A stretch of DNA of 60,010 nucleotides, from positions 1-60,010 of the forward strand of contig JAJPHB010000110.1 of NCBI GenBank assembly GCA_021325525.1, written 5' to 3'. Positions 1 through 60,010 of this stretch are shown here, one piece after another; position 1 is the first letter of the stretch; each line of letters starts with the position of its first letter. Below the pieces are notes generated by a model. That model searched no databases. It was given only the letters and a program-made list of their open reading frames with translations, and was not told the origin of the DNA. Position numbers and translations under genes: made by a program. The DNA is from Alphaproteobacteria bacterium. GTDB taxonomy: Bacteria; Pseudomonadota; Alphaproteobacteria; ATCC43930; CGMCC-115725.

Positions 1-106
1 CCGCCGCATCGCTACGCGCTACGAAAAGCACGCCTCCAACTTCCTCGCCATGCTCAAGCTCGCCGCCGTCCGCCTCTGGCTCAGGCATTATGAGTCCATG
101 GCCTAG
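1..106 (+). mobile_element. 3' end of an IS5-family-like transposase (partial IS)
   Basis: The last 34 codons of a transposase are visible in frame from base 2 to the TAG stop at 104-106. The peptide starts RRIATRYEKHASNFLAMLKL, a C-terminal signature of IS5-family DDE transposases, and ends in a Trp/Leu/Arg-rich tail. The rest of the element lies outside the window. The stop codon falls inside CTAG (103-106), which fits the YTAR/TA-type targets of the IS5 family, so the element may end at about base 102 and take its stop codon from the target. That boundary is inferred. The sequence just after it matches the tracrRNA anti-repeat, so the element seems to sit in the CRISPR array next to cas2. 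Confidence 0.75.
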
Positions 107-118
107 GTTTGCTACTCT
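105..118 (+). CRISPR. Truncated terminal CRISPR repeat (3' end only)
   Basis: AGGTTTGCTAC at 105-115 is the exact reverse complement of the start of the tracrRNA anti-repeat at 4647-4657. This is what the 3' end of a type II repeat should be. It is followed by TCT (116-118), giving an end TTTGCTACTCT, similar to II-C repeat ends I recall from other alphaproteobacteria. TGCTACTCT (110-118) also resembles an extended -10 box, as in repeat-embedded promoters of II-C arrays such as Neisseria. The 5' part of the repeat is replaced by the insertion sequence. No second repeat occurs between here and cas2, so this would be the array-terminal repeat next to the cas genes. Confidence 0.55.
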
Positions 119-152
119 TGCCTTGCCGATAACGTCAAGTAATTGAACGGGA

Positions 153-196
153 AATCGCCCGCACAGCTTAGAAAAATTCGAGCTGTGCGGGCGATT
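153..196. terminator. Perfect 16-bp inverted repeat at the end of cas2
   Basis: AATCGCCCGCACAGCT (153-168) and AGCTGTGCGGGCGATT (181-196) are exact reverse complements around a 12-base loop. The right arm lies within the last codons of cas2, and the cas2 stop codon begins at the inner edge of the left arm. A stable hairpin between the cas operon and the array is a plausible transcription stop for either strand. Neither side has a good T-tract, so intrinsic termination is uncertain. An mRNA 3'-end stabiliser or a recombination scar is also possible. Confidence 0.45.
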
Positions 197-509
197 CCGG
201 TTTTGGTTGCCTCTTTTTTCCCCAATAGGTGATGATCTTTCCGAACTGCTTGTCGGTGATGACGAGGAAGCGGACCTCGCCTTCCGCAGGTAGTCTGCTT
301 CCCATTCTCTGCACATGGACATCAGCATTCTCAGTGCTGGCGCAATGCCGCTGGTAGACGGAATATTGCATCATGGTGAAACCGTCTTCGAGCAGGTCCT
401 TGCGAAAACGCGCATAAGCCTTGCGCTGCTCGCGCGTCTCAGTGGGCAGATCGAACATCGCGAGGACCCACACGGTCCGCCACCCGAATGGCCTAAGCGG
501 CTCCGGCAT
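168..509 (-). CDS. cas2: CRISPR-associated endoribonuclease Cas2
   Basis: This 113-aa protein is of normal Cas2 size. The N-terminal strand VWVLAMFDLPTETREQRKAY carries the expected Asp after a hydrophobic beta strand. It is followed by FRKDLLEDGFTMMQYSVYQR and a late VRFLVITDKQFGKII strand, the usual ferredoxin-like Cas2 pattern. Cas2 is the structural core of the Cas1-Cas2 integrase that adds new spacers. I chose the ATG at 507-509 because it overlaps the cas1 end by 17 bases and leaves the conserved N-terminus complete; the longer upstream reading frame is cas1 shadow. It is the last gene of the cas9-cas1-cas2 operon and has no visible lesion. Confidence 0.95.
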   Translation of the reverse strand: MPEPLRPFGWRTVWVLAMFDLPTETREQRKAYARFRKDLLEDGFTMMQYSVYQRHCASTENADVHVQRMGSRLPAEGEVRFLVITDKQFGKIITYWGKKRQPKPESPAQLEFF

Positions 510-1437
510 CGGCCGGCTCTTTCTCGGGCTCGTCATCTGCCAAGCGCGGCAACCCGCGCGGTAATGCGATCTCCGCCCGATCCTCGAGAAACGACTGAGC
601 GAACGAAGCGGCGGTCGCATGGAGCGCCAGCAGCAGGGGTGTCCGTCGGCCGGCGATCTCGATGGTGTCGTTGAAGAGACCGAGCAAGGTCTGCTTTGTC
701 TCGCGATCCAGCGAGTCTGGCGTCGTGCCCGAAGTGCAGAGCGCGCGGACCTTGCGATCGACGAAGGGCCGATACGGCTCCATCGCGTCATCGGCAAGGC
801 AAAACGCGTTGTAGCGATTGTGGTGGTGAATACCGAGGGTGGGCATCAGCCCGGCGGCAACCAGCGCCCGGGCCATCGCGGCGCGCAAGATCGCATAGCC
901 GTAATTGAGCAAGTTGTTCGGCGGCGGGCCGGCCCGGTCGCGCCGAAATGCCGGGCCGAAGAGACGTGGCCAATAGCGCTGCGCGCCCTGCGCTTCGAGA
1001 TTTGTGGGATCCCCGGAGCGCACGCGGCTGGCCATCGCTTTCAGGCCCGCATCGGACCCGATTGCTTCTTCGAGGACATCTCCTTGTTGCCGCAGTTTCG
1101 CGGAAACGAGCGCGCGCCAAAGCTGCTTGCGCAGCGGAAGCGAGGCTTCGACTTGGCTTCGATAGCGCTCGGTCTGCACGGTGTTGCCCGCCATCGGCAA
1201 CAGCAGCCCTGCCGGGTGGTGGTCTGCGCCGCAAAGCACCACGGCGGCGCCGAACTCGATAAGCGTGGTGAAAACCGAGTGCGTATAGGTGACCGCGCGA
1301 TGGTCGACGATGAGGACGCCAATATCTTCGCAAGGAACTGCTGCGACGGGACGCGCTGGCCGCTCGATCACGAGCTGTCGGTGCATGACCGACAATCGGG
1401 CCCCTTCGGTCGCGATCTCGATGATCTTCTTAATCAC
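493..1437 (-). CDS. cas1: Type II CRISPR-associated endonuclease Cas1
   Basis: This 314-aa protein begins MIKKIIEIATEGARLSV, the typical opening of type II Cas1. The expected metal ligands are present: E148 in NLEAQGAQRYW, the His cluster around 204-206 in LGIHHHNRYN, and E220 in ADDAMEPYRP. Cas1 is the catalytic subunit of the spacer integrase, acting with Cas2 and, in type II systems, guided by Cas9. The C-terminal tail (DDEPEKEPADAGAA) is acidic and probably disordered. The start overlaps the cas9 stop by 8 bases, which indicates translational coupling. The gene is full length, so spacer acquisition may still be possible if a leader and repeat survive. Confidence 0.96.
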   Translation of the reverse strand: MIKKIIEIATEGARLSVMHRQLVIERPARPVAAVPCEDIGVLIVDHRAVTYTHSVFTTLIEFGAAVVLCGADHHPAGLLLPMAGNTVQTERYRSQVEASLPLRKQLWRALVSAKLRQQGDVLEEAIGSDAGLKAMASRVRSGDPTNLEAQGAQRYWPRLFGPAFRRDRAGPPPNNLLNYGYAILRAAMARALVAAGLMPTLGIHHHNRYNAFCLADDAMEPYRPFVDRKVRALCTSGTTPDSLDRETKQTLLGLFNDTIEIAGRRTPLLLALHATAASFAQSFLEDRAEIALPRGLPRLADDEPEKEPADAGAA

Positions 1438-4400
1438 GGGCGGGGCGCACGCGGCCGATGGGGTCGACGTTGACCTTGCGGGCGCCGGCGGCGATCAATG
1501 AGGCCGCATTCGGACGTTTCCAGACCGATCCGCTGGCCTCGTTGTGATTTTCAAGAACAACAACTCCGGATGCCCATACGCTGGTCACGATTTTGTATGC
1601 TGGCCGAGAGGCGCCATTGGGCATTTCGAGTGTATCGCCCGGCGCAATAGACATAATGAACCGGCGGTCGCCCGTGTTGCTGCGATTTACCACCGGGGCG
1701 CCCGCCCTCAACCGCCGTGTCGCCTCGAACAGGCTCACGATCTCGAATTCAACGCTGCCGTCACCGCGTTGGAAAATTGCCATATGGTGATTCGCACTGG
1801 GATCAGCGTAGGTTTTCCCGCCGCGCCGGAGCTGTACCATGAGTTCCGGCTGTTGTTTGATCAGAACTCTGACCTTTCGCACCTCGCGCGGAGGTTCGCC
1901 GTTGCGAGAGGGCAAGATTGGATACGGTGGAAATGCTTTTCTGGGATTTCCACCACCATACCGCACGACGTGCTGCTCCACGAGCTTGCGCAAGAAGCCG
2001 CCGTCGTCGTCGCGAATATTTTTGATCTGCGATGTCGTGATCTCGCGCAGATTCTTGCGCGCGACGAAAAACCGATAGACCTTGCCGTTTTCGACGATCT
2101 CGCGCCCGGTATCGCCGTATGCGGTTTGGGCGTGGAGTGCACCAGAGACCTTCCGCTGGACGCGATGCGAGACGACGATCTCTTCCGTTTTCGCCTTGGC
2201 GTCCTCGAACAAGCTCTTCCAAGGTAGCGGCAGTTTCGGGCGCTCTCCCACCCGCTCGCGCGCGTAATGCTCGGAGAGCCGCTTGACGAAAGCCCGCGAG
2301 GTCAGCGCCACGGCCAGGGCATCGATCGCGTGATGCCGGTGGTCGCCGCGGTTTTTTCCCGGTGCCTGGCCGCCTAATTCAGTGATCGCGGAATCATCAG
2401 CGGCGAGGGCGCATGGCGCCGCCTCGTTTACCGCAGCGCGAAGGATGCCTTCCAACCCCCAGTGACGACGAAGCTGGGCCGTGATGCTGCCATTGCAGGT
2501 TTCGACCTGTTGCCGCCCGCCGGGAATATCGGGATAGAGGCGCTTCAGGAAGTCGCGCGCCTCCCGCGCGATGTAACGAGTGTCGGCGAGTTGCCGCTCC
2601 GCGAATTCCTCGGTTCCGGCTTCGGCGAAATCCTTGCGCATGAAACGCCGCGCCTTCGCTTCCGGGAGACCGCAGGATTTCACCTGGCGCCGAACCGTCT
2701 CCCAGCGCTCGGGATCGGACGCGAAGAATTCGTAAGGTGTCTGGTTGCCTTTCAACTTGTTCAGTTCGGTGTCGCAGAGCGTCTTGTTGGCGAAGGAATT
2801 GTCGAGTGAGCGTGATCGCGGAAAGATATGCTCGACCTGAAAGCGGCCGGCACTGAAGAGGTCGTCGAAGCTGATCTTTCTGCCGGTATAGGGACAGGTC
2901 TCGTTACACTCCTTCCAGAGCAGCCACTTCTCGACATCGCGGCGGGTTGGGGTACCGAACCCGTTCGCCTTCAGCTCCAATGCCGCGGCCTTTCGCGCCT
3001 TCTCCTGGTCCCGCTGCCGCTTCTCGACCTCACGGCGCTCCCGCGGTGAGCGTTTGAGATCGCGAGCCAATTCGACGCGTATGAGGTCCGGGGTTCCGTG
3101 CAGGGCGACGAGGTTGTTCACAACCTTCCGCACTTCGTTCAGCGCACGATTGACGGTGGGGTTGCGTAGCTCCGGCATGCGACGCGGATGCGCAGGCAGT
3201 CGATCCTCAATCTCGCCGGTCGGCGCGACGCGATTAGGGAATGCGCGATCGCGCCATTCCGCCCATTCCGGCGACATGGTCAGCTCTCCCACGCCGATGC
3301 CTCGCTCCATCTCGACGAGCAACTTGTCGATCGCTGCCTCAGAGAGCCTCAGCCATCCCGCCGGCATGGCGATCTCCGACAATTCAGCGGCCTGATCGGC
3401 CGTGATGCCCCAGTCGCGCTGCATGGCGGCGGCGGTGCACCGCCGCTCGGCTTCGGCTTCAGGAGCCCGTCGAATCTCGATCCGCTTGTTGCCGATCTGC
3501 CGGTAATCCGTTTGGCGCAGACGCGATCCGATCTCGTTGCGGATGCGGTCACGTGCCGGGTGATTGGCCCAATCCTTTCCGAACACTGCTGCGAGCTTCG
3601 CCTCCATGGCGTTGCCCCGCAGTACTTTCTCGGATGCTTCGAGGTTGAACTTGAGTTCGTGCGGCAAACCACGCGCCAGCCACAACGGCTTCAATGCCTT
3701 GCGTGCCGCACCGAACGTCAATGACGCTTGGCGCTCCAGCAGAGCCCGTAGCACCGCTCGTTCCTCGTCATCGAGCGGTCGTGCATTCCCGCCAGCGATG
3801 CGCAGCTTGTTCAATTGCTCCAACATGACGTAATGCTGGCCCTTCCACGACCCTTTGGCGCAGAGCGGCGCCCCGGGTTCGAGCCGACAGCTACCGAGCG
3901 TCTTGAGCCGCCAGAAGGTCGGGCGCTGATGGAACAAGATGCGGTGGAGCTTATCGTGGAGTTCCGGCGTCAACCGGCCGGGATGCGCTTCGCTCTGTGC
4001 GGCCCAGAGGCGCTCGAATTCCGCCTCGACCATATCTCGACCGAGATGCCGCCCGCGGCGCTTCTGTTGCGTGGCGAGGAAAGCTCCGAGGGTCGTTGAG
4101 GCCATTTCCCGCCGCAGCCCCGCGATTGCCTCCTTGACGACACTTTCCTCGTTCTGCGTGTCGCGTTCGGTCGGCTCGGTGCCAAGGCGAGCGGGAAGAA
4201 AGCCGCGCCGTTTGCCAAGATGATAGAGCGCGCGCCCGACATCATGGAGCTGCAGCGACTGCCCAACGCCGTGCGCGCGCAAATCATAGGGATCGGCACT
4301 CATCACGCGGTGCCAGTCTTCGGTCCCGAAACGCGGGAGGAGGCCGGCTTCGGCAAGCGCCATCCCGAGCTCCCGCCGGCGAAGTCGGCGCCGGCGGAGC

Positions 4401-4588
4401 TGGCGCCGGATCTGTCGTGCTTGCCTCCGCGCCTTGTTTCTCGGCTCCTTGTCCTTTTCCGTCACGCCCTCCGGGAATATTCGTACTCCCATGCGGAGAA
4501 TGGTCCCGAGATGGCGCTGCTCGTCATGCTCGATCAGGGCAAAGCCGACCGAAGTCGTCCCAATGTCCAGTCCAAGAATGCGCTTCAT
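1430..4588 (-). CDS. cas9: Type II-C CRISPR RNA-guided endonuclease Cas9
   Basis: This 1052-aa protein is of the compact II-C size. RuvC-I is MKRILGLDIGTTSVGFALIE with D8. An Arg-rich bridge helix follows at about 50-75 (KARRQARQIRRQLRRRRLRR). RuvC-II lies at about 503-510 with E506 (IRVELARD). The HNH domain spans about 560-612, with a CNETCPYTG segment, H587 in FQVEHIFPRS and N601 in SFANKTLC. RuvC-III carries HHAIDA with H753 and D756. The rest is the PAM-interacting domain. All nuclease residues appear intact. The start is supported by an AGGA ribosome-binding site 9 bases upstream. No csn2 or cas4 is nearby, which makes the locus II-C. Cas9 uses the tracrRNA encoded divergently just upstream. 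Confidence 0.97.
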   Translation of the reverse strand: MKRILGLDIGTTSVGFALIEHDEQRHLGTILRMGVRIFPEGVTEKDKEPRNKARRQARQIRRQLRRRRLRRRELGMALAEAGLLPRFGTEDWHRVMSADPYDLRAHGVGQSLQLHDVGRALYHLGKRRGFLPARLGTEPTERDTQNEESVVKEAIAGLRREMASTTLGAFLATQQKRRGRHLGRDMVEAEFERLWAAQSEAHPGRLTPELHDKLHRILFHQRPTFWRLKTLGSCRLEPGAPLCAKGSWKGQHYVMLEQLNKLRIAGGNARPLDDEERAVLRALLERQASLTFGAARKALKPLWLARGLPHELKFNLEASEKVLRGNAMEAKLAAVFGKDWANHPARDRIRNEIGSRLRQTDYRQIGNKRIEIRRAPEAEAERRCTAAAMQRDWGITADQAAELSEIAMPAGWLRLSEAAIDKLLVEMERGIGVGELTMSPEWAEWRDRAFPNRVAPTGEIEDRLPAHPRRMPELRNPTVNRALNEVRKVVNNLVALHGTPDLIRVELARDLKRSPRERREVEKRQRDQEKARKAAALELKANGFGTPTRRDVEKWLLWKECNETCPYTGRKISFDDLFSAGRFQVEHIFPRSRSLDNSFANKTLCDTELNKLKGNQTPYEFFASDPERWETVRRQVKSCGLPEAKARRFMRKDFAEAGTEEFAERQLADTRYIAREARDFLKRLYPDIPGGRQQVETCNGSITAQLRRHWGLEGILRAAVNEAAPCALAADDSAITELGGQAPGKNRGDHRHHAIDALAVALTSRAFVKRLSEHYARERVGERPKLPLPWKSLFEDAKAKTEEIVVSHRVQRKVSGALHAQTAYGDTGREIVENGKVYRFFVARKNLREITTSQIKNIRDDDGGFLRKLVEQHVVRYGGGNPRKAFPPYPILPSRNGEPPREVRKVRVLIKQQPELMVQLRRGGKTYADPSANHHMAIFQRGDGSVEFEIVSLFEATRRLRAGAPVVNRSNTGDRRFIMSIAPGDTLEMPNGASRPAYKIVTSVWASGVVVLENHNEASGSVWKRPNAASLIAAGARKVNVDPIGRVRPARD

Positions 4589-4610
4589 GATTGCATATCC
4601 TAAATGCTTC

Positions 4611-4639
4611 TTGCTTTATGAGATATTGCACCATAGACT
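4611..4639 (+). promoter_or_regulatory. tracrRNA promoter
   Basis: A -35-like TTGCTT (4611-4616) and a -10-like TAGACT (4634-4639) are separated by exactly 17 bases. Transcription would start near 4646, which is where the anti-repeat begins. The promoter points away from cas9. Confidence 0.6.
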
Positions 4640-4646
4640 TGGGTCC

Positions 4647-4764
4647 GTAGCAAACCTCGGGATGGCCGCTTATCGTAGGCAAAACGTAAGCGTCTACTCG
4701 TGCGGGCTGGGCAACCCTGATGACGCAATCACTGCCCCCTGACCCTCCCTTCGGGGAGGGTTTT
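4647..4764 (+). ncRNA. tracrRNA of the type II-C system
   Basis: Three signs agree. A 17-bp-spaced promoter ends just upstream. The RNA would begin GTAGCAAACCT, the exact reverse complement of AGGTTTGCTAC beside cas2 (the repeat remnant). It ends in a strong intrinsic terminator about 120 bases later. The anti-repeat probably runs to about 4680. CGCTTA (4668-4673) and TAAGCG (4687-4692) can pair, and GGG/CCC around 4707-4717 can form a small stem before the terminator. The RNA base-pairs with pre-crRNA repeats, is processed with RNase III in known systems, and scaffolds crRNA in Cas9. The exact 5' end and folding are inferred. Confidence 0.72.
4743..4764 (+). terminator. Intrinsic terminator of the tracrRNA
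   Basis: CCCTCCC (4743-4749) and GGGAGGG (4754-4760) form a 7-bp stem closed by a TTCG tetraloop and followed by TTTT (4761-4764). This is a textbook rho-independent terminator and forms the 3' end of the predicted tracrRNA. Confidence 0.85.
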
Positions 4765-5113
4765 GCATTTCCAGAGAGAAGCCTCCGGACGCTGATGGCG
4801 GGCGTACCGACAGATGACCCTTGCAACGGCAATTCACAGCTGTATCGTGTTCACTTAATGTTCTCGTTCTTTGAGATGGTGGATCGGCGATGACAGGCGG
4901 TGCGAGGACCGAGGCGGGAGCGTAACCTCCGGCGGGTGCGGTGCCCTGCGACACCGGCGCCGCCTGGCGCGGCGGCGGGGCAGGGGCCATATATGGACCT
5001 GTGCGCCGGCCTGCGAAACCTATGCGCTCTGTAATTTCTCTGGCAACAACACCATCTCTTGGGCAAATTCCGGCCGGCATGGATGCGCCCGGCGCATGAG
5101 AGGGCGGCGCATC
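4765..5113. other. Non-coding stretch between tracrRNA and the large oxidoreductase
   Basis: I found no convincing gene here. A minus-strand frame of 128 codons (4694-5080) contains a Pro/Ala-rich segment and runs through the tracrRNA terminator. Its codon choice is not typical of the neighbouring genes, so it is more likely decayed sequence than a real protein. The right edge leads into the palindrome at 5114-5129. Confidence 0.4.
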
Positions 5114-5129
5114 CGTTCGTATACGAACG
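5114..5129. promoter_or_regulatory. Perfect 16-bp palindrome, likely operator
   Basis: CGTTCGTATACGAACG is an uninterrupted palindrome 25 bases before the start codon of the 5155 oxidoreductase. Its core TTCGTATACGAA recurs as TTCGTACACGAA in front of the molybdenum-hydroxylase operon (12696-12707). Palindromes of this size and GTAYAC centre are typical of GntR/FCD-class regulators, but the regulator is not identified here. Confidence 0.6.
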
Positions 5130-5154
5130 ATCTCCGGCGTGGTACAAGGAACCG

Positions 5155-8100
5155 ATGACGACGCTGACGCTGGCCCACGGGCTCGATTTCGACGACCTCT
5201 ATCGCCGCGACGGCCTCGTCCGCATCGACGCGCTCTTCCTCGAGCATCTGCGGCAAAGCGACGTCGCGCTCCACAACCGCCTCTTGACGGCGCGGCGCGC
5301 GCCCGAGGCGCTGGAGCGCAAGGCGGAGGCGGAGCTCCTCGTCGATCTCGCGCCGCATCTCGAAGACTTCATCGGCACCCTCTTCGGCATCGGCGCGGAG
5401 CTCCGCGCCTTGCAGCGGCGCCATCACGAGCTGGCGCCCATCTATGCCGTGAAGCGCCTCTTCGTGCAGCGCCGCGCCGTCAAGGGCGTGACGCCCGAGG
5501 CGGCGGCGGCGCTCGACGGGAAGGGGCTCCGCGCCCGCCTCGAAGCGCTCTTCGGCGAGCCCCTCGACGAAGCCGCCTTCGCCCGCCATGTCGCGGCCTG
5601 GCTCGAGGCCGAGGCCGAGCATGCCGAGGCGCTCGAGACCGCCGCGCGCTACGCCGCCTGGGCGACGCTTTCGCCCGACGGGCGCAAGGCGCATCGCCGC
5701 GGCGTCCTCTTCAAGGTGCCGCACAAGCTCGATATGGAGCATCTCGTCCCGGTCGAGAGTGAGGTGGTCCACGGCGTCGCCATGCTGCGCCTGCCGGCCG
5801 AGCACCGCCGCCACCGCGAAGGCTTCGCCCTCACCGATCCCGGCACCGACCTGACGGGCGCCCTCGACCAGGCGAATTACTGCATCTGGTGCCACAACCA
5901 GGGCAAGGATTCCTGCTCCAAGGGCCTCAAGGACAAGAAGACCGGCGCCTTCCAGAAGAGCCAATTCGGCGTGACGCTCGCCGGCTGCCCGCTCGAAGAG
6001 AAAATCTCCGAGATGAACCTCGTGAAGTCGCGCGGCAACAGCGTCGGCGCGCTCGCCATCGTCGTCACCGACAATCCGATGGCGGCGGCGACGGGGCATC
6101 GCATCTGCAATGACTGCATGAAGGCCTGCATCTACCAGAAGCAGGATCCGGTCGACATTCCGCAGGTCGAGACGCGCACCTTGAAGGATGTGCTGGGCCT
6201 CCCCTGGGGCTTCGAGATCTACAGCCTCCTGACGCGCTGGAACCCGCTCGATCTGCGGCGCCCGCTGCCGCGGCCGGAGAGCGGCTACAAGGTGCTGGTC
6301 GTGGGGCTCGGCCCCGCCGGCTTCACCCTCGCCCACCACCTCATGAATGACGGGCACACCGTCATCGGCGTCGACGGGCTCAAACTCGAGCCGCTGCCCG
6401 AGGACATCTCCGGCATCGGCCCCCTGGGCGTGCGCCGGCCCTTCCAGCCGATCCGCGACGTCCGCCAGCTCTACGAGGCGCTCGACGACCGCATCATGGC
6501 CGGCTTCGGCGGCGTCGCCGAATACGGCATCACCGTGCGCTGGGACAAGAATTTCCTGAAGCTCGTCCGCCTTCTCCTCGAGCGGCGGCGGCAATTCGCC
6601 ATGTATGGCGGCGTCCGCTTCGGCGGCACCATGACGGTGGAGAGCGCCTTCGCCATGGGCTTCGACCACATCGCGCTCTGCGCCGGCGCGGGGCGGCCGA
6701 CCGTCGTGCCGATGAAGAACGGCCTCGCCCCCGGCATCCGCCAGGCCTCGGATTTCCTGATGGCGCTGCAATTGACCGGCGCCGCCAAGGCCGACAGCAT
6801 CGCCAACCTCCAGGTGCGCCTCCCCGTCGTCGTCATCGGCGGCGGCCTCACCGCGATCGACACGGCGACGGAATCGCTCGCCTACTACCCGCTCCAGGTC
6901 GAGAAGTTCCTCGCCCGCTACGAGGTGCTGATCGCCGAGCAGGGCGAGGCGGCGGTGCGGGCGAGCTGGACCGCGGCCGAGACCGCCGCCGCCGAGGAGT
7001 TCATCGCCCATGCGAAGGCGATCCGCGCCGAGCGCGCGGCGGCGGCGCGCGAGGGGCGGGAGCCGGCGCTGGCGCGCCTCCTCGATGCTTGGGGCGGCGT
7101 CACCATCGCCTACCGTCGCCGCCTCATCGACGCGCCGAGCTATACCCTCAACCACGAGGAGGTGGCGAAGGCGCTCGAAGAGGGCATCCGCTTCGCCGAG
7201 GGCCTCACCCCCGACGAGGTCGTGATCGACGAGGCGGGGCAGGCGCGGGCGCTGCGCTTGAAGCGCGGCGACGGCAGCGTCGTCGAATTGCCGGCGCGCA
7301 CCATTCTCGTCGCCGCCGGGACGCAGCCCAATACCGTCCTCGGCCGCGAGGACCCGGAGCACATCCTCCTCGACGGCAAGCATTTCCAGGCGGTCGACGA
7401 GGAAGGGAAGCCGGCCACGCCTGAGCGCGTTGCCAAGCCCGCCGAGGTGCGGGTCCTCATGAACATCGCGCCCGACGGCCGCGCCATGAGCTTCTTCGGC
7501 GACCTCCACCCCTCCTTCGCCGGCAATGTCGTCAAGGCGATGGCGAGCGCCAAGCAAGGCTATCCCGTCGTGAGCCGCATTCTGGCGCGGCGGGCGCCCG
7601 CCGGGCCGAGCCCGGCGGCGCTCATCGCCAGGCTCGATGACGAGCTCCGTCCCGTCGTCCGCGAGGTGCTGCGCCTCACGCCCAACATCGTCGAGGTGGT
7701 GGTGCGGGCGCCGATGGCGGCGCGCGCCTTCCGGCCGGGGCAGTTCTACCGGCTGCAGAATTACGAGACCCTGGCGACGCGCGCCTGCGGCTCGACGCTC
7801 GCCATGGAAGGGCTGGCGCTCACCGGCGCCTGGGTCGACCGCGAGAAGGGGCTGCTCTCGACCATCGTCCTCGAAATGGGTGGCTCTTCCGATCTCTGCG
7901 CCCTGCTGCGCCCGGGCGAGCCCGTCATCCTCATGGGCCCGACCGGCACGCCGACCGAGACGCCGGGCGGCGAGACGGTGCTCCTCATCGGCGGCGGGCT
8001 CGGCAATGCCGTGCTCTTCTCGATCGCCGAGGCGCTGCGGGCGCAGGGCTCGCGCGTCCTCTACTTCGCCGGCTACAAGCGCATCCAGGACCGCTACAAG

Positions 8101-8631
8101 GTAGCCGAGATCGAGAAGGCGGCCGACGCCGTCGTCTGGTGCTGCGACGAGGCGCCGGGCTTTACGCCGGGGCGGGCCGAGGACAAGGCCTTCGTCGGCA
8201 ACATCGTCGAGGCGATCGAGGCCTATGGCGCGGGGCTTCTCGGCGAGACGCCGATCCCGCTCGCCGCCGTCGACCGCATCGTCGCCATCGGCTCCGACGG
8301 CATGATGGCGGCGGTGCAGCGCGCCCGCAGCGGCCGCCTCGCCCCCTATCTCAAGCCCGGCCACCGCGCCATCGCCTCCATCAACTCGCCGATGCAGTGC
8401 ATGATGAAGGAGATCTGCGCGCAGTGCCTGCAGCGGCATGTCGATCCGGCGACCGGGCAGGAGACGATCGTCTTCTCCTGCTTCAACCAGGATCAGCGGC
8501 TCGACGCCGTCGACTTCGCCAGCCTGCGCTCGCGCCTCGGCCAGAACGGCGTGCAGGAGAAGCTGACGCGGCTGTGGATCGACCGCTGCCTCAAGCAGAC
8601 GGGTCGCCGGCAGGCCGAAGCCGCGGCGTGA
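5155..8631 (+). CDS. Large three-part FAD/NAD(P)/iron-sulfur oxidoreductase
   Basis: This protein has 1158 aa if started at the ATG at 5155, which has AAGGA 4 bases upstream; a longer in-frame start at 5059 would run through the palindrome. Residues 1-240 are helical and unassigned. Residues 243-340 carry many Cys residues (CIWCHNQGKDSC, CNDCMKAC), like the Fe-S part of GltD-type proteins. Around 380-850 is a GltD/dihydropyrimidine-dehydrogenase-like FAD/NAD(P) module starting KVLVVGLGPAGFTLAHHL. From about 855 there is a ferredoxin-reductase fold (RPGQFYRLQNYE) ending in a PyrK-like cysteine cluster (CMMKEICAQCLQ...FSC, about 1081-1112). It probably moves electrons between NAD(P)H and a partner such as ferredoxin or a redox enzyme. 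The substrate is unknown. The shared operator motif links it to the operon at 12732. Confidence 0.85.
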   Translation: MTTLTLAHGLDFDDLYRRDGLVRIDALFLEHLRQSDVALHNRLLTARRAPEALERKAEAELLVDLAPHLEDFIGTLFGIGAELRALQRRHHELAPIYAVKRLFVQRRAVKGVTPEAAAALDGKGLRARLEALFGEPLDEAAFARHVAAWLEAEAEHAEALETAARYAAWATLSPDGRKAHRRGVLFKVPHKLDMEHLVPVESEVVHGVAMLRLPAEHRRHREGFALTDPGTDLTGALDQANYCIWCHNQGKDSCSKGLKDKKTGAFQKSQFGVTLAGCPLEEKISEMNLVKSRGNSVGALAIVVTDNPMAAATGHRICNDCMKACIYQKQDPVDIPQVETRTLKDVLGLPWGFEIYSLLTRWNPLDLRRPLPRPESGYKVLVVGLGPAGFTLAHHLMNDGHTVIGVDGLKLEPLPEDISGIGPLGVRRPFQPIRDVRQLYEALDDRIMAGFGGVAEYGITVRWDKNFLKLVRLLLERRRQFAMYGGVRFGGTMTVESAFAMGFDHIALCAGAGRPTVVPMKNGLAPGIRQASDFLMALQLTGAAKADSIANLQVRLPVVVIGGGLTAIDTATESLAYYPLQVEKFLARYEVLIAEQGEAAVRASWTAAETAAAEEFIAHAKAIRAERAAAAREGREPALARLLDAWGGVTIAYRRRLIDAPSYTLNHEEVAKALEEGIRFAEGLTPDEVVIDEAGQARALRLKRGDGSVVELPARTILVAAGTQPNTVLGREDPEHILLDGKHFQAVDEEGKPATPERVAKPAEVRVLMNIAPDGRAMSFFGDLHPSFAGNVVKAMASAKQGYPVVSRILARRAPAGPSPAALIARLDDELRPVVREVLRLTPNIVEVVVRAPMAARAFRPGQFYRLQNYETLATRACGSTLAMEGLALTGAWVDREKGLLSTIVLEMGGSSDLCALLRPGEPVILMGPTGTPTETPGGETVLLIGGGLGNAVLFSIAEALRAQGSRVLYFAGYKRIQDRYKVAEIEKAADAVVWCCDEAPGFTPGRAEDKAFVGNIVEAIEAYGAGLLGETPIPLAAVDRIVAIGSDGMMAAVQRARSGRLAPYLKPGHRAIASINSPMQCMMKEICAQCLQRHVDPATGQETIVFSCFNQDQRLDAVDFASLRSRLGQNGVQEKLTRLWIDRCLKQTGRRQAEAAA

Positions 8632-9343
8632 CGCCGGCGCGCGGCGCCGCCGCCGCTTCGGCGCGGCGCTCCGGCGTCAGCCAGTATTCGGCGGCGGCGA
8701 TGAGCCGCGTCGTCACGAAAGTGAGGGCGAGGTAAAGCGCCCCGGCGACGAGGAAGATCTCGTAGGGCGCGAAGGTTTGGGCGACGATGGTCCGCGCTGT
8801 CCCGGTGATGTCGAGGAGCGTGATGGTGCTGGCGAGCGAGCTCGACTTGATGACGAGGATGATCTCGTTGCCATAGGCCGGCAGCGCGAGGCGGAAGGCG
8901 CGCGGCAGGCCGATGAGGCGAAAGGCGAGGAAGCGCGACATGCCGAGCGCCAGCGCCGCCTCGATCTCGCCGCGCGGCACGGCGGCGATGGCGCCGCGCA
9001 GGATCTCCGCCGTATAGGCCGCGGTGTTGAGCGAGAAGGCGAGGACCGCGCAGGAGGAGGCATCGCGCAGCACCGTCCAGAGCGGCGTCGCCTTCACCCA
9101 CTCGAATTGGCCCAGCCCGTAATAGATGAGGAAGATCTGCACGAGGAGCGGCGTGCCGCGGAAGAAGGTGATGTAGCCAAAGGCAGGCGCCCAGAGGAGG
9201 GGATGGCGGGCATTCCGCAGCACGGCGAGCGGCAGCGCCAGCAGCATGCCGAGGGCGAGGCTGGCGAGCACCAGCTCCAGCGTCAGGACGAGGCCGCGGA
9301 GGAGATCCGGCACGCTCGCCCACATGAGCTCGTAATCGAGCAT
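8591..9343 (-). CDS. Polar amino-acid ABC transporter permease (HisM/ArtM type)
   Basis: This 250-aa inner-membrane permease has several hydrophobic segments and the EAA-loop signature EIEAALALGMSRFLAFRLIGLPRAFRLALPAYGNE, which contacts the ATPase. The start at 9343 (MLDYELMWASVPDLLRGLVLTL) overlaps the stop of the partner permease as ATGA, so the two are translationally coupled. The 3' end overlaps the convergent 5155 oxidoreductase by about 40 bases. Together with the next two genes it forms an importer of the lysine/arginine/ornithine/histidine family. No ATPase gene lies nearby. Confidence 0.9.
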   Translation of the reverse strand: MLDYELMWASVPDLLRGLVLTLELVLASLALGMLLALPLAVLRNARHPLLWAPAFGYITFFRGTPLLVQIFLIYYGLGQFEWVKATPLWTVLRDASSCAVLAFSLNTAAYTAEILRGAIAAVPRGEIEAALALGMSRFLAFRLIGLPRAFRLALPAYGNEIILVIKSSSLASTITLLDITGTARTIVAQTFAPYEIFLVAGALYLALTFVTTRLIAAAEYWLTPERRAEAAAAPRAGVTPRLRPAGDPSA

Positions 9344-10080
9344 CAGGCGCTCCGGAAGCCGCGCCCGACGCGGCGCTCGGCGTAGTGCAGGGCCGCCGTC
9401 GAGACGAGGGTGAAGGCGAGGTAGAGGAGGGCGGCGGCGCCGTAGAAGAGGAAGGGCGCGCGCGTGACGCCGGCGGCGATCGCCGATTTGCGCATCAGCT
9501 CCTCGAGGCCGACGACCGAGACGAGCGAGGTGTCCTTCAAGAGGACGAGCCAGAGATTGCCGAGGCCTGGAAGGGCGATGCGCCAGACCTGCGGCAGCGT
9601 CACGCGGCGGAAGATCGCAAGGCGCCGCAGCCCGAGCGCGCGCGCCGCCTCGATCTGCCCGCGCGGCACGGCGAGGATGGCGCCGCGGAAGACCTCGGTC
9701 GCATAGGCGCCGAAGACAAGGCTCAGGGCGAAGACGCCGGCGCTGAGCCCGTCCACTTCGACATAGCGGCCGGCGAGGCGGCTCAGCGTGACCGTGCCGC
9801 CGAAATAGAGAAGAAGCAGGATGAGGAGCTCCGGCACGCCGCGGATGATCGTCGTATAGGCGCCGGCGAGGGATCGCAGCCACGCCCAGCGCGACAGCTT
9901 GGCGCCGGCGCCGACGAGGCCGATGGCGCCGCCGAAGAGGAGGCTGATCGCGGCGACGGCGAGGGTCATCGCCGCGCCGTCGAGAAGCTGGGTCCCGTAT
10001 CCTCTGAGATCGAGAATGGCGCCGCTCCGTCCGCAATCTTCTCGCCCCGACGGGGAGAGGAAGGGACCCATGCGAAGCAT
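9343..10080 (-). CDS. Polar amino-acid ABC transporter permease (HisQ/ArtQ type)
   Basis: This is the partner permease, with the EAA loop QIEAARALGLRRLAIFRRVTLPQVWRIALPGLGN and a family-typical opening LDLRGYGTQLLDGAAMTLAVA. The start is unsettled. The only upstream ATG (10080) lies in an intergenic palindromic repeat, so about the first 20 residues (MLRMGPFLSPSG...) are repeat-encoded. A non-canonical ATT start at about 10017 would give the usual length, and the next ATG would cut into the first membrane segment. It is coupled to the 8591 permease by an ATGA overlap. Confidence 0.88.
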   Translation of the reverse strand: MLRMGPFLSPSGREDCGRSGAILDLRGYGTQLLDGAAMTLAVAAISLLFGGAIGLVGAGAKLSRWAWLRSLAGAYTTIIRGVPELLILLLLYFGGTVTLSRLAGRYVEVDGLSAGVFALSLVFGAYATEVFRGAILAVPRGQIEAARALGLRRLAIFRRVTLPQVWRIALPGLGNLWLVLLKDTSLVSVVGLEELMRKSAIAAGVTRAPFLFYGAAALLYLAFTLVSTAALHYAERRVGRGFRSA

Positions 10081-10188
10081 GGGGAGGGTGAGGGGAAAGC
10101 GCCGCGCGCTCGTAACGCGCGCTCTTAAGATGCCACGCTCACGCCGCGGCTCCCCCTCACCTCGATCCTCCCCCCGGCGGGGAGAGGA
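10041..10188. repeat. Intergenic palindromic repeat pair (CTCTCCCC/GGGGAGAG family)
   Basis: Two copies of a C-rich/G-rich hairpin motif (10041-10059 and about 10169-10187) flank inverted arms GGGGAGGGTGAGGGG (10081-10095) and a diverged CCCCTCACC...CCTCCCC (about 10153-10174). The same family recurs at 54285, 55760 and 57999. It lies between the substrate-binding gene and the first permease and runs into the permease 5' end. A role in lowering permease expression relative to the binding protein is plausible but not shown. Confidence 0.6.
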
Positions 10189-10212
10189 CAGGAATCGCCG
10201 GTTGCCTCCGCC

Positions 10213-11010
10213 TTACGACTTCGCCTCCGGCCCGTAGACGTCGAAGGGGAAATATTTGTCGTTGATCTTCTTGTAGGTGCCGTCGGAGCGGATCTCCTTC
10301 AGCGCCTTATTGAAGGCCTCGCGGAGCTGGTTGTCCTCCTTGCGGACGGCGATGCCGGCGCCCTCGCCGAAGACGCCGCCGCGCAGCTCGGGCCCGGCGA
10401 ATTCGAAATTCTTGCCCTCCGGCTTCTTCAGGAAGCCTTCGAGGAGGACGACCGAATCCGCGAGGATCGCATCGAGCCGCCCCGCGGCGATGTCGAGATT
10501 GGCGTTCTCCTGCGTGTCGTAGAGCTTGATGGTGGCGACGTCCTTGTAGTTCTGGTCGAGGTAGTTGGCGTGGATGGTCGCGCGCTGCGCGCCGATCGTC
10601 TTGCCTTTGAGCCCTTCCTTGCTGATCTCGATGCCGGAGCCCTTCTTGACGATGAAGCGGGCCGGCGTCTGGTAGTATTTGTCGGTGAAGGCGACCTTCT
10701 TCTTGCGTTCCTCGGTGATCGACATGCTGGCGACGATGGCGTCGTATTTCCTGGCGAGCAGGCCGGGAATGATGCCATCCCAATCCTGCGCCACGATCTC
10801 GCAATCGAACTTCGCCTTGGCGCAGAGCGCCTTCGCGATGTCGACATCGAAGCCCTGGAGCTGGCCGTTGGCGTCCTTGTAGTTGAAGGGCTCGTAGGCG
10901 CCTTCGGTGGCGATCCGCACCTTCTTCATGGCTTGCGCCGAAGCCGGGCCGGCGTGGATGAGGCCGCAGCTCACGGCCGCGGCGATGAGGAGAGCGTAGG
11001 TTTTTTTCAT
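10213..11010 (-). CDS. Periplasmic amino-acid-binding protein (lysine/arginine/ornithine/histidine type)
   Basis: This 265-aa protein has a clear signal peptide (MKKTYALLIAAAVSCGLIHAGPASAQA). The mature part opens KKVRIATEGAYEPFNYKDANGQLQGFDVDIAKAL, the hallmark of SBP family 3 (HisJ/ArgT). Further family blocks are DAIVASMSITEERKKKVAFTDKYYQ and GAGIAVRKEDNQLREAFNKAL. It captures polar amino acids in the periplasm and delivers them to the two downstream permeases. The first gene of the operon is the binding protein, as usual; the ATPase is missing from the neighbourhood and must be supplied from elsewhere. Confidence 0.93.
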   Translation of the reverse strand: MKKTYALLIAAAVSCGLIHAGPASAQAMKKVRIATEGAYEPFNYKDANGQLQGFDVDIAKALCAKAKFDCEIVAQDWDGIIPGLLARKYDAIVASMSITEERKKKVAFTDKYYQTPARFIVKKGSGIEISKEGLKGKTIGAQRATIHANYLDQNYKDVATIKLYDTQENANLDIAAGRLDAILADSVVLLEGFLKKPEGKNFEFAGPELRGGVFGEGAGIAVRKEDNQLREAFNKALKEIRSDGTYKKINDKYFPFDVYGPEAKS

Positions 11011-11139
11011 CTCGGGGGTTCCATCCCTGGTGTCGGTCGATCGATGGCGGCAACCGTCGCGCGTCGGGCTGACGCCGTCAAGCGCGCGCTCTCTCCCGCC
11101 GGACGCGCGCGGTCGCCGTAGACCGCCGGGTCCCTGCGC

Positions 11140-12591
11140 TCAACCGCTGCACGCGACCGCGGCGGGCTCGCGGGTCGGATCGAGCGCTGGCGCCGTGCAG
11201 CCGACGATCTCCTTTCGCGTGTCGACATCCATGATCTCGTAGCGCCACTGCTCGGCGTGCTTGACCCGCCCCCACCAGACCCAGTCGTGGCCGGGCGAAT
11301 GGCGGGAGACGAAAGCGAACTCGGGCTCGGACGGGCCGTTCTGGGCATACCAGTACGGATTGCCCGTCCGCTGCAGCCACAGATAGATGCGATCGGTATA
11401 ATGTTTGATCGGGATCAAAACGCCGCAGCGCGTCACATGGATGCTGGGCGAGATCGACATTTCGCGCTCGCAGCCATTCTCGTAGGTCGTCCATTGCTCG
11501 CGGTAGTCCCGCGGAAACTGCTTGACGATGGCGCGCAGGAACGGATCGGCATCCGGCATCTTCGCGAAGTCGATCGGTACAGGTTTGCGCTGCTGGGGAG
11601 CGGCCATGCGCGTCGCGGGGAGATAGAGGATCGTACCCTGCCTCCCGGTGGGGAAATCGACCCTGACCTCGCGATTGTCCCAGTAGCGCGACGGCGTCGT
11701 CCGCGCGAATTCGAAATGCGCCTCGGCGAGGCGGACCTTCGCGTTCGGGGTCGCCTGGTTCTCGTCGAGGCCGAGCACGACGGCGACGGCGTAGAGCTTG
11801 TAGAGCGGGTCGAGCTTGGCCATTCCATCATGCGCGAGGCGGGCGAGCGTCATGAAGTCGCGCTCGCCGCCGATGCTCAGGCTCCGCCGCTGCGCTGCCG
11901 GATCGTCCTCGGCGATGTCGAGCGTGGTCGCCTGCTTGTCCGCGATCGCGACCACCTTGCCGGCGCTCGCATCGACTTGTCGCGTCACCGTTTTCAGCGT
12001 CGTCGGATGCTGGCCGAAAGCGAAGGTCCAGACGGGCGTCCCGCTCTCGCCTTCGCCGCTCCAGTAGAGGTGAAGCTCCGCCTGGGTCGCCTTCCCGCAG
12101 GACGAGATCATCGGATTGGCGCCGGCGCATGCCTTATCGAGGCCGGCGCTCCGCGCCTCGGCGAGGGCGCGGTCGAAACCGACGAGACCTGAGGGCAGCG
12201 CCAGCGTAAAGGGGCTGACCGAATCATCGACGGGACGGCCGCGCATCTCGTCCTGGCCAAATTGCTTCATCATCTTGCGCTGCTCGGCGGTCAGGTTGAG
12301 CAGCGCCGTGACCTCGAAATACTTTTCAGCGGAAGGCGAGTAGAAATAGAGCACCGCGTTGCCGGGCGGCCCGGCCTTGGTCACGTCCGGAACGCCGTTG
12401 GCGCCCATCGCGAAGCCGAAGCCGCTGACGACGACCTGCACGAGCCGGGCGTCGCTTTGCCAATGGCTGGCCAGCGCCCTGCCGCGCTCGCTCGCCTGAC
12501 CCACGACATCATCGCCGCGCGCTGAGGGCAACAGACGCACCGTCAGCACGCCGATGAGACACAGCGCGGCCACGAAAGCGACGCGTCGCAT
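11140..12591 (-). CDS. Exported protein of unknown function
   Basis: I do not recognise this 483-aa protein. The ATG at 12591 gives a good N-terminal signal sequence or anchor (MRRVAFVAALCLIGVLTVRLLPSARG) and has a GGGAG-like site upstream; a longer frame to 12684 would cross the palindrome at 12695's promoter side and lose the signal. The mature part is globular, with repeated Trp/Tyr-rich stretches near the C-terminus (IYLWLQRTGNPYWYAQNG, HDWVWWGRVKHAEQWRYEIMDV) and paired Cys residues (CAGANPMISSC; CEREMSIS...TRCG; a C-terminal pair). This looks like a disulfide-bonded periplasmic protein. It is divergent from the molybdenum-hydroxylase operon, with about 140 bases between the starts. Confidence 0.8.
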   Translation of the reverse strand: MRRVAFVAALCLIGVLTVRLLPSARGDDVVGQASERGRALASHWQSDARLVQVVVSGFGFAMGANGVPDVTKAGPPGNAVLYFYSPSAEKYFEVTALLNLTAEQRKMMKQFGQDEMRGRPVDDSVSPFTLALPSGLVGFDRALAEARSAGLDKACAGANPMISSCGKATQAELHLYWSGEGESGTPVWTFAFGQHPTTLKTVTRQVDASAGKVVAIADKQATTLDIAEDDPAAQRRSLSIGGERDFMTLARLAHDGMAKLDPLYKLYAVAVVLGLDENQATPNAKVRLAEAHFEFARTTPSRYWDNREVRVDFPTGRQGTILYLPATRMAAPQQRKPVPIDFAKMPDADPFLRAIVKQFPRDYREQWTTYENGCEREMSISPSIHVTRCGVLIPIKHYTDRIYLWLQRTGNPYWYAQNGPSEPEFAFVSRHSPGHDWVWWGRVKHAEQWRYEIMDVDTRKEIVGCTAPALDPTREPAAVACSG

Positions 12592-12694
12592 GGCAGGCTC
12601 CCGCTCGCCGCGAATGGTCGAACGGGCGCCCTTGCCTGTCAAGGCGACGGCGAGAGGAGAGCTGTTGAACGACAGCGGCGCCATGATAGAATTA

Positions 12695-12708
12695 ATTCGT
12701 ACACGAAT
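12695..12708. promoter_or_regulatory. 14-bp inverted repeat, second copy of the operator motif
   Basis: ATTCGT-AC-ACGAAT lies 24 bases before the first gene of the molybdenum-hydroxylase operon. Its core TTCGTACACGAA differs from the 5114 palindrome by one central base, and the distance to the start codon is also nearly the same (24 and 25 bases). A common regulator is the simplest explanation. Confidence 0.6.
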
Positions 12709-12731
12709 GAATCGCCCGACGGCGAAGGCGG

Positions 12732-13580
12732 ATGATGTATCTGCGGCCGAGCATGGTGGAGGAGGCGCTGGCGGCGCTCGCCGAGGGCGGGCCGACCACC
12801 ATTCTCGCCGGCGGCACGGATTACTACCCGGCGCGGGTCGGCCGGCCGTTGACGGAAGACATCCTCGACATCACCGCAATTGCCGCGCTGCGCGGCATCG
12901 GCGAGCGCGACGGCGCGCTCCGCATCGGCGCGGCGGTGCGGTGGACCGAGATCGCGGAGGCGGCATTGCCGCCTTCCTTGCGCTGCCTGCAGCTCGCGGC
13001 GCGCGAGATCGGCGGCCGGCAAATCCAGAATGCCGGCACGCTCGCCGGCAATCTCTGCAACGCCTCGCCCGCCGCGGACGGGGTCCCCTGCCTGCTCGCG
13101 CTCGATGCCGAAGTCGAGCTCGCCTCGGCGCGCGGGACGCGCCGGCTTCCGGTCGCGGAATTCGTCCGCGGCAATCGCCGGACGGCACGTCGTCCGGACG
13201 AGCTGATGACCGCGATCATCGTGCCGCGGTGCGCCGAAGCGGCGCGGTCCACATTCCTGAAGCTCGGCGCCCGCCGCTATCTCGTCATCTCGATCGTCAT
13301 GGTGGCGGCGCTCATTGAGGCCGCACCCGACGGCGCGATCGCTGCGGCGCGTATCGCCGTCGGCGCCTGTTCGGCGGCGGCGCAGCGCCTTCCGCTGCTG
13401 GAAGCGGTGCTGCGCGGGCGCCGCCTCGCCTCCGGTATCGGCTGCCTTGTCGCGGCGGAGCATCTTGGCGAGCTGGCGCCGATCGACGATGTGCGCGGCA
13501 CGGCCGCGTACCGGCGCGAAGCGGCCCGGCGGCTCGTCGCGCGGGCGCTCGATGAACTCGCCGCGGAGGCCGCGGCATGA
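12732..13580 (+). CDS. FAD-binding subunit of a xanthine-dehydrogenase-family molybdenum hydroxylase
   Basis: This 282-aa protein belongs to the CoxM/XdhA-FAD family. It has the FAD motifs ILAGGTDYYPA (about 24-34) and QIQNAGTLAGNLCNASPAADG (about 98-118, the T-x-GGN-like loop). The C-terminal part is a CO-dehydrogenase-flavoprotein C-like domain. It accepts electrons from the [2Fe-2S] clusters of the partner subunit and passes them to NAD+ or another carrier. ATG occurs twice in tandem at 12732 and 12735, preceded by AAGGCGG. It opens an operon of six overlapping genes and shares an ATGA with the next one. Confidence 0.93.
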   Translation: MMYLRPSMVEEALAALAEGGPTTILAGGTDYYPARVGRPLTEDILDITAIAALRGIGERDGALRIGAAVRWTEIAEAALPPSLRCLQLAAREIGGRQIQNAGTLAGNLCNASPAADGVPCLLALDAEVELASARGTRRLPVAEFVRGNRRTARRPDELMTAIIVPRCAEAARSTFLKLGARRYLVISIVMVAALIEAAPDGAIAAARIAVGACSAAAQRLPLLEAVLRGRRLASGIGCLVAAEHLGELAPIDDVRGTAAYRREAARRLVARALDELAAEAAA

Positions 13581-16327
13581 GCGCGACCGAGCCGCGCATC
13601 GCGTTCACGCTCAACGGCGCCGACACCACCGTGACCGCGGCGCCGATCCGCCGCCTTGCCGCCGTGCTGCGCGAGGAATGCGGACTCACCGGCACCAAGA
13701 TCGGCTGCGATGCCGGCGATTGCGGCGCCTGCACGGTGCTGGTCGATGGCGCGCAGCTCTGCGCCTGCCTCGTCCCGGTGGGGCAAGTCGCGGGACGGCG
13801 CATCACCACCATCGAGGGGCTCGCCGCCGATCCCCGCTATGACGCGCTGCGACAATCCTTCCACCGGCATGGGGCCGCCCAATGCGGCATCTGCACGCCG
13901 GGCATGCTGATGGCTGCCGCCGACCTCTTGGCGCGCGCGCCACGACCCGACGCTGCGATGACCGCGGATGCGCTCGGGGGCGTCCTCTGCCGCTGCACGG
14001 GATATCGCAAGATCATCGACGCCGTCCTCGATGTCGCCGGCGCCGAGGCGCCGCCGCTGCCGGCGGCGGGCGAGGCTGTCGGCGCGCGGATGCCCAAGGT
14101 GGATGGCCTTGCGAAGCTGGACGGCACCGAGCGCTACGGTGCCGACGAGGGGCCGGCCGAAGCGTTGTGGCTCAAGGCGATCCGGTCGCCCCATGCGGCG
14201 GCGCGCTTCACCTTGGGGGATCTCAGAGCGCTGCGCGCCAAATATCCGGGCCTCGTCCGCATCCTCACCGCCGCCGATATTCCGGGCAAGAACAGCTTCG
14301 GCATCTATCCCGACATCAAGGATCAGCCGGTGCTGGCCGAAGGCGTCGTCCGTTTCCGCGGCGAGGCGGTGCTGGCGCTCGTCGGCGATGCCGAGACGAT
14401 CGCGGCGATCGGCGAGGAGGAGGTGCCGATCGCCTGGCACATCGAGGCGCCGGTGATCGGCGTCGCGGCGGCGCTGCGGTCGGGCGCGCCGGCGCTGCAC
14501 GCCGCCCATCCCGACAATGTCCTCATCAAAGGCCGCGTCCTCTCCGGCGATGTCGAAGCGGCGCTGGCCTCCGCCGCTGCCGTCGTCACCGGCGAGTTTT
14601 CGACGGCCTTCGTCGAGCACGCCTATATCGAGCCGGAGGCGGGTTATGCCCGGCGCGTCGGCGACCGCATCGAGATCTTCGCCTGCACGCAGACGCCTTA
14701 TATGGACCGCGACGAGGTGGCGCGCATCATGGGGCTCTCCCCCGAGCAGGTGCGCATCATTCCCTCGGCCGTGGGCGGCGGCTTCGGCGGCAAGCTCGAC
14801 CTCTCGCTGCAGCCGCTCATCGCGACGGCGGCGTGGCTCACCGGCCGTCCGGTGCGCTGCATCTACACCCGGCCCGAATCGATGATGTCGACGACGAAGC
14901 GCCACCCCGCGCACATCAAGGCGCGGATCGCCGCCGATGCCGAGGGGCGGCTCCTCGCTGTCGATTTCCACGCCGATTTCAATACCGGCGCCTACGCCTC
15001 CTGGGGCCCGACCGTGGCGAACCGGGTGCCCGTGCATGCGAGCGGGCCCTACCGCGTTGCGGCGGTGCGGGCCGAGACGCGCGCCGTCTACACCAACGAG
15101 ACGCCGGCCGGCGCGTTCCGCGGCTTCGGCGTGCCGCAGACGGTGATCGCGACCGAGACGCTGCTCGACGAGCTCGCCGAGAAGCTCGACCTCGATCCCC
15201 TGGAGCTGCGGCATCGGAACGCGCTTCGCGTCGGCGACCGCACCGCGACGGGTCAGGTCCTGCAGGCGAGCGCCGGCCTTGCCGCCTGCCTCGATGCCCT
15301 GCGCCCGCGCTGGCGCGAGGCGCGGGCCGCCGCGGCGGCGGCGAATGCCGGTGCGACAGGCCCGCTCCGCCGCGGCGTCGGCCTCGCGGCGATGTGGTAC
15401 GGGATCGGCAATACTTCGATGTCGAACCCATCGACGATGCGGGTCGGCATCGACCGCGTTGGGCGCATCACGCTGTATAGCGGCGCCGTCGATATCGGGC
15501 AGGGGTCGAACACCATTCTCTCGCAGATCTGCGCCGACGCGCTCGGCGTTCCCGTGGCCGCCATCCGCCTCGTCACCGGCGACACCGACAGGACGCCGGA
15601 TGCCGGCAAGACCTCGGCCTCGCGCCAGACCTTCATCTCCGGCGCCGCCGCGAAGGTGGCGGGCGAAGCGCTGCGGCGACAGGTGCTGGAGCGCGCCGGG
15701 GCCGGGCCCGCGGCGCGGCTCCTCGTCGAGAGCGGCCGCATCTTCGTCGAAGAGTCCGGCGAACGCCATGCGCTCGACTTCTCGGACCTCCCCGTGTCGA
15801 ACGAGAGCGGCGACGTCCTGAGCGCGACCGGGCGCTTCGACCCGCCGACAACCGCGCTCGACGCCGACGGGCAGGGCGTGCCCTACGCTACCTACGCCTT
15901 CGCGGCGCAGATGGCCGAGATCGAGGTCGATACCGGCCTCGGCACCGTCAGGCTTCGCCGCATCGTCGCCGCGCATGATGTCGGCCGCGCCGTCAATCCG
16001 CGCGAGGTCGAGGGGCAAATCCATGGCGGCATCGCGCAGGGCATCGGCCTCGCCCTCATGGAGGAGTATCTGCCGGGCCGCACCGAGAATCTCCACGACT
16101 ATCTCGTTCCGACCTTCGGCGACGTGCCGCCCATCGAATGCCTCCTCATAGAGGATCCGGAACCGCTCGGCCCCTACGGCGCCAAGGGCATCGGCGAGCC
16201 GGCGCTGATCCCGACGGCGCCCGCCATTCTCAACGCCATCTATCACGCGACGGGCGTGCGGCTGCGCCGAGTACCGGCGACCCCCGACCGCATGCGCGCC
16301 GCCCTCAGAGAGGCGGGATATGACTGA
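13577..16327 (+). CDS. Fused [2Fe-2S] and molybdopterin subunit of a xanthine-dehydrogenase-family hydroxylase
   Basis: This 916-aa protein joins two subunits that are usually separate (CoxS and CoxL). Residues 1-155 bind two clusters: C44, C49, C52 and C62/C64, then C103, C106, C138 and C140 (CGICTPGM and CRCTGY). From about 170 the molybdenum domain starts (MPKVDGLAKLDGTERYGAD). It carries GGGFGGKLD, PAGAFRGFGVPQ and, near the end, KGIGEPALIPTAP, whose Glu is the general base in this family. It should hydroxylate an N-heterocycle or aldehyde next to nitrogen, using water. The substrate cannot be read from sequence, but the downstream reductase suggests nicotinate or a similar azaarene. Confidence 0.93.
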   Translation: MSATEPRIAFTLNGADTTVTAAPIRRLAAVLREECGLTGTKIGCDAGDCGACTVLVDGAQLCACLVPVGQVAGRRITTIEGLAADPRYDALRQSFHRHGAAQCGICTPGMLMAAADLLARAPRPDAAMTADALGGVLCRCTGYRKIIDAVLDVAGAEAPPLPAAGEAVGARMPKVDGLAKLDGTERYGADEGPAEALWLKAIRSPHAAARFTLGDLRALRAKYPGLVRILTAADIPGKNSFGIYPDIKDQPVLAEGVVRFRGEAVLALVGDAETIAAIGEEEVPIAWHIEAPVIGVAAALRSGAPALHAAHPDNVLIKGRVLSGDVEAALASAAAVVTGEFSTAFVEHAYIEPEAGYARRVGDRIEIFACTQTPYMDRDEVARIMGLSPEQVRIIPSAVGGGFGGKLDLSLQPLIATAAWLTGRPVRCIYTRPESMMSTTKRHPAHIKARIAADAEGRLLAVDFHADFNTGAYASWGPTVANRVPVHASGPYRVAAVRAETRAVYTNETPAGAFRGFGVPQTVIATETLLDELAEKLDLDPLELRHRNALRVGDRTATGQVLQASAGLAACLDALRPRWREARAAAAAANAGATGPLRRGVGLAAMWYGIGNTSMSNPSTMRVGIDRVGRITLYSGAVDIGQGSNTILSQICADALGVPVAAIRLVTGDTDRTPDAGKTSASRQTFISGAAAKVAGEALRRQVLERAGAGPAARLLVESGRIFVEESGERHALDFSDLPVSNESGDVLSATGRFDPPTTALDADGQGVPYATYAFAAQMAEIEVDTGLGTVRLRRIVAAHDVGRAVNPREVEGQIHGGIAQGIGLALMEEYLPGRTENLHDYLVPTFGDVPPIECLLIEDPEPLGPYGAKGIGEPALIPTAPAILNAIYHATGVRLRRVPATPDRMRAALREAGYD

Positions 16328-17792
16328 GCCGGCCCGTCCTTCAGGCGAGGGCATCATCACCTGCGATGCCTGCCCGGTGCTTTGCCGCATCCGCCCGGGC
16401 AAGACCGGCGCCTGCGACCGTTATGCGAATGAGGGCGGCGTCCTGACGCGCACCGATCCGATGGTGCTCGCCGAAGCCTCGCCCGCCCTCGTTCCCTTCC
16501 TCGGCGAGGATTGGGATGGCAATCCGGTGCCGGACGCGCCGGTTTTCCTCACCGGCATCGGCTCGGGCACGACCTATCCCGACTATAAGCCCGCCCCCTT
16601 CATCGTCTCGAGCACGCACAAGGGCGTCGATGTCGTGACGGTCGTCACCGAGGCGATCTTCAGCTATTGCGGCGCCAAGGTGAAGATTGACACCGATCGC
16701 TTCATCGGACCCGAGACGGCGACGGTGCGTGCCAAGGGCGAGCCCGTCGGCCATGTGACGACGGCGGAATATGGCTCGCAGATGCTGGCGCTGGGCGGCG
16801 TCCGCCACATCACCGGCGGCGGCAAGAGGGAGGGGGTGGTTGCGACCGAGACGCTGCTCGCGCTCTGCAACAAGGAGCCGGCGCATCTGACGATCGATGG
16901 CGGCGCCGATCTCGTCATCGCGGCCGGCGCGTCGCCCGTCATCGACGGCGTTCGCGAGGAGCGCATGCGGGTCGGCTGCGGCTCGGCGACGATCGGCATG
17001 TTCGCTCGGCAGTGGCACGGTCATGTCGACGAGGTGATCGTCGTCGACGACCACATCACGGGCGTCCTCTCCGAGCACCAGGCCGGCCGTTTCCTCGAGA
17101 TGGCTCCCGCCGGCATTCGTGTCCGTGGCCACAAATCGACGCCCGGCCGCTATTTCCGCGTGGCGCAGCCCGGCACCGGCTGGGGCGGAACCGACATCAC
17201 CGATCCCCTCGCCATCATCGAGCGGATCGATCCGAAGGTTGCGCGGCCGGGGCTGCGTCTCCTCATGGTCTCGACGACGGGGGCGGATGCCGCCTTCTTC
17301 ATCCTGGACGAGGCGCTTCGCCCCACTTCGGCCGACATGCCGGAGGCGGTCCGGCGGGTCGTGGACCGGATCGGTGAGAATTGCGAGCCTTCCGTCGCCT
17401 CGGTGCTGTTCATGGCGGGGGCTGGCGGGTCGCTGCGGGCCGGCGTCACGGAAAATCCGGTCCGGCTGACGCGCTCGGTCAAGGACGCGCTCGTCCGCGT
17501 CACTTGCGGCGGCGCTCCCGCCTATGTCTGGCCGGGCGGCGGCATCACTTTCATGGTCGATGTCACGGCGATGCCGAACCGCTCCTTCGGCTCCGTCCCC
17601 ACTCCCGCCATTGTCGGCCCCATCGAATTCACCATGCGCCGCGAGGATTACGCGGCGATGGGCGGGCATATGGACCGCGTTCGGGCGCTCGCCGAAGTGC
17701 AGGGTTCGGATCGCCTGCGCCGTGAGGCCTGGCGCGAGGCCAATCCCTGGCCCGCCGCCGTCATCGAGGGGAAGCATGACCGCGGCGGCTGA
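16320..17792 (+). CDS. 6-hydroxynicotinate reductase-like Fe-S protein
   Basis: This 490-aa protein opens with a four-cysteine motif, CDACPVLCRIRPGKTGAC (C15, C18, C22, C32), and continues with TGIGSGTTYPDYKPAPFIVSS. I recognise it as the family named after 6-hydroxynicotinate reductase of Eubacterium barkeri, which reduces 6-hydroxynicotinate to 1,4,5,6-tetrahydro-6-oxonicotinate using ferredoxin. Proteobacterial members are common but, to my knowledge, little tested. It overlaps the hydroxylase by 8 bases and the UPF0280 gene by 17. Its position after a hydroxylase and before a hydantoinase-type hydrolase fits reduction of a hydroxylated ring. The family call is firm and the substrate is inferred. 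Confidence 0.82.
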   Translation: MTEPARPSGEGIITCDACPVLCRIRPGKTGACDRYANEGGVLTRTDPMVLAEASPALVPFLGEDWDGNPVPDAPVFLTGIGSGTTYPDYKPAPFIVSSTHKGVDVVTVVTEAIFSYCGAKVKIDTDRFIGPETATVRAKGEPVGHVTTAEYGSQMLALGGVRHITGGGKREGVVATETLLALCNKEPAHLTIDGGADLVIAAGASPVIDGVREERMRVGCGSATIGMFARQWHGHVDEVIVVDDHITGVLSEHQAGRFLEMAPAGIRVRGHKSTPGRYFRVAQPGTGWGGTDITDPLAIIERIDPKVARPGLRLLMVSTTGADAAFFILDEALRPTSADMPEAVRRVVDRIGENCEPSVASVLFMAGAGGSLRAGVTENPVRLTRSVKDALVRVTCGGAPAYVWPGGGITFMVDVTAMPNRSFGSVPTPAIVGPIEFTMRREDYAAMGGHMDRVRALAEVQGSDRLRREAWREANPWPAAVIEGKHDRGG

Positions 17793-18678
17793 GCGAGGGC
17801 GGAGCGGCCCGACGGGCCGCCTCCTCGGCGATGGCAGGCTGCATCTGCAGCACGGTCCGATCGACCTCGTCATCGAGGCGTTCGGTGAGGAGGCCGAGCG
17901 TCGCCTCGCCTATCGCCAGGCCTGGGCGCGTTTCCAGGATATTCTCGAGACTCTGGTTGCCGAGTTGCCGCTTCTCCGGCGACCCGTCGACGAGACGCAT
18001 CCCGGCTTTGCAGGGCCGGTCGCGCGGCGCATGCTGGCGGCCTGCCGGCCCTTTGCCTCGACCTTCATCACGCCGATGGCGGCGGTTGCCGGCGCCGTCG
18101 CCGAGGAGGTGCTGGAGGCGCTCACCGCGGGACGCCGCCTCGCCAAGGCCTATGTCAATAATGGCGGCGATATCGCGCTCTACCTCTCGTCCGGCGAGCG
18201 CCTTGCCGCCGGCCTCGTTGCGGACGCCGATCATCCGGCCCTCGATGGCATCGCGACCGTCACCGCGCCGATGCCGGTGCGCGGCATCGCGACCAGCGGC
18301 TGGCGCGGCCGCAGCTTCTCGCTCGGCATCGCCGACGCCGCGACCGTGCTGGCGGCCGGCGCCGCCGCTGCCGATGCCGCCGCGACGCTGGTCGCCAATG
18401 CCGTCGATCTCGACCACCCCGCGGTTCGCCGAAGCCGCGCCTGCGATTTGGACGAGACGAGCGATCTCGGCCGGCGCCTGGTCACGGTTGGGGTGGGGCC
18501 CCTGGAGGCGGATGCGGTGGCCGAAGCGCTGGCGCGGGGCGCCGCCTGCGCTGAGGCGATGCGCCGCGCCGGGCACATCTACGGCGCCGTGCTGGCGCTG
18601 CAAGGCGAGATCCGGGTCGTCGGGCCGGCGGCTCTCGCCCAGCCCGAGGAGCGCCGGCTGGCCCGGCTCTGCGCATGA
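17776..18678 (+). CDS. UPF0280 family protein (ApbE-like fold)
   Basis: This 300-aa protein starts at the ATG at 17776, preceded by GAGGGGAAG; longer frames upstream are shadow of the reductase. Family blocks include FITPMAAVAGAVAEEVLEAL, AYVNNGGDIALYLSSGE and GIATSGWRGRSFSLGIADAATVLA. These resemble ApbE flavin transferases, but the biochemical role of UPF0280 is unproved. It often sits beside 6-hydroxynicotinate-reductase-like genes, as here. A role in attaching or handling a flavin of that reductase is a reasonable guess only. The stop overlaps the next start as ATGA. Confidence 0.88.
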   Translation: MTAAAERGRSGPTGRLLGDGRLHLQHGPIDLVIEAFGEEAERRLAYRQAWARFQDILETLVAELPLLRRPVDETHPGFAGPVARRMLAACRPFASTFITPMAAVAGAVAEEVLEALTAGRRLAKAYVNNGGDIALYLSSGERLAAGLVADADHPALDGIATVTAPMPVRGIATSGWRGRSFSLGIADAATVLAAGAAAADAAATLVANAVDLDHPAVRRSRACDLDETSDLGRRLVTVGVGPLEADAVAEALARGAACAEAMRRAGHIYGAVLALQGEIRVVGPAALAQPEERRLARLCA

Positions 18679-20735
18679 CGATCGTCGGCTGCGATGTCGG
18701 CGGCACCTTCACCGACCTCATTCTCTATGACGAAGCGAGCGACGAGCTCCGCGTCGCCAAGGTGCCGACGACCGGCGACAACCAGGCCGAGGGCGTGCTG
18801 GAGGCGCTGGAGCGGGTCGAGGCCAGGCTCTCGGAGATCGCGATCGTCCACGGCACGACGACCACCACCAATGCCCTTCTCGAACGCAAAATCGCGCGCT
18901 GCGGCCTTATCACGACGCGCGGCTTCCGCGACGTGCTGGAGCTCGGGCGGCGGACGCGGCCGCGCCCTTACGGTCTCATCGGCAGCTTCGAGCCGCTGAT
19001 CCCGCGCGAGATGCGGGTCGAGGTCGATGAGCGGATCGATGCCGAAGGCGAAGTCTTGCGCCCGCTGGACCCGGCGGAGGTTGAGAAAGCAGTCGAGGAT
19101 TTGCGTGCCAAGGGCATGGAATCGCTCGTCATCCATTTCCTTCATTCCTACATCAACTCGGCCCATGAGGAGGCGGCGGCCGCGGCCGCCCGTCGGGTCT
19201 GGCCGGAAGGGTGCGTAACGATCGGCAGCGCCCTCGTCTCGGAGTTCCGCGAATACGAGCGCGGCGTCACGGCGGCGGTGAACGCCGCGATCCGCCCCGT
19301 CCTCGCCCGCTATATCGGCCGCCTCGAAGAGGAGCTGCGGCGCCGGGGCTATCGCCGCGATCTCCTCATCATGCAAGGGAATGGCGGCACCGTCTCGGCG
19401 CGCATCGTCGCCGAGGCGGCGGTCAACACCGTGATGTCGGGACCGGCCTCCGGGGTCATCGCCGCGGCGCTGACGGCCGAAGAGGCGGGTTTTCCCGACG
19501 CGGTCAGCTACGACATGGGCGGAACGAGCAGCGATGTCGCGCTCATCCGCAGCGGCGTGCCGCTCGTCACCTCCGAGACCGAGCTCGAATATGCGATGCC
19601 GATCCATGTGCCGATGGTCGATGTGCACACGATCGGCGCCGGCGGCGGCTCCATCGCGCGGATCGACGAGGCGGGGCTGCTTCGCGTCGGCCCGGAGAGC
19701 GCCGGCGCTGTGCCGGGTCCCATCTGCTTCGGGCGCGGCGGGACGCAGCCCACGGTGACCGACGCCAACCTCGTTCTCGGCCGACTCAATCACGATGGGC
19801 TCCTCGCCGTCAGACAGAAGGTGCCGATCGAGGCGATCCGGGCACGCCTCGCCGAGTCGGTCGGCGGGCCGCTCGGGCTCGACGGCGAAGCGGCGGCCGC
19901 CGCCATCCTGCGCGTCGCCAATGACCGGATGGCGGGCGCGATCCGCATGGTCTCGCTGGCGCGCGGGCACGATCCGCGCGATTTCGTGCTCGTCGCCTTC
20001 GGCGGCGCCGGCCCGCTCCACGCCGCGGCATTGGCGCGCGAGCTCGGCATTCCCCGCGTCCTGGTGCCGGCGCGGCCCGGCCTGACCAATGCCTTGGGCT
20101 GCGTTCTCGCCGACCTTCGGCATGATTTCGTCCGCTCCGTCAATAAACCCGTGCAAGCCATTGAAGACGGCTTTGTTGCTTCGATTCTCGAATCCCAGAT
20201 CGAAGAAGGCCGAGCGTTGCTGGAGCGCGAAGCCGCCGAGATCGATGATTTGGTCGCCCTGCACCGTGCCGAGATGCAGTTCGAAGGGCAGAGCCATCTC
20301 CTCAGCGTCGAATTGCCGGATCGCGCGATCGGGCGCGAGGCGCTCCAGCGCGCCTTCGAGGCGGCCTATTGGCGACGCTTCGAGGTCGCGCTGCCCGAAA
20401 TCCGGGCCGTCCTCGTCAATCTCCACACCGCGGTCATTGGCAAGCGCCGCCGCATCCCGTTGACGGCCCTCGCTACGGCTGGTCCGGACTCCGGCGAGAC
20501 GCCCGTTTCCCGTCGTCGTGTCTGGTTCGCGGAGGGCTGGGCTGACACGCCGATTTATCGCCGCGGCGGGCTGCGGCCTGGGGCGACTGTCGCCGGACCG
20601 GCGGTCATCGAGCAGATGGACGCGACGACGGTCATTGAGCCGGGCGATGAAGCGCGGGTCGATAAGGCTGGCAACCTCGTGATCACGATCGGCGAGGGTG
20701 GTGGTCCGAGACTTCCGAAAGCGGCGCCGTCATGA
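18675..20735 (+). CDS. hyuA: Hydantoinase/oxoprolinase subunit A (HyuA family)
   Basis: This 686-aa protein shows the HyuA pattern. It has an actin/HSP70-like ATP site (TIVGCDVGGTFTDLILYDEA, residues 1-20), HGTTTTTNALLERK, the block VMSGPASGVIAAALTAEEAGF with SYDMGGTSSDVALIRSG, and VAFGGAGPLHAAALARELG. Family members hydrolyse cyclic amides such as N-methylhydantoin or 5-oxoproline with ATP, together with subunit B. Here the pair follows a ring-hydroxylating and ring-reducing set, so a cyclic lactam produced by those enzymes is the likely substrate. It is coupled by ATGA to both neighbours. Confidence 0.93.
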   Translation: MTIVGCDVGGTFTDLILYDEASDELRVAKVPTTGDNQAEGVLEALERVEARLSEIAIVHGTTTTTNALLERKIARCGLITTRGFRDVLELGRRTRPRPYGLIGSFEPLIPREMRVEVDERIDAEGEVLRPLDPAEVEKAVEDLRAKGMESLVIHFLHSYINSAHEEAAAAAARRVWPEGCVTIGSALVSEFREYERGVTAAVNAAIRPVLARYIGRLEEELRRRGYRRDLLIMQGNGGTVSARIVAEAAVNTVMSGPASGVIAAALTAEEAGFPDAVSYDMGGTSSDVALIRSGVPLVTSETELEYAMPIHVPMVDVHTIGAGGGSIARIDEAGLLRVGPESAGAVPGPICFGRGGTQPTVTDANLVLGRLNHDGLLAVRQKVPIEAIRARLAESVGGPLGLDGEAAAAAILRVANDRMAGAIRMVSLARGHDPRDFVLVAFGGAGPLHAAALARELGIPRVLVPARPGLTNALGCVLADLRHDFVRSVNKPVQAIEDGFVASILESQIEEGRALLEREAAEIDDLVALHRAEMQFEGQSHLLSVELPDRAIGREALQRAFEAAYWRRFEVALPEIRAVLVNLHTAVIGKRRRIPLTALATAGPDSGETPVSRRRVWFAEGWADTPIYRRGGLRPGATVAGPAVIEQMDATTVIEPGDEARVDKAGNLVITIGEGGGPRLPKAAPS

Positions 20736-22483
20736 CCATCGATCCCATTACCCTCGTCGTCATCCAGAACGGGTTGCAGCAGGTCTGTAACGAGATGGAC
20801 CTCGCCTTCGTGCGCGCTGCCTTCAGCCCCGTCATCTCCGAGGCGCTCGACCGCTCCGACGGCATCTATCACCGCACGACCGGCGCGCTCATCGCGCAGG
20901 GCGATCTCGGTCTCCCGGTCTTCGTCGGCACCATGCAGTTCTCGACGGCGGCAGTCATCGCGCGGGCGAAATCGCCGCGGCCGGGCGACATCTGGATCGT
21001 CAACGATCCCTATCTCGGCGGCACGCATCTGATGGACGTGAAGTTCGTCAAGCCCTTCTTTCATCGCGGCCGGCTCTTCGCCTGGCTCGCCAATACCGGG
21101 CACTGGCCGGATCTGGGCGGCGCGGTGCCGGGCGGCTTCTCGGCGAACGCCACCGAAGTCGAGCAGGAGGGGCTACGCCTGCCGCCCGTCCGGCTCTACA
21201 AGGAAGGCGTTCTCGACGAGGAGATCCTCTCTATCATTTTCTCGAACATCCGCATCGCCGACCAACGCATCGGCGACATCAAGGCGCAGGCGGCGGCGCT
21301 TGCCATCGGCGAGAAGCGCCTCACGGCGCTCATCGAGCGCTACGGCGAGGATGTCGTCGAAGAGGCGATCTCGGAGCTCGAGGCGCGGGCGGCGCAACAG
21401 ATGCGCGCCAAGATCGCGACCGTCCCGGACGGCGTCTATGAAGGCGAGAGCTTCGTCGATTCCGACGGCGTCGAGGACCGGCCGCTTCGCATCGCGCTCA
21501 CGCTCCGCAAGGCGGGGACGGAGCTCTATTTCGACCTCTCGCGTTCGAGCCCGCCCTGCCGCGGGCCGATGAACAGCGTCATCGCCACGACCAAATCCTC
21601 GGTCTACCTCGCGGTGAAGCACGTCTTTCCCGAGGTGCCGATCAACGCCGGCACCTTCCAGCCGCTGCACATAGCCGACCCCGTCGGCACCTTCCTCGAC
21701 GCCCGCTATCCGCGTCCCGTCTCGGGCTGCGCCGCCGAAGTCTCGCAGCGCATCGCCGAGGCGGTGTTCGCGGCGCTCGGCCAGGCGATCCCGGACCGCC
21801 TCTTCGCGGCGCCGGCCGGCACCAGCGGCAATTTCGCGCTGGGCGGCAGCGATCCCAAGACCGGTCGCAACTACGTCATGTATCTCATCAGCGGCGGCGG
21901 CTATGGCGGCAGCGCTCGCCTCGACGGCATCTCGAATGGCTGCTCGACGATCGGCATCTCGAAGACGACGCCGCTCGAAGTTATCGAGCAGCGCTACCCG
22001 GTTCTCTTCGAGGAATATGCGCTGGCCGAAGGCTCCGGCGGCGCGGGTCGGCAGCGCGGCGGCTTCGGCGTGCGCTACGCCGTGCGGCTGCGGCGCGGCG
22101 AGGCGCGCGCCTCCTTCGTCATGGACCATGGCCGCTTCGGGCCGCAAGGCGCGCAGGGCGGCGCCGATGGCCGCGTCAACCGCGTCACCGTCCGGCGGAA
22201 CGGCGAGGACTACGTGCCGCCGCACCTCTCGAAGGATCAGGGCATCGCCATCGGTCCCGGCGACAGTGTCATCGTCGAAACGCCGGGCGGCGGCGGCTTC
22301 GGCCCGCCTTTCGAGCGCGATCCCGCGCTCGTCGCCCGGGACGTGCGGCGCGGCTACTACACGCGCGCCGAGGCCGAGGAGCGCTTCGGCGTCGTGCTGG
22401 ATGCCGGAATGGAGGTCGATGTCGCGGCGACCGCGGAGCGTCGCGTCCGATTCACCACAGAGGCACAGAGGCAGAGAGAATAG
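20732..22483 (+). CDS. hyuB: Hydantoinase/oxoprolinase subunit B (HyuB family)
   Basis: This 583-aa protein begins MTIDPITLVVIQNGLQQVCNEMDLAFVRAAFSPVISEALDRSDGIY, followed by RPGDIWIVNDPYLGGTHLMDV and TGHWPDLGG, all diagnostic of HyuB. It forms the ATP-dependent lactam hydrolase with the preceding subunit A, overlapping it by ATGA. It is the last gene of the operon. The final residues (FTTEAQRQRE) come from an ACCACAGAGGCACAGAGG-type sequence often seen between genes, so the C-terminus may have been extended by read-in of intergenic sequence. Confidence 0.93.
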   Translation: MTIDPITLVVIQNGLQQVCNEMDLAFVRAAFSPVISEALDRSDGIYHRTTGALIAQGDLGLPVFVGTMQFSTAAVIARAKSPRPGDIWIVNDPYLGGTHLMDVKFVKPFFHRGRLFAWLANTGHWPDLGGAVPGGFSANATEVEQEGLRLPPVRLYKEGVLDEEILSIIFSNIRIADQRIGDIKAQAAALAIGEKRLTALIERYGEDVVEEAISELEARAAQQMRAKIATVPDGVYEGESFVDSDGVEDRPLRIALTLRKAGTELYFDLSRSSPPCRGPMNSVIATTKSSVYLAVKHVFPEVPINAGTFQPLHIADPVGTFLDARYPRPVSGCAAEVSQRIAEAVFAALGQAIPDRLFAAPAGTSGNFALGGSDPKTGRNYVMYLISGGGYGGSARLDGISNGCSTIGISKTTPLEVIEQRYPVLFEEYALAEGSGGAGRQRGGFGVRYAVRLRRGEARASFVMDHGRFGPQGAQGGADGRVNRVTVRRNGEDYVPPHLSKDQGIAIGPGDSVIVETPGGGGFGPPFERDPALVARDVRRGYYTRAEAEERFGVVLDAGMEVDVAATAERRVRFTTEAQRQRE

Positions 22484-22507
22484 ACGAAGGAGCGAACAAC
22501 CCTCGCG

Positions 22508-23368
22508 TCAGTCCGGGAAGCCGTCGAGGATCGCGCATCTCTCGATGATGCTCTTCCGCTTCTGCCGCCTTGCCAGAGCGGCGGCGCAGCGCCGGAGCGC
22601 CTTCACGTCGAGGGCGGGATCGGCCGCGCAGAGCTGCACCACGTTGTCCTTGAAGCCGCGCAAGGCCAGAAAATAGCTGCGCGCCGCCAAGGATGCGGCG
22701 CGGCGCGCATGCGGCAGGTAGAGCGCCTTGTCGCGCGCGTCTGCCCAATTGACCGCGATGCAGCCGCCGGGCTCGAGCCGCGCCGCGCATTCTTCCCAGA
22801 ATTCGAGCGGCGGCAAATTGAACCCGTGCCCGCCATAGATGTCGACGAGGATGGCATCGAAGCGCCCCTCGGCATGGCGCACGACATCGGCGGCCTCGGC
22901 CAGCTCGACCGGATGGTCGATGCGGAAGTGCCGGCGTGCGAGGCGAAGCACCGTCGGGTCGTACTCGACCACGGTCGCCGCGCAATCGGGGAAATAGGCG
23001 CGGAGGAAGCGCAGCATCGCGCCGCCGCCGAGCCCGAGGAGAAGCGCCGAGCGCGGCTGGGGGACAACCGCCACGGCGAGCGCCATAGCCTGCTCATAGG
23101 CGAAGACGAGCCGCTCGGGGCGCAGCAGGCTCATGGCCGATTGCTGCGTCAGAAGCCCATTCTGCGGCAGCGAGACGAGGCAGCGCCGGATGTCGCCGCC
23201 CCGCGGCACATCGACCACGGCAAGGCGTGCGCCGAAGGCCGTCGCATAGGCCTCCTCGACGATGCGGGCGCCGGGGCCGAAGGCGAAGCGGATGGGCTCG
23301 CGGCTGGTGGTCGGTGCGCTCGCTGCCGGCGATGCCGCGCGCCGGAGCCTGACTGTGGCAGCCGTCAA
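22508..23368 (-). CDS. Spermidine-synthase-like protein (methyltransferase fold)
   Basis: The recognised part contains SALLLGLGGGAMLRFLRAYFPDCAATVVEYDPTVLRLARRHF, then RFDAILVDIYGGHGFNLPPLEFWEECAARLEPGGCIAVNWA. This is the SpeE-like Rossmann fold with a glycine-rich loop and an acidic residue ending beta 2. Members either transfer aminopropyl groups or are uncharacterised relatives; I would not name a substrate. The start is uncertain because no ATG occurs upstream of the fold. A TTG at 23366-23368, just after the bpt stop, gives 286 aa; the open frame continues further into bpt. It appears to be co-transcribed with bpt. Confidence 0.78.
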   Translation of the reverse strand: MTAATVRLRRAASPAASAPTTSREPIRFAFGPGARIVEEAYATAFGARLAVVDVPRGGDIRRCLVSLPQNGLLTQQSAMSLLRPERLVFAYEQAMALAVAVVPQPRSALLLGLGGGAMLRFLRAYFPDCAATVVEYDPTVLRLARRHFRIDHPVELAEAADVVRHAEGRFDAILVDIYGGHGFNLPPLEFWEECAARLEPGGCIAVNWADARDKALYLPHARRAASLAARSYFLALRGFKDNVVQLCAADPALDVKALRRCAAALARRQKRKSIIERCAILDGFPD

Positions 23369-23369
23369 G

Positions 23370-24158
23370 TCAGGGGGAAAATGGCTGCCAGCCTTGCGCG
23401 CCCAGGCTCTCAAGCGGGCGGAAGCGGGTCTTGTAGGACATCTTGTCGCTCTCGGCGATCCAGTAGCCGAGATAGATATAGGGCAGGCCTCGCCGCCGGG
23501 CGTCCTCGACGAGCCACAACACCATGAAGGTGCCGAGGCTGCGCCGGGCAAGGAGCGGATCGAAGAAGCTGTACACCGCCGAATAGCCGTCATCGAGCGC
23601 ATCGATGATGCAGGCGCCGACCAGAATCCGCCGGGGATCGCGGAACTCGACGATCCGCGTGTCGATCGGGCTGTCCTCGATCATGGCGCGGTAGTCGCCG
23701 AAGGTCATGGCCGCCATCTCGCTGCCGGCGTGGCGGGTCCGCTCGTAGCGGACGAAGAGGCGGTATTGCTCGGCGGTGGCGCGCAGCTCCGTCTCGCGTC
23801 CTTCGATATCGGCATTGATCCGGGCGACGCGGCGGGTCGATCGTGTCGGGCAGAAGGCGAGGGCGGCGACGCGCACCGGCACGCAGCCGGCGCAGCCGGC
23901 GCAGCTCGGCCGATAGGCAAGATGATGGCTGCGGCGGAAGCCGGCTCGGCACAAATCGTCGTAGAACGACTTGGCATCGCGGCCGGCGAGCTCGGTGATG
24001 AGCTTGCGCTCGAGCTTTCCGTCGAGATAGGGGCAGGGCAGGGCCGAGGTGCGGTAGAAGTGCTGGAGCGGCGTGACGAGGGGCCGGCTGTATTCCGCGC
24101 TGCGGGTTTCGATCGCAACCCGACGCTCTTCGATCGCTCCGCCCTGACCTTCGGGCAT
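23370..24158 (-). CDS. bpt: Aspartate/glutamate leucyltransferase (Bpt)
   Basis: This 262-aa protein is the bacterial arginyl-tRNA-protein-transferase relative that adds Leu to N-terminal Asp or Glu, marking proteins for ClpS/ClpAP. It has the N-terminal Cys pattern YRPSCAGCAGCVPVRV and the family blocks ARINADIEGRETELRATAEQYRLFVRYERTRHAGSEM and FSFFDPLLA-like YSFFDPLLARRSLGTFMVLWLVEDARRRGLPYIYLGYWI. The C-terminal block MSYKTRFRPLESLGAQGW is also typical. The ATG at 24158 has GAGG upstream, and longer frames are out of family. Cytoplasmic. Confidence 0.93.
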   Translation of the reverse strand: MPEGQGGAIEERRVAIETRSAEYSRPLVTPLQHFYRTSALPCPYLDGKLERKLITELAGRDAKSFYDDLCRAGFRRSHHLAYRPSCAGCAGCVPVRVAALAFCPTRSTRRVARINADIEGRETELRATAEQYRLFVRYERTRHAGSEMAAMTFGDYRAMIEDSPIDTRIVEFRDPRRILVGACIIDALDDGYSAVYSFFDPLLARRSLGTFMVLWLVEDARRRGLPYIYLGYWIAESDKMSYKTRFRPLESLGAQGWQPFSP

Positions 24159-24283
24159 AACTGCCTCGCTCCTCCCTCCGCCGTTCCGGCTCTGACGGCC
24201 GTGCCGTCGCGGAATTATGGACGAGAGAGGCGGGGCTGCGCCAGAGGAATGCGTGCGCGAACGCGTGGCGGCGCGCGGCGTGG

Positions 24284-25330
24284 TTAACGCTGCGCCAGCG
24301 TGCCCACCGGCGGCTTCGCCTCGCGCAGCAGCACGATGCTGATGCGACGGTTTCGCGGCGAGGCCGGATCGTCGGGAAGCAGGGGATCGCGATCGGCGGC
24401 CCCGACTACCTTGGTGATGCGATCGGCGGGCACGCCGGCGGCGATGAGGGCGCGCCGGCTGGCATTGGCGCGGTCGCTCGACAGCTCCCAATTGCCGTAA
24501 TTGCCGGCCCGGGCAAAGGGCGTCGAATCGGTGTGGCCGGTCACCGAGATCTTGTTGGGCAGCTTCTGTACCACCCGTGCCACGAGGGCCATCAGCTTCT
24601 TCGCCGAATCGACCATCTCGCTCGAGCCGAGCGGGAACATCGAATACTTGTCCTGATCGACGAGCTGGATGCGCAGCCCCTCGGGCGTCCGGTCGATGAT
24701 GAGGTTCTGAGCGAGCTGCTTCAGATCGGGGATGTCCTGGATCGCCTGGCGCAGCGAGAATTCGGCGGCGGCGAATTGCTGCTCCTCCTTCGCCGCGAGC
24801 GCCTTCTCCGCCTGCCGCGCTTCGCTCTTGGCGAGTTTGGTCTGCTCGGGCTTGCCTTGATCCAGCCGGCTCGGATCGAGCTTGCCGGGTGCGCTGCCGG
24901 GCTCGGTGTTCTCGGCGACCCCCGATTTGTCGGCCGCATCCGTGTCCTTCTGTTCGTCGAGCTGGCTCGGATTGCCGGAATCCTCGCCATTGTCGCCGTC
25001 ATTGGGCTGCCGCTCGGCCGGGATCGGCATGGTCACGGCGGCGGCCGCGGTATCCGTGAGCTGGCCCGGCTTGCCCAGCGATTCGCCGCCCAGGATCTTG
25101 CCGGAGCCGCTCGAATCCGAGCGCAGCGAGATGGTCGGGTCGAAGTAATCGGCGATGCCGCGCTTCTGCACGTCGGTCGTCACGTTGAGCAGCCAGAGCA
25201 GCAGGAAGAAGGCCATCATCGCCGTCACGAAATCGGCATAGGCGACTTTCCACGCGCCGCCATGATGGCCGGCATGGCCGCCCTTCTTGATCTTCTTGAT
25301 GACGATCGTGCCGTTGGCTGGCTTGGCCAT
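24284..25330 (-). CDS. motB: Flagellar motor stator protein MotB
   Basis: This 348-aa protein has the alphaproteobacterial MotB opening KKIKKGGHAGHHGGAWKVAYADFVTAMMAFFLLLWLLN, with D33 as the proton-binding residue in the single membrane helix. A long charged linker (about 85-180, rich in Gln, Asp, Lys and Ala) leads to a C-terminal OmpA-like peptidoglycan-binding domain (ISVTGHTDSTPFARAGNYGNWELSSDRANASRRAL). It anchors the stator ring to the wall and couples ion flow to rotation. It lies 27 bases after motA in the same operon. Confidence 0.96.
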   Translation of the reverse strand: MAKPANGTIVIKKIKKGGHAGHHGGAWKVAYADFVTAMMAFFLLLWLLNVTTDVQKRGIADYFDPTISLRSDSSGSGKILGGESLGKPGQLTDTAAAAVTMPIPAERQPNDGDNGEDSGNPSQLDEQKDTDAADKSGVAENTEPGSAPGKLDPSRLDQGKPEQTKLAKSEARQAEKALAAKEEQQFAAAEFSLRQAIQDIPDLKQLAQNLIIDRTPEGLRIQLVDQDKYSMFPLGSSEMVDSAKKLMALVARVVQKLPNKISVTGHTDSTPFARAGNYGNWELSSDRANASRRALIAAGVPADRITKVVGAADRDPLLPDDPASPRNRRISIVLLREAKPPVGTLAQR

Positions 25331-25357
25331 GATGCGGTTCCCGGCCCGCTGTGGCGG

Positions 25358-26221
25358 CTAAGCCGGCGCCGGCGCCGTCTCGACCGCCTCTTCGACTTCG
25401 TAGAAGGTTGGCCGCACGTCGCTGTTGAGGGCCTTGCGCGCGAACTCGACGGCAATCGCCGGGGCGTAGCCCTGCATATAGGCGAGAATGCCGGCCTTGA
25501 TGCAGAGATAGTATTTCACCTCGGCGTCGCACCGCGCCTTGACCGCGTTCGCGATGGGACCGACGAAGCCGTAGGCGAAGAGCACGCCGCAGAATGTGCC
25601 GACGAGCGCGCCGCCGATGAGCTCGCCCAAGACGGCGGGCGGCTCCGTGATCGAGCCCATGGTGTGGATGACGCCCAGCACGGCGGCGACGATGCCGAGA
25701 GCCGGCAGCCCGTCGGCGACGGTCTGGATCGCGGCGTAGACGGCGTGCTGCTCCTCGTGATGGGTCTCGATCTCCTCGTCCATCAGCGTCTCCATCTCGT
25801 GGTGATTGTCGGTGCCGAGAGTGAGGAGACGCAGATAGTCGCAGAGAAAGACGACGGCATGGTGATCGGCGTTGAATTTGGGATATTGGGAGAAGAGAGG
25901 TGATTCCTCCGGCTTCTCGACATGCTGCTCGAGCGCGAGGGCGCCCTTGGTCTTGGCGAGCTTGAAGATGGTGTAGAGGAGGCTGAGGAGCTCCAGATAG
26001 GCCTGCTTGTCGTATTTTTCGGCCTTGAGCAGCGCCAGCACCGCCTGGCCGCTCGCCTTCAAGACGGGCTTGCGGTTCGCCGTCACGAAGCCGCCTGCGG
26101 CGGCGCCGAGGATGATCAGGATCTCGAAGGGCTGCCACAGCACGAAGAGATGCCCGCCATTCAGCAGGTATCCGCCGGCGACGCTGGCGAGGACGATGAC
26201 CGAACCGACGATGAAGAACAT
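25358..26221 (-). CDS. motA: Flagellar motor stator protein MotA
   Basis: This 287-aa membrane protein starts MFFIVGSVIVLASVAGGYLL at the ATG at 26221. It keeps MotA blocks: FEILIILGAAAGGFVTANRK, the cytoplasmic loop with charged helices (PKFNADHHAVVFLCDYLRLLTLG), and the two late helices ALGIVAAVLGVIHTMGSITEPP and GALVGTFCGVLFAYGFVGPIANAV, which line the proton path with MotB. It forms the torque-generating stator with the downstream motB. An upstream SPOR-domain gene on the same strand lies 53 bases away. Confidence 0.96.
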   Translation of the reverse strand: MFFIVGSVIVLASVAGGYLLNGGHLFVLWQPFEILIILGAAAGGFVTANRKPVLKASGQAVLALLKAEKYDKQAYLELLSLLYTIFKLAKTKGALALEQHVEKPEESPLFSQYPKFNADHHAVVFLCDYLRLLTLGTDNHHEMETLMDEEIETHHEEQHAVYAAIQTVADGLPALGIVAAVLGVIHTMGSITEPPAVLGELIGGALVGTFCGVLFAYGFVGPIANAVKARCDAEVKYYLCIKAGILAYMQGYAPAIAVEFARKALNSDVRPTFYEVEEAVETAPAPA

Positions 26222-26274
26222 GGCGAGAGGCGATCCGGAAGAGCCGCTTAACCCTGCCGCGACGGCGTTAATAT

Positions 26275-27279
26275 TCAGTGTAGCGGCGCGGCTGCTTGCT
26301 CCGCGTCGAGGCGAGAGCGCGGCGGATGGTCGGGCACCAGGATCGCCCGAATGCCCCTCTGCGTCCGCGCCGACGCGACGAGCGCGGCAGCCTCGCCGCG
26401 ACTCTGCGCCATGGCCGTGCGGCAGAAGAACCAGCCACCATCGTGCCCGCCCCTGACCACCGCGACGCGCGCGAGCGAGGCAAGATCCGCGCAATTGCGC
26501 TGGGCGTTTTCGGCCGACCGATAGGCGCCGAATTGCACGAACAACCCGCCTTGCGCCACTGCCGCCGCCTGCTGCGGCACGTCCGCCTCGACGGGATCGA
26601 CAGCGGCGGCCTCGGCGACAGGTCGCGCCGAGTTCGACGATGCCGCCGGAGCGGGTGGCGCGTCGGTCGGGTCAGCCGAAATTGGCGGTTGCGCGAACTT
26701 CGGCGGCGCGTCGGGCGCGGGGACCGCCGCCGCTTCGGGATGCCGGTCCGGCGCGGCCTCGCCCGGCCCCGCGATCGGCTCTGGTCGCGCCGGGATCGCC
26801 GTCGCGGCGGGCAATGCTGCCGTCGCTGGTGCCGGTCGATGGAGGCGCGCCGCGATCATGTCGCGCAAGGCGGGTGGGCTGGGCAGCAGCTGCCGATCCA
26901 CGAGGCGCAGGTAGTCCCAGGTACCGATCGCGGCCGAGAGCGCGAGGCAGAGAACGAGCGTGATAAGCTCGCGTGCGCTCTTGCCCGCGCGTCCTTCCGC
27001 TTCGGGAGCCGAGAGGTGGGGGGCGGGCTCCGGATCGGCCGCGGCGAGACCGGGAAATCCGGCAAGTGCCCGGCGCGCGGCGTCGAACGGATCTTCGTCT
27101 GCCGCATGCGCAGCGGCTTCTTCGGGAGCGGAAATCGGGGGCGCAAGCCAATGCGATGCCGTTCCGGCGCGCTCCTCGTCTGCGGAGGCGGTGAAGTCGA
27201 GCTTCGCCTTGAGCCGCTGCGGGCGGCCCGCCTCGGTCAATCGCGCCGCGGGTTGGGGCTGCTGTGCCGTTGGGGGCAT
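26275..27279 (-). CDS. Membrane-anchored SPOR-domain protein
   Basis: This 334-aa protein has a cytoplasmic N-terminal half, a single membrane segment at about 106-127 (LITLVLCLALSAAIGTWDYL), a Pro/Ala-rich periplasmic linker, and a C-terminal SPOR-like domain starting at about 243 (GLFVQFGAYRSAENAQRNCADLASL). SPOR domains bind denuded septal peptidoglycan. It leads the operon with motA and motB, an arrangement that could tie stator assembly to the cell wall, though co-location alone does not show that. A CtrA-type box lies 61 bases upstream of the start. Confidence 0.8.
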   Translation of the reverse strand: MPPTAQQPQPAARLTEAGRPQRLKAKLDFTASADEERAGTASHWLAPPISAPEEAAAHAADEDPFDAARRALAGFPGLAAADPEPAPHLSAPEAEGRAGKSARELITLVLCLALSAAIGTWDYLRLVDRQLLPSPPALRDMIAARLHRPAPATAALPAATAIPARPEPIAGPGEAAPDRHPEAAAVPAPDAPPKFAQPPISADPTDAPPAPAASSNSARPVAEAAAVDPVEADVPQQAAAVAQGGLFVQFGAYRSAENAQRNCADLASLARVAVVRGGHDGGWFFCRTAMAQSRGEAAALVASARTQRGIRAILVPDHPPRSRLDAEQAAAPLH

Positions 27280-27339
27280 GGGGAACGCCTCGGCTCGAAC
27301 GCATAGCGCGAATGCGCGACGGGTTTGGCAGAATTCCGG

Positions 27340-27354
27340 TTAAGCCTGGATTAA
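27340..27354 (-). promoter_or_regulatory. CtrA-type binding site (TTAA-N7-TTAAC)
   Basis: On the minus strand the sequence reads TTAA, seven bases, then TTAAC, an exact match to the consensus of the alphaproteobacterial cell-cycle regulator CtrA. It lies 61 bases upstream of the SPOR-motA-motB operon. CtrA controls flagellar genes across this class, so the position makes sense. Confidence 0.6.
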
Positions 27355-27447
27355 GATTCTCCTCGGAGCGGTCCCGCGGGCAGTGATCTTCCGTCTCCCT
27401 CCGCACTGGTGTTAAATCGCCGTCCCGCGATCTCGATAGGCGGAGAG

Positions 27448-27834
27448 ATGATGGAACGGCGGCTGATTTCTTCCGGTTCGAGCTTCGAGCGTCGTTTCGG
27501 CTATAGCCGGGCCGTCGTCGATGGCGATTTCGTCTTCGTCTCCGGCACGACCGGATTCGATTACCAAGCGATGACCATCGCCGACGATCCCGCGGCGCAG
27601 ACGCGGCAGGCCCTCGCCAATATCGAGGCGGCGCTGGCCGAGGCGGGAGCCGCACTCGACGACGTCGTCCGCGTCCGCTACTACGTCCCCGAGCGTGCCG
27701 ATTGGGACGCGATCGCCGCCGTTCTGGGCGAGCGCCTCGGCGCGATACGGCCGGCGGCGACGGCAATCTTCTGCGGCCTTGTCGATCAGCGCATGAAGAT
27801 CGAGATCGAGGCTACGGCGCGCAAACGGAGCTGA
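27448..27834 (+). CDS. RidA-family protein
   Basis: This protein has 128 aa from ATG 27448 or 127 aa from the adjacent ATG 27451; the second is better spaced from GGAGAG at 27442-27447. It opens with FERRFGYSRAVVDGDFVFVSGTTGFD and continues QTRQALANIEAALAEAGAALDDVVRVRYYV, the RidA (YjgF/YER057c) pattern. RidA proteins deaminate reactive enamine/imine intermediates; subgroups also hydrolyse other compounds. The canonical Arg near the C-terminus is not obvious here (FCGLVDQRMKIEIEATA), so it belongs to a non-archetypal subgroup. It starts a three-gene set with an SDR and an acyl-CoA dehydrogenase. Confidence 0.88.
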   Translation: MMERRLISSGSSFERRFGYSRAVVDGDFVFVSGTTGFDYQAMTIADDPAAQTRQALANIEAALAEAGAALDDVVRVRYYVPERADWDAIAAVLGERLGAIRPAATAIFCGLVDQRMKIEIEATARKRS

Positions 27835-27837
27835 ACC

Positions 27838-28512
27838 ATGCCGACCTTGCTGCTGACCGGCGCCAGCCGCGGTCTCGGGCTCGAATTCGTCCGGCAATAT
27901 GCGGCCGAGGGCTGGCGGGTCATCGCCACCTGCCGCGACCCGGGGCGGGCGAAGGCGTTGCGCGAGGTGCCGGGCGCGGTCGCGATCCATGCCCTCGATG
28001 CAGTGGATTTTGCCGCCGTCGAGCGGCTCGGCGCCCAGCTCGCCGACGAGGCCATCGACCTTCTCATCGCCAATGCCGGCATCTCGGGGCCCCGCGAGAT
28101 GCCGGCCGAGCATGTCGATGGCGAGGCCTGGGGCGAAGTCTTCCGCGTCAATGCGATGGCCCCGCTCGCGCTCGCCGGGGCATTCCGCAAGCAGCTCGCG
28201 CGCGGAGGGCAGAAGAAGGCGGTGGCGATCAGCAGCCGCATGGGCTCGATCGCCGAGAATCCCGGCGGGCGGGTCGTCTATCGTTCGTCGAAAGCGGCGC
28301 TCAACATGGTGTGGAGCTGCCTTGCCAAGGAGAATCCCGAGCTGATCGCCGTCGTGCTGCATCCGGGCTGGGTGCGGACCGATATGGGCGGCGCCGGGGC
28401 GCCGGTCCTTCCGGCCGACAGCGTGGCCGGCATGCGGAAGGTGATCGCGGGGCTGAAACCGGAGGATTCCGGGCGTTTTTACGACTACACCGGTGCGGCG
28501 ATCGCATGGTGA
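27838..28512 (+). CDS. Short-chain dehydrogenase/reductase
   Basis: This 224-aa Rossmann enzyme has the cofactor motif TGASRGLG (residues 7-14), an NAG-like motif LLIANAGISGP, and the catalytic YRSSK after ISSRMGSIAENPGGRVV, which supplies Ser, Tyr and Lys. It resembles C-factor-like SDRs of short length. It should oxidise or reduce an alcohol/carbonyl with NAD(P). It lies 3 bases after the RidA gene and 22 bases before the acyl-CoA dehydrogenase, suggesting a shared transcript. Substrate unknown. Confidence 0.9.
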   Translation: MPTLLLTGASRGLGLEFVRQYAAEGWRVIATCRDPGRAKALREVPGAVAIHALDAVDFAAVERLGAQLADEAIDLLIANAGISGPREMPAEHVDGEAWGEVFRVNAMAPLALAGAFRKQLARGGQKKAVAISSRMGSIAENPGGRVVYRSSKAALNMVWSCLAKENPELIAVVLHPGWVRTDMGGAGAPVLPADSVAGMRKVIAGLKPEDSGRFYDYTGAAIAW

Positions 28513-28534
28513 GAGGCCGGCGAGGAGGAGCGCC

Positions 28535-29671
28535 ATGATCCTGTCCCAGGAACAGGCAATGATCCAGGAGACGGCGCGCAACTTCGCCAGCGAGCGCCTC
28601 AAGCCTTTCGCCGCCGAATGGGATCGCGCCGGCGCCTTTCCGCGCCAGGCCGTCGAGGAGATGGGCCAGCTCGGCTTCATGGGAATGCTGGTTCCAGAGA
28701 GCTGGGGCGGTGCCGCCGCCGATCACGTCTCCTACGCCCTCGCCGTCGAGGAGATCGCCGCCGGCGACGGCGCCACCTCCTCGATCATGAGCGTCCACAA
28801 CTCCGTCGGTTGCATGCCGATCCTGCGCTTCGGCTCGGAGGAGCAGAAGGAGCGGTTCCTGAAGCCGCTGGCGCGCGGCGAGCAGCTTGCCGGCTTCGCC
28901 CTGACCGAGCCCGGCGCCGGCTCCGACGCCTCCGCTATCAAGACGCGCGCGCGGCGGCAGGGAAACCGCTACATTCTCGACGGCACGAAGCAGTTCATCA
29001 CCTCGGGCAAGAATGCGGATCTCGTCATCGTCTTCGCCGTCACGGATCCCGAAGCGGGCAAGAAGGGCATCAGCGCCTTCATCGTTCCGACCGCGACCCC
29101 CGGCTATCGCGTCGCCCGCCTCGAGCACAAGCTGGGGCAGCGCGCCTCGGACACGGCGCAGCTCGTCTTCGAGGAGATGGCGCTCACCCCGGACCTGCTC
29201 CTCGGCGCCGAGGGCGAGGGCTACAAGATCGCGCTCGCCAATCTCGAAGGCGGCCGCATCGGCATCGCGGCGCAGGCGGTCGGCATGGCGCGCGCCGCCT
29301 ATGAGGCGGCGCTCGGCTATGCGAAGGAGCGGCAGACCTTCGGCAAGCCCATCATCGGCCATCAGGCGGTGGCCTTTCGCCTCGCCGACATGGCGACGCA
29401 GATCGAGGCGGCGCGGCAATTGACGCTGCACGCGGCGGCCTTGCGCGATGCCGACCAGCCCTGCCTCAAAGAGGCGGCGATGGCGAAGCTCTTCGCCTCC
29501 GAGATGGCGGAGCGCGTCTGCTCCGACGCCATCCAGATCCATGGCGGCTATGGCTATCTCAACGATTTTCCCGTCGAGCGCATCTATCGCGATGTCCGCG
29601 TCTGCCAGATCTACGAGGGGTCGAGCGACATCCAGCGCCTCGTTATCAGCCGCGCCCTGGCGGAAGGCTGA
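28535..29671 (+). CDS. Acyl-CoA dehydrogenase
   Basis: This 378-aa enzyme starts at the ATG at 28535, with GAGGAGGAG upstream. It has [13 protein letters not shown] (FAD/substrate loop), [17 protein letters not shown], the FAD-binding [20 protein letters not shown], and the C-terminal [18 protein letters not shown]. The Glu in YEGSSDIQ is the catalytic base of short/medium-chain members. It makes a trans-2-enoyl-CoA and passes electrons to ETF. It is the third gene of the RidA-SDR-ACAD set, which suggests breakdown of a branched or short acyl compound. Confidence 0.94.
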
Positions 29672-29679
29672 GACCTCCC

Positions 29680-30042
29680 TCAGCGGACATACTGCCAGGT
29701 GCCGTCCGGGCCGAGACAGGCGGCGTAGCCGTTGATCGTCGTGCAGGCCGGCGCGGGCGCGTAAGCGGGCGGCGCGGCATAGGGGTAGAGCGGGGCGTAG
29801 ACGGGCGCCGGAGCCGGCGCTGGCGTCGCATTGGCGATGATGGCGGCGCCGGCGAGCGCGAGGAGGCCGAAACCGAGGATGGCGGCGGTGTCGTCATGGC
29901 CGCCGCCATGCGCCTCGCCGCGCCACTGATGCGCGGCCGGCGGCGCGTGCCAGTCGCGGGCCGAGGCGAGCGGCGCCAGGGCGGTGGTTCCGACGAGCGC
30001 GGCGGCGAAGGCGAGGGCGGTTTTGCGCGGAGCGGTGGTCAT
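29680..30042 (-). CDS. Small exported Pro/Ala-rich protein of unknown function
   Basis: This 120-aa protein has a signal peptide (MTTAPRKTALAFAAALVGTTALAPLASA), a His/Gly-rich stretch (HQWRGEAHGGGHDD), a hydrophobic segment (AAILGFGLLALAGAAIIANA) and a low-complexity Pro/Ala/Tyr tail. It ends CTTINGYAACLGPDGTWQYVR, an ending shared by several rhizobial surface or envelope proteins. GGAGAGTAGG sits upstream of the ATG at 30042. It overlaps no other gene. Function unknown. Confidence 0.75.
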   Translation of the reverse strand: MTTAPRKTALAFAAALVGTTALAPLASARDWHAPPAAHQWRGEAHGGGHDDTAAILGFGLLALAGAAIIANATPAPAPAPVYAPLYPYAAPPAYAPAPACTTINGYAACLGPDGTWQYVR

Positions 30043-30083
30043 CCTACTCTCCAGCGGACGCTTGATCGCGTCCATGCTGATAG

Positions 30084-30095
30084 TAAGCATGCTTA
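30084..30095. promoter_or_regulatory. 12-bp palindrome TAAGCATGCTTA
   Basis: This uninterrupted palindrome lies 42 bases upstream of the small exported protein and about 160 bases upstream of the ABC transporter, in the 216-base divergent intergenic region. It may be an operator, but no regulator is nearby. The rest of the intergenic stretch shows nothing I can name. Confidence 0.3.
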
Positions 30096-30258
30096 TCGAA
30101 CCGCATCCCCGCCCAAGCCCCGCGACGCGGCGGTCATATCTCCTATAGCAGGAATGCCTTAGACTGAGGGTGGCGCCGACCGATAGCCTCGGGTGCCAGG
30201 AGGCGGGTCGGGCGGCAACCCGGCTCGGCCGAGAAAAAGCCGAAGGGGAGGGCGTTCC

Positions 30259-31281
30259 ATGAAGGCATCGCGAAAGCCGTCTGCGGCGGTTCCTTGCGCC
30301 AAGCGCGCCCTCGCGTCGCTGGGCGCGCTCCTGCTTGCAGCCGTCGCGGCGCCGGGCGCCGCCAGGGCCGAGGCGATGCCGAAGCTCGATTTCGGCGGCT
30401 CGGTGACCTGGCTCGGGCAAGTGCCGATCATGGTCGCGGTCGATAAGGGCTTCTTCAAGGAAGAGGGGCTCGATGTCGGCTACCAGGTGATCCTCGCCTC
30501 GAGCGACCGTATCGCCGCCCTCACCTCGGGCGCGGTCGCCTTCAGCAATCTCGGCCGCAGCGCCGTCGTCGCGCAAATGGCGCGCGGCAACAAAAGCTTC
30601 TACTACTTCGCCAATATCGACCAGGCGCCGGGCAACGAGGGCTGCTGGGCGCGGCCCGCCATCACGTCGCTCGCCGAGGCGCGCGGCAAGAAGATCGCGG
30701 CCAACACCTCGGCCGAGATCACGATGGACGGCCTCTTGCAGACCGCCGGCATGAGCAAGCGCGACATCGACTACCTCGACATTCCCCCGAACGAGATGGT
30801 GGCGGCGCTGACGAAGGGCGACGTCGATGCGGTCTGCGTCTGGCAGCCCTTCCTCGGCGCCGCCGAGAAAGCGGTGCCGAACGGGCACCTCCTCGGCCTC
30901 GACACCGATACCGAGAGCTACAAGCGCTATCAGACCACCGCCTCCGCCGACATCCTCATCATTTCCAGCAAGCTCGTCGACGAGCATCCCGACGAGGCGC
31001 GCAAGCTGGCAGCGGCGATCTTCAAGGGCGTCGATTTCGCCAATACGCATCAGAAGGAGACGGCCGAGACGGTCGCCCACTACTTCCACCAGACGCCGGA
31101 GGAGGTGCTGGCCGGCATGAAGACCTTCCGCTACATTGGCCTCGCGGGCTGGCCGGCGCATATGGAGCGCCAGGTCAAGCAGATGCAGAATCTTGCCGAA
31201 TGGCTGCACGCGAACCAGAAGATCGGCACGGTGCCCGACGTCGCCAAATGGGAGAATGTCAGCTTTCTGCCGGCGCCCTAG
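30259..31281 (+). CDS. ABC transporter substrate-binding protein (nitrate/sulfonate/taurine family)
   Basis: This 340-aa protein has a signal peptide ending AAPGAARAEA. The mature part shows the SsuA/TauA/NMT1 pattern: WLGQVPIMVAVDKGFFKEEGLDVGYQVILASSDRIAALTSGAVAFSNLG and later KGDVDAVCVWQPFLGAAEKAVP. The ATG at 30259 has GGGGAGGG upstream. It starts a transporter operon with a permease (31479) and ATPase (32326). The ligand class could be sulfonates, amidines, pyrimidine precursors or similar; sequence alone does not decide. A repeat separates it from the permease. Confidence 0.9.
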   Translation: MKASRKPSAAVPCAKRALASLGALLLAAVAAPGAARAEAMPKLDFGGSVTWLGQVPIMVAVDKGFFKEEGLDVGYQVILASSDRIAALTSGAVAFSNLGRSAVVAQMARGNKSFYYFANIDQAPGNEGCWARPAITSLAEARGKKIAANTSAEITMDGLLQTAGMSKRDIDYLDIPPNEMVAALTKGDVDAVCVWQPFLGAAEKAVPNGHLLGLDTDTESYKRYQTTASADILIISSKLVDEHPDEARKLAAAIFKGVDFANTHQKETAETVAHYFHQTPEEVLAGMKTFRYIGLAGWPAHMERQVKQMQNLAEWLHANQKIGTVPDVAKWENVSFLPAP

Positions 31282-31337
31282 GGTCCGGATTTGACGGCGC
31301 TCCGGCCCGTATCCTTCGCCTGCGCCGCTGCGCGGCT

Positions 31338-31404
31338 GCGCTCAGGATGAGGTGAGTTTTCCATTTCGCTTCAACTGCACAACGACACACCCCTCATCCT
31401 GCGC
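31338..31404. repeat. Inverted intergenic repeat (CTCAGGATGAGG family)
   Basis: Arm GCGCTCAGGATGAGG (31338-31352) and arm CCTCATCCTGCGC (31392-31404) are inverted copies separated by about 40 bases. This family is common between genes in rhizobia-type genomes. It lies in the 197-base gap between the binding-protein gene and the permease gene, where it could set expression ratios or stabilise the upstream mRNA. Confidence 0.65.
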
Positions 31405-31478
31405 GGAGGGCGAAGCCCGAACTCGACGAATAGGGCCGGGGTACGCGTCAATCCCATAACACCCGCAGGGGTGAGCCG

Positions 31479-32321
31479 ATGGTCGTGAAGTCGAGCGGCG
31501 GCGCGCAGATCGCGGCACTGGAGGTGGCGGCGGCACCGCGGCCGTGGCGCGAATGGCTTCGGAGGCGGACCCGGCTCGTCCTCGGCCTCCTCTCCGTTCT
31601 CGCCTTTCTCGGGATCTGGAACCTCGCGACCGCCCGCGGCTGGATCTCGCCGGTTTTCCTTCCATCGCCGGCGGCCGTCGCCGCCGAGGCCGGCAACACC
31701 CTCGATACGGGCGAGCTCTGGCGCGCCGTCCTCGCCTCCTCCGAACGGGTCTTCGCCGGGTTCTTCCTCGCCGCTGCGGTCGCGGTTCCGCTCGGCGTGC
31801 TGATGGGCGTCTGGTGGCCAGCCAAGGCGATCATCGACCCCTTCGTCTCGCTGCTGCGGCCGCTGCCCTCCATCACCTGGATCCCGCTGACGATCCTTTG
31901 GCTCGGCATCGGCGAGGCGCAGAAGACGGCGATCGTCTTCATGGGATCGTGGATCTACATCCTCATCTACACGATCGAGAGCACGAAGCGCGTCGATCCG
32001 CTCCTCATCCGCGCCGCGCGGAACCTCGGCGCCACGGATGTCGCCCTGATGCGCGAGGTCATCCTGCCGGGGGCCCTCCCCGGCATCCTCTCCGGGCTGA
32101 AGGTCACGCTCGCCATCTCCTGGTCCTGCGTCATCACCGCCGAGATGGTGGCGGCGCAAACCGGCCTCGGCGCCATCATCTGGCGGGCGAAGGATTGGGG
32201 AAACCTCCCGTTGGTTCTCGTCGGCATGGCCGGCATCTCGGTGACGGTGCTGGTGGCGGATACGCTGGCCGAGCTGCTGGAGCGCCTGCTCATCCCCTGG
32301 GAACGGCGCCGGCCGCGATAG
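31479..32321 (+). CDS. ABC transporter permease (SsuC/TauC family)
   Basis: This 280-aa inner-membrane protein has an N-terminal hydrophobic helix ([18 protein letters not shown]), the pattern [44 protein letters not shown], and the EAA loop [46 protein letters not shown]. These are typical of the nitrate/sulfonate/taurine importer group. It pairs with the ATPase 4 bases downstream. Confidence 0.93.
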
Positions 32322-32325
32322 AGGC

Positions 32326-33150
32326 GTGACCCAAGTGGAGAGGCAGGCGATCCTCCGCGCCGAGGGCGTCAGCAAGGGCTATCTCGAGGCCCGCGGGGCG
32401 GGGCTCGTCGCGCTGGAGGATCTCTCCCTCGACATCTGGGAAGGCGAGTTCCTCTGCCTCATCGGCGCCTCGGGCTGCGGCAAGACGACCTTGCTCAACA
32501 TCTTCGCGGGCTTTATCGAGCCGACGCGCGGCCGCGTCCTGCTGCGCGGCAAGCCGATCCTCGGGATCGAGCCCAGATGCGGCATGGTCTTCCAATCCTA
32601 CGCGCTCTTCCCGTGGAAGACGGTGCGGGGGAATGTCGAGTTCGGCCCGAAGATGAAGGGGGCGGGCCGGGCGGAGCGGCGGCAAATCGCCCAGCGCTAT
32701 ATCGACATGGTGAAGCTGCGCGGCTTCGAGGGCCGCTATCCTTACGAGCTCTCTGGCGGCATGCAGCAGCGCGTCACGCTGGCGCGCGCCCTCGCCGCCG
32801 ATCCCGAGGTTCTCCTGATGGACGAGCCCTTCGCGGCCCTCGATGCCATGACCCGGCAGGTCATGCAGGAGGAGCTGCTGCGCATTCATGAAGAAAGCCA
32901 GAAGACGGTGGTCTTCATCACGCACAATATCGACGAGGCGCTCATCCTCGCCGACCGGATCGTCGTGCTGTCGGCGCGGCCGGGGCGGGTGAAATCGATC
33001 CTGACCAACGACCTGCCGCGGCCACGGCACGTCACGATCCAGCTCTCTCCCGAATATGCCCGCCTCAAATCCGAAATCTGGACGCATGTCGAGGAGGAGG
33101 TGCACCAGCACCTTGAAGCGTCGCGCTACGCCGCCGCCGGCGGCGGGTGA
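32326..33150 (+). CDS. ABC transporter ATP-binding protein (SsuB/TauB family)
   Basis: This 274-aa ATPase has Walker [10 protein letters not shown] (about 46-54), the Q-loop [11 protein letters not shown], the signature LSGGMQQRV, Walker [13 protein letters not shown] and the switch His in [10 protein letters not shown]. It opens with a GTG at 32326, 4 bases after the permease stop. A second GTG at 32335 is possible. It powers import of the substrate bound by the 30259 protein. Confidence 0.95.
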
Positions 33151-33291
33151 CGATGCCGCTCGCGACAGGCCGAGCATCGGGGCGCTGCACTCCGCGTCAT
33201 TCGACATTCGCGCATCGCGCCGGAGAGAGCGGGCGGCACGTCTGGTCGGAACAGAGATTCCGCCGATCACGGCTCCCTCACGAAGCCTGTG

Positions 33292-33306
33292 TTAACGACG
33301 CGTTAA
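33292..33306. promoter_or_regulatory. CtrA-type binding site (TTAA-N7-TTAA)
   Basis: GTTAACGACGCGTTAAT contains TTAA, seven bases and TTAA, and on the minus strand the second half reads TTAAC. It lies 82 bases before the start of the class III cyclase gene. It is the second such box in the window. Confidence 0.45.
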
Positions 33307-33387
33307 TATGGTGAGGCGCTCGCCGCGCGGGCGGACTACACTCGCGACCCTGTGAGACTGCCGGGCCACGGTTGGAGGCGGGAGCGC

Positions 33388-35157
33388 ATGAGTGAAGAAG
33401 CTCGCACGGCGCGCCGGCTCGCCGCGATCCTTGCCGCGGATGTGGTGGGCTATTCGCGCCTGATGGGCATCGACGAGGAAGGCACGCTCGCCGCCCTCAA
33501 ATCCCATCGGCAGGAGCTCATCGACCCGCTCATGGCCCAGCATCAGGGGCGCATCGTCAAGACGACGGGGGACGGCCTTCTCATCGAGTTCGCCTCGATC
33601 GTCGATGCGGTGCGCTGCGCCGTCGTGATGCAAGAGGGCATCAAAGACCGCAACGCCAATATCGACGAGAGCCGGCGCATCCGCTTCCGCATCGGGATCA
33701 ATGTCGGCGACGTCATCGTCGATGACGGCGACATCTTCGGCGACGGCGTCAATGTCGCGGCGCGGCTTGAGGCGCTCGCCGAGCCGGGCGAGATCTGCGT
33801 CTCCGCCACCGTGCGCGAGCATGTCGGCGAGAAGCTGCCGATCGGCTTCGCCGATCTCGGCGCGCACAGCGTCAAGAACATCGCCCGGCCCGTCCATGTC
33901 TACCGCATCGAGACGCGCCGTGCCCGCGAGACCCCCGGTGATGCTCCGATGCCTCAGATGCTGGCGCTGCCCGACCGCCCCTCGATCGCCGTTCTGCCCT
34001 TCGCCAATTTGAGCGGCGATGCCGAGCAGGACTATTTCGCCGACGGCATGGTCGAGGACATCATCACCGGCCTCGCCCGCATCAAATGGCTCTTCGTCAT
34101 CGCGCGCAATTCGAGCTTTGCCTATAAGGGCCGCGCCGTCGATGTGAAGCAAGCCGCGCGCGAGCTGGGCGTGCGCTATGTCCTCGAGGGCAGCGTGCGC
34201 CGGGCGGGAAACCGGGTGCGCGTCACCGGCCAGCTCATCGAAGCGGAAGCCGGCCGGCATGTCTGGGCCGAGCGCTACGACCGCACGCTCGAAGACGTTT
34301 TCGCGCTGCAGGACGAGCTGACCTTGAGCGTCGTCGCCGCCATCGAGCCGAGCCTCCGGCAAGCCGAGGCCGAGCGCGTCAAGCGCAAGCGGCCCGATAG
34401 CCTCGATGCCTACGATCTCGTGCTGCGCGCCATGCCGGACGTCTATCCCGCGATGCCGGACGGCGCCGTCAGGGCGCTGCCCGTGCTCGAGCGGGCCCTC
34501 GCGCTCGAACCGGATTACGCGTTGGCGCATGGCTTTGCCGCCTGGTCCCACGAGATCCTCTTCGTCCGCGGCGGGGCGCGCCCGGAAAACCGCCTCGGCG
34601 CCATCCGTCATGCCGAGGCGGCCATCGCACATGGCCGCGACGACGCGCTCGCGCTCGCCCTGGGCGGCTTTGCGCTGGGCCTGGTCGCGCATGACCGCCC
34701 GGCGGCGCTCCAGGCCCTCGACGCGGCGCTCGCGGTCAGCCCGTCCTGCGCGCTGGCGCACAGCTTCGGCAGCGTCGTGCTCGCCTGCGGCGGCGAGGCC
34801 GAGCGCGCCATCGAATGGGGCCGGCGCGCGCTGCGGCTCAGCCCCTTCGATCCGATGCGGTTCGGCGTCTGCTTCGCTATGGGCCTCGCCCATCTCCAGC
34901 GCGGCGAGTACGAGGAGGCGGCCGAGGTGGCGCGCCAAGTCTTCCAGGCCAATCCCAACTGGAGCTTCGCCCACATGCTGATCGCGGCGACGCAGGCGAA
35001 GCTTGGCCATCTTGACGCCGCCAGAGACGCGGCCGCGCGCGTCCTCGAGCTCCAGCCCGGCTACACGATCAGCGGCATGATCGCTGCCGCCGGCATCGAA
35101 GCCGCCGCCGCCGAGCACCTGCGGGACGCGCTCGGCCTGGCCGGTCTGCCGGCATAA
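33388..35157 (+). CDS. Class III adenylate/guanylate cyclase with TolB-like and TPR parts
   Basis: This 589-aa protein has three parts. The N-terminal cyclase domain (about 8-180) keeps the metal-binding Asp residues in LAADVVGYSRLM and TTGDGLLIEF, plus INVGDVIVDDGDIFGDGVNVAARLEALA. A TolB-like domain follows (about 200-320: PSIAVLPFANLSGDAEQDYFADGMVEDIITGLAR). The C-terminal half is TPR-like helical repeats. This architecture is expanded in rhizobia. It makes cAMP, or possibly cGMP, in response to an unknown signal and has no membrane segment. Start ATG 33388 has a GGGAGC site. A CtrA-type box lies upstream. Confidence 0.92.
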   Translation: MSEEARTARRLAAILAADVVGYSRLMGIDEEGTLAALKSHRQELIDPLMAQHQGRIVKTTGDGLLIEFASIVDAVRCAVVMQEGIKDRNANIDESRRIRFRIGINVGDVIVDDGDIFGDGVNVAARLEALAEPGEICVSATVREHVGEKLPIGFADLGAHSVKNIARPVHVYRIETRRARETPGDAPMPQMLALPDRPSIAVLPFANLSGDAEQDYFADGMVEDIITGLARIKWLFVIARNSSFAYKGRAVDVKQAARELGVRYVLEGSVRRAGNRVRVTGQLIEAEAGRHVWAERYDRTLEDVFALQDELTLSVVAAIEPSLRQAEAERVKRKRPDSLDAYDLVLRAMPDVYPAMPDGAVRALPVLERALALEPDYALAHGFAAWSHEILFVRGGARPENRLGAIRHAEAAIAHGRDDALALALGGFALGLVAHDRPAALQALDAALAVSPSCALAHSFGSVVLACGGEAERAIEWGRRALRLSPFDPMRFGVCFAMGLAHLQRGEYEEAAEVARQVFQANPNWSFAHMLIAATQAKLGHLDAARDAAARVLELQPGYTISGMIAAAGIEAAAAEHLRDALGLAGLPA

Positions 35158-35239
35158 GTGCTCGCGGCTCTTGGCCGCTCCGGGATCCGGTCCGGACCCC
35201 GACGCTTTCGTTCTTTGCCGTTGCCGCGGCGGCGCACCA

Positions 35240-36181
35240 TCACCCCTGCCGCGCCGACCAATCGCGGTACCAGCTCTTGAACAGCTTCAGCTGGGTTGCG
35301 GCGTAATGCTTCTGGCTCTTCGTCAGCGCGTCCGAGGGATGGATCTGGAGCTCGTATTCCGGATTGCCCTCGAGGACCATGAGGTATTTGTAATAGAGGA
35401 CGAGATCGACGCCCTCGTCGAACGAGGAAAGGACGTAGAGGGCGCGGTCCAGGTCCTCGGCCTGGCGCCGCGCGCGAGCGTCGCCCTTGGCCGCCTTCTC
35501 GCAGAGCGCCACGAGATGCAGCACCTCCTTCGGCAGGACGTTGCCGATGCCGGTGATGGCGCCGACGGCGCCGCAATTGACGTAGCCATGGAATACCTGC
35601 GTGTCGACGCCGACCAGCAGCATCACCGAGGCATCCTCGCCCGTAATGTGCTCCGCCGCGTAGCGGAGCGGGGCGGCGCCCCCGAACTCCTTGAAGCCGA
35701 CGAGATGGGGGTGGCGCTTGCGCAGCTCGAAGAAGAGATCGGCGCGGGTCTCGAAGCCGTAGTAGGGGCTGTTGTAGATGACCGAGGGCAGGTCGACGCC
35801 TGCCGCGAGCACCTCGTCGAAATGCGCGCGCTGGGCGGCGGCGGAGGAGCCGCGCGAGAGGACGCGCGGGATCAGCATCAGACCCTTGGCGCCGGCCTTC
35901 TTGGCGTGAGCCGCGAGATCGGCGGCGCGCCTCGGATTCTGCGCGCCCGTTCCGACGACGACCGGCAGCCCGGCCTTGACGAGATGCTCGACGCCCGCCA
36001 TGCGCTGCTCGTCGCTGAGAAGCGGCCATTCGCCCATCGAGCCGCAATAGATGACCGCCGACATGCCGGCGGCGACGAGTTCGCGCCCCTTGCGCACGAG
36101 TGCCGCGAAATCCGGCTCCCGATCGCGCGTGCACGGCGTCATGAGGGCAGGCATGACGCCCTTGAAGACATCGGCTGACAT
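35240..36181 (-). CDS. DapA-family dihydrodipicolinate synthase/aldolase-type lyase
   Basis: This 313-aa TIM-barrel protein has the DapA/N-acetylneuraminate-lyase signatures. The motif GSMGEWPLL stands in the usual GTTGE position, with the Tyr in VIYNSPYYGF and the Schiff-base Lys in HLVGFKEFGG. Members include 4-hydroxy-tetrahydrodipicolinate synthase, trans-4-hydroxy-L-proline-pathway enzymes and keto-deoxy-sugar lyases. The Ser in place of a Thr and the extended C-terminus (KSQKHYAATQLKLFKSWYRDW) point to a catabolic relative rather than lysine synthesis. It stands alone, between the cyclase and a PAS protein. Confidence 0.87.
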   Translation of the reverse strand: MSADVFKGVMPALMTPCTRDREPDFAALVRKGRELVAAGMSAVIYCGSMGEWPLLSDEQRMAGVEHLVKAGLPVVVGTGAQNPRRAADLAAHAKKAGAKGLMLIPRVLSRGSSAAAQRAHFDEVLAAGVDLPSVIYNSPYYGFETRADLFFELRKRHPHLVGFKEFGGAAPLRYAAEHITGEDASVMLLVGVDTQVFHGYVNCGAVGAITGIGNVLPKEVLHLVALCEKAAKGDARARRQAEDLDRALYVLSSFDEGVDLVLYYKYLMVLEGNPEYELQIHPSDALTKSQKHYAATQLKLFKSWYRDWSARQG

Positions 36182-36292
36182 GAGGGGCCTCCGTGTTCGA
36201 GATCGTGACGCGCCTGGCGCTGCCCGGGTTTTTCCCGACGTGCGCTCCCGTGTCAAGCCGACCCAGCGCCGGCGCGTTCGCGAAGCCGCCCT

Positions 36293-36829
36293 CTATGCCG
36301 CGGCATCGCCCAGCGGGAAGAAGTCGACGGCTTCGTGAAAAGGATCGATCGAGGCATCGCCCATGCGCGGCCGGACGCCGAGCTTGTAGACGGTGACGCC
36401 GATGATGCCGTCAGCGTGCGCCCCGTCCTCGGCGAGAGGAAGGATGATGCGATCGCCGTGTCCCTCTCTGCCGCTGATCAGTCGGATTCGGCCGCCGCTG
36501 CGCATCAGTTCGGGACCCTCGATCACCCGCATGAGCCGGGCCTTGACCAACTCGTACGCGCCCGGCGGGAAGCACTCCTCGACTTTCTTGCCATGCGTGT
36601 TGGTGCCGATGATCGCGATGTTGTCTTCGCCCGCAAGGCGACCGATGAAGGTTGCGAGCCCAGCGTCCCAGCGCCAGGCCCAGACGATCGAAAGATACTT
36701 TTTGATCGCTTGCGGATCGATGTCGCGCCAGGCCGGCATGAGCCGGCCGCGCCGCGCCGCGTTCCAATGCTCGGCAACCGCGATCAGCGCGGGCTTCTGA
36801 AGCGAGGCGCGGAACTGGCGATACGACAT
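36293..36829 (-). CDS. PAS_5-type domain protein
   Basis: This 178-aa protein is a single PAS-like domain of the alphaproteobacterial PAS_5 type: LMPAWRDIDPQAIKKYLSIVWAWRWD, then FIGRLAGEDNIAIIGTNTHGKKVEECFPPGAYELVKARL and GRDRIILPLAED. It has no output domain, so it may bind a ligand or partner protein. A second paralogue lies at 45338. Function unknown. Confidence 0.82.
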   Translation of the reverse strand: MSYRQFRASLQKPALIAVAEHWNAARRGRLMPAWRDIDPQAIKKYLSIVWAWRWDAGLATFIGRLAGEDNIAIIGTNTHGKKVEECFPPGAYELVKARLMRVIEGPELMRSGGRIRLISGREGHGDRIILPLAEDGAHADGIIGVTVYKLGVRPRMGDASIDPFHEAVDFFPLGDAAA

Positions 36830-36993
36830 CGGCGGCGAGCGAAACTTTCGCCGGAGCGTATCGGCTGCGGGTGATCGAGCCGTTAACAGCCGATTGCCCT
36901 CAAGAGCAAGCCCGGCGCTGTTTCGGGCGGCGCCGGCGCCCTATATCCTGGGAGGAACGGCGGTGAGGCTGCCGGTCCCTCAGGGAGGAAACG

Positions 36994-37740
36994 ATGCGAA
37001 GACACCCGCAGGCGGCTCGGCATGTGCTCCCCCCTCTCACCGCCGCGCTTGTCGCCGCGAGCCTCTCCGCGGCCGGCGGCGCGAGCCTCGTTCACGCGGC
37101 GCGTGCGGAAGAAGGCGCGATTCCTCTCCCGCCGCCGGCGGTGGACGAGGCCGCGGCGCCCGGAACGGCGACGGAGCAGGCGGTCCTCGCCGGCGGATGC
37201 TTTTGGGGCGTGCAGGGCGTCTTCCAGCATGTGAAGGGGGTCACCGGCGCCGTCTCCGGCTATGCCGGCGGCGAGGCGCAGACGGCGCAGTACGAGAAGG
37301 TGAGCACGGGCAAGACGGGGCATGCCGAATCCGTCCGCATCACCTTCGATCCGCATCAGATCAGCTACGGCAGAATCCTCCAGATCTTCTTCTCGGTCGC
37401 GACCGATCCGACGGAACTCGATCGCCAGGGCCCGGATGTCGGGACGCAATACCGGTCGGAGATCTTCACCGCCAATGCCGAGCAGGCGAAGGTTGCGACC
37501 GCCTATATCCGCCAGCTCGACGCCGCACACGCCTTCCCAGGCCCGATCGTCACCAGGGTGGCGCCTCTCGAAGGCTTCTACCCGGCCGAGGCCTACCACC
37601 AGAACTTCCTAGCGCTCCACCCGACCTATCCCTACATCGCGATCTTCGACCTGCCGAAAATCGCCAATCTCGAGCGGCTCTTCGCGGCAGACTACCGCGC
37701 GGACCCGGTTCTGGTGAACCCGCAGGAAGCCGCGCGCTAG
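36994..37740 (+). CDS. msrA: Exported peptide-methionine (S)-S-oxide reductase MsrA
   Basis: This 248-aa protein carries the MsrA catalytic motif GCFWG (about 68-72) and continues VQGVFQHVKGVTGAVSGYAGG, then GHAESVRITFDPHQISYGRILQIFFSVATDPTELDRQGPDVGTQYRS. The N-terminal 40 residues form a signal-like region (VLPPLTAALVAASLSAAGGASLVHAARA), so it is likely periplasmic. It repairs oxidised Met. No MsrB is attached. The start is preceded by a GGGAGG site. Confidence 0.93.
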   Translation: MRRHPQAARHVLPPLTAALVAASLSAAGGASLVHAARAEEGAIPLPPPAVDEAAAPGTATEQAVLAGGCFWGVQGVFQHVKGVTGAVSGYAGGEAQTAQYEKVSTGKTGHAESVRITFDPHQISYGRILQIFFSVATDPTELDRQGPDVGTQYRSEIFTANAEQAKVATAYIRQLDAAHAFPGPIVTRVAPLEGFYPAEAYHQNFLALHPTYPYIAIFDLPKIANLERLFAADYRADPVLVNPQEAAR

Positions 37741-37810
37741 TCCCGGAGAGCGGCCGCGAGGCGAGCGCTTCGCGGGCCGCCGTCGCCGATTGACGCGCGG
37801 CGGAATTAGA

Positions 37811-37825
37811 GTTAATTATATTAAC
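37811..37825. promoter_or_regulatory. Operator-like inverted repeat GTTAAT-TAT-ATTAAC
   Basis: A perfect 6-bp inverted repeat with a 3-base centre abuts the first possible ATG of the TetR gene (37826). TATATT (37817-37822), a good -10, is inside it. If that -10 is used, transcription starts downstream and the real start codon would be ATG 37853. This is a typical arrangement for TetR autorepression. Confidence 0.55.
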
Positions 37826-38473
37826 ATGAAATCTGCGAAACGCCGTTACGCCATGACCGCGCGGGCGGCGAAGATGGAGGCGACCCGCGCGCGCATCCTC
37901 GACAGCGCCGTCGCCCTCTACATGGAAGACGACATCGAGGCGTTCACGCTCGATGCGGTCGCGCGCCGCGCCGGCACGACGGCGCAGACGATTCTGCGCA
38001 TCCACGGCAGCAGGGACCGGCTCCTCTTCGCCGCCGTCGACAAGCTCGCGCGCGGCGGCGTGCCGCTGAAGCCGACGCCGGCGGGCGACGTCGCGGCGGC
38101 AATCGGCGCCATCTTCGACCTCTACGAGACGAGCGGCGAGCTGATCCTGCGCTGGCTCGCCGACGAGCGGCGGCGCCCCGAGCTGAAGGCGACCCTGGAT
38201 GAAGGACGCGCCGATCATCGCGCTTGGGTGAAGCTGGTCTTCGCGCCGCAGCTCGCGGCCGCGGCGCCGGCGGCGCGTCAGCGCCTCTTCAACATTCTGC
38301 TCGTGGCCACCGACGTCCATGTCTGGAGCAAGCTCCGCAAGGAGAACGGACTCGCGCGGGCCGAAGCCGAGGCCGTGCTCCGGCACATCATCGCGGCGGT
38401 GACGGAGAGGAGGGCGGAGGATGGCAAAGTTCCTGTGGCTCAATTGGTCGGGCGGCGGAAATCTTCCGCCTAG
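37826..38473 (+). CDS. TetR-family transcriptional regulator
   Basis: The N-terminal HTH is clear: ATRARILDSAVALYMEDDIEAFTLDAVARRAGTTAQTILRIHGSRDRLLFAAV. The C-terminal ligand domain is unassigned. The product is 215 aa from ATG 37826, but the operator and -10 arrangement makes ATG 37853 (206 aa, MTARAAKMEATRAR) at least as likely. It overlaps the downstream glycosyltransferase by 53 bases, so the regulator probably controls its own operon and responds to something that enzyme handles. Confidence 0.85.
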   Translation: MKSAKRRYAMTARAAKMEATRARILDSAVALYMEDDIEAFTLDAVARRAGTTAQTILRIHGSRDRLLFAAVDKLARGGVPLKPTPAGDVAAAIGAIFDLYETSGELILRWLADERRRPELKATLDEGRADHRAWVKLVFAPQLAAAAPAARQRLFNILLVATDVHVWSKLRKENGLARAEAEAVLRHIIAAVTERRAEDGKVPVAQLVGRRKSSA

Positions 38474-39584
38474 CCTCGGCGTCGCGCGCGTCCTGCGCGA
38501 GCGCGGCCACGAGGTCGCCTTCGCGGGGCGCCCCGAAATGGTGCCGCGGGTGAAGACGGCCGGCTTCCGCGCGATCGAGGTCACCGAAGCCTATCGGCAG
38601 CTCGCCGGGTATCCGCAAGGCAGCCATCTGACGCGAATGGCGTGCTACCTGACCTCGCCGGCGGTCGAGGCGCAGCTCCAGTCGATCGTCGCCGCGGAAG
38701 ACCCGCAGGCGGTGCTCATCGACGGGATGTTTCCCGCGGCCCTCCTGCACGCGCGGGACTTCGCGCGCCCCTCGGCCGTCTTCGTCCACACCTTCGTCTT
38801 CCGCCAGCTCGATATGTGGCGGCGGATTTTCGCCACCTTCAGCGACATGCGCCAGAAAGCGGGATACTCGCCTTTGCCCGGTCTCGACGAGCTCTGGCGG
38901 CCGCGCGACCGTCTCGTCTCGACGAGTCTCGCGGCGTTCGACGCGGCGCCCGAGCCGGGCTGGAGCAATGTCGTCCATGCCGGGCCGGTGCTCGAGGACG
39001 AGAAATTCGCCGTGCCGACGCTCCTGCCCTGGGGCGAGGCGGACGAAACCCCGCTGGTTCTCATCAGCTTCAGCACTGGCTTCGAGCAGCGCGACGTCGG
39101 GAAGGTGCAGCGCGCGCTCGATGCTCTCGCCGGCGAGCCGCTCCATCTCGTCGCGACGACCGGCGGCATCGTCGCGCCGAACGAGGTCGCGGCGCCGGCG
39201 AACGCCGTCGTGCTGAACTATGCGGCGCATGACCCGATCCTCGAACGCGCTTCCCTGGTCGTCGGCCATGGCGGCCATGGAACGGCGATGCGGGCGATGC
39301 GCCACGGCGTTCCGATGGTGGTGATCCCGGGGCTCGCCGGCGATCAGCCCTATGTGGCGGCCGCCATCGAGGAATGGGGCGCCGGCCTCGCCTTGGCCGC
39401 CGACGCCGATGCCGCGACCATCCGCGAGGCGGCGCGGCGCGTCCTCGCCGATCCCGCCTTCCGGACCAATGCGCGCCGGAGAGCGGCGATGCTCGCCGGA
39501 GGCGATGGCGCGGCGCGGGCAGCCATGGAAGCGGAGGCGCTGCTCGCGGCGGGCGGACGAGGCTGGGCGCCGGCGGCCGCCTAG
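38421..39584 (+). CDS. MGT-family glycosyltransferase (GT-B fold)
   Basis: This 387-aa protein opens LWLNWSGGGNLPPSLGVARVLRERGHEVAFAG and has the nucleotide-sugar C-terminal motif VVGHGGHGTAMRAMRHGVPMVVIPGLAGDQPYVAAAIEEWGAGLAL. This is the UDP-glycosyltransferase (YjiC/MGT) pattern. It attaches a sugar to a small hydrophobic acceptor such as a macrolide, flavonoid or phenolic. It is cotranscribed with a TetR regulator, a common setting for detoxification or antibiotic inactivation. Confidence 0.88.
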   Translation: MAKFLWLNWSGGGNLPPSLGVARVLRERGHEVAFAGRPEMVPRVKTAGFRAIEVTEAYRQLAGYPQGSHLTRMACYLTSPAVEAQLQSIVAAEDPQAVLIDGMFPAALLHARDFARPSAVFVHTFVFRQLDMWRRIFATFSDMRQKAGYSPLPGLDELWRPRDRLVSTSLAAFDAAPEPGWSNVVHAGPVLEDEKFAVPTLLPWGEADETPLVLISFSTGFEQRDVGKVQRALDALAGEPLHLVATTGGIVAPNEVAAPANAVVLNYAAHDPILERASLVVGHGGHGTAMRAMRHGVPMVVIPGLAGDQPYVAAAIEEWGAGLALAADADAATIREAARRVLADPAFRTNARRRAAMLAGGDGAARAAMEAEALLAAGGRGWAPAAA

Positions 39585-39585
39585 G

Positions 39586-40521
39586 CTATTCGCGGTCCAG
39601 GAGCTTCCCCGGCCAGGCGCCGGATGCGGCGAGCTCGCGCGTCACGCTGCGGACCGTGCGGATGAAGGCCTCGACGACGGCGGAGCGCGGGGCGTTGGCG
39701 CAGGTCACCAGGGCGAGCGGCCAGTAGGCGTCGGGGCGAAACGGCACCGCTTCCAGCTCGCCGCAGCGCAAATCGGCTGCGATCGCGCCGCGCGTCAGCA
39801 GGGTGAAGCCCAGGCCCTTCTTGACGAGGCCGCGGGTCACGTAATGGTCGTTGACCTCGATCTTGATGTTGAGCGGGATCGGCGTCGCGGCGACCCAGCG
39901 GTCGAGCAGGCGGCGCGAGGCGTTCGGCAGGCTCGGCACGATGAGCGGCAGGTTGGCGAGATCGGCGGTGCGCGCATAAGCCCTGCCGGCGGGCAGCGAG
40001 CCGGGCTTGCCGACGAGCAGCACCTGCTCGTTCAGCAGCGGCGTGATCTCGAAGCCGCGCTGCGGCAGCGGGTCGTGGAGGCACGCCACATCGACCTGCC
40101 CACGGACCAGCCATTCATGGATATAGCCGCTGAAGCCGCCGACGAAATTCAGGAAGACGTTGGGGTATTCGGCATGGAAGCGCTCGACGAGGGGCGGCGC
40201 GAGGACGTAGCCGGCGGCGGGGGTGACGGCGAAGGAGACGACGCCCGACGGGTTCGCCATGCCGCTCCGGATTTCGGCCCGTGTCTGCTCGAGCTGGCGG
40301 AAGAGGAGCTGGCTGCGCTCGAGCAGGATCTGCCCCGCTGGGGTGAGGCGCACGCCATGGCCGTGGCGCTCGAAGACGGCCGTGCCCAGCTCGTCCTCGA
40401 GCTTGCGGATGGTGCGGCTGACGGCGGGCTGCGAGATGCGCAGCATGTCGGCACCGCGGCTGTAGCTGCCGCAATTCGCCACCATCTGGAAATAGCGCAG
40501 GGCCCTGATCTCCAAGAGCAC
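39586..40521 (-). CDS. LysR-family transcriptional regulator
   Basis: This 311-aa regulator has the LysR N-terminal HTH (LRYFQMVANCGSYSRGADMLRISQPAVSRTIRKLEDELG) and a substrate-binding-like C-terminal domain (VVSFAVTPAAGYVLAPPLVERFHAEYPNV). It is divergent from the luciferase-like monooxygenase at 40644, with 122 bases between them, so that gene is the expected target. Confidence 0.93.
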   Translation of the reverse strand: MLLEIRALRYFQMVANCGSYSRGADMLRISQPAVSRTIRKLEDELGTAVFERHGHGVRLTPAGQILLERSQLLFRQLEQTRAEIRSGMANPSGVVSFAVTPAAGYVLAPPLVERFHAEYPNVFLNFVGGFSGYIHEWLVRGQVDVACLHDPLPQRGFEITPLLNEQVLLVGKPGSLPAGRAYARTADLANLPLIVPSLPNASRRLLDRWVAATPIPLNIKIEVNDHYVTRGLVKKGLGFTLLTRGAIAADLRCGELEAVPFRPDAYWPLALVTCANAPRSAVVEAFIRTVRSVTRELAASGAWPGKLLDRE

Positions 40522-40643
40522 CCCCGAGCGACAAAGCGGTCATAACACATATACGTGCAATGCCTTGGACGCAAAACGGTCGTATTCGCTAGCGTTCATC
40601 GTCGCGGCGGCGGGTGCACCTCGCCGCGGGAGGAGGCGGCCCC

Positions 40644-41729
40644 ATGCAGTTCGGCTTGATGACGCAAATCCAGATGCCGCGCCCTTGGACCGAGACGACG
40701 GAGCGGACGGCCTATTGGAACGCGCTCGACCAGGTCGTCGCCGCCGAAGCGGCGGGGTTCCAGTATTTCTGGATCACCGAGCAGCATTTCTTCATCGAGA
40801 TCGGCCATTGCTCCTGCCCGGACATGGTGCTGGCGGCGCTGAGCCAGCGCACCAAGACGATCCGGCTCGGCTTCGGCGTCATCCTGCTGCCGGTGCATCA
40901 TCCCTATTACGTCGCCGAGCGCGTCGCGACCTTGGATGTCCTCAGCCAGGGCCGCGCCGAGTTCGGGGTCGGGCGCGGCACCTCTCCCTACATGGTCGAG
41001 CCCCTCGGCTTCCGCCCCGAGGACGGCCGCGAGGTCGCGCGCGAGACGCTCGAAGCCGTCATCCTGATGCTCGAGCAGGAGCGCTTTCCGGGATACAAGA
41101 GCAAGCATTTCGATCTGCCGCCGCGCCACGTCGTGCCGCGCCCCGTGCAGCGGCCGCATCCGCGGCTCTGGGTCGCCGCTTCCAATCTCGAAACCTTCGA
41201 GCATGCGGGCCGGCAAGGGATGGGGGCGATCGGCGTCACGCGCAACACGCCGGCCGAGACGAAGCCCTTCATCGACGCTTACCGCGCCGCCATCCGCGGC
41301 GCCGACCGCTCGCAATTCGTCGGACGGTTCGCGAACGAGCAGGTGGGCGCCTTCGCGATGGCGTGCTGCCTCGAGGATGACCGCCTCGGCCGCGACGTCG
41401 CCTGCGCGGCGGCGCGCTGGTATTACGGCGACAACGATGCCGAGCTCAACCGGTCGCGCTTCGCGACGGCGGGCGGCGTCAGCAAGATTTCGGACAAGAT
41501 CGGCCGGCGCAGCAATGACGAGCTCATCGCCGATGCGATGGCGATCGGCGGCAATCCCGACACGGTGTGCCGGCAGGTCGAGAAATGGGCCGAGGCCGGG
41601 CTCGACCAGATGATCTTCATGCTGCAAGCGGGTCATACGAGCCACGAGCAGGTGCTGCGTTCGATCGACCTCATCGGCGAGAAGGTGATCCCGCGCTTCG
41701 GGACCGCCGATCTCGCCTTGACCGCGTGA
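40644..41729 (+). CDS. LLM-class flavin-dependent oxidoreductase
   Basis: This 361-aa protein shows the bacterial-luciferase-like TIM barrel: AEAAGFQYFWITEQHFF, AALSQRTKTIRLGFGVILLPVHHPYYVAERVATLDVLSQGRAEFGVGRG and EKWAEAGLDQMIFMLQAGHTSHEQVLRSIDLIGE. It uses FMNH2 or F420 and O2 to oxidise an organic substrate. The ATG at 40644 has GGGAGGAGG about 10 bases upstream. A LysR regulator is encoded divergently. Confidence 0.92.
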   Translation: MQFGLMTQIQMPRPWTETTERTAYWNALDQVVAAEAAGFQYFWITEQHFFIEIGHCSCPDMVLAALSQRTKTIRLGFGVILLPVHHPYYVAERVATLDVLSQGRAEFGVGRGTSPYMVEPLGFRPEDGREVARETLEAVILMLEQERFPGYKSKHFDLPPRHVVPRPVQRPHPRLWVAASNLETFEHAGRQGMGAIGVTRNTPAETKPFIDAYRAAIRGADRSQFVGRFANEQVGAFAMACCLEDDRLGRDVACAAARWYYGDNDAELNRSRFATAGGVSKISDKIGRRSNDELIADAMAIGGNPDTVCRQVEKWAEAGLDQMIFMLQAGHTSHEQVLRSIDLIGEKVIPRFGTADLALTA

Positions 41730-41743
41730 GGCGCGGCCGAGAG

Positions 41744-42331
41744 ATGCCCGAACCGGCAGCCGCATCCGGCGAGCGCTTCTGGGCCTACTCGCTCGCCGTG
41801 TACGGGAGGGAAGGTGTCGCCGCCGCCTGCATCGCGCTGCAGGACCGGCACGGGCTCGACGTTAATTTCCTGCTGCTCGGCCTCTTCGCTGGGGAGCATG
41901 GCTGCGCGCTCGGCGCGGAGGCGCTGGCGCGCCTCGACAGCTTGTCGGCGCCGTGGCGCGAGAACGTGACCGCGAAGCTGCGGGCGGTGCGCCGCTGGCT
42001 GAAGGCGCAGGGCGTGTTCCCCGCCGAAGCGGCGGCGCCGCTGCGGCAAGCCGTTCTGGCACAGGAGATCGAGGCCGAGAGGCATCAGCACCGCTTGATG
42101 GAACAGCATCTCGCGCTGGCCGAAGCCCCGGCCGACCCGGCGATCGCGGCCGGCAACCTGGCGCGCTATGTCATCCATGCCGGCGTCGCCCCGGATGCGG
42201 CCGATCTCGCCGATCTGGCGACCCTTATCGTGCAAGCGTTTCCACGCGTGGCCGCCGAGGACGCCAAGGCGATGCTCGGCCGGCATCTCCCGGCTTCCGC
42301 GCCGGCGGCGCCGCCTCTCACTCCGCACTAG
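41744..42331 (+). CDS. TIGR02444-type (DUF2390) protein
   Basis: This 195-aa helical protein opens FWAYSLAVYGREGVAAACIALQDRHGLDVNFLLLGLFAGEHG, the pattern of the TIGR02444/DUF2390 family. The rest is Ala-rich helices. Function unknown. It follows the monooxygenase by 14 bases and precedes the M24 protein by 9, so all three may share a transcript. Confidence 0.88.
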   Translation: MPEPAAASGERFWAYSLAVYGREGVAAACIALQDRHGLDVNFLLLGLFAGEHGCALGAEALARLDSLSAPWRENVTAKLRAVRRWLKAQGVFPAEAAAPLRQAVLAQEIEAERHQHRLMEQHLALAEAPADPAIAAGNLARYVIHAGVAPDAADLADLATLIVQAFPRVAAEDAKAMLGRHLPASAPAAPPLTPH

Positions 42332-42340
42332 AGGCTCCCC

Positions 42341-43495
42341 ATGTCGCGCGCCGATTTTCCGATCGCGGAATTCACGTCGCGCCTCTCGCGCGTGCGGGCG
42401 GCGATGGCGGAGGCGAGGCTCGACTGGTTCATCGCCTTCCATCCGGTCTCGATCCATTGGCTGACCGGCAGCGACGCCAAGAGCTACCAGGCCTTTCAAT
42501 GCCTCTTCATCTCGGCTGCGGATGGGCGGCGCGTCATCCTGACGCGCGAGGGCGAGCGCAACGAGTTCGAAGCGGATGCGGTGGTCGACGCCGTACATGG
42601 CTGGGGCGGCGGCGAGCCGGAGGACCCGATCGCCGCCTTCGAGCGCCTCGCCGCGGCGCTCGGCCTCGGCGGCGAGCGCGTCGGCATCGAGGTTCCGGCC
42701 TATTACCTCCACCCGCACCACTATCTCCGCATCAAGGCGATCCTCGGCGACGCGCTCGCGGCCGAGGCGACGGACCTCATCCACCGGCTGAAGCTGGTGA
42801 AATCGCCGCGCGAGCTCGACTACATCCGCGCGGCGAGCCGGATCGCCGACGCGGCGATGCGGACCTTCATCGCGGCGCTGAAGGAGGGTCGCTCGGAGCT
42901 GGAGGTCGCGGGCGAGGTCTACCGGGCGCTGCTTGCCGGCGGGAGCGGCTTGCCGGCGAGCACGCTCAACCTCGTCTCTGGCGAGCGCGCGGGCTTTAGC
43001 CATGGTGCGCCCACCGCCCGCCGTCTCCGAAGCGGCGACACCGGCAATGTCGAGTTCGGCGCCGCCTATCGGCGCTACACCGTGACGATCGGCCGGCAGT
43101 TCAGCCTCGGCCCGCCGAGTGCCCGCGTCGCGGAGCTCTACCGCATCGTGCGCGAGGCGGGCGATGCCGCCATCGCCGCGATCCGGGCGGGGGTGAAGGC
43201 TTCCGTCCCGCACGAGGCGGCGCGGTCGGTTATCGCCGCGGTCGGATACGACCGATACCGCGTCCATACGACGGGCTACGGAATAGCGCCGGGCTTCCCG
43301 CCCTCCTGGGGCGAGCCGCTGCACATGTTCAGCGGCTGCGAGGACGTGCTCGAAGCCGGGATGGTCCTCTCTGTCGAGCCGCCCATCTTCATCGGCGCCG
43401 AAAGGCTGGGCGTGCGCATCATCGACAATGTGCTCGTCACCGAGAGTGGCGTCTCGCGCCTCTCGCAACTCCCGCGCGACCTCGTCGTCGCGTGA
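42341..43495 (+). CDS. M24 creatinase/Xaa-Pro-peptidase-like protein with degenerate metal site
   Basis: This 384-aa protein has the creatinase N domain and a pita-bread C domain (KLVKSPRELDYIRAASRIADAAM and AGMVLSVEPPIFIGAERLGVRIIDNVLVTESG). Metallopeptidase members carry five ligands. Here the first two Asp positions read as NVEFGAAYRRYTVTIGRQF, the GHG-type His motif as VHTTGYGIA, and the RxED motif as RIIDN. At least three ligands are therefore altered. It resembles metal-free relatives such as creatinase or ectoine hydrolase. Hydrolysis of a C-N bond in a small guanidino or cyclic compound is likelier than peptide cleavage. Confidence 0.85.
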   Translation: MSRADFPIAEFTSRLSRVRAAMAEARLDWFIAFHPVSIHWLTGSDAKSYQAFQCLFISAADGRRVILTREGERNEFEADAVVDAVHGWGGGEPEDPIAAFERLAAALGLGGERVGIEVPAYYLHPHHYLRIKAILGDALAAEATDLIHRLKLVKSPRELDYIRAASRIADAAMRTFIAALKEGRSELEVAGEVYRALLAGGSGLPASTLNLVSGERAGFSHGAPTARRLRSGDTGNVEFGAAYRRYTVTIGRQFSLGPPSARVAELYRIVREAGDAAIAAIRAGVKASVPHEAARSVIAAVGYDRYRVHTTGYGIAPGFPPSWGEPLHMFSGCEDVLEAGMVLSVEPPIFIGAERLGVRIIDNVLVTESGVSRLSQLPRDLVVA

Positions 43496-43527
43496 TCCGG
43501 TGCGACGGCAGGCGCGGGAGGCCCTCT

Positions 43528-43644
43528 TCAGACGATCGCCTTCACCACGGTCGCGAGGATGGCGAGGAGGATGATGAGCTGAATGGCGCGCAGTTCCGCG
43601 TGAGGCGGCAAGACGGGCGTCCGGCAATCGGGGGCATGGCTCAT
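43528..43644 (-). CDS. Small membrane protein (38 aa), unknown
   Basis: A 38-codon frame encodes a polar N-terminus followed by an uninterrupted hydrophobic helix (IQLIILLAILATVV) and a short charged tail. It has a good GGGAGG site 8 bases upstream and normal codon use. Too short for similarity to decide; I regard it as a probable single-span membrane peptide. Confidence 0.5.
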   Translation of the reverse strand: MSHAPDCRTPVLPPHAELRAIQLIILLAILATVVKAIV

Positions 43645-43722
43645 GGGGGAGCCTCCCATCGGCGATGAATCAAGTCTGCGAACGCCCCAGCATCGCATTC
43701 GTTCGGCCGGGCCGAGCGTGGC

Positions 43723-44553
43723 TTATTTCGGACGATTTGGTTTATGGCGCGTGAAAGCCGCCAGCTCGGCCAGAGGCGCGCCGCTCGCGGGCGGCGCCTT
43801 GGTCGCGGCGGCGGGGCTGTCGCCGGCGCGCCGGTCGGTGCCGGCAGCGAGCAGCTTCAGCCGTTCGAGATCCTTGATGATGACGAGGTGCTTGTCGACA
43901 TAGGCGATCCGCTCGGATCGGAACCAGCGGAGCATGCGGTTGACGTGCACCACCGTCAGGCCGAGATAGTCGCCGATCTGCTGCTGCGTCAGCGGCAGAT
44001 TGTAGCTGCCGGGGATGATCAGCTCGCGCTGGCGCAGGCGCTGCTGGAAATCGAGCAGCATCATGGCGATGCGCTCGCGCGCTTCGAGCCGGCTCAGCGC
44101 CGCGGCAATGCTGTCCGACCGACGCTGCGCCTCGGAAAGAAGCCAGGCCAGGTAGACCGCCGTCGCCGGCCGCGTCATCAGGGCCGAGAGAGCGTTGCTC
44201 TCGATCGGCTGCACGGTCGCGGCGCAAGCGGTCACGACCTCGTCCGCGGAATGGTCGAGCAACGCATGTTCGATGCCGACGATGTCGCCCATCACATAGA
44301 CGCCGAGGATCGCCCGCCGGCCATCGGGGAAAAAGCGCGTCCGTATCGCCCAGCCGCGGGAGAGGCGGTAGAGAGCCGGGCTCGGGCAATCCGGCGCGAC
44401 CAGGCTCGTGCCGCCCTCGACCGCGCGCGAATTCGCCTTGAGGAAGGCGCGGCGAAGCTCGCGCTCGCCGAGGGACAGCAATTCGTAGAGCGCCGGACGG
44501 CAATTCGGGCGACGACGCGCTCTCGGTATTTCCTTGGTGAATTCCTCGGCCAT
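43723..44553 (-). CDS. Crp/Fnr-family transcriptional regulator
   Basis: This 276-aa regulator has an N-terminal cyclic-nucleotide-binding-like domain (ADCPSPALYRLSRGWAIRTRFFPDGRRAILGVYVMGDIVGIEHALL) and a C-terminal winged helix (SYNLPLTQQQIGDYLGLTVVHVNRMLRWFRSERIAYVDKH). It has none of the four N-terminal Cys residues of Fnr, so it does not sense oxygen through a cluster. The Pro/Ala-rich C-terminal tail is an extension. The ATG at 44553 is chosen because longer frames have no sense. Confidence 0.9.
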   Translation of the reverse strand: MAEEFTKEIPRARRRPNCRPALYELLSLGERELRRAFLKANSRAVEGGTSLVAPDCPSPALYRLSRGWAIRTRFFPDGRRAILGVYVMGDIVGIEHALLDHSADEVVTACAATVQPIESNALSALMTRPATAVYLAWLLSEAQRRSDSIAAALSRLEARERIAMMLLDFQQRLRQRELIIPGSYNLPLTQQQIGDYLGLTVVHVNRMLRWFRSERIAYVDKHLVIIKDLERLKLLAAGTDRRAGDSPAAATKAPPASGAPLAELAAFTRHKPNRPK

Positions 44554-44780
44554 GATGATCTGCTTCGATTCGCAAATCGCCGCGCTGCCGGCGGATCGAC
44601 GCGAGCGTGGCCAGCATATTCCGAACGCGGCGATCCCGACAGGGTTCCTTTGGAGAGATAGAGCACCGAATTCTCCAGGAGTGAAGCGCCTCACAGGTCT
44701 TCGGCGCCCGGATGTGGCAGAAGAGGAGGCGCGGCGGGCAGGGCCGCCCTGCCGCCGGCTTGCGATCGGGGAGGTGACCC

Positions 44781-44987
44781 ATGCCGTTCGACCAAGCCAA
44801 TGCGCTCACGATGCTGCTCGGCCTCTCGGCGCTGGCGCTGCTTCTGCAGCGGCCGCCAGCCCTCGACTTGCACCCGCATGCGGCCTTCGAGATCCGTGCC
44901 GTCGTCCCGTCCTGGCAGAGCTTCGCCGCGCTCAATGCCTGCACGCAGTCGGACGGAACCTTTTGCCCCGAATCCTTGGGCCCGTGA
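44781..44987 (+). CDS. Small hypothetical protein with a possible membrane segment
   Basis: This 68-aa frame follows GGGGAGGTGACCC, a strong ribosome-binding site. It has a hydrophobic stretch near the N-terminus (ALTMLLGLSALALLLQ) and no recognisable family. It lies divergent from the Crp/Fnr regulator, with about 230 bases of otherwise feature-poor sequence between them. Confidence 0.4.
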   Translation: MPFDQANALTMLLGLSALALLLQRPPALDLHPHAAFEIRAVVPSWQSFAALNACTQSDGTFCPESLGP

Positions 44988-45080
44988 GCCGGACAGCCGT
45001 TGCCGGCCGCGCAAGGCAGAATGTTCTTGATATGTTCTCGTGATGCTGATACTCTTCGCTCCTCCTCCCGGATGCTTGCC

Positions 45081-45422
45081 ATGCGCGATGCCTCGGACTC
45101 TCTCAACGCCTATCTCGGCCGCCGCTTCGGACTGAGTCTCGAGCGGCTCTTGGCCGATGCGACCGCGAAGGCGCGCTGTCTGCCCCTCGGCCCTGCCATC
45201 GAGATCGTCTGCGATCCGGTCGGCGCCTTCAGCTACGAGGATGGCGGAGCGAGCGAGCAGTATCAGGGCTTGCTCACGGTAGAGGGCGCAACCTACCGCT
45301 TCCGCTGCTCGGTCTTCACGGATGCGGGCGGCGCCCGCTACATCGAGGATCTGGGCGCGTTCGAGCCCATTCGCTGGGCGGGCAGCTCTTCGGCCTCGAG
45401 AAACGCCACCTGCCCCAAATAG
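45081..45422 (+). CDS. Hypothetical protein, overlaps PAS_5 gene at 3' end
   Basis: This 113-aa protein (ATG 45081; a start at 45072 is possible) begins MRDASDSLNAYLGRRFGLSLERLLAD and has a beta-rich C-terminal part (YQGLLTVEGATYRFRCSVFTDAGGARYIEDLGAFEPIRW). Third-position GC is high, as for real genes here. Its last 85 bases overlap the convergent PAS_5 gene. I do not recognise a family. Confidence 0.6.
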   Translation: MRDASDSLNAYLGRRFGLSLERLLADATAKARCLPLGPAIEIVCDPVGAFSYEDGGASEQYQGLLTVEGATYRFRCSVFTDAGGARYIEDLGAFEPIRWAGSSSASRNATCPK

Positions 45423-45910
45423 GGCGCGATCGTCGAATCGCCGTCGAGGGAGCCGCGCAGGACCGAGCCGTAATCGAAGGTCTGCGCCATGATCAGCATG
45501 GAGACCGCGGCGTCGTTCTCGGAAAGGGGCAGGATGATGCGGGTGGCCACGATGTCGACCGACTTCGTCGTCGTGTATTTGTTCTGGACGTAGATGGGCC
45601 GGCGGGTGTCGAAGACGAGGGAATAGTGGCCTTCGGCGACCCGGCGCCGCTCGGGCGGGATGACCTCGTCAATGAATTTGCCGGTCAGCTCCCGCCCATA
45701 GGCCTCGACGATGGCGCTGCCGGTCAGCCGATAGCGGAAGCGCCGCTCGGGCTCGATGCGCTCGACGAGCTGCAGATAGGGCAGCAGCTTGGGGATATGA
45801 ACGGGGTCGATGTCGCGGCGCCGCGGCATTCGCCGCCCGCCCCGCCGCTCCCGCCAATAGGTCCACAAGGCGGCGAGGGTCGGGTTATCGGCGATGAGCG
45901 GGGGGACCAT
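45338..45910 (-). CDS. PAS_5-type domain protein
   Basis: This 190-aa PAS_5 protein reads LAALWTYWRERRGGRRMPRRRDIDPVHIPKLLPYLQLVERIEPERRFRYRLTGSAIVEAYGRELTGKFIDEVIPPERR. It is a paralogue of the 36293 gene, with the same opening (RDIDPxxI) and output-free build. Ligand and partner unknown. It is convergent with and overlaps the preceding hypothetical gene. Confidence 0.85.
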   Translation of the reverse strand: MVPPLIADNPTLAALWTYWRERRGGRRMPRRRDIDPVHIPKLLPYLQLVERIEPERRFRYRLTGSAIVEAYGRELTGKFIDEVIPPERRRVAEGHYSLVFDTRRPIYVQNKYTTTKSVDIVATRIILPLSENDAAVSMLIMAQTFDYGSVLRGSLDGDSTIAPYLGQVAFLEAEELPAQRMGSNAPRSSM

Positions 45911-46044
45911 CGGCTCGCAATGTGATCAGCGCGGCAATCGAGCGGATACAGGTCAATCGATCCTCGGCTGTGGCCGGACCCTCGGCGTGACCGCGGCCTG
46001 CGCCGGCGCACGACGCTGGCCGCCGGCGCGCGCGGCCCGCCGGC

Positions 46045-47745
46045 TCACGCGGCGCGTACCGCGGCGATGAAGCGATCGACCTGTTGGCGCAGGCTCTCCG
46101 CATGGCCCGCAAGCGCCGTCGCGGTCGCCAGCATGTCGCCGGCGACCCGGCCGTTCTCGCTGGCGACTTGCGTCACCCCCGCGATGTTGCCGGAGACCTG
46201 GTTGGTCCCGGCGGCTGCCTGCTGAACATTGCCGGCGATCTCGCGCGTCGCCGCGCCTTGCTCCTCGATCGCCGAGGCGATCGTCGTGGCGATCTCGCTC
46301 ATCTCGTTGATCGTCGTGCCGATCCCGCGGATCGCCGTGACGACGGCGCCGGTTGTGCTCTGAATGGCGGCGATCTGCGCTGCGATGTCCTCGGTCGCCT
46401 TCGCCGTCTGGTTGGCCAGGCTTTTCACTTCCGAGGCGACGACGGCGAAGCCTTTTCCCGCCTCGCCGGCGCGCGCCGCCTCAATGGTGGCGTTGAGCGC
46501 GAGGAGGTTGGTCTGGCTCGCGATGTCGTGAATGAGCTGCACGACCTCGCCGATCCGCTGCGTCGCCTCTGCCAAGGCGGCGACGTCGCTGTCGGTCCGC
46601 TGCGCCTCCTCGACCGCCTTCTTGGCGATCTCGGCGGAGTGGACGACCTGGCGGCTGATTTCGGCGATCGACGCGTGCAGCTCTTCGGCGGCCGCCGCGA
46701 CGGTGTTGACGTTCGTCGTCGCCTGCTCGGCTGCGGCGGCGACGGCCGTCGTCTGCCGGCTCGTCTCCTCGGCGCTCGCCGAGAGCGTCTCGGCCGTCGC
46801 CTTGACGGCGCCCGCCGAGGAGGCGACGGCGCCGACCACGGCGTCGACCTCGCCGCTGAAGCCTTGGACGAGCGCGTCGAGGGCGGCGCGCTTCTCCTCT
46901 TTCGCCGCCTCTTCGCCGCGCCGTGCCGCTTCGAGCTCGTCCGCGGTGATGCTTTGCCGCTTCAGGATCTCGATCGCCTCCGCCATCTTGCCGAGCTCAT
47001 CGCGCCGGCCGAGCGCCGGGATCTCGACGGCGTAATCCTTGCCGGAGATGCGCGTCACGGCGCGGGTCATGGCGACGATCGGCGCCGCGATCATGCCGCC
47101 GAGGGTGAGCGACAGCAGGAGCGCCAGCACGGTGATGGCGGCGATCGCGGCCGCGAAGATGATGCGGCCATTCGCCATTTCCGCATCGATCCCGGCAATC
47201 TGCGCATTGCGCCGCCGCGTCAAATCCTCGCCGATCTGGCCGAGGATGGCGTTGGCGGCGGCGAATTTCTGGGCGGCGCCCGTCATCCAGCCGAGCGCCG
47301 TCGCGGCGTCGCCATCGGCCATGTCGGCGACGTTCTTGGCGGCTTTCACATAGGCGGCAAGCGCCTTGCCGAGCGCGTCGATATCGGCCGGCGCTACGCT
47401 GGCCTCGGCCATGCGCGTCTTGACCGCCGCGAACCCGTCCTCGAGCTTCTTGATGGCCGCCGTCTCGGCTTTGGCGAGGGCCGAGACTTTGGCGGCGTCC
47501 GTATCGTTCGCGGCGGTCGAGGTCAGGCGGTAGAGATCGGCGACCGTGGTCAAGGCGTCGTTCTGGAAGGCGGCGACGGCGAAGGTGCCGCTGACGATGC
47601 CGTGATTGAGGTCGTCGAGGCGCTGCTGATTGCTGCTGAGCAGAAGGTACCCGTAGGAGCCGAGCGCGATGAGCACCGCGACGACGAGTGCCGGGACCGC
47701 CGATATCTTGGTCCGCACCGCCAGGTTCTGAATGACATCTCGCAT
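46045..47745 (-). CDS. Methyl-accepting chemotaxis protein
   Basis: This 566-aa receptor has an N-terminal helix (about 16-40), a periplasmic four-helix-type domain (about 41-185), a second membrane helix (about 193-217), a HAMP domain ([26 protein letters not shown]) and the long signalling coiled coil. The conserved hairpin tip reads [51 protein letters not shown]. It passes signals to CheA/CheW. A secreted Cache protein is encoded 51 bases upstream, suggesting a functional pair. Confidence 0.94.
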
Positions 47746-47796
47746 GCTGCCCGCGCCCCCCGCCTGTCGAGTTCCTTCGCCCTTCGCCCGGCCGAG

Positions 47797-48249
47797 CTAG
47801 GACTTATAAATGCCGCTGCAGACTGCGGTATCGCCCAGGCGCTCGCAATACATCTGCTTCGGCTCGATCTTCTTCGTTACCGGATCGGAGAATTTATAGT
47901 CCTGCCAGAAGGATTCGTGCGTCTTGGCAAGCTCCATGCGCTCCTTGATGAAGTATTTGCCGTCGACGTCCTGCGTGTCGGCAAAGTCTTTGCCGATCAT
48001 CTTCGCGTTGGCGCCGTGCGCGAGGCATTTTCCGTCGAGCCCGTAGACGACGACATAGAGGTCGCGATCGACGAACTGGCCCTGGCGGTTGTCGATCTCC
48101 TGGTAGGCCTTCTCGGTGCCGTTCGCCTTGATGAAGGCGACGGCCTTTTTCACCATCGCCTCGGCCTCCTCGCGGCTGGCGTGCTCGCCGGCGATCGCCG
48201 TTCCGAGCATCAACGCCGTGGCGAGCGTCGTCAGAATGATCGTCTTCAT
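47797..48249 (-). CDS. Periplasmic Cache-domain protein
   Basis: This 150-aa protein has a signal peptide (MKTIILTTLATALMLGTAIA) and a single Cache fold: REEAEAMVKKAVAFIKANGTEKAYQEIDNRQGQFVDRDLYVVVYGLDGKCLAHGANAKMIGKDF, then an essential-looking YFIKERMELAK. The two Cys near the C-terminus (MYCERLGDTAVCSG) may form a disulfide. It could bind a small organic ligand in the periplasm and hand the signal to the receptor in the same operon. Confidence 0.88.
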   Translation of the reverse strand: MKTIILTTLATALMLGTAIAGEHASREEAEAMVKKAVAFIKANGTEKAYQEIDNRQGQFVDRDLYVVVYGLDGKCLAHGANAKMIGKDFADTQDVDGKYFIKERMELAKTHESFWQDYKFSDPVTKKIEPKQMYCERLGDTAVCSGIYKS

Positions 48250-48423
48250 CTGCCTTGTCCCTGTCCCGGTTTTCGAGAACAAGGCACCTCATGTAAACAA
48301 TACAAATTGAGAAATATTTAAGCGAGTTGGTGCAATCTAGGAGTGTACTCGACTTGACGATGTGCAATATAGCGGGAAACGACGGCGGTTCGAGACGGGA
48401 GGCTCAGCCGTCCTGAGTGCGCC
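48250..48423. other. AT-rich intergenic region
   Basis: This stretch of about 170 bases is markedly richer in A/T than its surroundings and lies upstream of the Cache/chemoreceptor operon, which fits a promoter region. It contains GAGT-GT-ACTC, a short inverted repeat (about 48341-48350). I could not assign a -35/-10 with confidence. Confidence 0.4.
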
Positions 48424-51400
48424 TCACTCCGCGGCGCTCGCTGGCGCGACGGGGCGGCGGAATGCGGCGAGCAGTTCCGCTTCGCGCGCTTTCGCCTTGC
48501 GGAGGTTGCGCTCCTTCACATGGCCGAAGCCGCGGATGTGCTCGGGCAGGCCGGCGATCGCGACGGCAAGGGCGTGGTTCTCAGCGTCGAGCCCGGCGGC
48601 GAGCTCCGCCAGCACCGCCTCGTATTCGCCGATGAGCCGGCGCTCCCGCTGCCGCTCGGCGGTATAGCCGAAGAGGTCGAAGGCGGTGCCGCGCAGCCCT
48701 TTGAGGCGGGCGAGGAGGCGGAAGGCCGAGAAGACCCAGGGACCGTATTCGCGCTTCCGCAGCTCGCCGGTTGCCGGGTCGCGGCGGGCGAAGAGCGGCG
48801 GCGCCAGATGGACGCCGAGGCGGAAATCGCCGGTGAACTGCCGGTCGAGCTTTGCCCGGAACGCCGCCTCTGTGTAGAGCCGCGCCACCTCGTACTCGTC
48901 CTTGTAGGCCATGAGTTTGAAGAGCGAGCGCGCCGCGGCCTCGGCGAGGCCGGAGCGGCCGCGCGCCCGTGTCTTCTCCGCCGTTTCGACCGCAGCGACG
49001 GCGCGGCGATAGCGCTCGGCATAGGCGGCGTCCTGGTACTCGCAGAGGAGGGCGGCACGGCGGGCGACAAGGTCGGCGAGGCTCGCCGGCGCCGGCGCCT
49101 CCTCGCGCAGCACCGGACTCGCCTGCGCCGTCACGGCGGCGATGTCCTGCGCCGCGAGGCGGCCCCAGGCAAAGCTGCGCCGGCTCGCTGCGACGGCGAC
49201 GCCGTTGAGCTCGATGGCGCGGAGGATCGCCTCGAGGCGGAGCGGCACGAGGCCTTTCTGGAAGGCGTAGCCCAGCATGAAGAGATTGGTCGCGATCGAA
49301 TCGCCGAGGAGCGCCGTCGCGAGGCCAGTCGCGTTGATGAAATCGATGCCCTTGCCGCCCGTCGCCTGGCGCAGCGCCTTCTGCATCGCGGCGGCCTCGA
49401 AATCGACGTCGCCATCCATGACGAAGGCGGCGGTCGGGACGAGGGCGCTGTTGATGACCGCCCGCGTTACTCCGGCCTCGATGCGCGAGAGCGCCGCCGG
49501 GCTCGCCGCCACCACCATGTCGCAGCCGAGGACGAGAGCGGCGCCGCCGGCGGCGATGCGCACCGCATGGATGTCCTCGGGCCGCGGCGCCAGGCGAATA
49601 TGGCTCATCACCGCGCCGTTCTTCTGGGCAAGGCCGGTGAAATCGAGGACGGTGCAGCCCTTGCCTTCGAGATGCGCCGCCATACCGAGGAGGGCGCCCA
49701 ACGTGATGACGCCGGTACCGCCGATGCCAGTGACGAGAATGCCATAGGGCTCGTCGAGCGGGCGGGGGACGGGGAGGGGGATTGCGGCAAGGAGGCGCTC
49801 TTCCGCCGCGGGCGCCGGCGGGGGCGCCTTGCGCAGGCTGCCGCCATGAACGGTGACGAAGCTCGGGCAGAAGCCTTTGAGGCAGGAAAAATCCTTGTTG
49901 CAGTTCGACTGGTCGATCTGCCGCTTGCGCCCGAGCTCGGTTTCGACGGGCTTCACCGAGACGCAGTTCGACTGCTCCGAGCAGTCGCCGCAGCCCTCGC
50001 AGACCGCGTCGTTGATGAAGACGCGGCGCGGCGGATCGGGATAGTGCCCGCGCTTACGGCGGCGGCGCTTCTCGGCGGCGCAGGTCTGGTCGTAGACGAG
50101 GACGGTGAGGCCGGGAATTTCGCGCAGCTCGCGCTGCACCGCGTCGAGCTCGTCGCGGTGGTGAATGGTGACGCCGGGGGCGAAATCGCTTCCCGGCGGG
50201 TATTTCTCGGGCTCGTCGCTGACGACGACGACGCGCCGGGCTCCTTCCGCCGCGACCTGGCGCGTGATCTCGGGCACGGTCAGCCTGCCGTCGACGGGCT
50301 GCCCGCCCGTCATGGCCACGGCGTCGTTGAACAGGATCTTGTAGGTGATGTTGACGCCGGCCGCCGCCGCCGCGCGGATCGCCAAGAGGCCGCTGTGGAA
50401 ATACGTGCCGTCGCCGAGATTCTGGAAGATATGCCGCTCGCGGGTGAACGGGGCCTGGCCGATCCAGGTGGCGCCTTCACCGCCCATATGCGTCCAGGTC
50501 TGCGTCCGGCGCTGCGGCATGAAGATCGCCATGGAATGGCAGCCGATGCCGGCGACGGCGCGGCTGCCTTCGGGCAGCTTCGTCGAGCTGTTATGCGGGC
50601 AGCCCGAGCAGAAGAACGGCGTGCGCGCCGGAAGCGTGGCGGGCGCCTCGGCGATGCGGGCGAAGCCTTCGAGGCGCGCCATGCGCTGGCGCATCTCGGG
50701 CATCTCGCCGTCGAGGCGCTGGAGCCGTCCGAAGATCGCCGACGCGACCCCGATCGGCGACAGCTCGCCTTCGGTCGGCATCAGCGGCGCCCCGTTCTCG
50801 TCGCGCTTGCCGATGATGCGCGGGTGCTCGCCGGGGTCGAGATTGTAGAGCAGCTTGACGAGCTGGTCCTCGACGAAAGGCCGTTTCTCCTCGACGACGA
50901 GCACCTCCTCGAGGCCGCGCGCGAAGGCACGGGCGCCTCGAGGCTCGAGCGGCCAGGAGAGGCCGACCTTGTAGAGGCGGATGCCGAGCCGCAGCGCCGC
51001 CGCCGCATCGATGCCGAGGTCCTCGAGCGCCTGGCGAACGTCAAGATAGGCCTTGCCCGTCGCCATGATGCCGAGCCGCGCCCGCGGCGGGTCGAAGACG
51101 AGGCGGTCGAAGGGATTGGCCCGGGCGAAAGCGAGGACGGCCTCCATCTTCGGCCCGTGCAGCCGCGCCTCCTGCTCGAGTGGGGGATCCGGCCAGCGGA
51201 TGTGGAGTCCGCCCGGCGGCGGGGTGAAGTCCGTCGGCATCCGCAGAACGAGGCGGTGCGGATCGACCGAGATGGAGGCCGAGCTCTCGACGGCCTCGGC
51301 GATCGTCTTGAAGCCGACCCAGCAGCCGGAGAAGCGGGAGAGGGCGAAGCCCGCGAGGCCGAAATCGAGATACTCTTGCAGGCTCGCCGGGTTGAGCACC

Positions 51401-51906
51401 GGGATCATCGCGGCGGTGAGCACCTGCTCGCTCTGATGCGCCAGGGTCGAGGATTGGCAGCCGTGATCGTCGCCGGCGAGGACGAGCACGCCGCCGTGCT
51501 TCGCGGTGCCGGCAGCATTGGCATGCTTCAGCACATCGATCGAGCGGTCGACGCCGGGCCCCTTGCCGTACCAGATGCCGAAGACGCCATCCACCTCGGC
51601 GCCTTCGAAGAGGCCGACCTGCTGCGAGCCCCAGACCGCGGTCGCCGCCAGATCCTCGTTGACGCCGGGCTGGAACGTGATGCGGTTCTCTTCGAGGAAG
51701 CGCCGCGCCGCCCAGAGCGCATTGTCGTAGCCGCCGAGCGGCGAGCCGCGATAGCCCGAGATGAAGCCCGCCGTATTGAGCCCGGCCGCGACGTCGCGCT
51801 GCCGCTGCATCAACGGCAGGCGGACCAGCGCCTGGACGCCGTTCAAATAGACGCGCCCGCTTTCGCGGACGTATTTGTCCTCGAGCGTAACCTCTGCCAG
51901 CGCCAT
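48424..51906 (-). CDS. Fused indolepyruvate ferredoxin oxidoreductase
   Basis: This 1160-aa protein joins the alpha and gamma parts of a 2-oxoacid:ferredoxin oxidoreductase. The N-terminal half has thiamine-diphosphate blocks (GYRGSPLGGYDNALW, VLAGDDHGCQSSTLAHQSEQ, the IGCHSMAIFM region and FNDAVAMTGGQPVDG). A ferredoxin-like cluster follows (CEGCGDCSEQSNC...CNKDFSCLKGFCPSF, about 690-735). The gamma domain starts GILVTGIGGTGVITLGALLGMAAHLEGKGC (about 790). A C-terminal DUF6537-like part completes it. It decarboxylates aryl or branched 2-oxoacids to acyl-CoA and reduces ferredoxin. The start at 51906 has normal length. Confidence 0.93.
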   Translation of the reverse strand: MALAEVTLEDKYVRESGRVYLNGVQALVRLPLMQRQRDVAAGLNTAGFISGYRGSPLGGYDNALWAARRFLEENRITFQPGVNEDLAATAVWGSQQVGLFEGAEVDGVFGIWYGKGPGVDRSIDVLKHANAAGTAKHGGVLVLAGDDHGCQSSTLAHQSEQVLTAAMIPVLNPASLQEYLDFGLAGFALSRFSGCWVGFKTIAEAVESSASISVDPHRLVLRMPTDFTPPPGGLHIRWPDPPLEQEARLHGPKMEAVLAFARANPFDRLVFDPPRARLGIMATGKAYLDVRQALEDLGIDAAAALRLGIRLYKVGLSWPLEPRGARAFARGLEEVLVVEEKRPFVEDQLVKLLYNLDPGEHPRIIGKRDENGAPLMPTEGELSPIGVASAIFGRLQRLDGEMPEMRQRMARLEGFARIAEAPATLPARTPFFCSGCPHNSSTKLPEGSRAVAGIGCHSMAIFMPQRRTQTWTHMGGEGATWIGQAPFTRERHIFQNLGDGTYFHSGLLAIRAAAAAGVNITYKILFNDAVAMTGGQPVDGRLTVPEITRQVAAEGARRVVVVSDEPEKYPPGSDFAPGVTIHHRDELDAVQRELREIPGLTVLVYDQTCAAEKRRRRKRGHYPDPPRRVFINDAVCEGCGDCSEQSNCVSVKPVETELGRKRQIDQSNCNKDFSCLKGFCPSFVTVHGGSLRKAPPPAPAAEERLLAAIPLPVPRPLDEPYGILVTGIGGTGVITLGALLGMAAHLEGKGCTVLDFTGLAQKNGAVMSHIRLAPRPEDIHAVRIAAGGAALVLGCDMVVAASPAALSRIEAGVTRAVINSALVPTAAFVMDGDVDFEAAAMQKALRQATGGKGIDFINATGLATALLGDSIATNLFMLGYAFQKGLVPLRLEAILRAIELNGVAVAASRRSFAWGRLAAQDIAAVTAQASPVLREEAPAPASLADLVARRAALLCEYQDAAYAERYRRAVAAVETAEKTRARGRSGLAEAAARSLFKLMAYKDEYEVARLYTEAAFRAKLDRQFTGDFRLGVHLAPPLFARRDPATGELRKREYGPWVFSAFRLLARLKGLRGTAFDLFGYTAERQRERRLIGEYEAVLAELAAGLDAENHALAVAIAGLPEHIRGFGHVKERNLRKAKAREAELLAAFRRPVAPASAAE

Positions 51907-52017
51907 CGACCGCCCTTGCCCCAAGCCGTCGCCGGACTTTAGGGGGAATCCCGAGGCGTGACAACGCGGGGAAAGGTGCTTCCGCGGCCTCGCACGAGCT
52001 GCGCTGCACGTTCCATT

Positions 52018-52097
52018 GTCATCCCGGCGAAAGCCGGGCTCGATCGCGCCCATGTCACGCTACCGCGCGTATGGATCCCGGCTTTTGCCGGAATGAC
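52018..52097. repeat. Inverted intergenic repeat (TCATCCCGGC...GCCGGGATGA family)
   Basis: Arms GTCATCCCGGCGAAAGCCGG (52018-52037) and CCGGCTTTTGCCGGAATGAC (52078-52097) are inverted with two mismatches and about 40 bases between them. It is a repeat family widely found between genes in alphaproteobacteria. It fills most of the 208-base gap upstream of the oxidoreductase and could fold into a long hairpin in either transcript. Confidence 0.7.
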
Positions 52098-52114
52098 GCG
52101 ATGGAATCCCCCGC

Positions 52115-52450
52115 TCAGATCATCGCCTCGTCGAGCTGAACCTCGGCGTCGCGCGGTTCAATCTCGATGACCCAGAGATCGGGGTCGCGACCGGCCTGGC
52201 GCGCGATATAGGCGTCGGCATCCGCCTCCGCGACCGGTTCGAGCCCCGTGCCGCGCATCCAGACGAGGCGCCCCGCGAGGTCGCGGGCTTGGGTCAGCAC
52301 CATGCAGCCGCGCTCGCGCCGGTTGACCTTGATGAGGATCGCGCCGGCCTCTGCATCGCCCCGCCGCACGACGACCGCAGGAATGGCAAGGCGGCCGTTG
52401 CGGCGGATGATCGCCTGGACACGAAGCGCCGATTTGAGCCTTGGTTGCAC
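52115..52450 (-). CDS. DUF1491 family protein
   Basis: This 111-aa protein reads [41 protein letters not shown], the DUF1491 signature, and ends with [18 protein letters not shown]. The GTG at 52450 ([10 protein letters not shown]) is the likely start; the longer frame does not fit the family. Alphaproteobacterial, function unknown. Confidence 0.8.
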
Positions 52451-52776
52451 CGCACGCTTATAGCGGCGGCGGCCAGGGCCGTCACTCGCTGTGAGAATTG
52501 CGCGTCGTCCGATCGCCGCTCTTGCAGTGCGGAATCGCACCGTTATAGACTCGACGAAATAGAGGGCGGAGCGAGCTTGATGAATCTCGAGATGCGCGCC
52601 GACCTCGCAGCGTCTCGTCCGGCATGATTAACGAATTCGTACCAAACGCGAAGATATGATGCGATTCATGTCGCGGGCTTCTCCGTAGCATTCCTGTCCG
52701 GGCGAGGAGCGGAAAGGAGTCGGACCCGGCCTTTCACTCGGTCCCAAACACATCGGATCATCAACCGAAGAGAGCT
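52451..52776 (+). other. Intergenic stretch with a promoter-like motif and possible leader peptide
   Basis: No full gene is visible. TTGCAG (52522-52527) and TATAGA (52544-52549) are spaced 16 bases and point right. Downstream, GGGCGGAG is followed by a 15-codon frame (52580-52627, [15 protein letters not shown]). This may be a leader peptide for the next gene or chance. The palindrome ACGAATTCGT occurs at about 52631-52640. Confidence 0.3.
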
Positions 52777-53061
52777 TTGCTGGAGCTGGCGGTGGCGGAG
52801 GTAATCAGAACCTTGACGGGTTGGGGTCGGCGGAGGAAATCCGCCGCTTCTCTTTCCGGGATCGAAGTCTGGCGATTGGCGAACGAGCTCATCGCCTCGC
52901 TCGGCGAGCGCGCGACCTCTTACGCCAACTATCAGGCCCTGCAAGCGCGCGAGAGCGGCGACCGCATCCGCATGACCGCTTGGCGCTGGATCGCCGGCGC
53001 CACCGACGAGATTCTGCGCTCGGAGCCCGAGGAGGAACTCAGCCGCGCGAGCGGCGACTGA
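52777..53061 (+). CDS. Small hypothetical protein (DUF6961-like)
   Basis: This 94-aa frame (TTG start at 52777; a GTG at about 52790 is possible) reads GIEVWRLANELIASLGERATSYANYQALQARESGDRIRMTAWRWIAGATDEIL. That resembles small alphaproteobacterial proteins with a VW(R/K)xAN...W(K/R)RI pattern. Codon use fits a real gene. The start codon and function are unknown. Confidence 0.6.
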   Translation: MLELAVAEVIRTLTGWGRRRKSAASLSGIEVWRLANELIASLGERATSYANYQALQARESGDRIRMTAWRWIAGATDEILRSEPEEELSRASGD

Positions 53062-53067
53062 GCGGCT

Positions 53068-54255
53068 TCAAGCCGCGCCGAGGAGGCCGCGGCGGGCGAG
53101 ATTCTGCATCAGCGCGCCAGCGCCGAAGCGCCAGGGCGGCAGCGCGTCGCTGGTGGCGACGCGGTTGACGAGCGCGCCAAGGCGGGGCGTCGCGATGGTG
53201 ACGATGTCGCCCGGCTTGTGCGTGAAGCCGCTGCCCTTTTCGCCGCGATCCTTGGTCGGCGCGAACATGGTGCCGAGGAAGATGGCGAAGCCGTCCGGGT
53301 ACTGGTTCGAGGCGCCGATGCTCTGGCGGACGATCTCGGCCGGGTCGCGGCTGATCTGCCGCATCGAGCTGTGGCCTTCGAGCATGAAGCCGTCCTCGCC
53401 GGCAACGCGCAGCTCGACCTCGGCGGCGCGGACATCATCGAGCGTGAAGCTCTCGTCGAAGAGGCGGATGAAAGGTCCGATGGCGCAGGAGCCCGTATTG
53501 TCCTTCGCCTTCGACAGCAGCAGCGCGCTCCGCCCCTCGAAATCGCGCAGATTGACGTCGTTGCCGAGGCCGGCGCCCTGGATGACGCCGGCCGCGTTGA
53601 CGACGAGGACGATCTCGGGTTCCGGATTGTTCCAGACCGAGCGCGGGTGAATGCCGATCCCGGCGCCGGTGCCGACCGCCGCCATCGGCTGTGATTTCGT
53701 GAAGATTTCGACATCGGGGCCGATCCCGACCTCGAGATATTGCGACCAGAGCCCGCGCGCCTGCAGCGCCGCCTTGAGCCGCGCCGCGTCCTCCGAGCCG
53801 GGCTTCACCTGCGAAAGATCCGTGCCGATCTCGGCGACGAGGCTCGACCGTACCGCCTCGGCGCGCTGCGGATCGCCGCGCGACTGCTCCTCGACGACGC
53901 GCTCCAGGAGGCTGCCGGCAAAGGTGACCCCGGCGGCTTTCAGCGCCTGAAGATCAACGGGCGCCAGCAGCCACGGCTTCCGCTCGTCGCGCTTCTCGGG
54001 CGGGGTGTTGGCGAGGATCTCGTCGAGGCTGCCGAGCCGCTTGTCGCGCGGCGCGAGGCGCGCCGTCGCCAGCGGGTTCGGTCCGTTGAGAAGGCTGGAG
54101 ACGGTCGGCGCCGTGCGGCTGATATCGAAGACGCCGTCCTCGCGGATGAGGATGACCGAGGGCCCGTCCTCGGCCGGGACCCAGGCGCGTCCGATGAGCG
54201 TACCGGCAAAGCCGTCGGCGGGGAGAGTCGTCATGGCATCGAGCACGAGGGTCAT
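53068..54255 (-). CDS. Fumarylacetoacetate-hydrolase-family protein
   Basis: This 395-aa protein has the FAH-family C-terminal fold: WSQYLEVGIGPDVEIFTKSQPMAAVGTGAGIGIHPRSVWNNPEPEIVLVVNAAG, with the metal-binding Glu pair in PEPEIVLV, and FEGRSALLLSKAKDNTGSCAIGPFIRL. The N-terminal extension suggests the 2-keto-3-deoxy-sugar-acid dehydratase branch, but hydrolases of acylpyruvates also fit. It is downstream of a GntR/FCD regulator, a usual setting for sugar-acid catabolism. Confidence 0.87.
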   Translation of the reverse strand: MTLVLDAMTTLPADGFAGTLIGRAWVPAEDGPSVILIREDGVFDISRTAPTVSSLLNGPNPLATARLAPRDKRLGSLDEILANTPPEKRDERKPWLLAPVDLQALKAAGVTFAGSLLERVVEEQSRGDPQRAEAVRSSLVAEIGTDLSQVKPGSEDAARLKAALQARGLWSQYLEVGIGPDVEIFTKSQPMAAVGTGAGIGIHPRSVWNNPEPEIVLVVNAAGVIQGAGLGNDVNLRDFEGRSALLLSKAKDNTGSCAIGPFIRLFDESFTLDDVRAAEVELRVAGEDGFMLEGHSSMRQISRDPAEIVRQSIGASNQYPDGFAIFLGTMFAPTKDRGEKGSGFTHKPGDIVTIATPRLGALVNRVATSDALPPWRFGAGALMQNLARRGLLGAA

Positions 54256-54277
54256 GGTCGCCCGTCTTTCCGAAGCT

Positions 54278-54997
54278 TCAAGTTCCCTCTCCCACAGCGG
54301 GAGAGGGATAAGTTACCCCGCCGGCGGCCTCGCGCAACACCGCGCTCTTGTTCATGAGATGGGCTTCAAGGAGATGGGCCAGCCGCGCGCCGTCGCGCGC
54401 CTGGAGCGCCTCCAGGATCGCCTCGTGCTCGGCCACCGCCGCGCGCCAGCGCTCCTCAGTCAAATTGGCGAAATAACGGGCGCGGCGAATGCGGACGGCG
54501 AGACCGCGATATGTCGCTTCGAGGACGGGATTGCGCGCCGCCGCGACGATCGCCGCATGGATCGCCTGGTTGAGGCGGAAATAGTCGGGCAGGCGCCGGC
54601 GCGTCCATTGCGCCAGCATCTCGTAATGGAGGGCGGCGATCTCGGCCAGCTCGGCCTCGGTGATGCGGGTCGAGGCAAGGCGCCCGGCCAGCGCTTCCAG
54701 CGCCGCCATGACCTCGAACATCGCTTCGATGTCCTTCTCCTCGAGCGCGGCGACGCGGGCGCCGCGATTGGGCAGCAGCTCGACGAGGCCTTCGGCGGCG
54801 AGGACCTTGAAGGCCTCGCGTAGCGGCGTGCGCGAGACGCCGAGCGCGGCGCAGAGCTCGCGTTCGGAAAGCCGCGCGCCCGCCGCGAGCTCGCCCTCGA
54901 CGATGCGATCGCGCAGGCGCGCGATCACGGTCGCGTGGAGGCCGGAGCGGCGCCGCGGGGTCGGCGCGGGGAGGGGCGTCGCCAGGGCGTCCATCAT
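54278..54997 (-). CDS. GntR/FCD-family transcriptional regulator
   Basis: This 239-aa regulator has a GntR winged helix (LRDRIVEGELAAGARLSERELCAALGVSRTPLREAFKVLAAEGLVELLPNRGARVA) and an FCD ligand domain (EAMFEVMAALEALAGRLASTRITEAELAEIAALHYEM; metal ligands expected in NQAIHAAIVAAARN). It sits between, and overlaps as ATGA, a GlcD-type oxidoreductase, and precedes the FAH protein. The C-terminal residues (YPSPAVGEGT) are encoded by an intergenic-type palindromic repeat at 54285-54307. Confidence 0.92.
   Translation of the reverse strand: MMDALATPLPAPTPRRRSGLHATVIARLRDRIVEGELAAGARLSERELCAALGVSRTPLREAFKVLAAEGLVELLPNRGARVAALEEKDIEAMFEVMAALEALAGRLASTRITEAELAEIAALHYEMLAQWTRRRLPDYFRLNQAIHAAIVAAARNPVLEATYRGLAVRIRRARYFANLTEERWRAAVAEHEAILEALQARDGARLAHLLEAHLMNKSAVLREAAGGVTYPSPAVGEGT
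54285..54307. repeat. CTCTCCC/GGGAGAG palindromic repeat at GntR 3' end
   Basis: CCCTCTCCC (54285-54293) and GGGAGAGGG (54299-54307) form a 9-bp stem. It belongs to the same family as 10041, 55760 and 57999. It encodes the last residues of the GntR protein, so the gene ends in a repeat copy. Confidence 0.65.
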
Positions 54998-57969
54998 GCC
55001 GTCGGCGCCGAAGCGCGGTCGAGGATGCGCGCGAGATGGACGGCCTCGCGGCCGGCGGCGTCCGCGATCTGATGACGGCAGCTCGTCCCGCCGGCGACCA
55101 GCAGCGCCTGCGGCGCCGCCGCCCGCATCGCCGGCAGCACGCCGAGCTCGCCGATCGCAAGCGAGGTCTCGTAATGCTCAACCTCGTAGCCGAAGGCTCC
55201 GGCCATGCCGCAGCAGGTGGAGTCCACCGCCTCGACCGCGAGCCCCGGCACGAGCCTCAGCGCGGCTTCGAGCGCGGGGAGAGTGCCGAACGCTTTCTGG
55301 TGGCAGTGCCCATGGAGAAGCGCGGCGCTTTCCGGCAGTGAGTGGACGGGCAGCGCGAAGCGGCCCTCCCGGCGCTCCCCGGCGATGAATTCCTCGAAGA
55401 GGAGGGCGCGCTCGGCGAGCGCCGCCGTCTCGCCTCCGGGCAGCAGCACGGTGAACTCGTCGCGCAGGGTGAGAAGGCAAGAGGGTTCGAGCCCGATGAT
55501 CGGGATCTCGGCCGCGATGAAGGGATGAAGCGCGGCCAGCATCCGCCGCGCCTCGGCCTTCGCCTCCTCGACGAGGCCGGCGGCGAGGAAGGTGCGGCCG
55601 CAACAGAGCGGGCGCCCCGTCGCGGGCGGAAAGGCGACGCGATAGCCGGCCCGGCGCAGGACGCGCTCGGCGGCGCGCGCGTTTTCCGGCTCGAACCAGC
55701 GGTTGAAGGTGTCGACGAGGAGGAGGACGGGGCGATGATCGCATTCTTCCGGGTCGAGGCCCCTCCCTCTCCCGCTTGCGGGAGAGGGAGGGGGTGAGGG
55801 CGGGAGAGGGTTCCCTGTGAAGTCGAGCGGGTCGCGATAGGGTACCCTGCTCCACTCCGGCAGTTTCCGCTTCGCGCTGAGACCCGTCACCCTCTCAGCC
55901 AGGCGCGCCATAAGCGGGACCCGGTTCCTCTGATTGAGCAGCCGCCCGAATTTCGCCGCCGCGGGGGCGTAGCGCGGAAGATAGGCCACGAGCCGGTCGC
56001 GCAGAGTGAGGCCGTGCCGCTGCTTGTAGTGATGGAGGAACTCGATCTTCATGCGCGCCATATCGACGCCGGTCGGGCATTCGCGCTTGCAGCCCTTGCA
56101 CGAGACGCAGAGCTCCATGGTCTCGCGCATCGCCTCGGAGACGAACGCGTCCGGGCCGAGCTGCCCCGAAATCGCCAGGCGCAGCGTGTTGGCGCGGCCG
56201 CGCGTCAGATGCTGCTCGTCGGCGGTCGCGCGGTAGGAGGGGCACATGACGCCGGCATCGGCCTTGCGGCAGGCGCCGTTGTTGTTGCACATCTCGACGG
56301 CGCCAGCAAAGCCGCCCCATTCCGACCAGTCGAGCGCCGTCGCCATGGCCGCCGTCGCGTAGCCGGGCTTGAAGCGGAAGAGCGAGCGGTCGTCCATCTT
56401 CGGCGGATCGACGATCTTGCCGGGGTTGAAGAGCCCCTTCGGGTCGAAGGCCGTCTTCACCTCCTTGAAGGCGGCGACGATGCGCGGGCCGAACATCGCC
56501 TCGTGGAACTCCGAGCGGACGAGGCCGTCGCCATGCTCGCCCGAATGCGAGCCCTTGTATTCGCGGACCATGGCGAAGGCTTCCTCAGCGATGGCCCGCA
56601 TCGTCTTGGCGCCGAGCTCCTGCTTCAGGTTGATGACCGGCCGGACGTGGAGGCAGCCGACAGAGGCATGGGCATAGAAGGTGCCGTAGGTGCCATGCTT
56701 GCGGAAAATGCCTTCGAGGCGGTCCGTGTAGTCGGCGAGATCCTCGAGCGCCACGGCGCAATCCTCGATGAAGGAGATCGGCTTCCCGTCTCCTTTCATC
56801 GACATCATGATGTTGAGCCCGGCGCGGCGGACGTTCCAGACGGCGCTCTGGAAGGCGGCGTCGGTCGCCTCGACGACGCCGCCGGGAAAGCCGAGCTCGG
56901 CCATGAGCTGGGTGAGCTGGCGCAGGCGGCGGCGATTCTCCGCGTCGTCGTCGCCGGCGAACTCGACGAGGAGGAGGGCGGCGGGCTCGCCGCGGACGAA
57001 GCGCTCGACGACGGGTCGGTACATGGCGATCTTCCGCGACAGCTCGATCATCGTCTTGTCGATGAGCTCGACGGCGGTGGGGCCGAGCTTGACGATGTGC
57101 TGCGTCGCCGCCATGGCCTTGTAGAAGCTCGGGAAATGGCAGATGCCGAGGACGCGATGCCGAGGAATCGGTTGAAGATCGAGCTCTATCGCATTGAAAA
57201 AGGCGAGTGTCCCCTCCGAGCCAACCAGCAAATGCGCCATGTTGTGGCCGCTCTCGCCGATCATGTCGATGTTGTAGCCGCCGACTTTGCGCAGCAGCTT
57301 CGGGATGCGCGCTTCGATCTCGTCCTTCTCGCGCCGGTGGAGGGCGCGCATGCGGCGCACGAGGTCGCGGTAGCGCTCGGGATAGGCTGCACCCTCGGCG
57401 AAATTGCCCGAGGTCTCGCCCATCCGCACCGCCGTTCCGTCGGCGAGGAGCGCGTCGATGGCGCGCACATTGTGGACCATGTTGCCGTAGCGCAGCGAGC
57501 GCGAGCCGCAGCTGTTGTTGGCCGCCATGCCGCCCAACGTCGCGCGGCTCGAGGTCGAGACATCGACCGGGAAGAAGAGCCCGTCTTTCTTGAGGACGCG
57601 GTTGAGGTGGTCGAGGACGACGCCGGGCTCGACGATGGCGCGGCGCTGCGCGGCGTCGACCGAGAGAATGCGGCGCATGTGCTTGCTGCAATCGAGCACC
57701 AGCGAGGGGCCGACGGTCTGACCGCATTGCGAGGTGCCGCCGCCGCGCGGAAGCAGCGTCACGCCCTCCTCGGCGGCGATCGCCCGCGCCGCCGCCACAT
57801 CCTCCGCGTCGCGCGGCACGACGACGCCGATCGGCTCGATCTGGTAGATGGAAGCGTCGGTCGCGTAGCGGCCGCGGCTGAAGGGATCGAACAGCACCTC
57901 GCCGCGGAGGGCCCGGCGCAGGCGCTCGGCCAGGATGGGATCGCCGATGCGGGACGAGGCGAGCGGCAT
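54994..57969 (-). CDS. GlcD-type FAD-linked oxidase fused to Fe-S/CCG domains
   Basis: This 991-aa protein is a membrane-associated or soluble D-2-hydroxyacid dehydrogenase type. The FAD_binding_4 domain (about 30-250) has LLPRGGGTSQCGQTVGPSLVLDCSKH and the TLGGMAANNSCGSRSLRYGN loop. An FAD-oxidase C domain follows. Then come two 4Fe-4S motifs (CNNNGACRKADAGVMCPSY; CVSCKGCKRECPTG) and two CCG heterodisulfide-reductase-type segments (CCGRTFLAAG; CCGMAGAFGYE). It resembles DLD/GlcDF fusions for D-lactate or glycolate. A palindromic repeat is inserted in frame at 55760-55793 (PPSPPPSPASGRGRG). The start has GGAGG upstream. Confidence 0.9.
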   Translation of the reverse strand: MPLASSRIGDPILAERLRRALRGEVLFDPFSRGRYATDASIYQIEPIGVVVPRDAEDVAAARAIAAEEGVTLLPRGGGTSQCGQTVGPSLVLDCSKHMRRILSVDAAQRRAIVEPGVVLDHLNRVLKKDGLFFPVDVSTSSRATLGGMAANNSCGSRSLRYGNMVHNVRAIDALLADGTAVRMGETSGNFAEGAAYPERYRDLVRRMRALHRREKDEIEARIPKLLRKVGGYNIDMIGESGHNMAHLLVGSEGTLAFFNAIELDLQPIPRHRVLGICHFPSFYKAMAATQHIVKLGPTAVELIDKTMIELSRKIAMYRPVVERFVRGEPAALLLVEFAGDDDAENRRRLRQLTQLMAELGFPGGVVEATDAAFQSAVWNVRRAGLNIMMSMKGDGKPISFIEDCAVALEDLADYTDRLEGIFRKHGTYGTFYAHASVGCLHVRPVINLKQELGAKTMRAIAEEAFAMVREYKGSHSGEHGDGLVRSEFHEAMFGPRIVAAFKEVKTAFDPKGLFNPGKIVDPPKMDDRSLFRFKPGYATAAMATALDWSEWGGFAGAVEMCNNNGACRKADAGVMCPSYRATADEQHLTRGRANTLRLAISGQLGPDAFVSEAMRETMELCVSCKGCKRECPTGVDMARMKIEFLHHYKQRHGLTLRDRLVAYLPRYAPAAAKFGRLLNQRNRVPLMARLAERVTGLSAKRKLPEWSRVPYRDPLDFTGNPLPPSPPPSPASGRGRGLDPEECDHRPVLLLVDTFNRWFEPENARAAERVLRRAGYRVAFPPATGRPLCCGRTFLAAGLVEEAKAEARRMLAALHPFIAAEIPIIGLEPSCLLTLRDEFTVLLPGGETAALAERALLFEEFIAGERREGRFALPVHSLPESAALLHGHCHQKAFGTLPALEAALRLVPGLAVEAVDSTCCGMAGAFGYEVEHYETSLAIGELGVLPAMRAAAPQALLVAGGTSCRHQIADAAGREAVHLARILDRASAPTA
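55760..55793. repeat. Palindromic repeat inside a coding sequence
   Basis: CCCTCCCTCTCCCGC-TT-GCGGGAGAGGGAGGG (55761-55792) is a perfect 15-bp stem, 16 bp with the flanking C55760/G55793. It is the intergenic repeat family inserted in frame in the 54994 oxidoreductase, in the linker between the Fe-S region and the C-terminal CCG region. The reading frame stays open. Confidence 0.85.
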
Positions 57970-57998
57970 CGTGAGATTTCCTCCGCGGCACACTGCTC

Positions 57999-58028
57999 CT
58001 CTCCCCTTGCGGGAAAGGAAGGGGAGAG
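57999..58028. repeat. CTCTCCCC/GGGGAGAG palindromic repeat upstream of the oxidoreductase
   Basis: CTCTCCCCTT (57999-58008) and AAGGGGAGAG (58019-58028) are inverted arms around a 10-base loop, 30 bases upstream of the FAD oxidase start. This is the fourth copy of the family in the window. Confidence 0.65.
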
Positions 58029-58108
58029 CGGAGCCGCAGCATGCGGCTTCACAAGATTGCATGCAAGATTTCCAGGAGGGCGCGTGAACCAGCCGCTTTG
58101 GCCGCAAC

Positions 58109-58189
58109 CGTCATTGCGAGCCGCAGGCGAAGCAATCCAGCCGCAAAGCACCGCATTCGTGGATTGCTTCGCGGTCGCTCGCAATGACG
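58109..58189. repeat. Long inverted repeat (CGTCATTGCGAG...CTCGCAATGACG family)
   Basis: Left arm (58109-58139, starting CGTCATTGCGAG and ending GAAGCAATCCA) and right arm (58160-58189, TGGATTGCTTCG to GCAATGACG) are near-perfect inverted copies around a 20-base loop. This repeat family is well known from Bradyrhizobium-type genomes. It lies between the divergent FAD oxidase and aminotransferase genes. Confidence 0.8.
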
Positions 58190-58262
58190 GGTGCCAAGGG
58201 TCCGCTTGCGTTAGCAGCATTTTGCATTCAATCTGGCCGCACAGAAGAACGGAGTGGAACAA

Positions 58263-59438
58263 ATGCCTCACCGCAGCGGCCGGCATTTCCTGCAGATACC
58301 CGGACCGACGAATGTGCCGGACCGCGTCCTCCGCGCGATCGACCACGCGACGATCGATCATCGCAGCCAGGATTTCGCGGCGCTCGGCGAGGGCCTCCTT
58401 GCGGCTCTCAAGAAGGTCTTCAGGACGAGCGGGCCCGTCATCGTGTTTCCGTCTTCGGGCACCGGCGCCTGGGAGGCGGCGCTCGTCAACACTCTTTCGC
58501 CCGGCGACAGGGTCCTCATGTTCGAGACCGGCCATTTCGCGACGCTGTGGCGGCAGATGGCGCAGAAGCTCGGACTCGAGGTCGAGTTCGTCGTCGGCGA
58601 CTGGCGCCACGGCGTCGACCCCGACGAGCTGGAGCGCCGCCTTGCCGCCGACAAGGCGCATGCGCTGAAGGCGGTGATGGCGGTCCATAACGAGACCTCG
58701 ACGGGAGTGACGAGCCGCATCGCCGAGCTCCGCGCCGCCATCGACCGTGTGCGGCATCCGGCGCTCTTCATGGTCGACACCATCTCCTCTCTCGCCTCGA
58801 TCGACTACCGCCACGAGGAGTGGAAGGTCGACGTCACCGTCGCCGGCTCGCAGAAGGGGCTGATGCTGCCGCCTGGCCTCGGCTTCAACGCCGTCTCGGC
58901 GAAGGCGCTTGAGGCGGCGAAGCGGGCGCGTTTGCCGAAGTCCTATTGGGATTGGCAGCCGATGCTCGACAGCAACAAGAAGGGCTTCTTCCCCTATACG
59001 CCGGCGACCAACCTCCTCTACGGCCTCAAAGAGGCCTTGGCGATGCTGGAGGAGGAGGGGCTCGACAACGTCTTCGTCCGCCACGACCGGCATGCCGAGG
59101 CGACGCGGCGCGCCGTCCGCGCCTGGGGGCTCGAGGTGCTGGCTCAGGATCCGCGCGAATATTCGAGCTCGCTGACCGCCGTCCTCATGCCCGAGGGTCA
59201 TAGCGCCGACGCGCTGCGCCGCGCCATTCTCGAGCGCTTCGACATGTCGCTCGGATCGGGGCTGGGGAAGGTGGCGGACAAGGTCTTCCGCATCGGCCAT
59301 CTCGGCGACTTCAACGATCTGATGCTGTCCGGCACCCTCTGCGGCATCGAAATGGGGCTCGGCATCGCCGGCGTGCCGCATCGACGCGGCGGCGTCGATG
59401 CGGCGCTCGATTACCTCGGCGGCAACCGAGCGGCGTGA
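58263..59438 (+). CDS. Alanine/serine-glyoxylate-type aminotransferase (class V)
   Basis: This 391-aa PLP enzyme begins HFLQIPGPTNVPDRVLRAIDHATIDHRSQDFAALGEGLLAALKKVF, the opening of the serine-glyoxylate/alanine-glyoxylate group. It has SSGTGAWEAALVNTLSPGDRVLMFETGHFATLW and the PLP Lys in VAGSQKGLMLPPGLGFNAV. A GGAG site lies 8 bases before the ATG at 58263; a GTG at 58254 is possible. It is divergent from the GlcD-type oxidase, which could make glyoxylate or another 2-oxoacid for it. Confidence 0.93.
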   Translation: MPHRSGRHFLQIPGPTNVPDRVLRAIDHATIDHRSQDFAALGEGLLAALKKVFRTSGPVIVFPSSGTGAWEAALVNTLSPGDRVLMFETGHFATLWRQMAQKLGLEVEFVVGDWRHGVDPDELERRLAADKAHALKAVMAVHNETSTGVTSRIAELRAAIDRVRHPALFMVDTISSLASIDYRHEEWKVDVTVAGSQKGLMLPPGLGFNAVSAKALEAAKRARLPKSYWDWQPMLDSNKKGFFPYTPATNLLYGLKEALAMLEEEGLDNVFVRHDRHAEATRRAVRAWGLEVLAQDPREYSSSLTAVLMPEGHSADALRRAILERFDMSLGSGLGKVADKVFRIGHLGDFNDLMLSGTLCGIEMGLGIAGVPHRRGGVDAALDYLGGNRAA

Positions 59439-59540
59439 GAGCGGGCCGCGACAGCGGCGCACTGCCGGGCTATATCTCCATCGAGAACGAGATCAGGCGG
59501 GCGGAGCCAGCGTGTTCCGCGCCAAACACAGGGAGACGTC

Positions 59541-60010
59541 ATGACGAATGACCGCGCGCTCAAGGCCGCCGCGCTCTTGCTCGAAGCCCGGCGGTCCGGC
59601 CGCCCGGTTGCCGAGCTCCCGCCGGAGTGCCGGCCGCGGAGCGCCGAGGAGGCCTACGCCATTCAGGACGCGGTGGCGCGCAGCAGCGGGCCCGTCCGCG
59701 CCTGGAAGACGGGGGCGCCGTCGCCCGAGGCCGAGCCTTCCTATGCGCCGATCTTCACCGTCGTCGCCAGCCCCTCGCGATTTCCCGCGGCGGCGCAACG
59801 GCTCTTCGGCATAGAGGCGGAGCTGGCGTTCCGGATGGCGGCCGACTTGCCGCCGCGCGGGGCGCCTTACGAGCGGGCCGAGGTGATCGCGGCGATCGGC
59901 GGCATGCACCCCGCGATCGAGCTCGTCGATACGCGCTTTGCCGATTGGCCGCAGGTCGATGCCCTCTCGAAGCTCGCCGACAACCAGTCGAACGGGGCGC
60001 TGATCTACGG
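59541..60010 (+). CDS. 2-keto-4-pentenoate-hydratase-like protein (partial)
   Basis: The first 156 residues are visible before the window ends. It reads LLEARRSGRPVAELPPECRPRSAEEAYAIQDAV, then GIEAELAFRMAADLPPRGAPYERAEVIAAIGGMHPAIELVDTRF, matching the MhpD/FAH-superfamily hydratases. It may act on a 2-oxo-4-enoate, with metal ligands in GIEAELAF. GGGAGA lies 5 bases before the ATG at 59541. It is co-directional with the aminotransferase. Confidence 0.85.
   Translation, partial: MTNDRALKAAALLLEARRSGRPVAELPPECRPRSAEEAYAIQDAVARSSGPVRAWKTGAPSPEAEPSYAPIFTVVASPSRFPAAAQRLFGIEAELAFRMAADLPPRGAPYERAEVIAAIGGMHPAIELVDTRFADWPQVDALSKLADNQSNGALIY

Follow-up and report, generated by a model that had tools for sequence, protein, structure and literature searches.

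A six-gene operon of an alphaproteobacterium with genes of the reductive nicotinate route and a putative ATP-dependent lactamase in place of enamidase

The window analysed here, a stretch of 60,010 nucleotides, belongs to an alphaproteobacterial genome of 4.79 Mb in 172 contigs. The ORF listing contains six overlapping genes on the + strand, spanning positions 12732-22483. Their products, identified from Pfam, NCBIfam and annotated relatives, are a molybdenum hydroxylase, a protein resembling 6-hydroxynicotinate reductase (Hnr), a UPF0280 protein, HyuA and HyuB; the ORFs and family matches thus confirm the gene content given in a preliminary description of this DNA. The genes are as follows:

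12732..13580, + strand: FAD subunit of a molybdenum hydroxylase, xanthine dehydrogenase family (PF00941, E 5.7e-43; PF03450, E 1.3e-13)
13577..16327, + strand: fused 2x[2Fe-2S] and molybdopterin subunit (PF00111, PF01799, PF01315, PF02738, PF20256)
16320..17792, + strand: 6-hydroxynicotinate-reductase-like Fe-S protein, Hnr (annotated plasmid-borne relatives)
17776..18678, + strand: UPF0280 protein, ApbE fold (PRK04334.1-2, 395.6 bits)
18675..20735, + strand: HyuA, predicted ATP-binding subunit of an ATP-dependent lactamase (PF01968, PF05378, PF19278)
20732..22483, + strand: HyuB, predicted metal-binding, ring-hydrolysing subunit (PF02538, E 1.3e-161)

The Pfam names involved are FAD_binding_5/CO_deh_flav_C, Fer2/Fer2_2/MoCoBD, Hydantoinase_A and Hydantoinase_B; the Pfam search assigned no family to the Hnr and UPF0280 proteins. 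With its ATG at 17776, the UPF0280 gene overlaps the Hnr gene by 17 nt, the remaining overlaps in the operon being 4, 8, 4, and 4 nt. A chance arrangement or a misread frame was ruled out by the overlapping ORFs and the conserved gene order. The order exceeds chance, since UPF0280 accompanies Hnr (see below) and the succession Hnr-UPF0280-HyuA recurs in nine loci besides the window, when only genes of the query panel are counted among the 151 distinct Hnr loci left after removal of five duplicate rows. The G+C content is 69-71% from 12001 to 24000, and many long antisense ORFs go along with it.

Over residues 167-578, the best solved match of the molybdopterin subunit is nicotinate dehydrogenase (chain 3hrd_A, 259.6 bits, followed by a chain scoring 174.7); 3hrd presumably comes from Eubacterium barkeri. 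With all 916 amino acids, the top solved match is aldehyde oxidoreductase (1dgj), nicotinate dehydrogenase being split into separate chains. A closer relationship to aldehyde oxidoreductase was rejected, as this ranking sets a chain of 907 amino acids against a split one, and nicotinate dehydrogenase is clearly ahead when an identical span of 412 residues is compared. The hydroxylase is expected to place a hydroxyl group on C6 of nicotinate, the substrate suggested by its family.

All 26 plasmid records found contain a counterpart of the Hnr-like protein, with 61-66% identity; 17 of these are annotated as 6-hydroxynicotinate reductase, the others being unannotated or "hypothetical". Judged by likeness to these annotated relatives rather than to the E. 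barkeri protein, the third gene product appears to fit 6-hydroxynicotinate reductase. Seven cysteines (C15, C18, C22, C32, C117, C220, and C355) are invariant in 40 sequences. The gene is present in a single copy in the genome, and at least 593 relatives occur in named genomes, the best 80 of which were kept. Among 385 genomes of the same class, 71 match Hnr at E <= 0.001, three of them by weak fragments only, and 68 have a strong Hnr; genomes with matches only at E ~1e-4 (three for Hnr and three for UPF0280) were excluded. In the family to which the genome belongs, the distribution is patchy (6 of 39 genomes). The predicted model of Hnr is of middling confidence (pLDDT 73.9), with no match in the PDB at E <= 0.001 and none at Z >= 5 in a second structural comparison. 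A weak resemblance to the C-terminal barrel of the glycine cleavage T-protein was seen in all eight members compared (best E 0.0029) and in the model (1woo, Z 4.0 over 66 residues); it carries no weight in the interpretation.

The first half of the operon is the known reductive nicotinate route, which is common in the class. In this route, as represented by E. barkeri, Azorhizobium, and Bradyrhizobiaceae SG-6C, genes for the molybdenum hydroxylase and an Hnr-type reductase are clustered as they are in the window, and the known enzyme acting after Hnr is an enamidase, whose product is 2-formylglutarate. In the operon of the window, HyuAB stands in its place, and no enamidase match was found in the genome at E <= 1e-60. 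The reductive route is described in PMC9304392, and clusters of proteobacteria covering its first three steps have been published (PMC3511419). Given these clusters and the wide occurrence of the gene set, the idea that the whole operon is undescribed did not hold. The earlier idea is borne out in part, the core route being known; for the variant with HyuAB, a search of open-licence literature by titles and abstract openings found none that joins HyuAB to this pathway. The new part is the ring opener, and the proposed HyuAB variant is well supported by comparative genomics.

Around the 151 Hnr genes, the stretches encode molybdenum hydroxylase subunits more than 50% identical to that of the window (127 loci), UPF0280 (145), DUF1185 (102), a branched-chain-type ABC transporter (79), MarR (64), and ferredoxin-NADP reductase (10). 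Enamidases were sought with queries from two plasmid loci, L004 and L003, in which they are clear (matches to 2VUN at E 7e-105 and 2e-111). The ring-opener label was taken from the locus's own stretch only for named and plasmid loci, and from the whole genome for genome loci. Enamidase was found in 30 of the 151 loci, HyuAB in 55, both in none, and neither in 66; in the 92 wide loci, whose flanks reach 8.5 kb or more on each side, the corresponding numbers are 24, 38, 0, and 30. L004 does not enter the HyuAB count: its HyuA, which lies 9 kb from Hnr, had served as one of the queries. This HyuA falls outside the clade of Hnr-linked HyuA described below. HyuAB frequently lies at a distance from Hnr, and in 30/92 wide loci neither ring opener is on the stretch.

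At the level of whole genomes, the 68 Hnr-positive ones comprise 29 with enamidase only, 37 with HyuA only, none with both, and two with neither. The latter two are 70% and 86% complete; in a laxer search they gave no enamidase, and HyuA matches of at most 42% identity. Enamidases of Hnr-positive genomes show 64-77% identity and the next matches reach at most 41%; enamidase-like matches of 36-41% identity were excluded from the count. For HyuA the values are at least 57% and at most 55%, a line that was set after the data had been seen and is backed by the tree. Eight further Hnr-positive genomes, from outside the set in which the pattern was found, had HyuA only (six), enamidase only (one), or both (one), which brings the 76 Hnr-positive genomes to 43 with HyuA only, 30 with enamidase only, one with both, and two with neither. 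In the single genome with both (G489), the enamidase is 61% identical and has two DUF1185 genes beside it; the 20 kb fetched around it contain neither Hnr nor UPF0280 nor a matching molybdenum hydroxylase gene. Hence enamidase and HyuAB are near-completely mutually exclusive in Hnr-positive genomes, and the HyuAB version is at least as frequent as the enamidase version in the genomes sampled. Both occur in the family of the window, with two genomes of the enamidase type (G277 and G355) and three of the HyuAB type besides the window.

Among Hnr-negative genomes, enamidase was found in one (G082) and HyuA of at least 62% identity in five. Four of these five come from one family, and in three of their four loci a distant molybdenum hydroxylase large subunit adjoins HyuA; one such locus, L200, also encodes a Rieske oxygenase and BKACE. 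In the fifth genome (G127), which is 74% complete, the match is partial. The HyuA genes beside the distant subunit indicate that HyuAB of this kind is not tied solely to Hnr.

The best solved match of HyuA is an N-methylhydantoinase, followed by 6yra, identified as the caprolactamase CapAB by its subunit lengths of 696 and 581; HyuB matches 6yra_B best (E 1.6e-83). Acetophenone and acetone carboxylases are also among the family matches. They lend some colour to the notion that HyuAB acts as a carboxylase, or on a later amide, a hydantoin or an oxoproline-like compound, another enzyme opening the ring of the Hnr product. We consider this very unlikely, since the carboxylases rank after N-methylhydantoinase and 6yra for HyuA and after 6yra for HyuB, and the exclusion between HyuAB and enamidase is best explained if both perform the same step.

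CapAB of Pseudomonas jessenii and OplAB of P. putida are two-subunit ATP-dependent lactamases, and the ATP and metal motifs of CapAB are kept in HyuAB of the window, whereas its overall scores (489.8 bits for HyuA against the CapA model and 332.4 for HyuB) are under half of the caprolactamase NCBIfam equivalog cut-offs of 1000. In HyuA, D7, D280, and GxxPGP are conserved and the phosphate motifs of CapA are present; these ATP sites are the same in every locus that covers them (67-75 of 75 loci, including two paralogs and four loci from Hnr-free genomes). The HyuB residues D40, H99, D102, and H124 are the same in 67/67 loci with a covering match, out of 68 loci counted, including seven paralogs and four from Hnr-free genomes. 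In CapB the metal tetrad consists of Asp41, His99, Asp102, and His124, and mutants lose most or all activity (PMC8453981).

Related genomes are not independent draws; a Fisher value computed on the genome counts is therefore overstated, and trees are a better test. In the Hnr tree, which comprises 113 labelled rows (two short rows, five duplicates, and 36 unlabelled rows were omitted), the ring-opener label changes 16 times with FastTree and 15 times with IQ-TREE, at least nine changes being forced by starred branches; the tree of the molybdenum hydroxylase subunit, with 94 rows, shows 10 changes, at least seven of them forced. Shuffled labels gave means of 35 and 28 changes, so that the real label is clustered by comparison, as is expected for neighbours. 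Consequently, neither Hnr nor the molybdenum hydroxylase subunit splits into two clean ring-opener classes, and the changes on both trees suggest repeated exchanges between the two ring openers while hydroxylase and reductase stayed the same, which is expected if both perform the same step. All 64 rows of Hnr-linked HyuA form one clade with support 100; nested within it are four HyuA of Hnr-free genomes, all from a single family, and 21 other HyuA fall outside it. It is thus a clade of its own among the HyuA compared, a set that CapA and OplA lie outside.

The exclusion could also arise if the HyuAB operons degraded other substrates than the enamidase operons, for instance another pyridine or pyrimidine (substituted nicotinate, isonicotinate or picolinate are examples), rather than by replacement. 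In keeping with this, the DUF1185 copy number is unlike between the two types, paired DUF1185 genes occurring in 18 of 24 wide loci of the enamidase type and in 4 of 38 of the HyuAB type, and relatives of HyuAB stand in the Hnr-free operon with another molybdenum hydroxylase. This explanation is nevertheless unlikely, given that neither tree splits by ring opener, that the window's own subunit is nearest to nicotinate dehydrogenase over residues 167-578, and that each ring opener is found with NicAB-type as well as with fused molybdenum hydroxylases (NicAB-type with enamidase in four loci and with HyuAB in two; fused with enamidase in 35 and with HyuAB in 59).

The near-complete exclusion, the repeated swaps, and the conserved ATP and metal residues together support the earlier proposal that HyuAB may open a lactam instead of enamidase, and we infer from these sequence comparisons that HyuAB is probably an ATP-dependent lactamase replacing enamidase on 1,4,5,6-tetrahydro-6-oxonicotinate (THON). 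Our preferred interpretation, with a rough probability of 0.73, is that the operon serves the catabolism of a pyridine carboxylate, nicotinate or 6-hydroxynicotinate being the likeliest, that HyuAB replaces enamidase on THON, and that UPF0280 matures or loads Hnr; substrate, reaction, product, and the role of UPF0280 are what we infer. In such a pathway, the molybdenum hydroxylase would make 6-hydroxynicotinate and Hnr would reduce it to THON, a six-membered lactam, as their family membership suggests. HyuA would then use ATP to activate the lactam, hydrolysis at the metal site of HyuB would turn it into 2-(aminomethylene)glutarate, and the loss of ammonia, spontaneously or with a helper, would yield 2-formylglutarate. 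UPF0280 would not itself catalyse a pathway step; as a dedicated partner of Hnr, it would mature or load that enzyme. The opening of THON by HyuAB is chemically plausible, as OplAB opens delta-valerolactam, likewise a six-ring lactam, with ATP and bicarbonate (PMC11033972).

UPF0280, which we take to be COG2122 and to which the preliminary description gave no role, is the strictest partner of Hnr. The protein of the window scores 395.6 bits against a cut-off of 290 for PRK04334.1-2, and in the sample of 385 genomes strong UPF0280 and strong Hnr share an identical set of 68 carriers, the remaining 317 having no strong UPF0280. The gene lies on the fetched stretch in 145/151 Hnr loci, within 500 bp of Hnr in 140/151; among the six loci without it, four belong to genomes that have UPF0280 elsewhere or across a contig end, the other two being L034 and L070. 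The predicted model is confident (pLDDT 93.3) and has the ApbE fold, DVU1097 (2o34) coming first, then FmnB and ApbE; Foldseek gave 7esc (E 4e-5) and 6nxj_A (E 4e-4) with probability 1.00 and TM-scores of about 0.4.

The fold raises the question whether UPF0280 might attach the flavin to Hnr as a flavin transferase, instead of serving in maturation in another way, for example with persulfide or Fe-S. Five of eight members show weak matches to the ApbE Pfam family (best E 0.002), and the residues S174, D200, and T204 are invariant in 41/41 sequences; both results agree with such a function, and the E. barkeri Hnr, which reportedly (Alhapel 2006) carries a covalently bound flavin, suggests a flavin-loading role as well. 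However, no invariant or near-invariant histidine was seen in the 41-sequence alignment, as judged from the alignment rather than from a residue-level superposition on ApbE, whereas His257 of ApbE is described as a general base (PMC12052999); moreover, the ApbE target motif, which starts with Asp and ends with S/T-G-A-S/T, was found in 0/149 Hnr sequences with both a strict and a loose pattern. Thus, UPF0280 shares the fold of the ApbE/FmnB flavin transferases and differs from them in these two respects, which argue against a plain ApbE mechanism, and the flavin transferase function is doubtful, at roughly one chance in three; it would be compatible with HyuAB replacing enamidase. Canonical ApbE flavinylation at the conserved GCGSAT of Hnr was ruled out, the last residue being A in 35 and S in one of the 149 sequences and the target motif being absent. 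On the strength of the strict co-occurrence, the ApbE fold, and the lack of an invariant histidine, we propose that UPF0280 serves Hnr as its dedicated maturation partner.

A Desulfovibrio COG2122 protein is needed together with DUF39 for homocysteine synthesis (PMC5764234). If the assumed identity of the two families is correct, this pathway of Desulfovibrio and methanogens resembles the operon in that one dedicated partner enzyme accompanies the family (PMC5764234), the partner there being DUF39 and here Hnr. A search for DUF39 (PF01837) found it neither in the genome of the window nor in 200 genomes of the phylum, while control genomes gave matches. Tentatively, and at somewhat less than even odds, the findings may be combined as an undescribed version of the nicotinate pathway that opens THON with HyuAB, with UPF0280/COG2122 proteins as obligate maturation factors of Hnr in both versions, as they may be for DUF39 in homocysteine synthesis.

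If this is true, the UPF0280/COG2122 family would work as a partner of Fe-S enzymes in general, installing their cofactors; an orphan family would be tied to a second enzyme partner and its function would become testable in ordinary environmental bacteria. The ring openers would show cleanly how, at a single catabolic step, one enzyme was repeatedly replaced by a non-homologous one; the HyuAB version costs ATP, and the known enamidase has no such cost. A likely job would also be assigned to genes that are now named hydantoinase, oxoprolinase or acetophenone carboxylase.

The difference between the two types may extend beyond a single step, as the DUF1185 pair is skewed to the enamidase type and a search with one query found no DUF1185 in the genome of the window, a further difference from the reductive nicotinate route. 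The chorismate-mutase-like fold is akin to that of RidA, and a function of DUF1185 as an enamine or imine deaminase is an idea only. DUF1185 has a chorismate-mutase-like fold (PMC2954203).

The number of DUF1185 genes differed between the two types of loci encoding the 6-hydroxynicotinate-reductase-like protein (Hnr). The domain occurs in one or two copies at L003 and L004, two plasmid loci with clear enamidases, at L008 and at many other Hnr loci. Among the wide loci, which extend at least 8.5 kb on both sides of Hnr, a DUF1185 pair was present in 18 of the 24 enamidase-type loci, and 34 of the 38 HyuAB-type loci had no copy or one. UPF0280, the proposed maturation partner of Hnr, was not found across approximately 10 kb on either side of Hnr at L034, nor within the 7.5-kb stretch that constitutes L070.

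HyuAB of the Hnr-linked clade was also found in four Hnr-free genomes, all belonging to one family (loci L197-L200). In three of these four loci it adjoins a distant molybdenum hydroxylase large subunit; at L200, the only one of the four scanned with Pfam, the neighbors also include a BKACE enzyme, a Rieske oxygenase, and a MarR regulator. Perhaps these loci represent another pathway employing the same ring opener.

Outside the six-gene operon, the window contains the following features:

493-4588 (within), minus strand: Cas9, 1052 aa (TIGR01865, 600.6 bits, plus domain matches)
493-4588 (within), minus strand: Cas1 (TIGR03639, 256.8 bits)
5059-8628, plus strand: 1190-aa frame resembling PRK06567 (glutamate synthase beta / 2-polyprenylphenol hydroxylase), scoring 773.8 bits against a cut-off of 1072
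11140-12684, minus strand: ORF of 514 aa, oriented away from the operon
48424-52053, minus strand: protein of 1209 aa carrying the domains POR, TPP_enzyme_C, and DUF6537

The two Cas genes belong to a type II CRISPR-Cas locus; no direct repeats of at least 20 nt were detected within positions 1-1600, 4400-5200, or 8300-8700. The 514-aa ORF, which had no Pfam or NCBIfam matches at E <= 0.001, is separated from the operon by 47 bp at its longest reading. The 1209-aa protein resembles indolepyruvate ferredoxin oxidoreductases.
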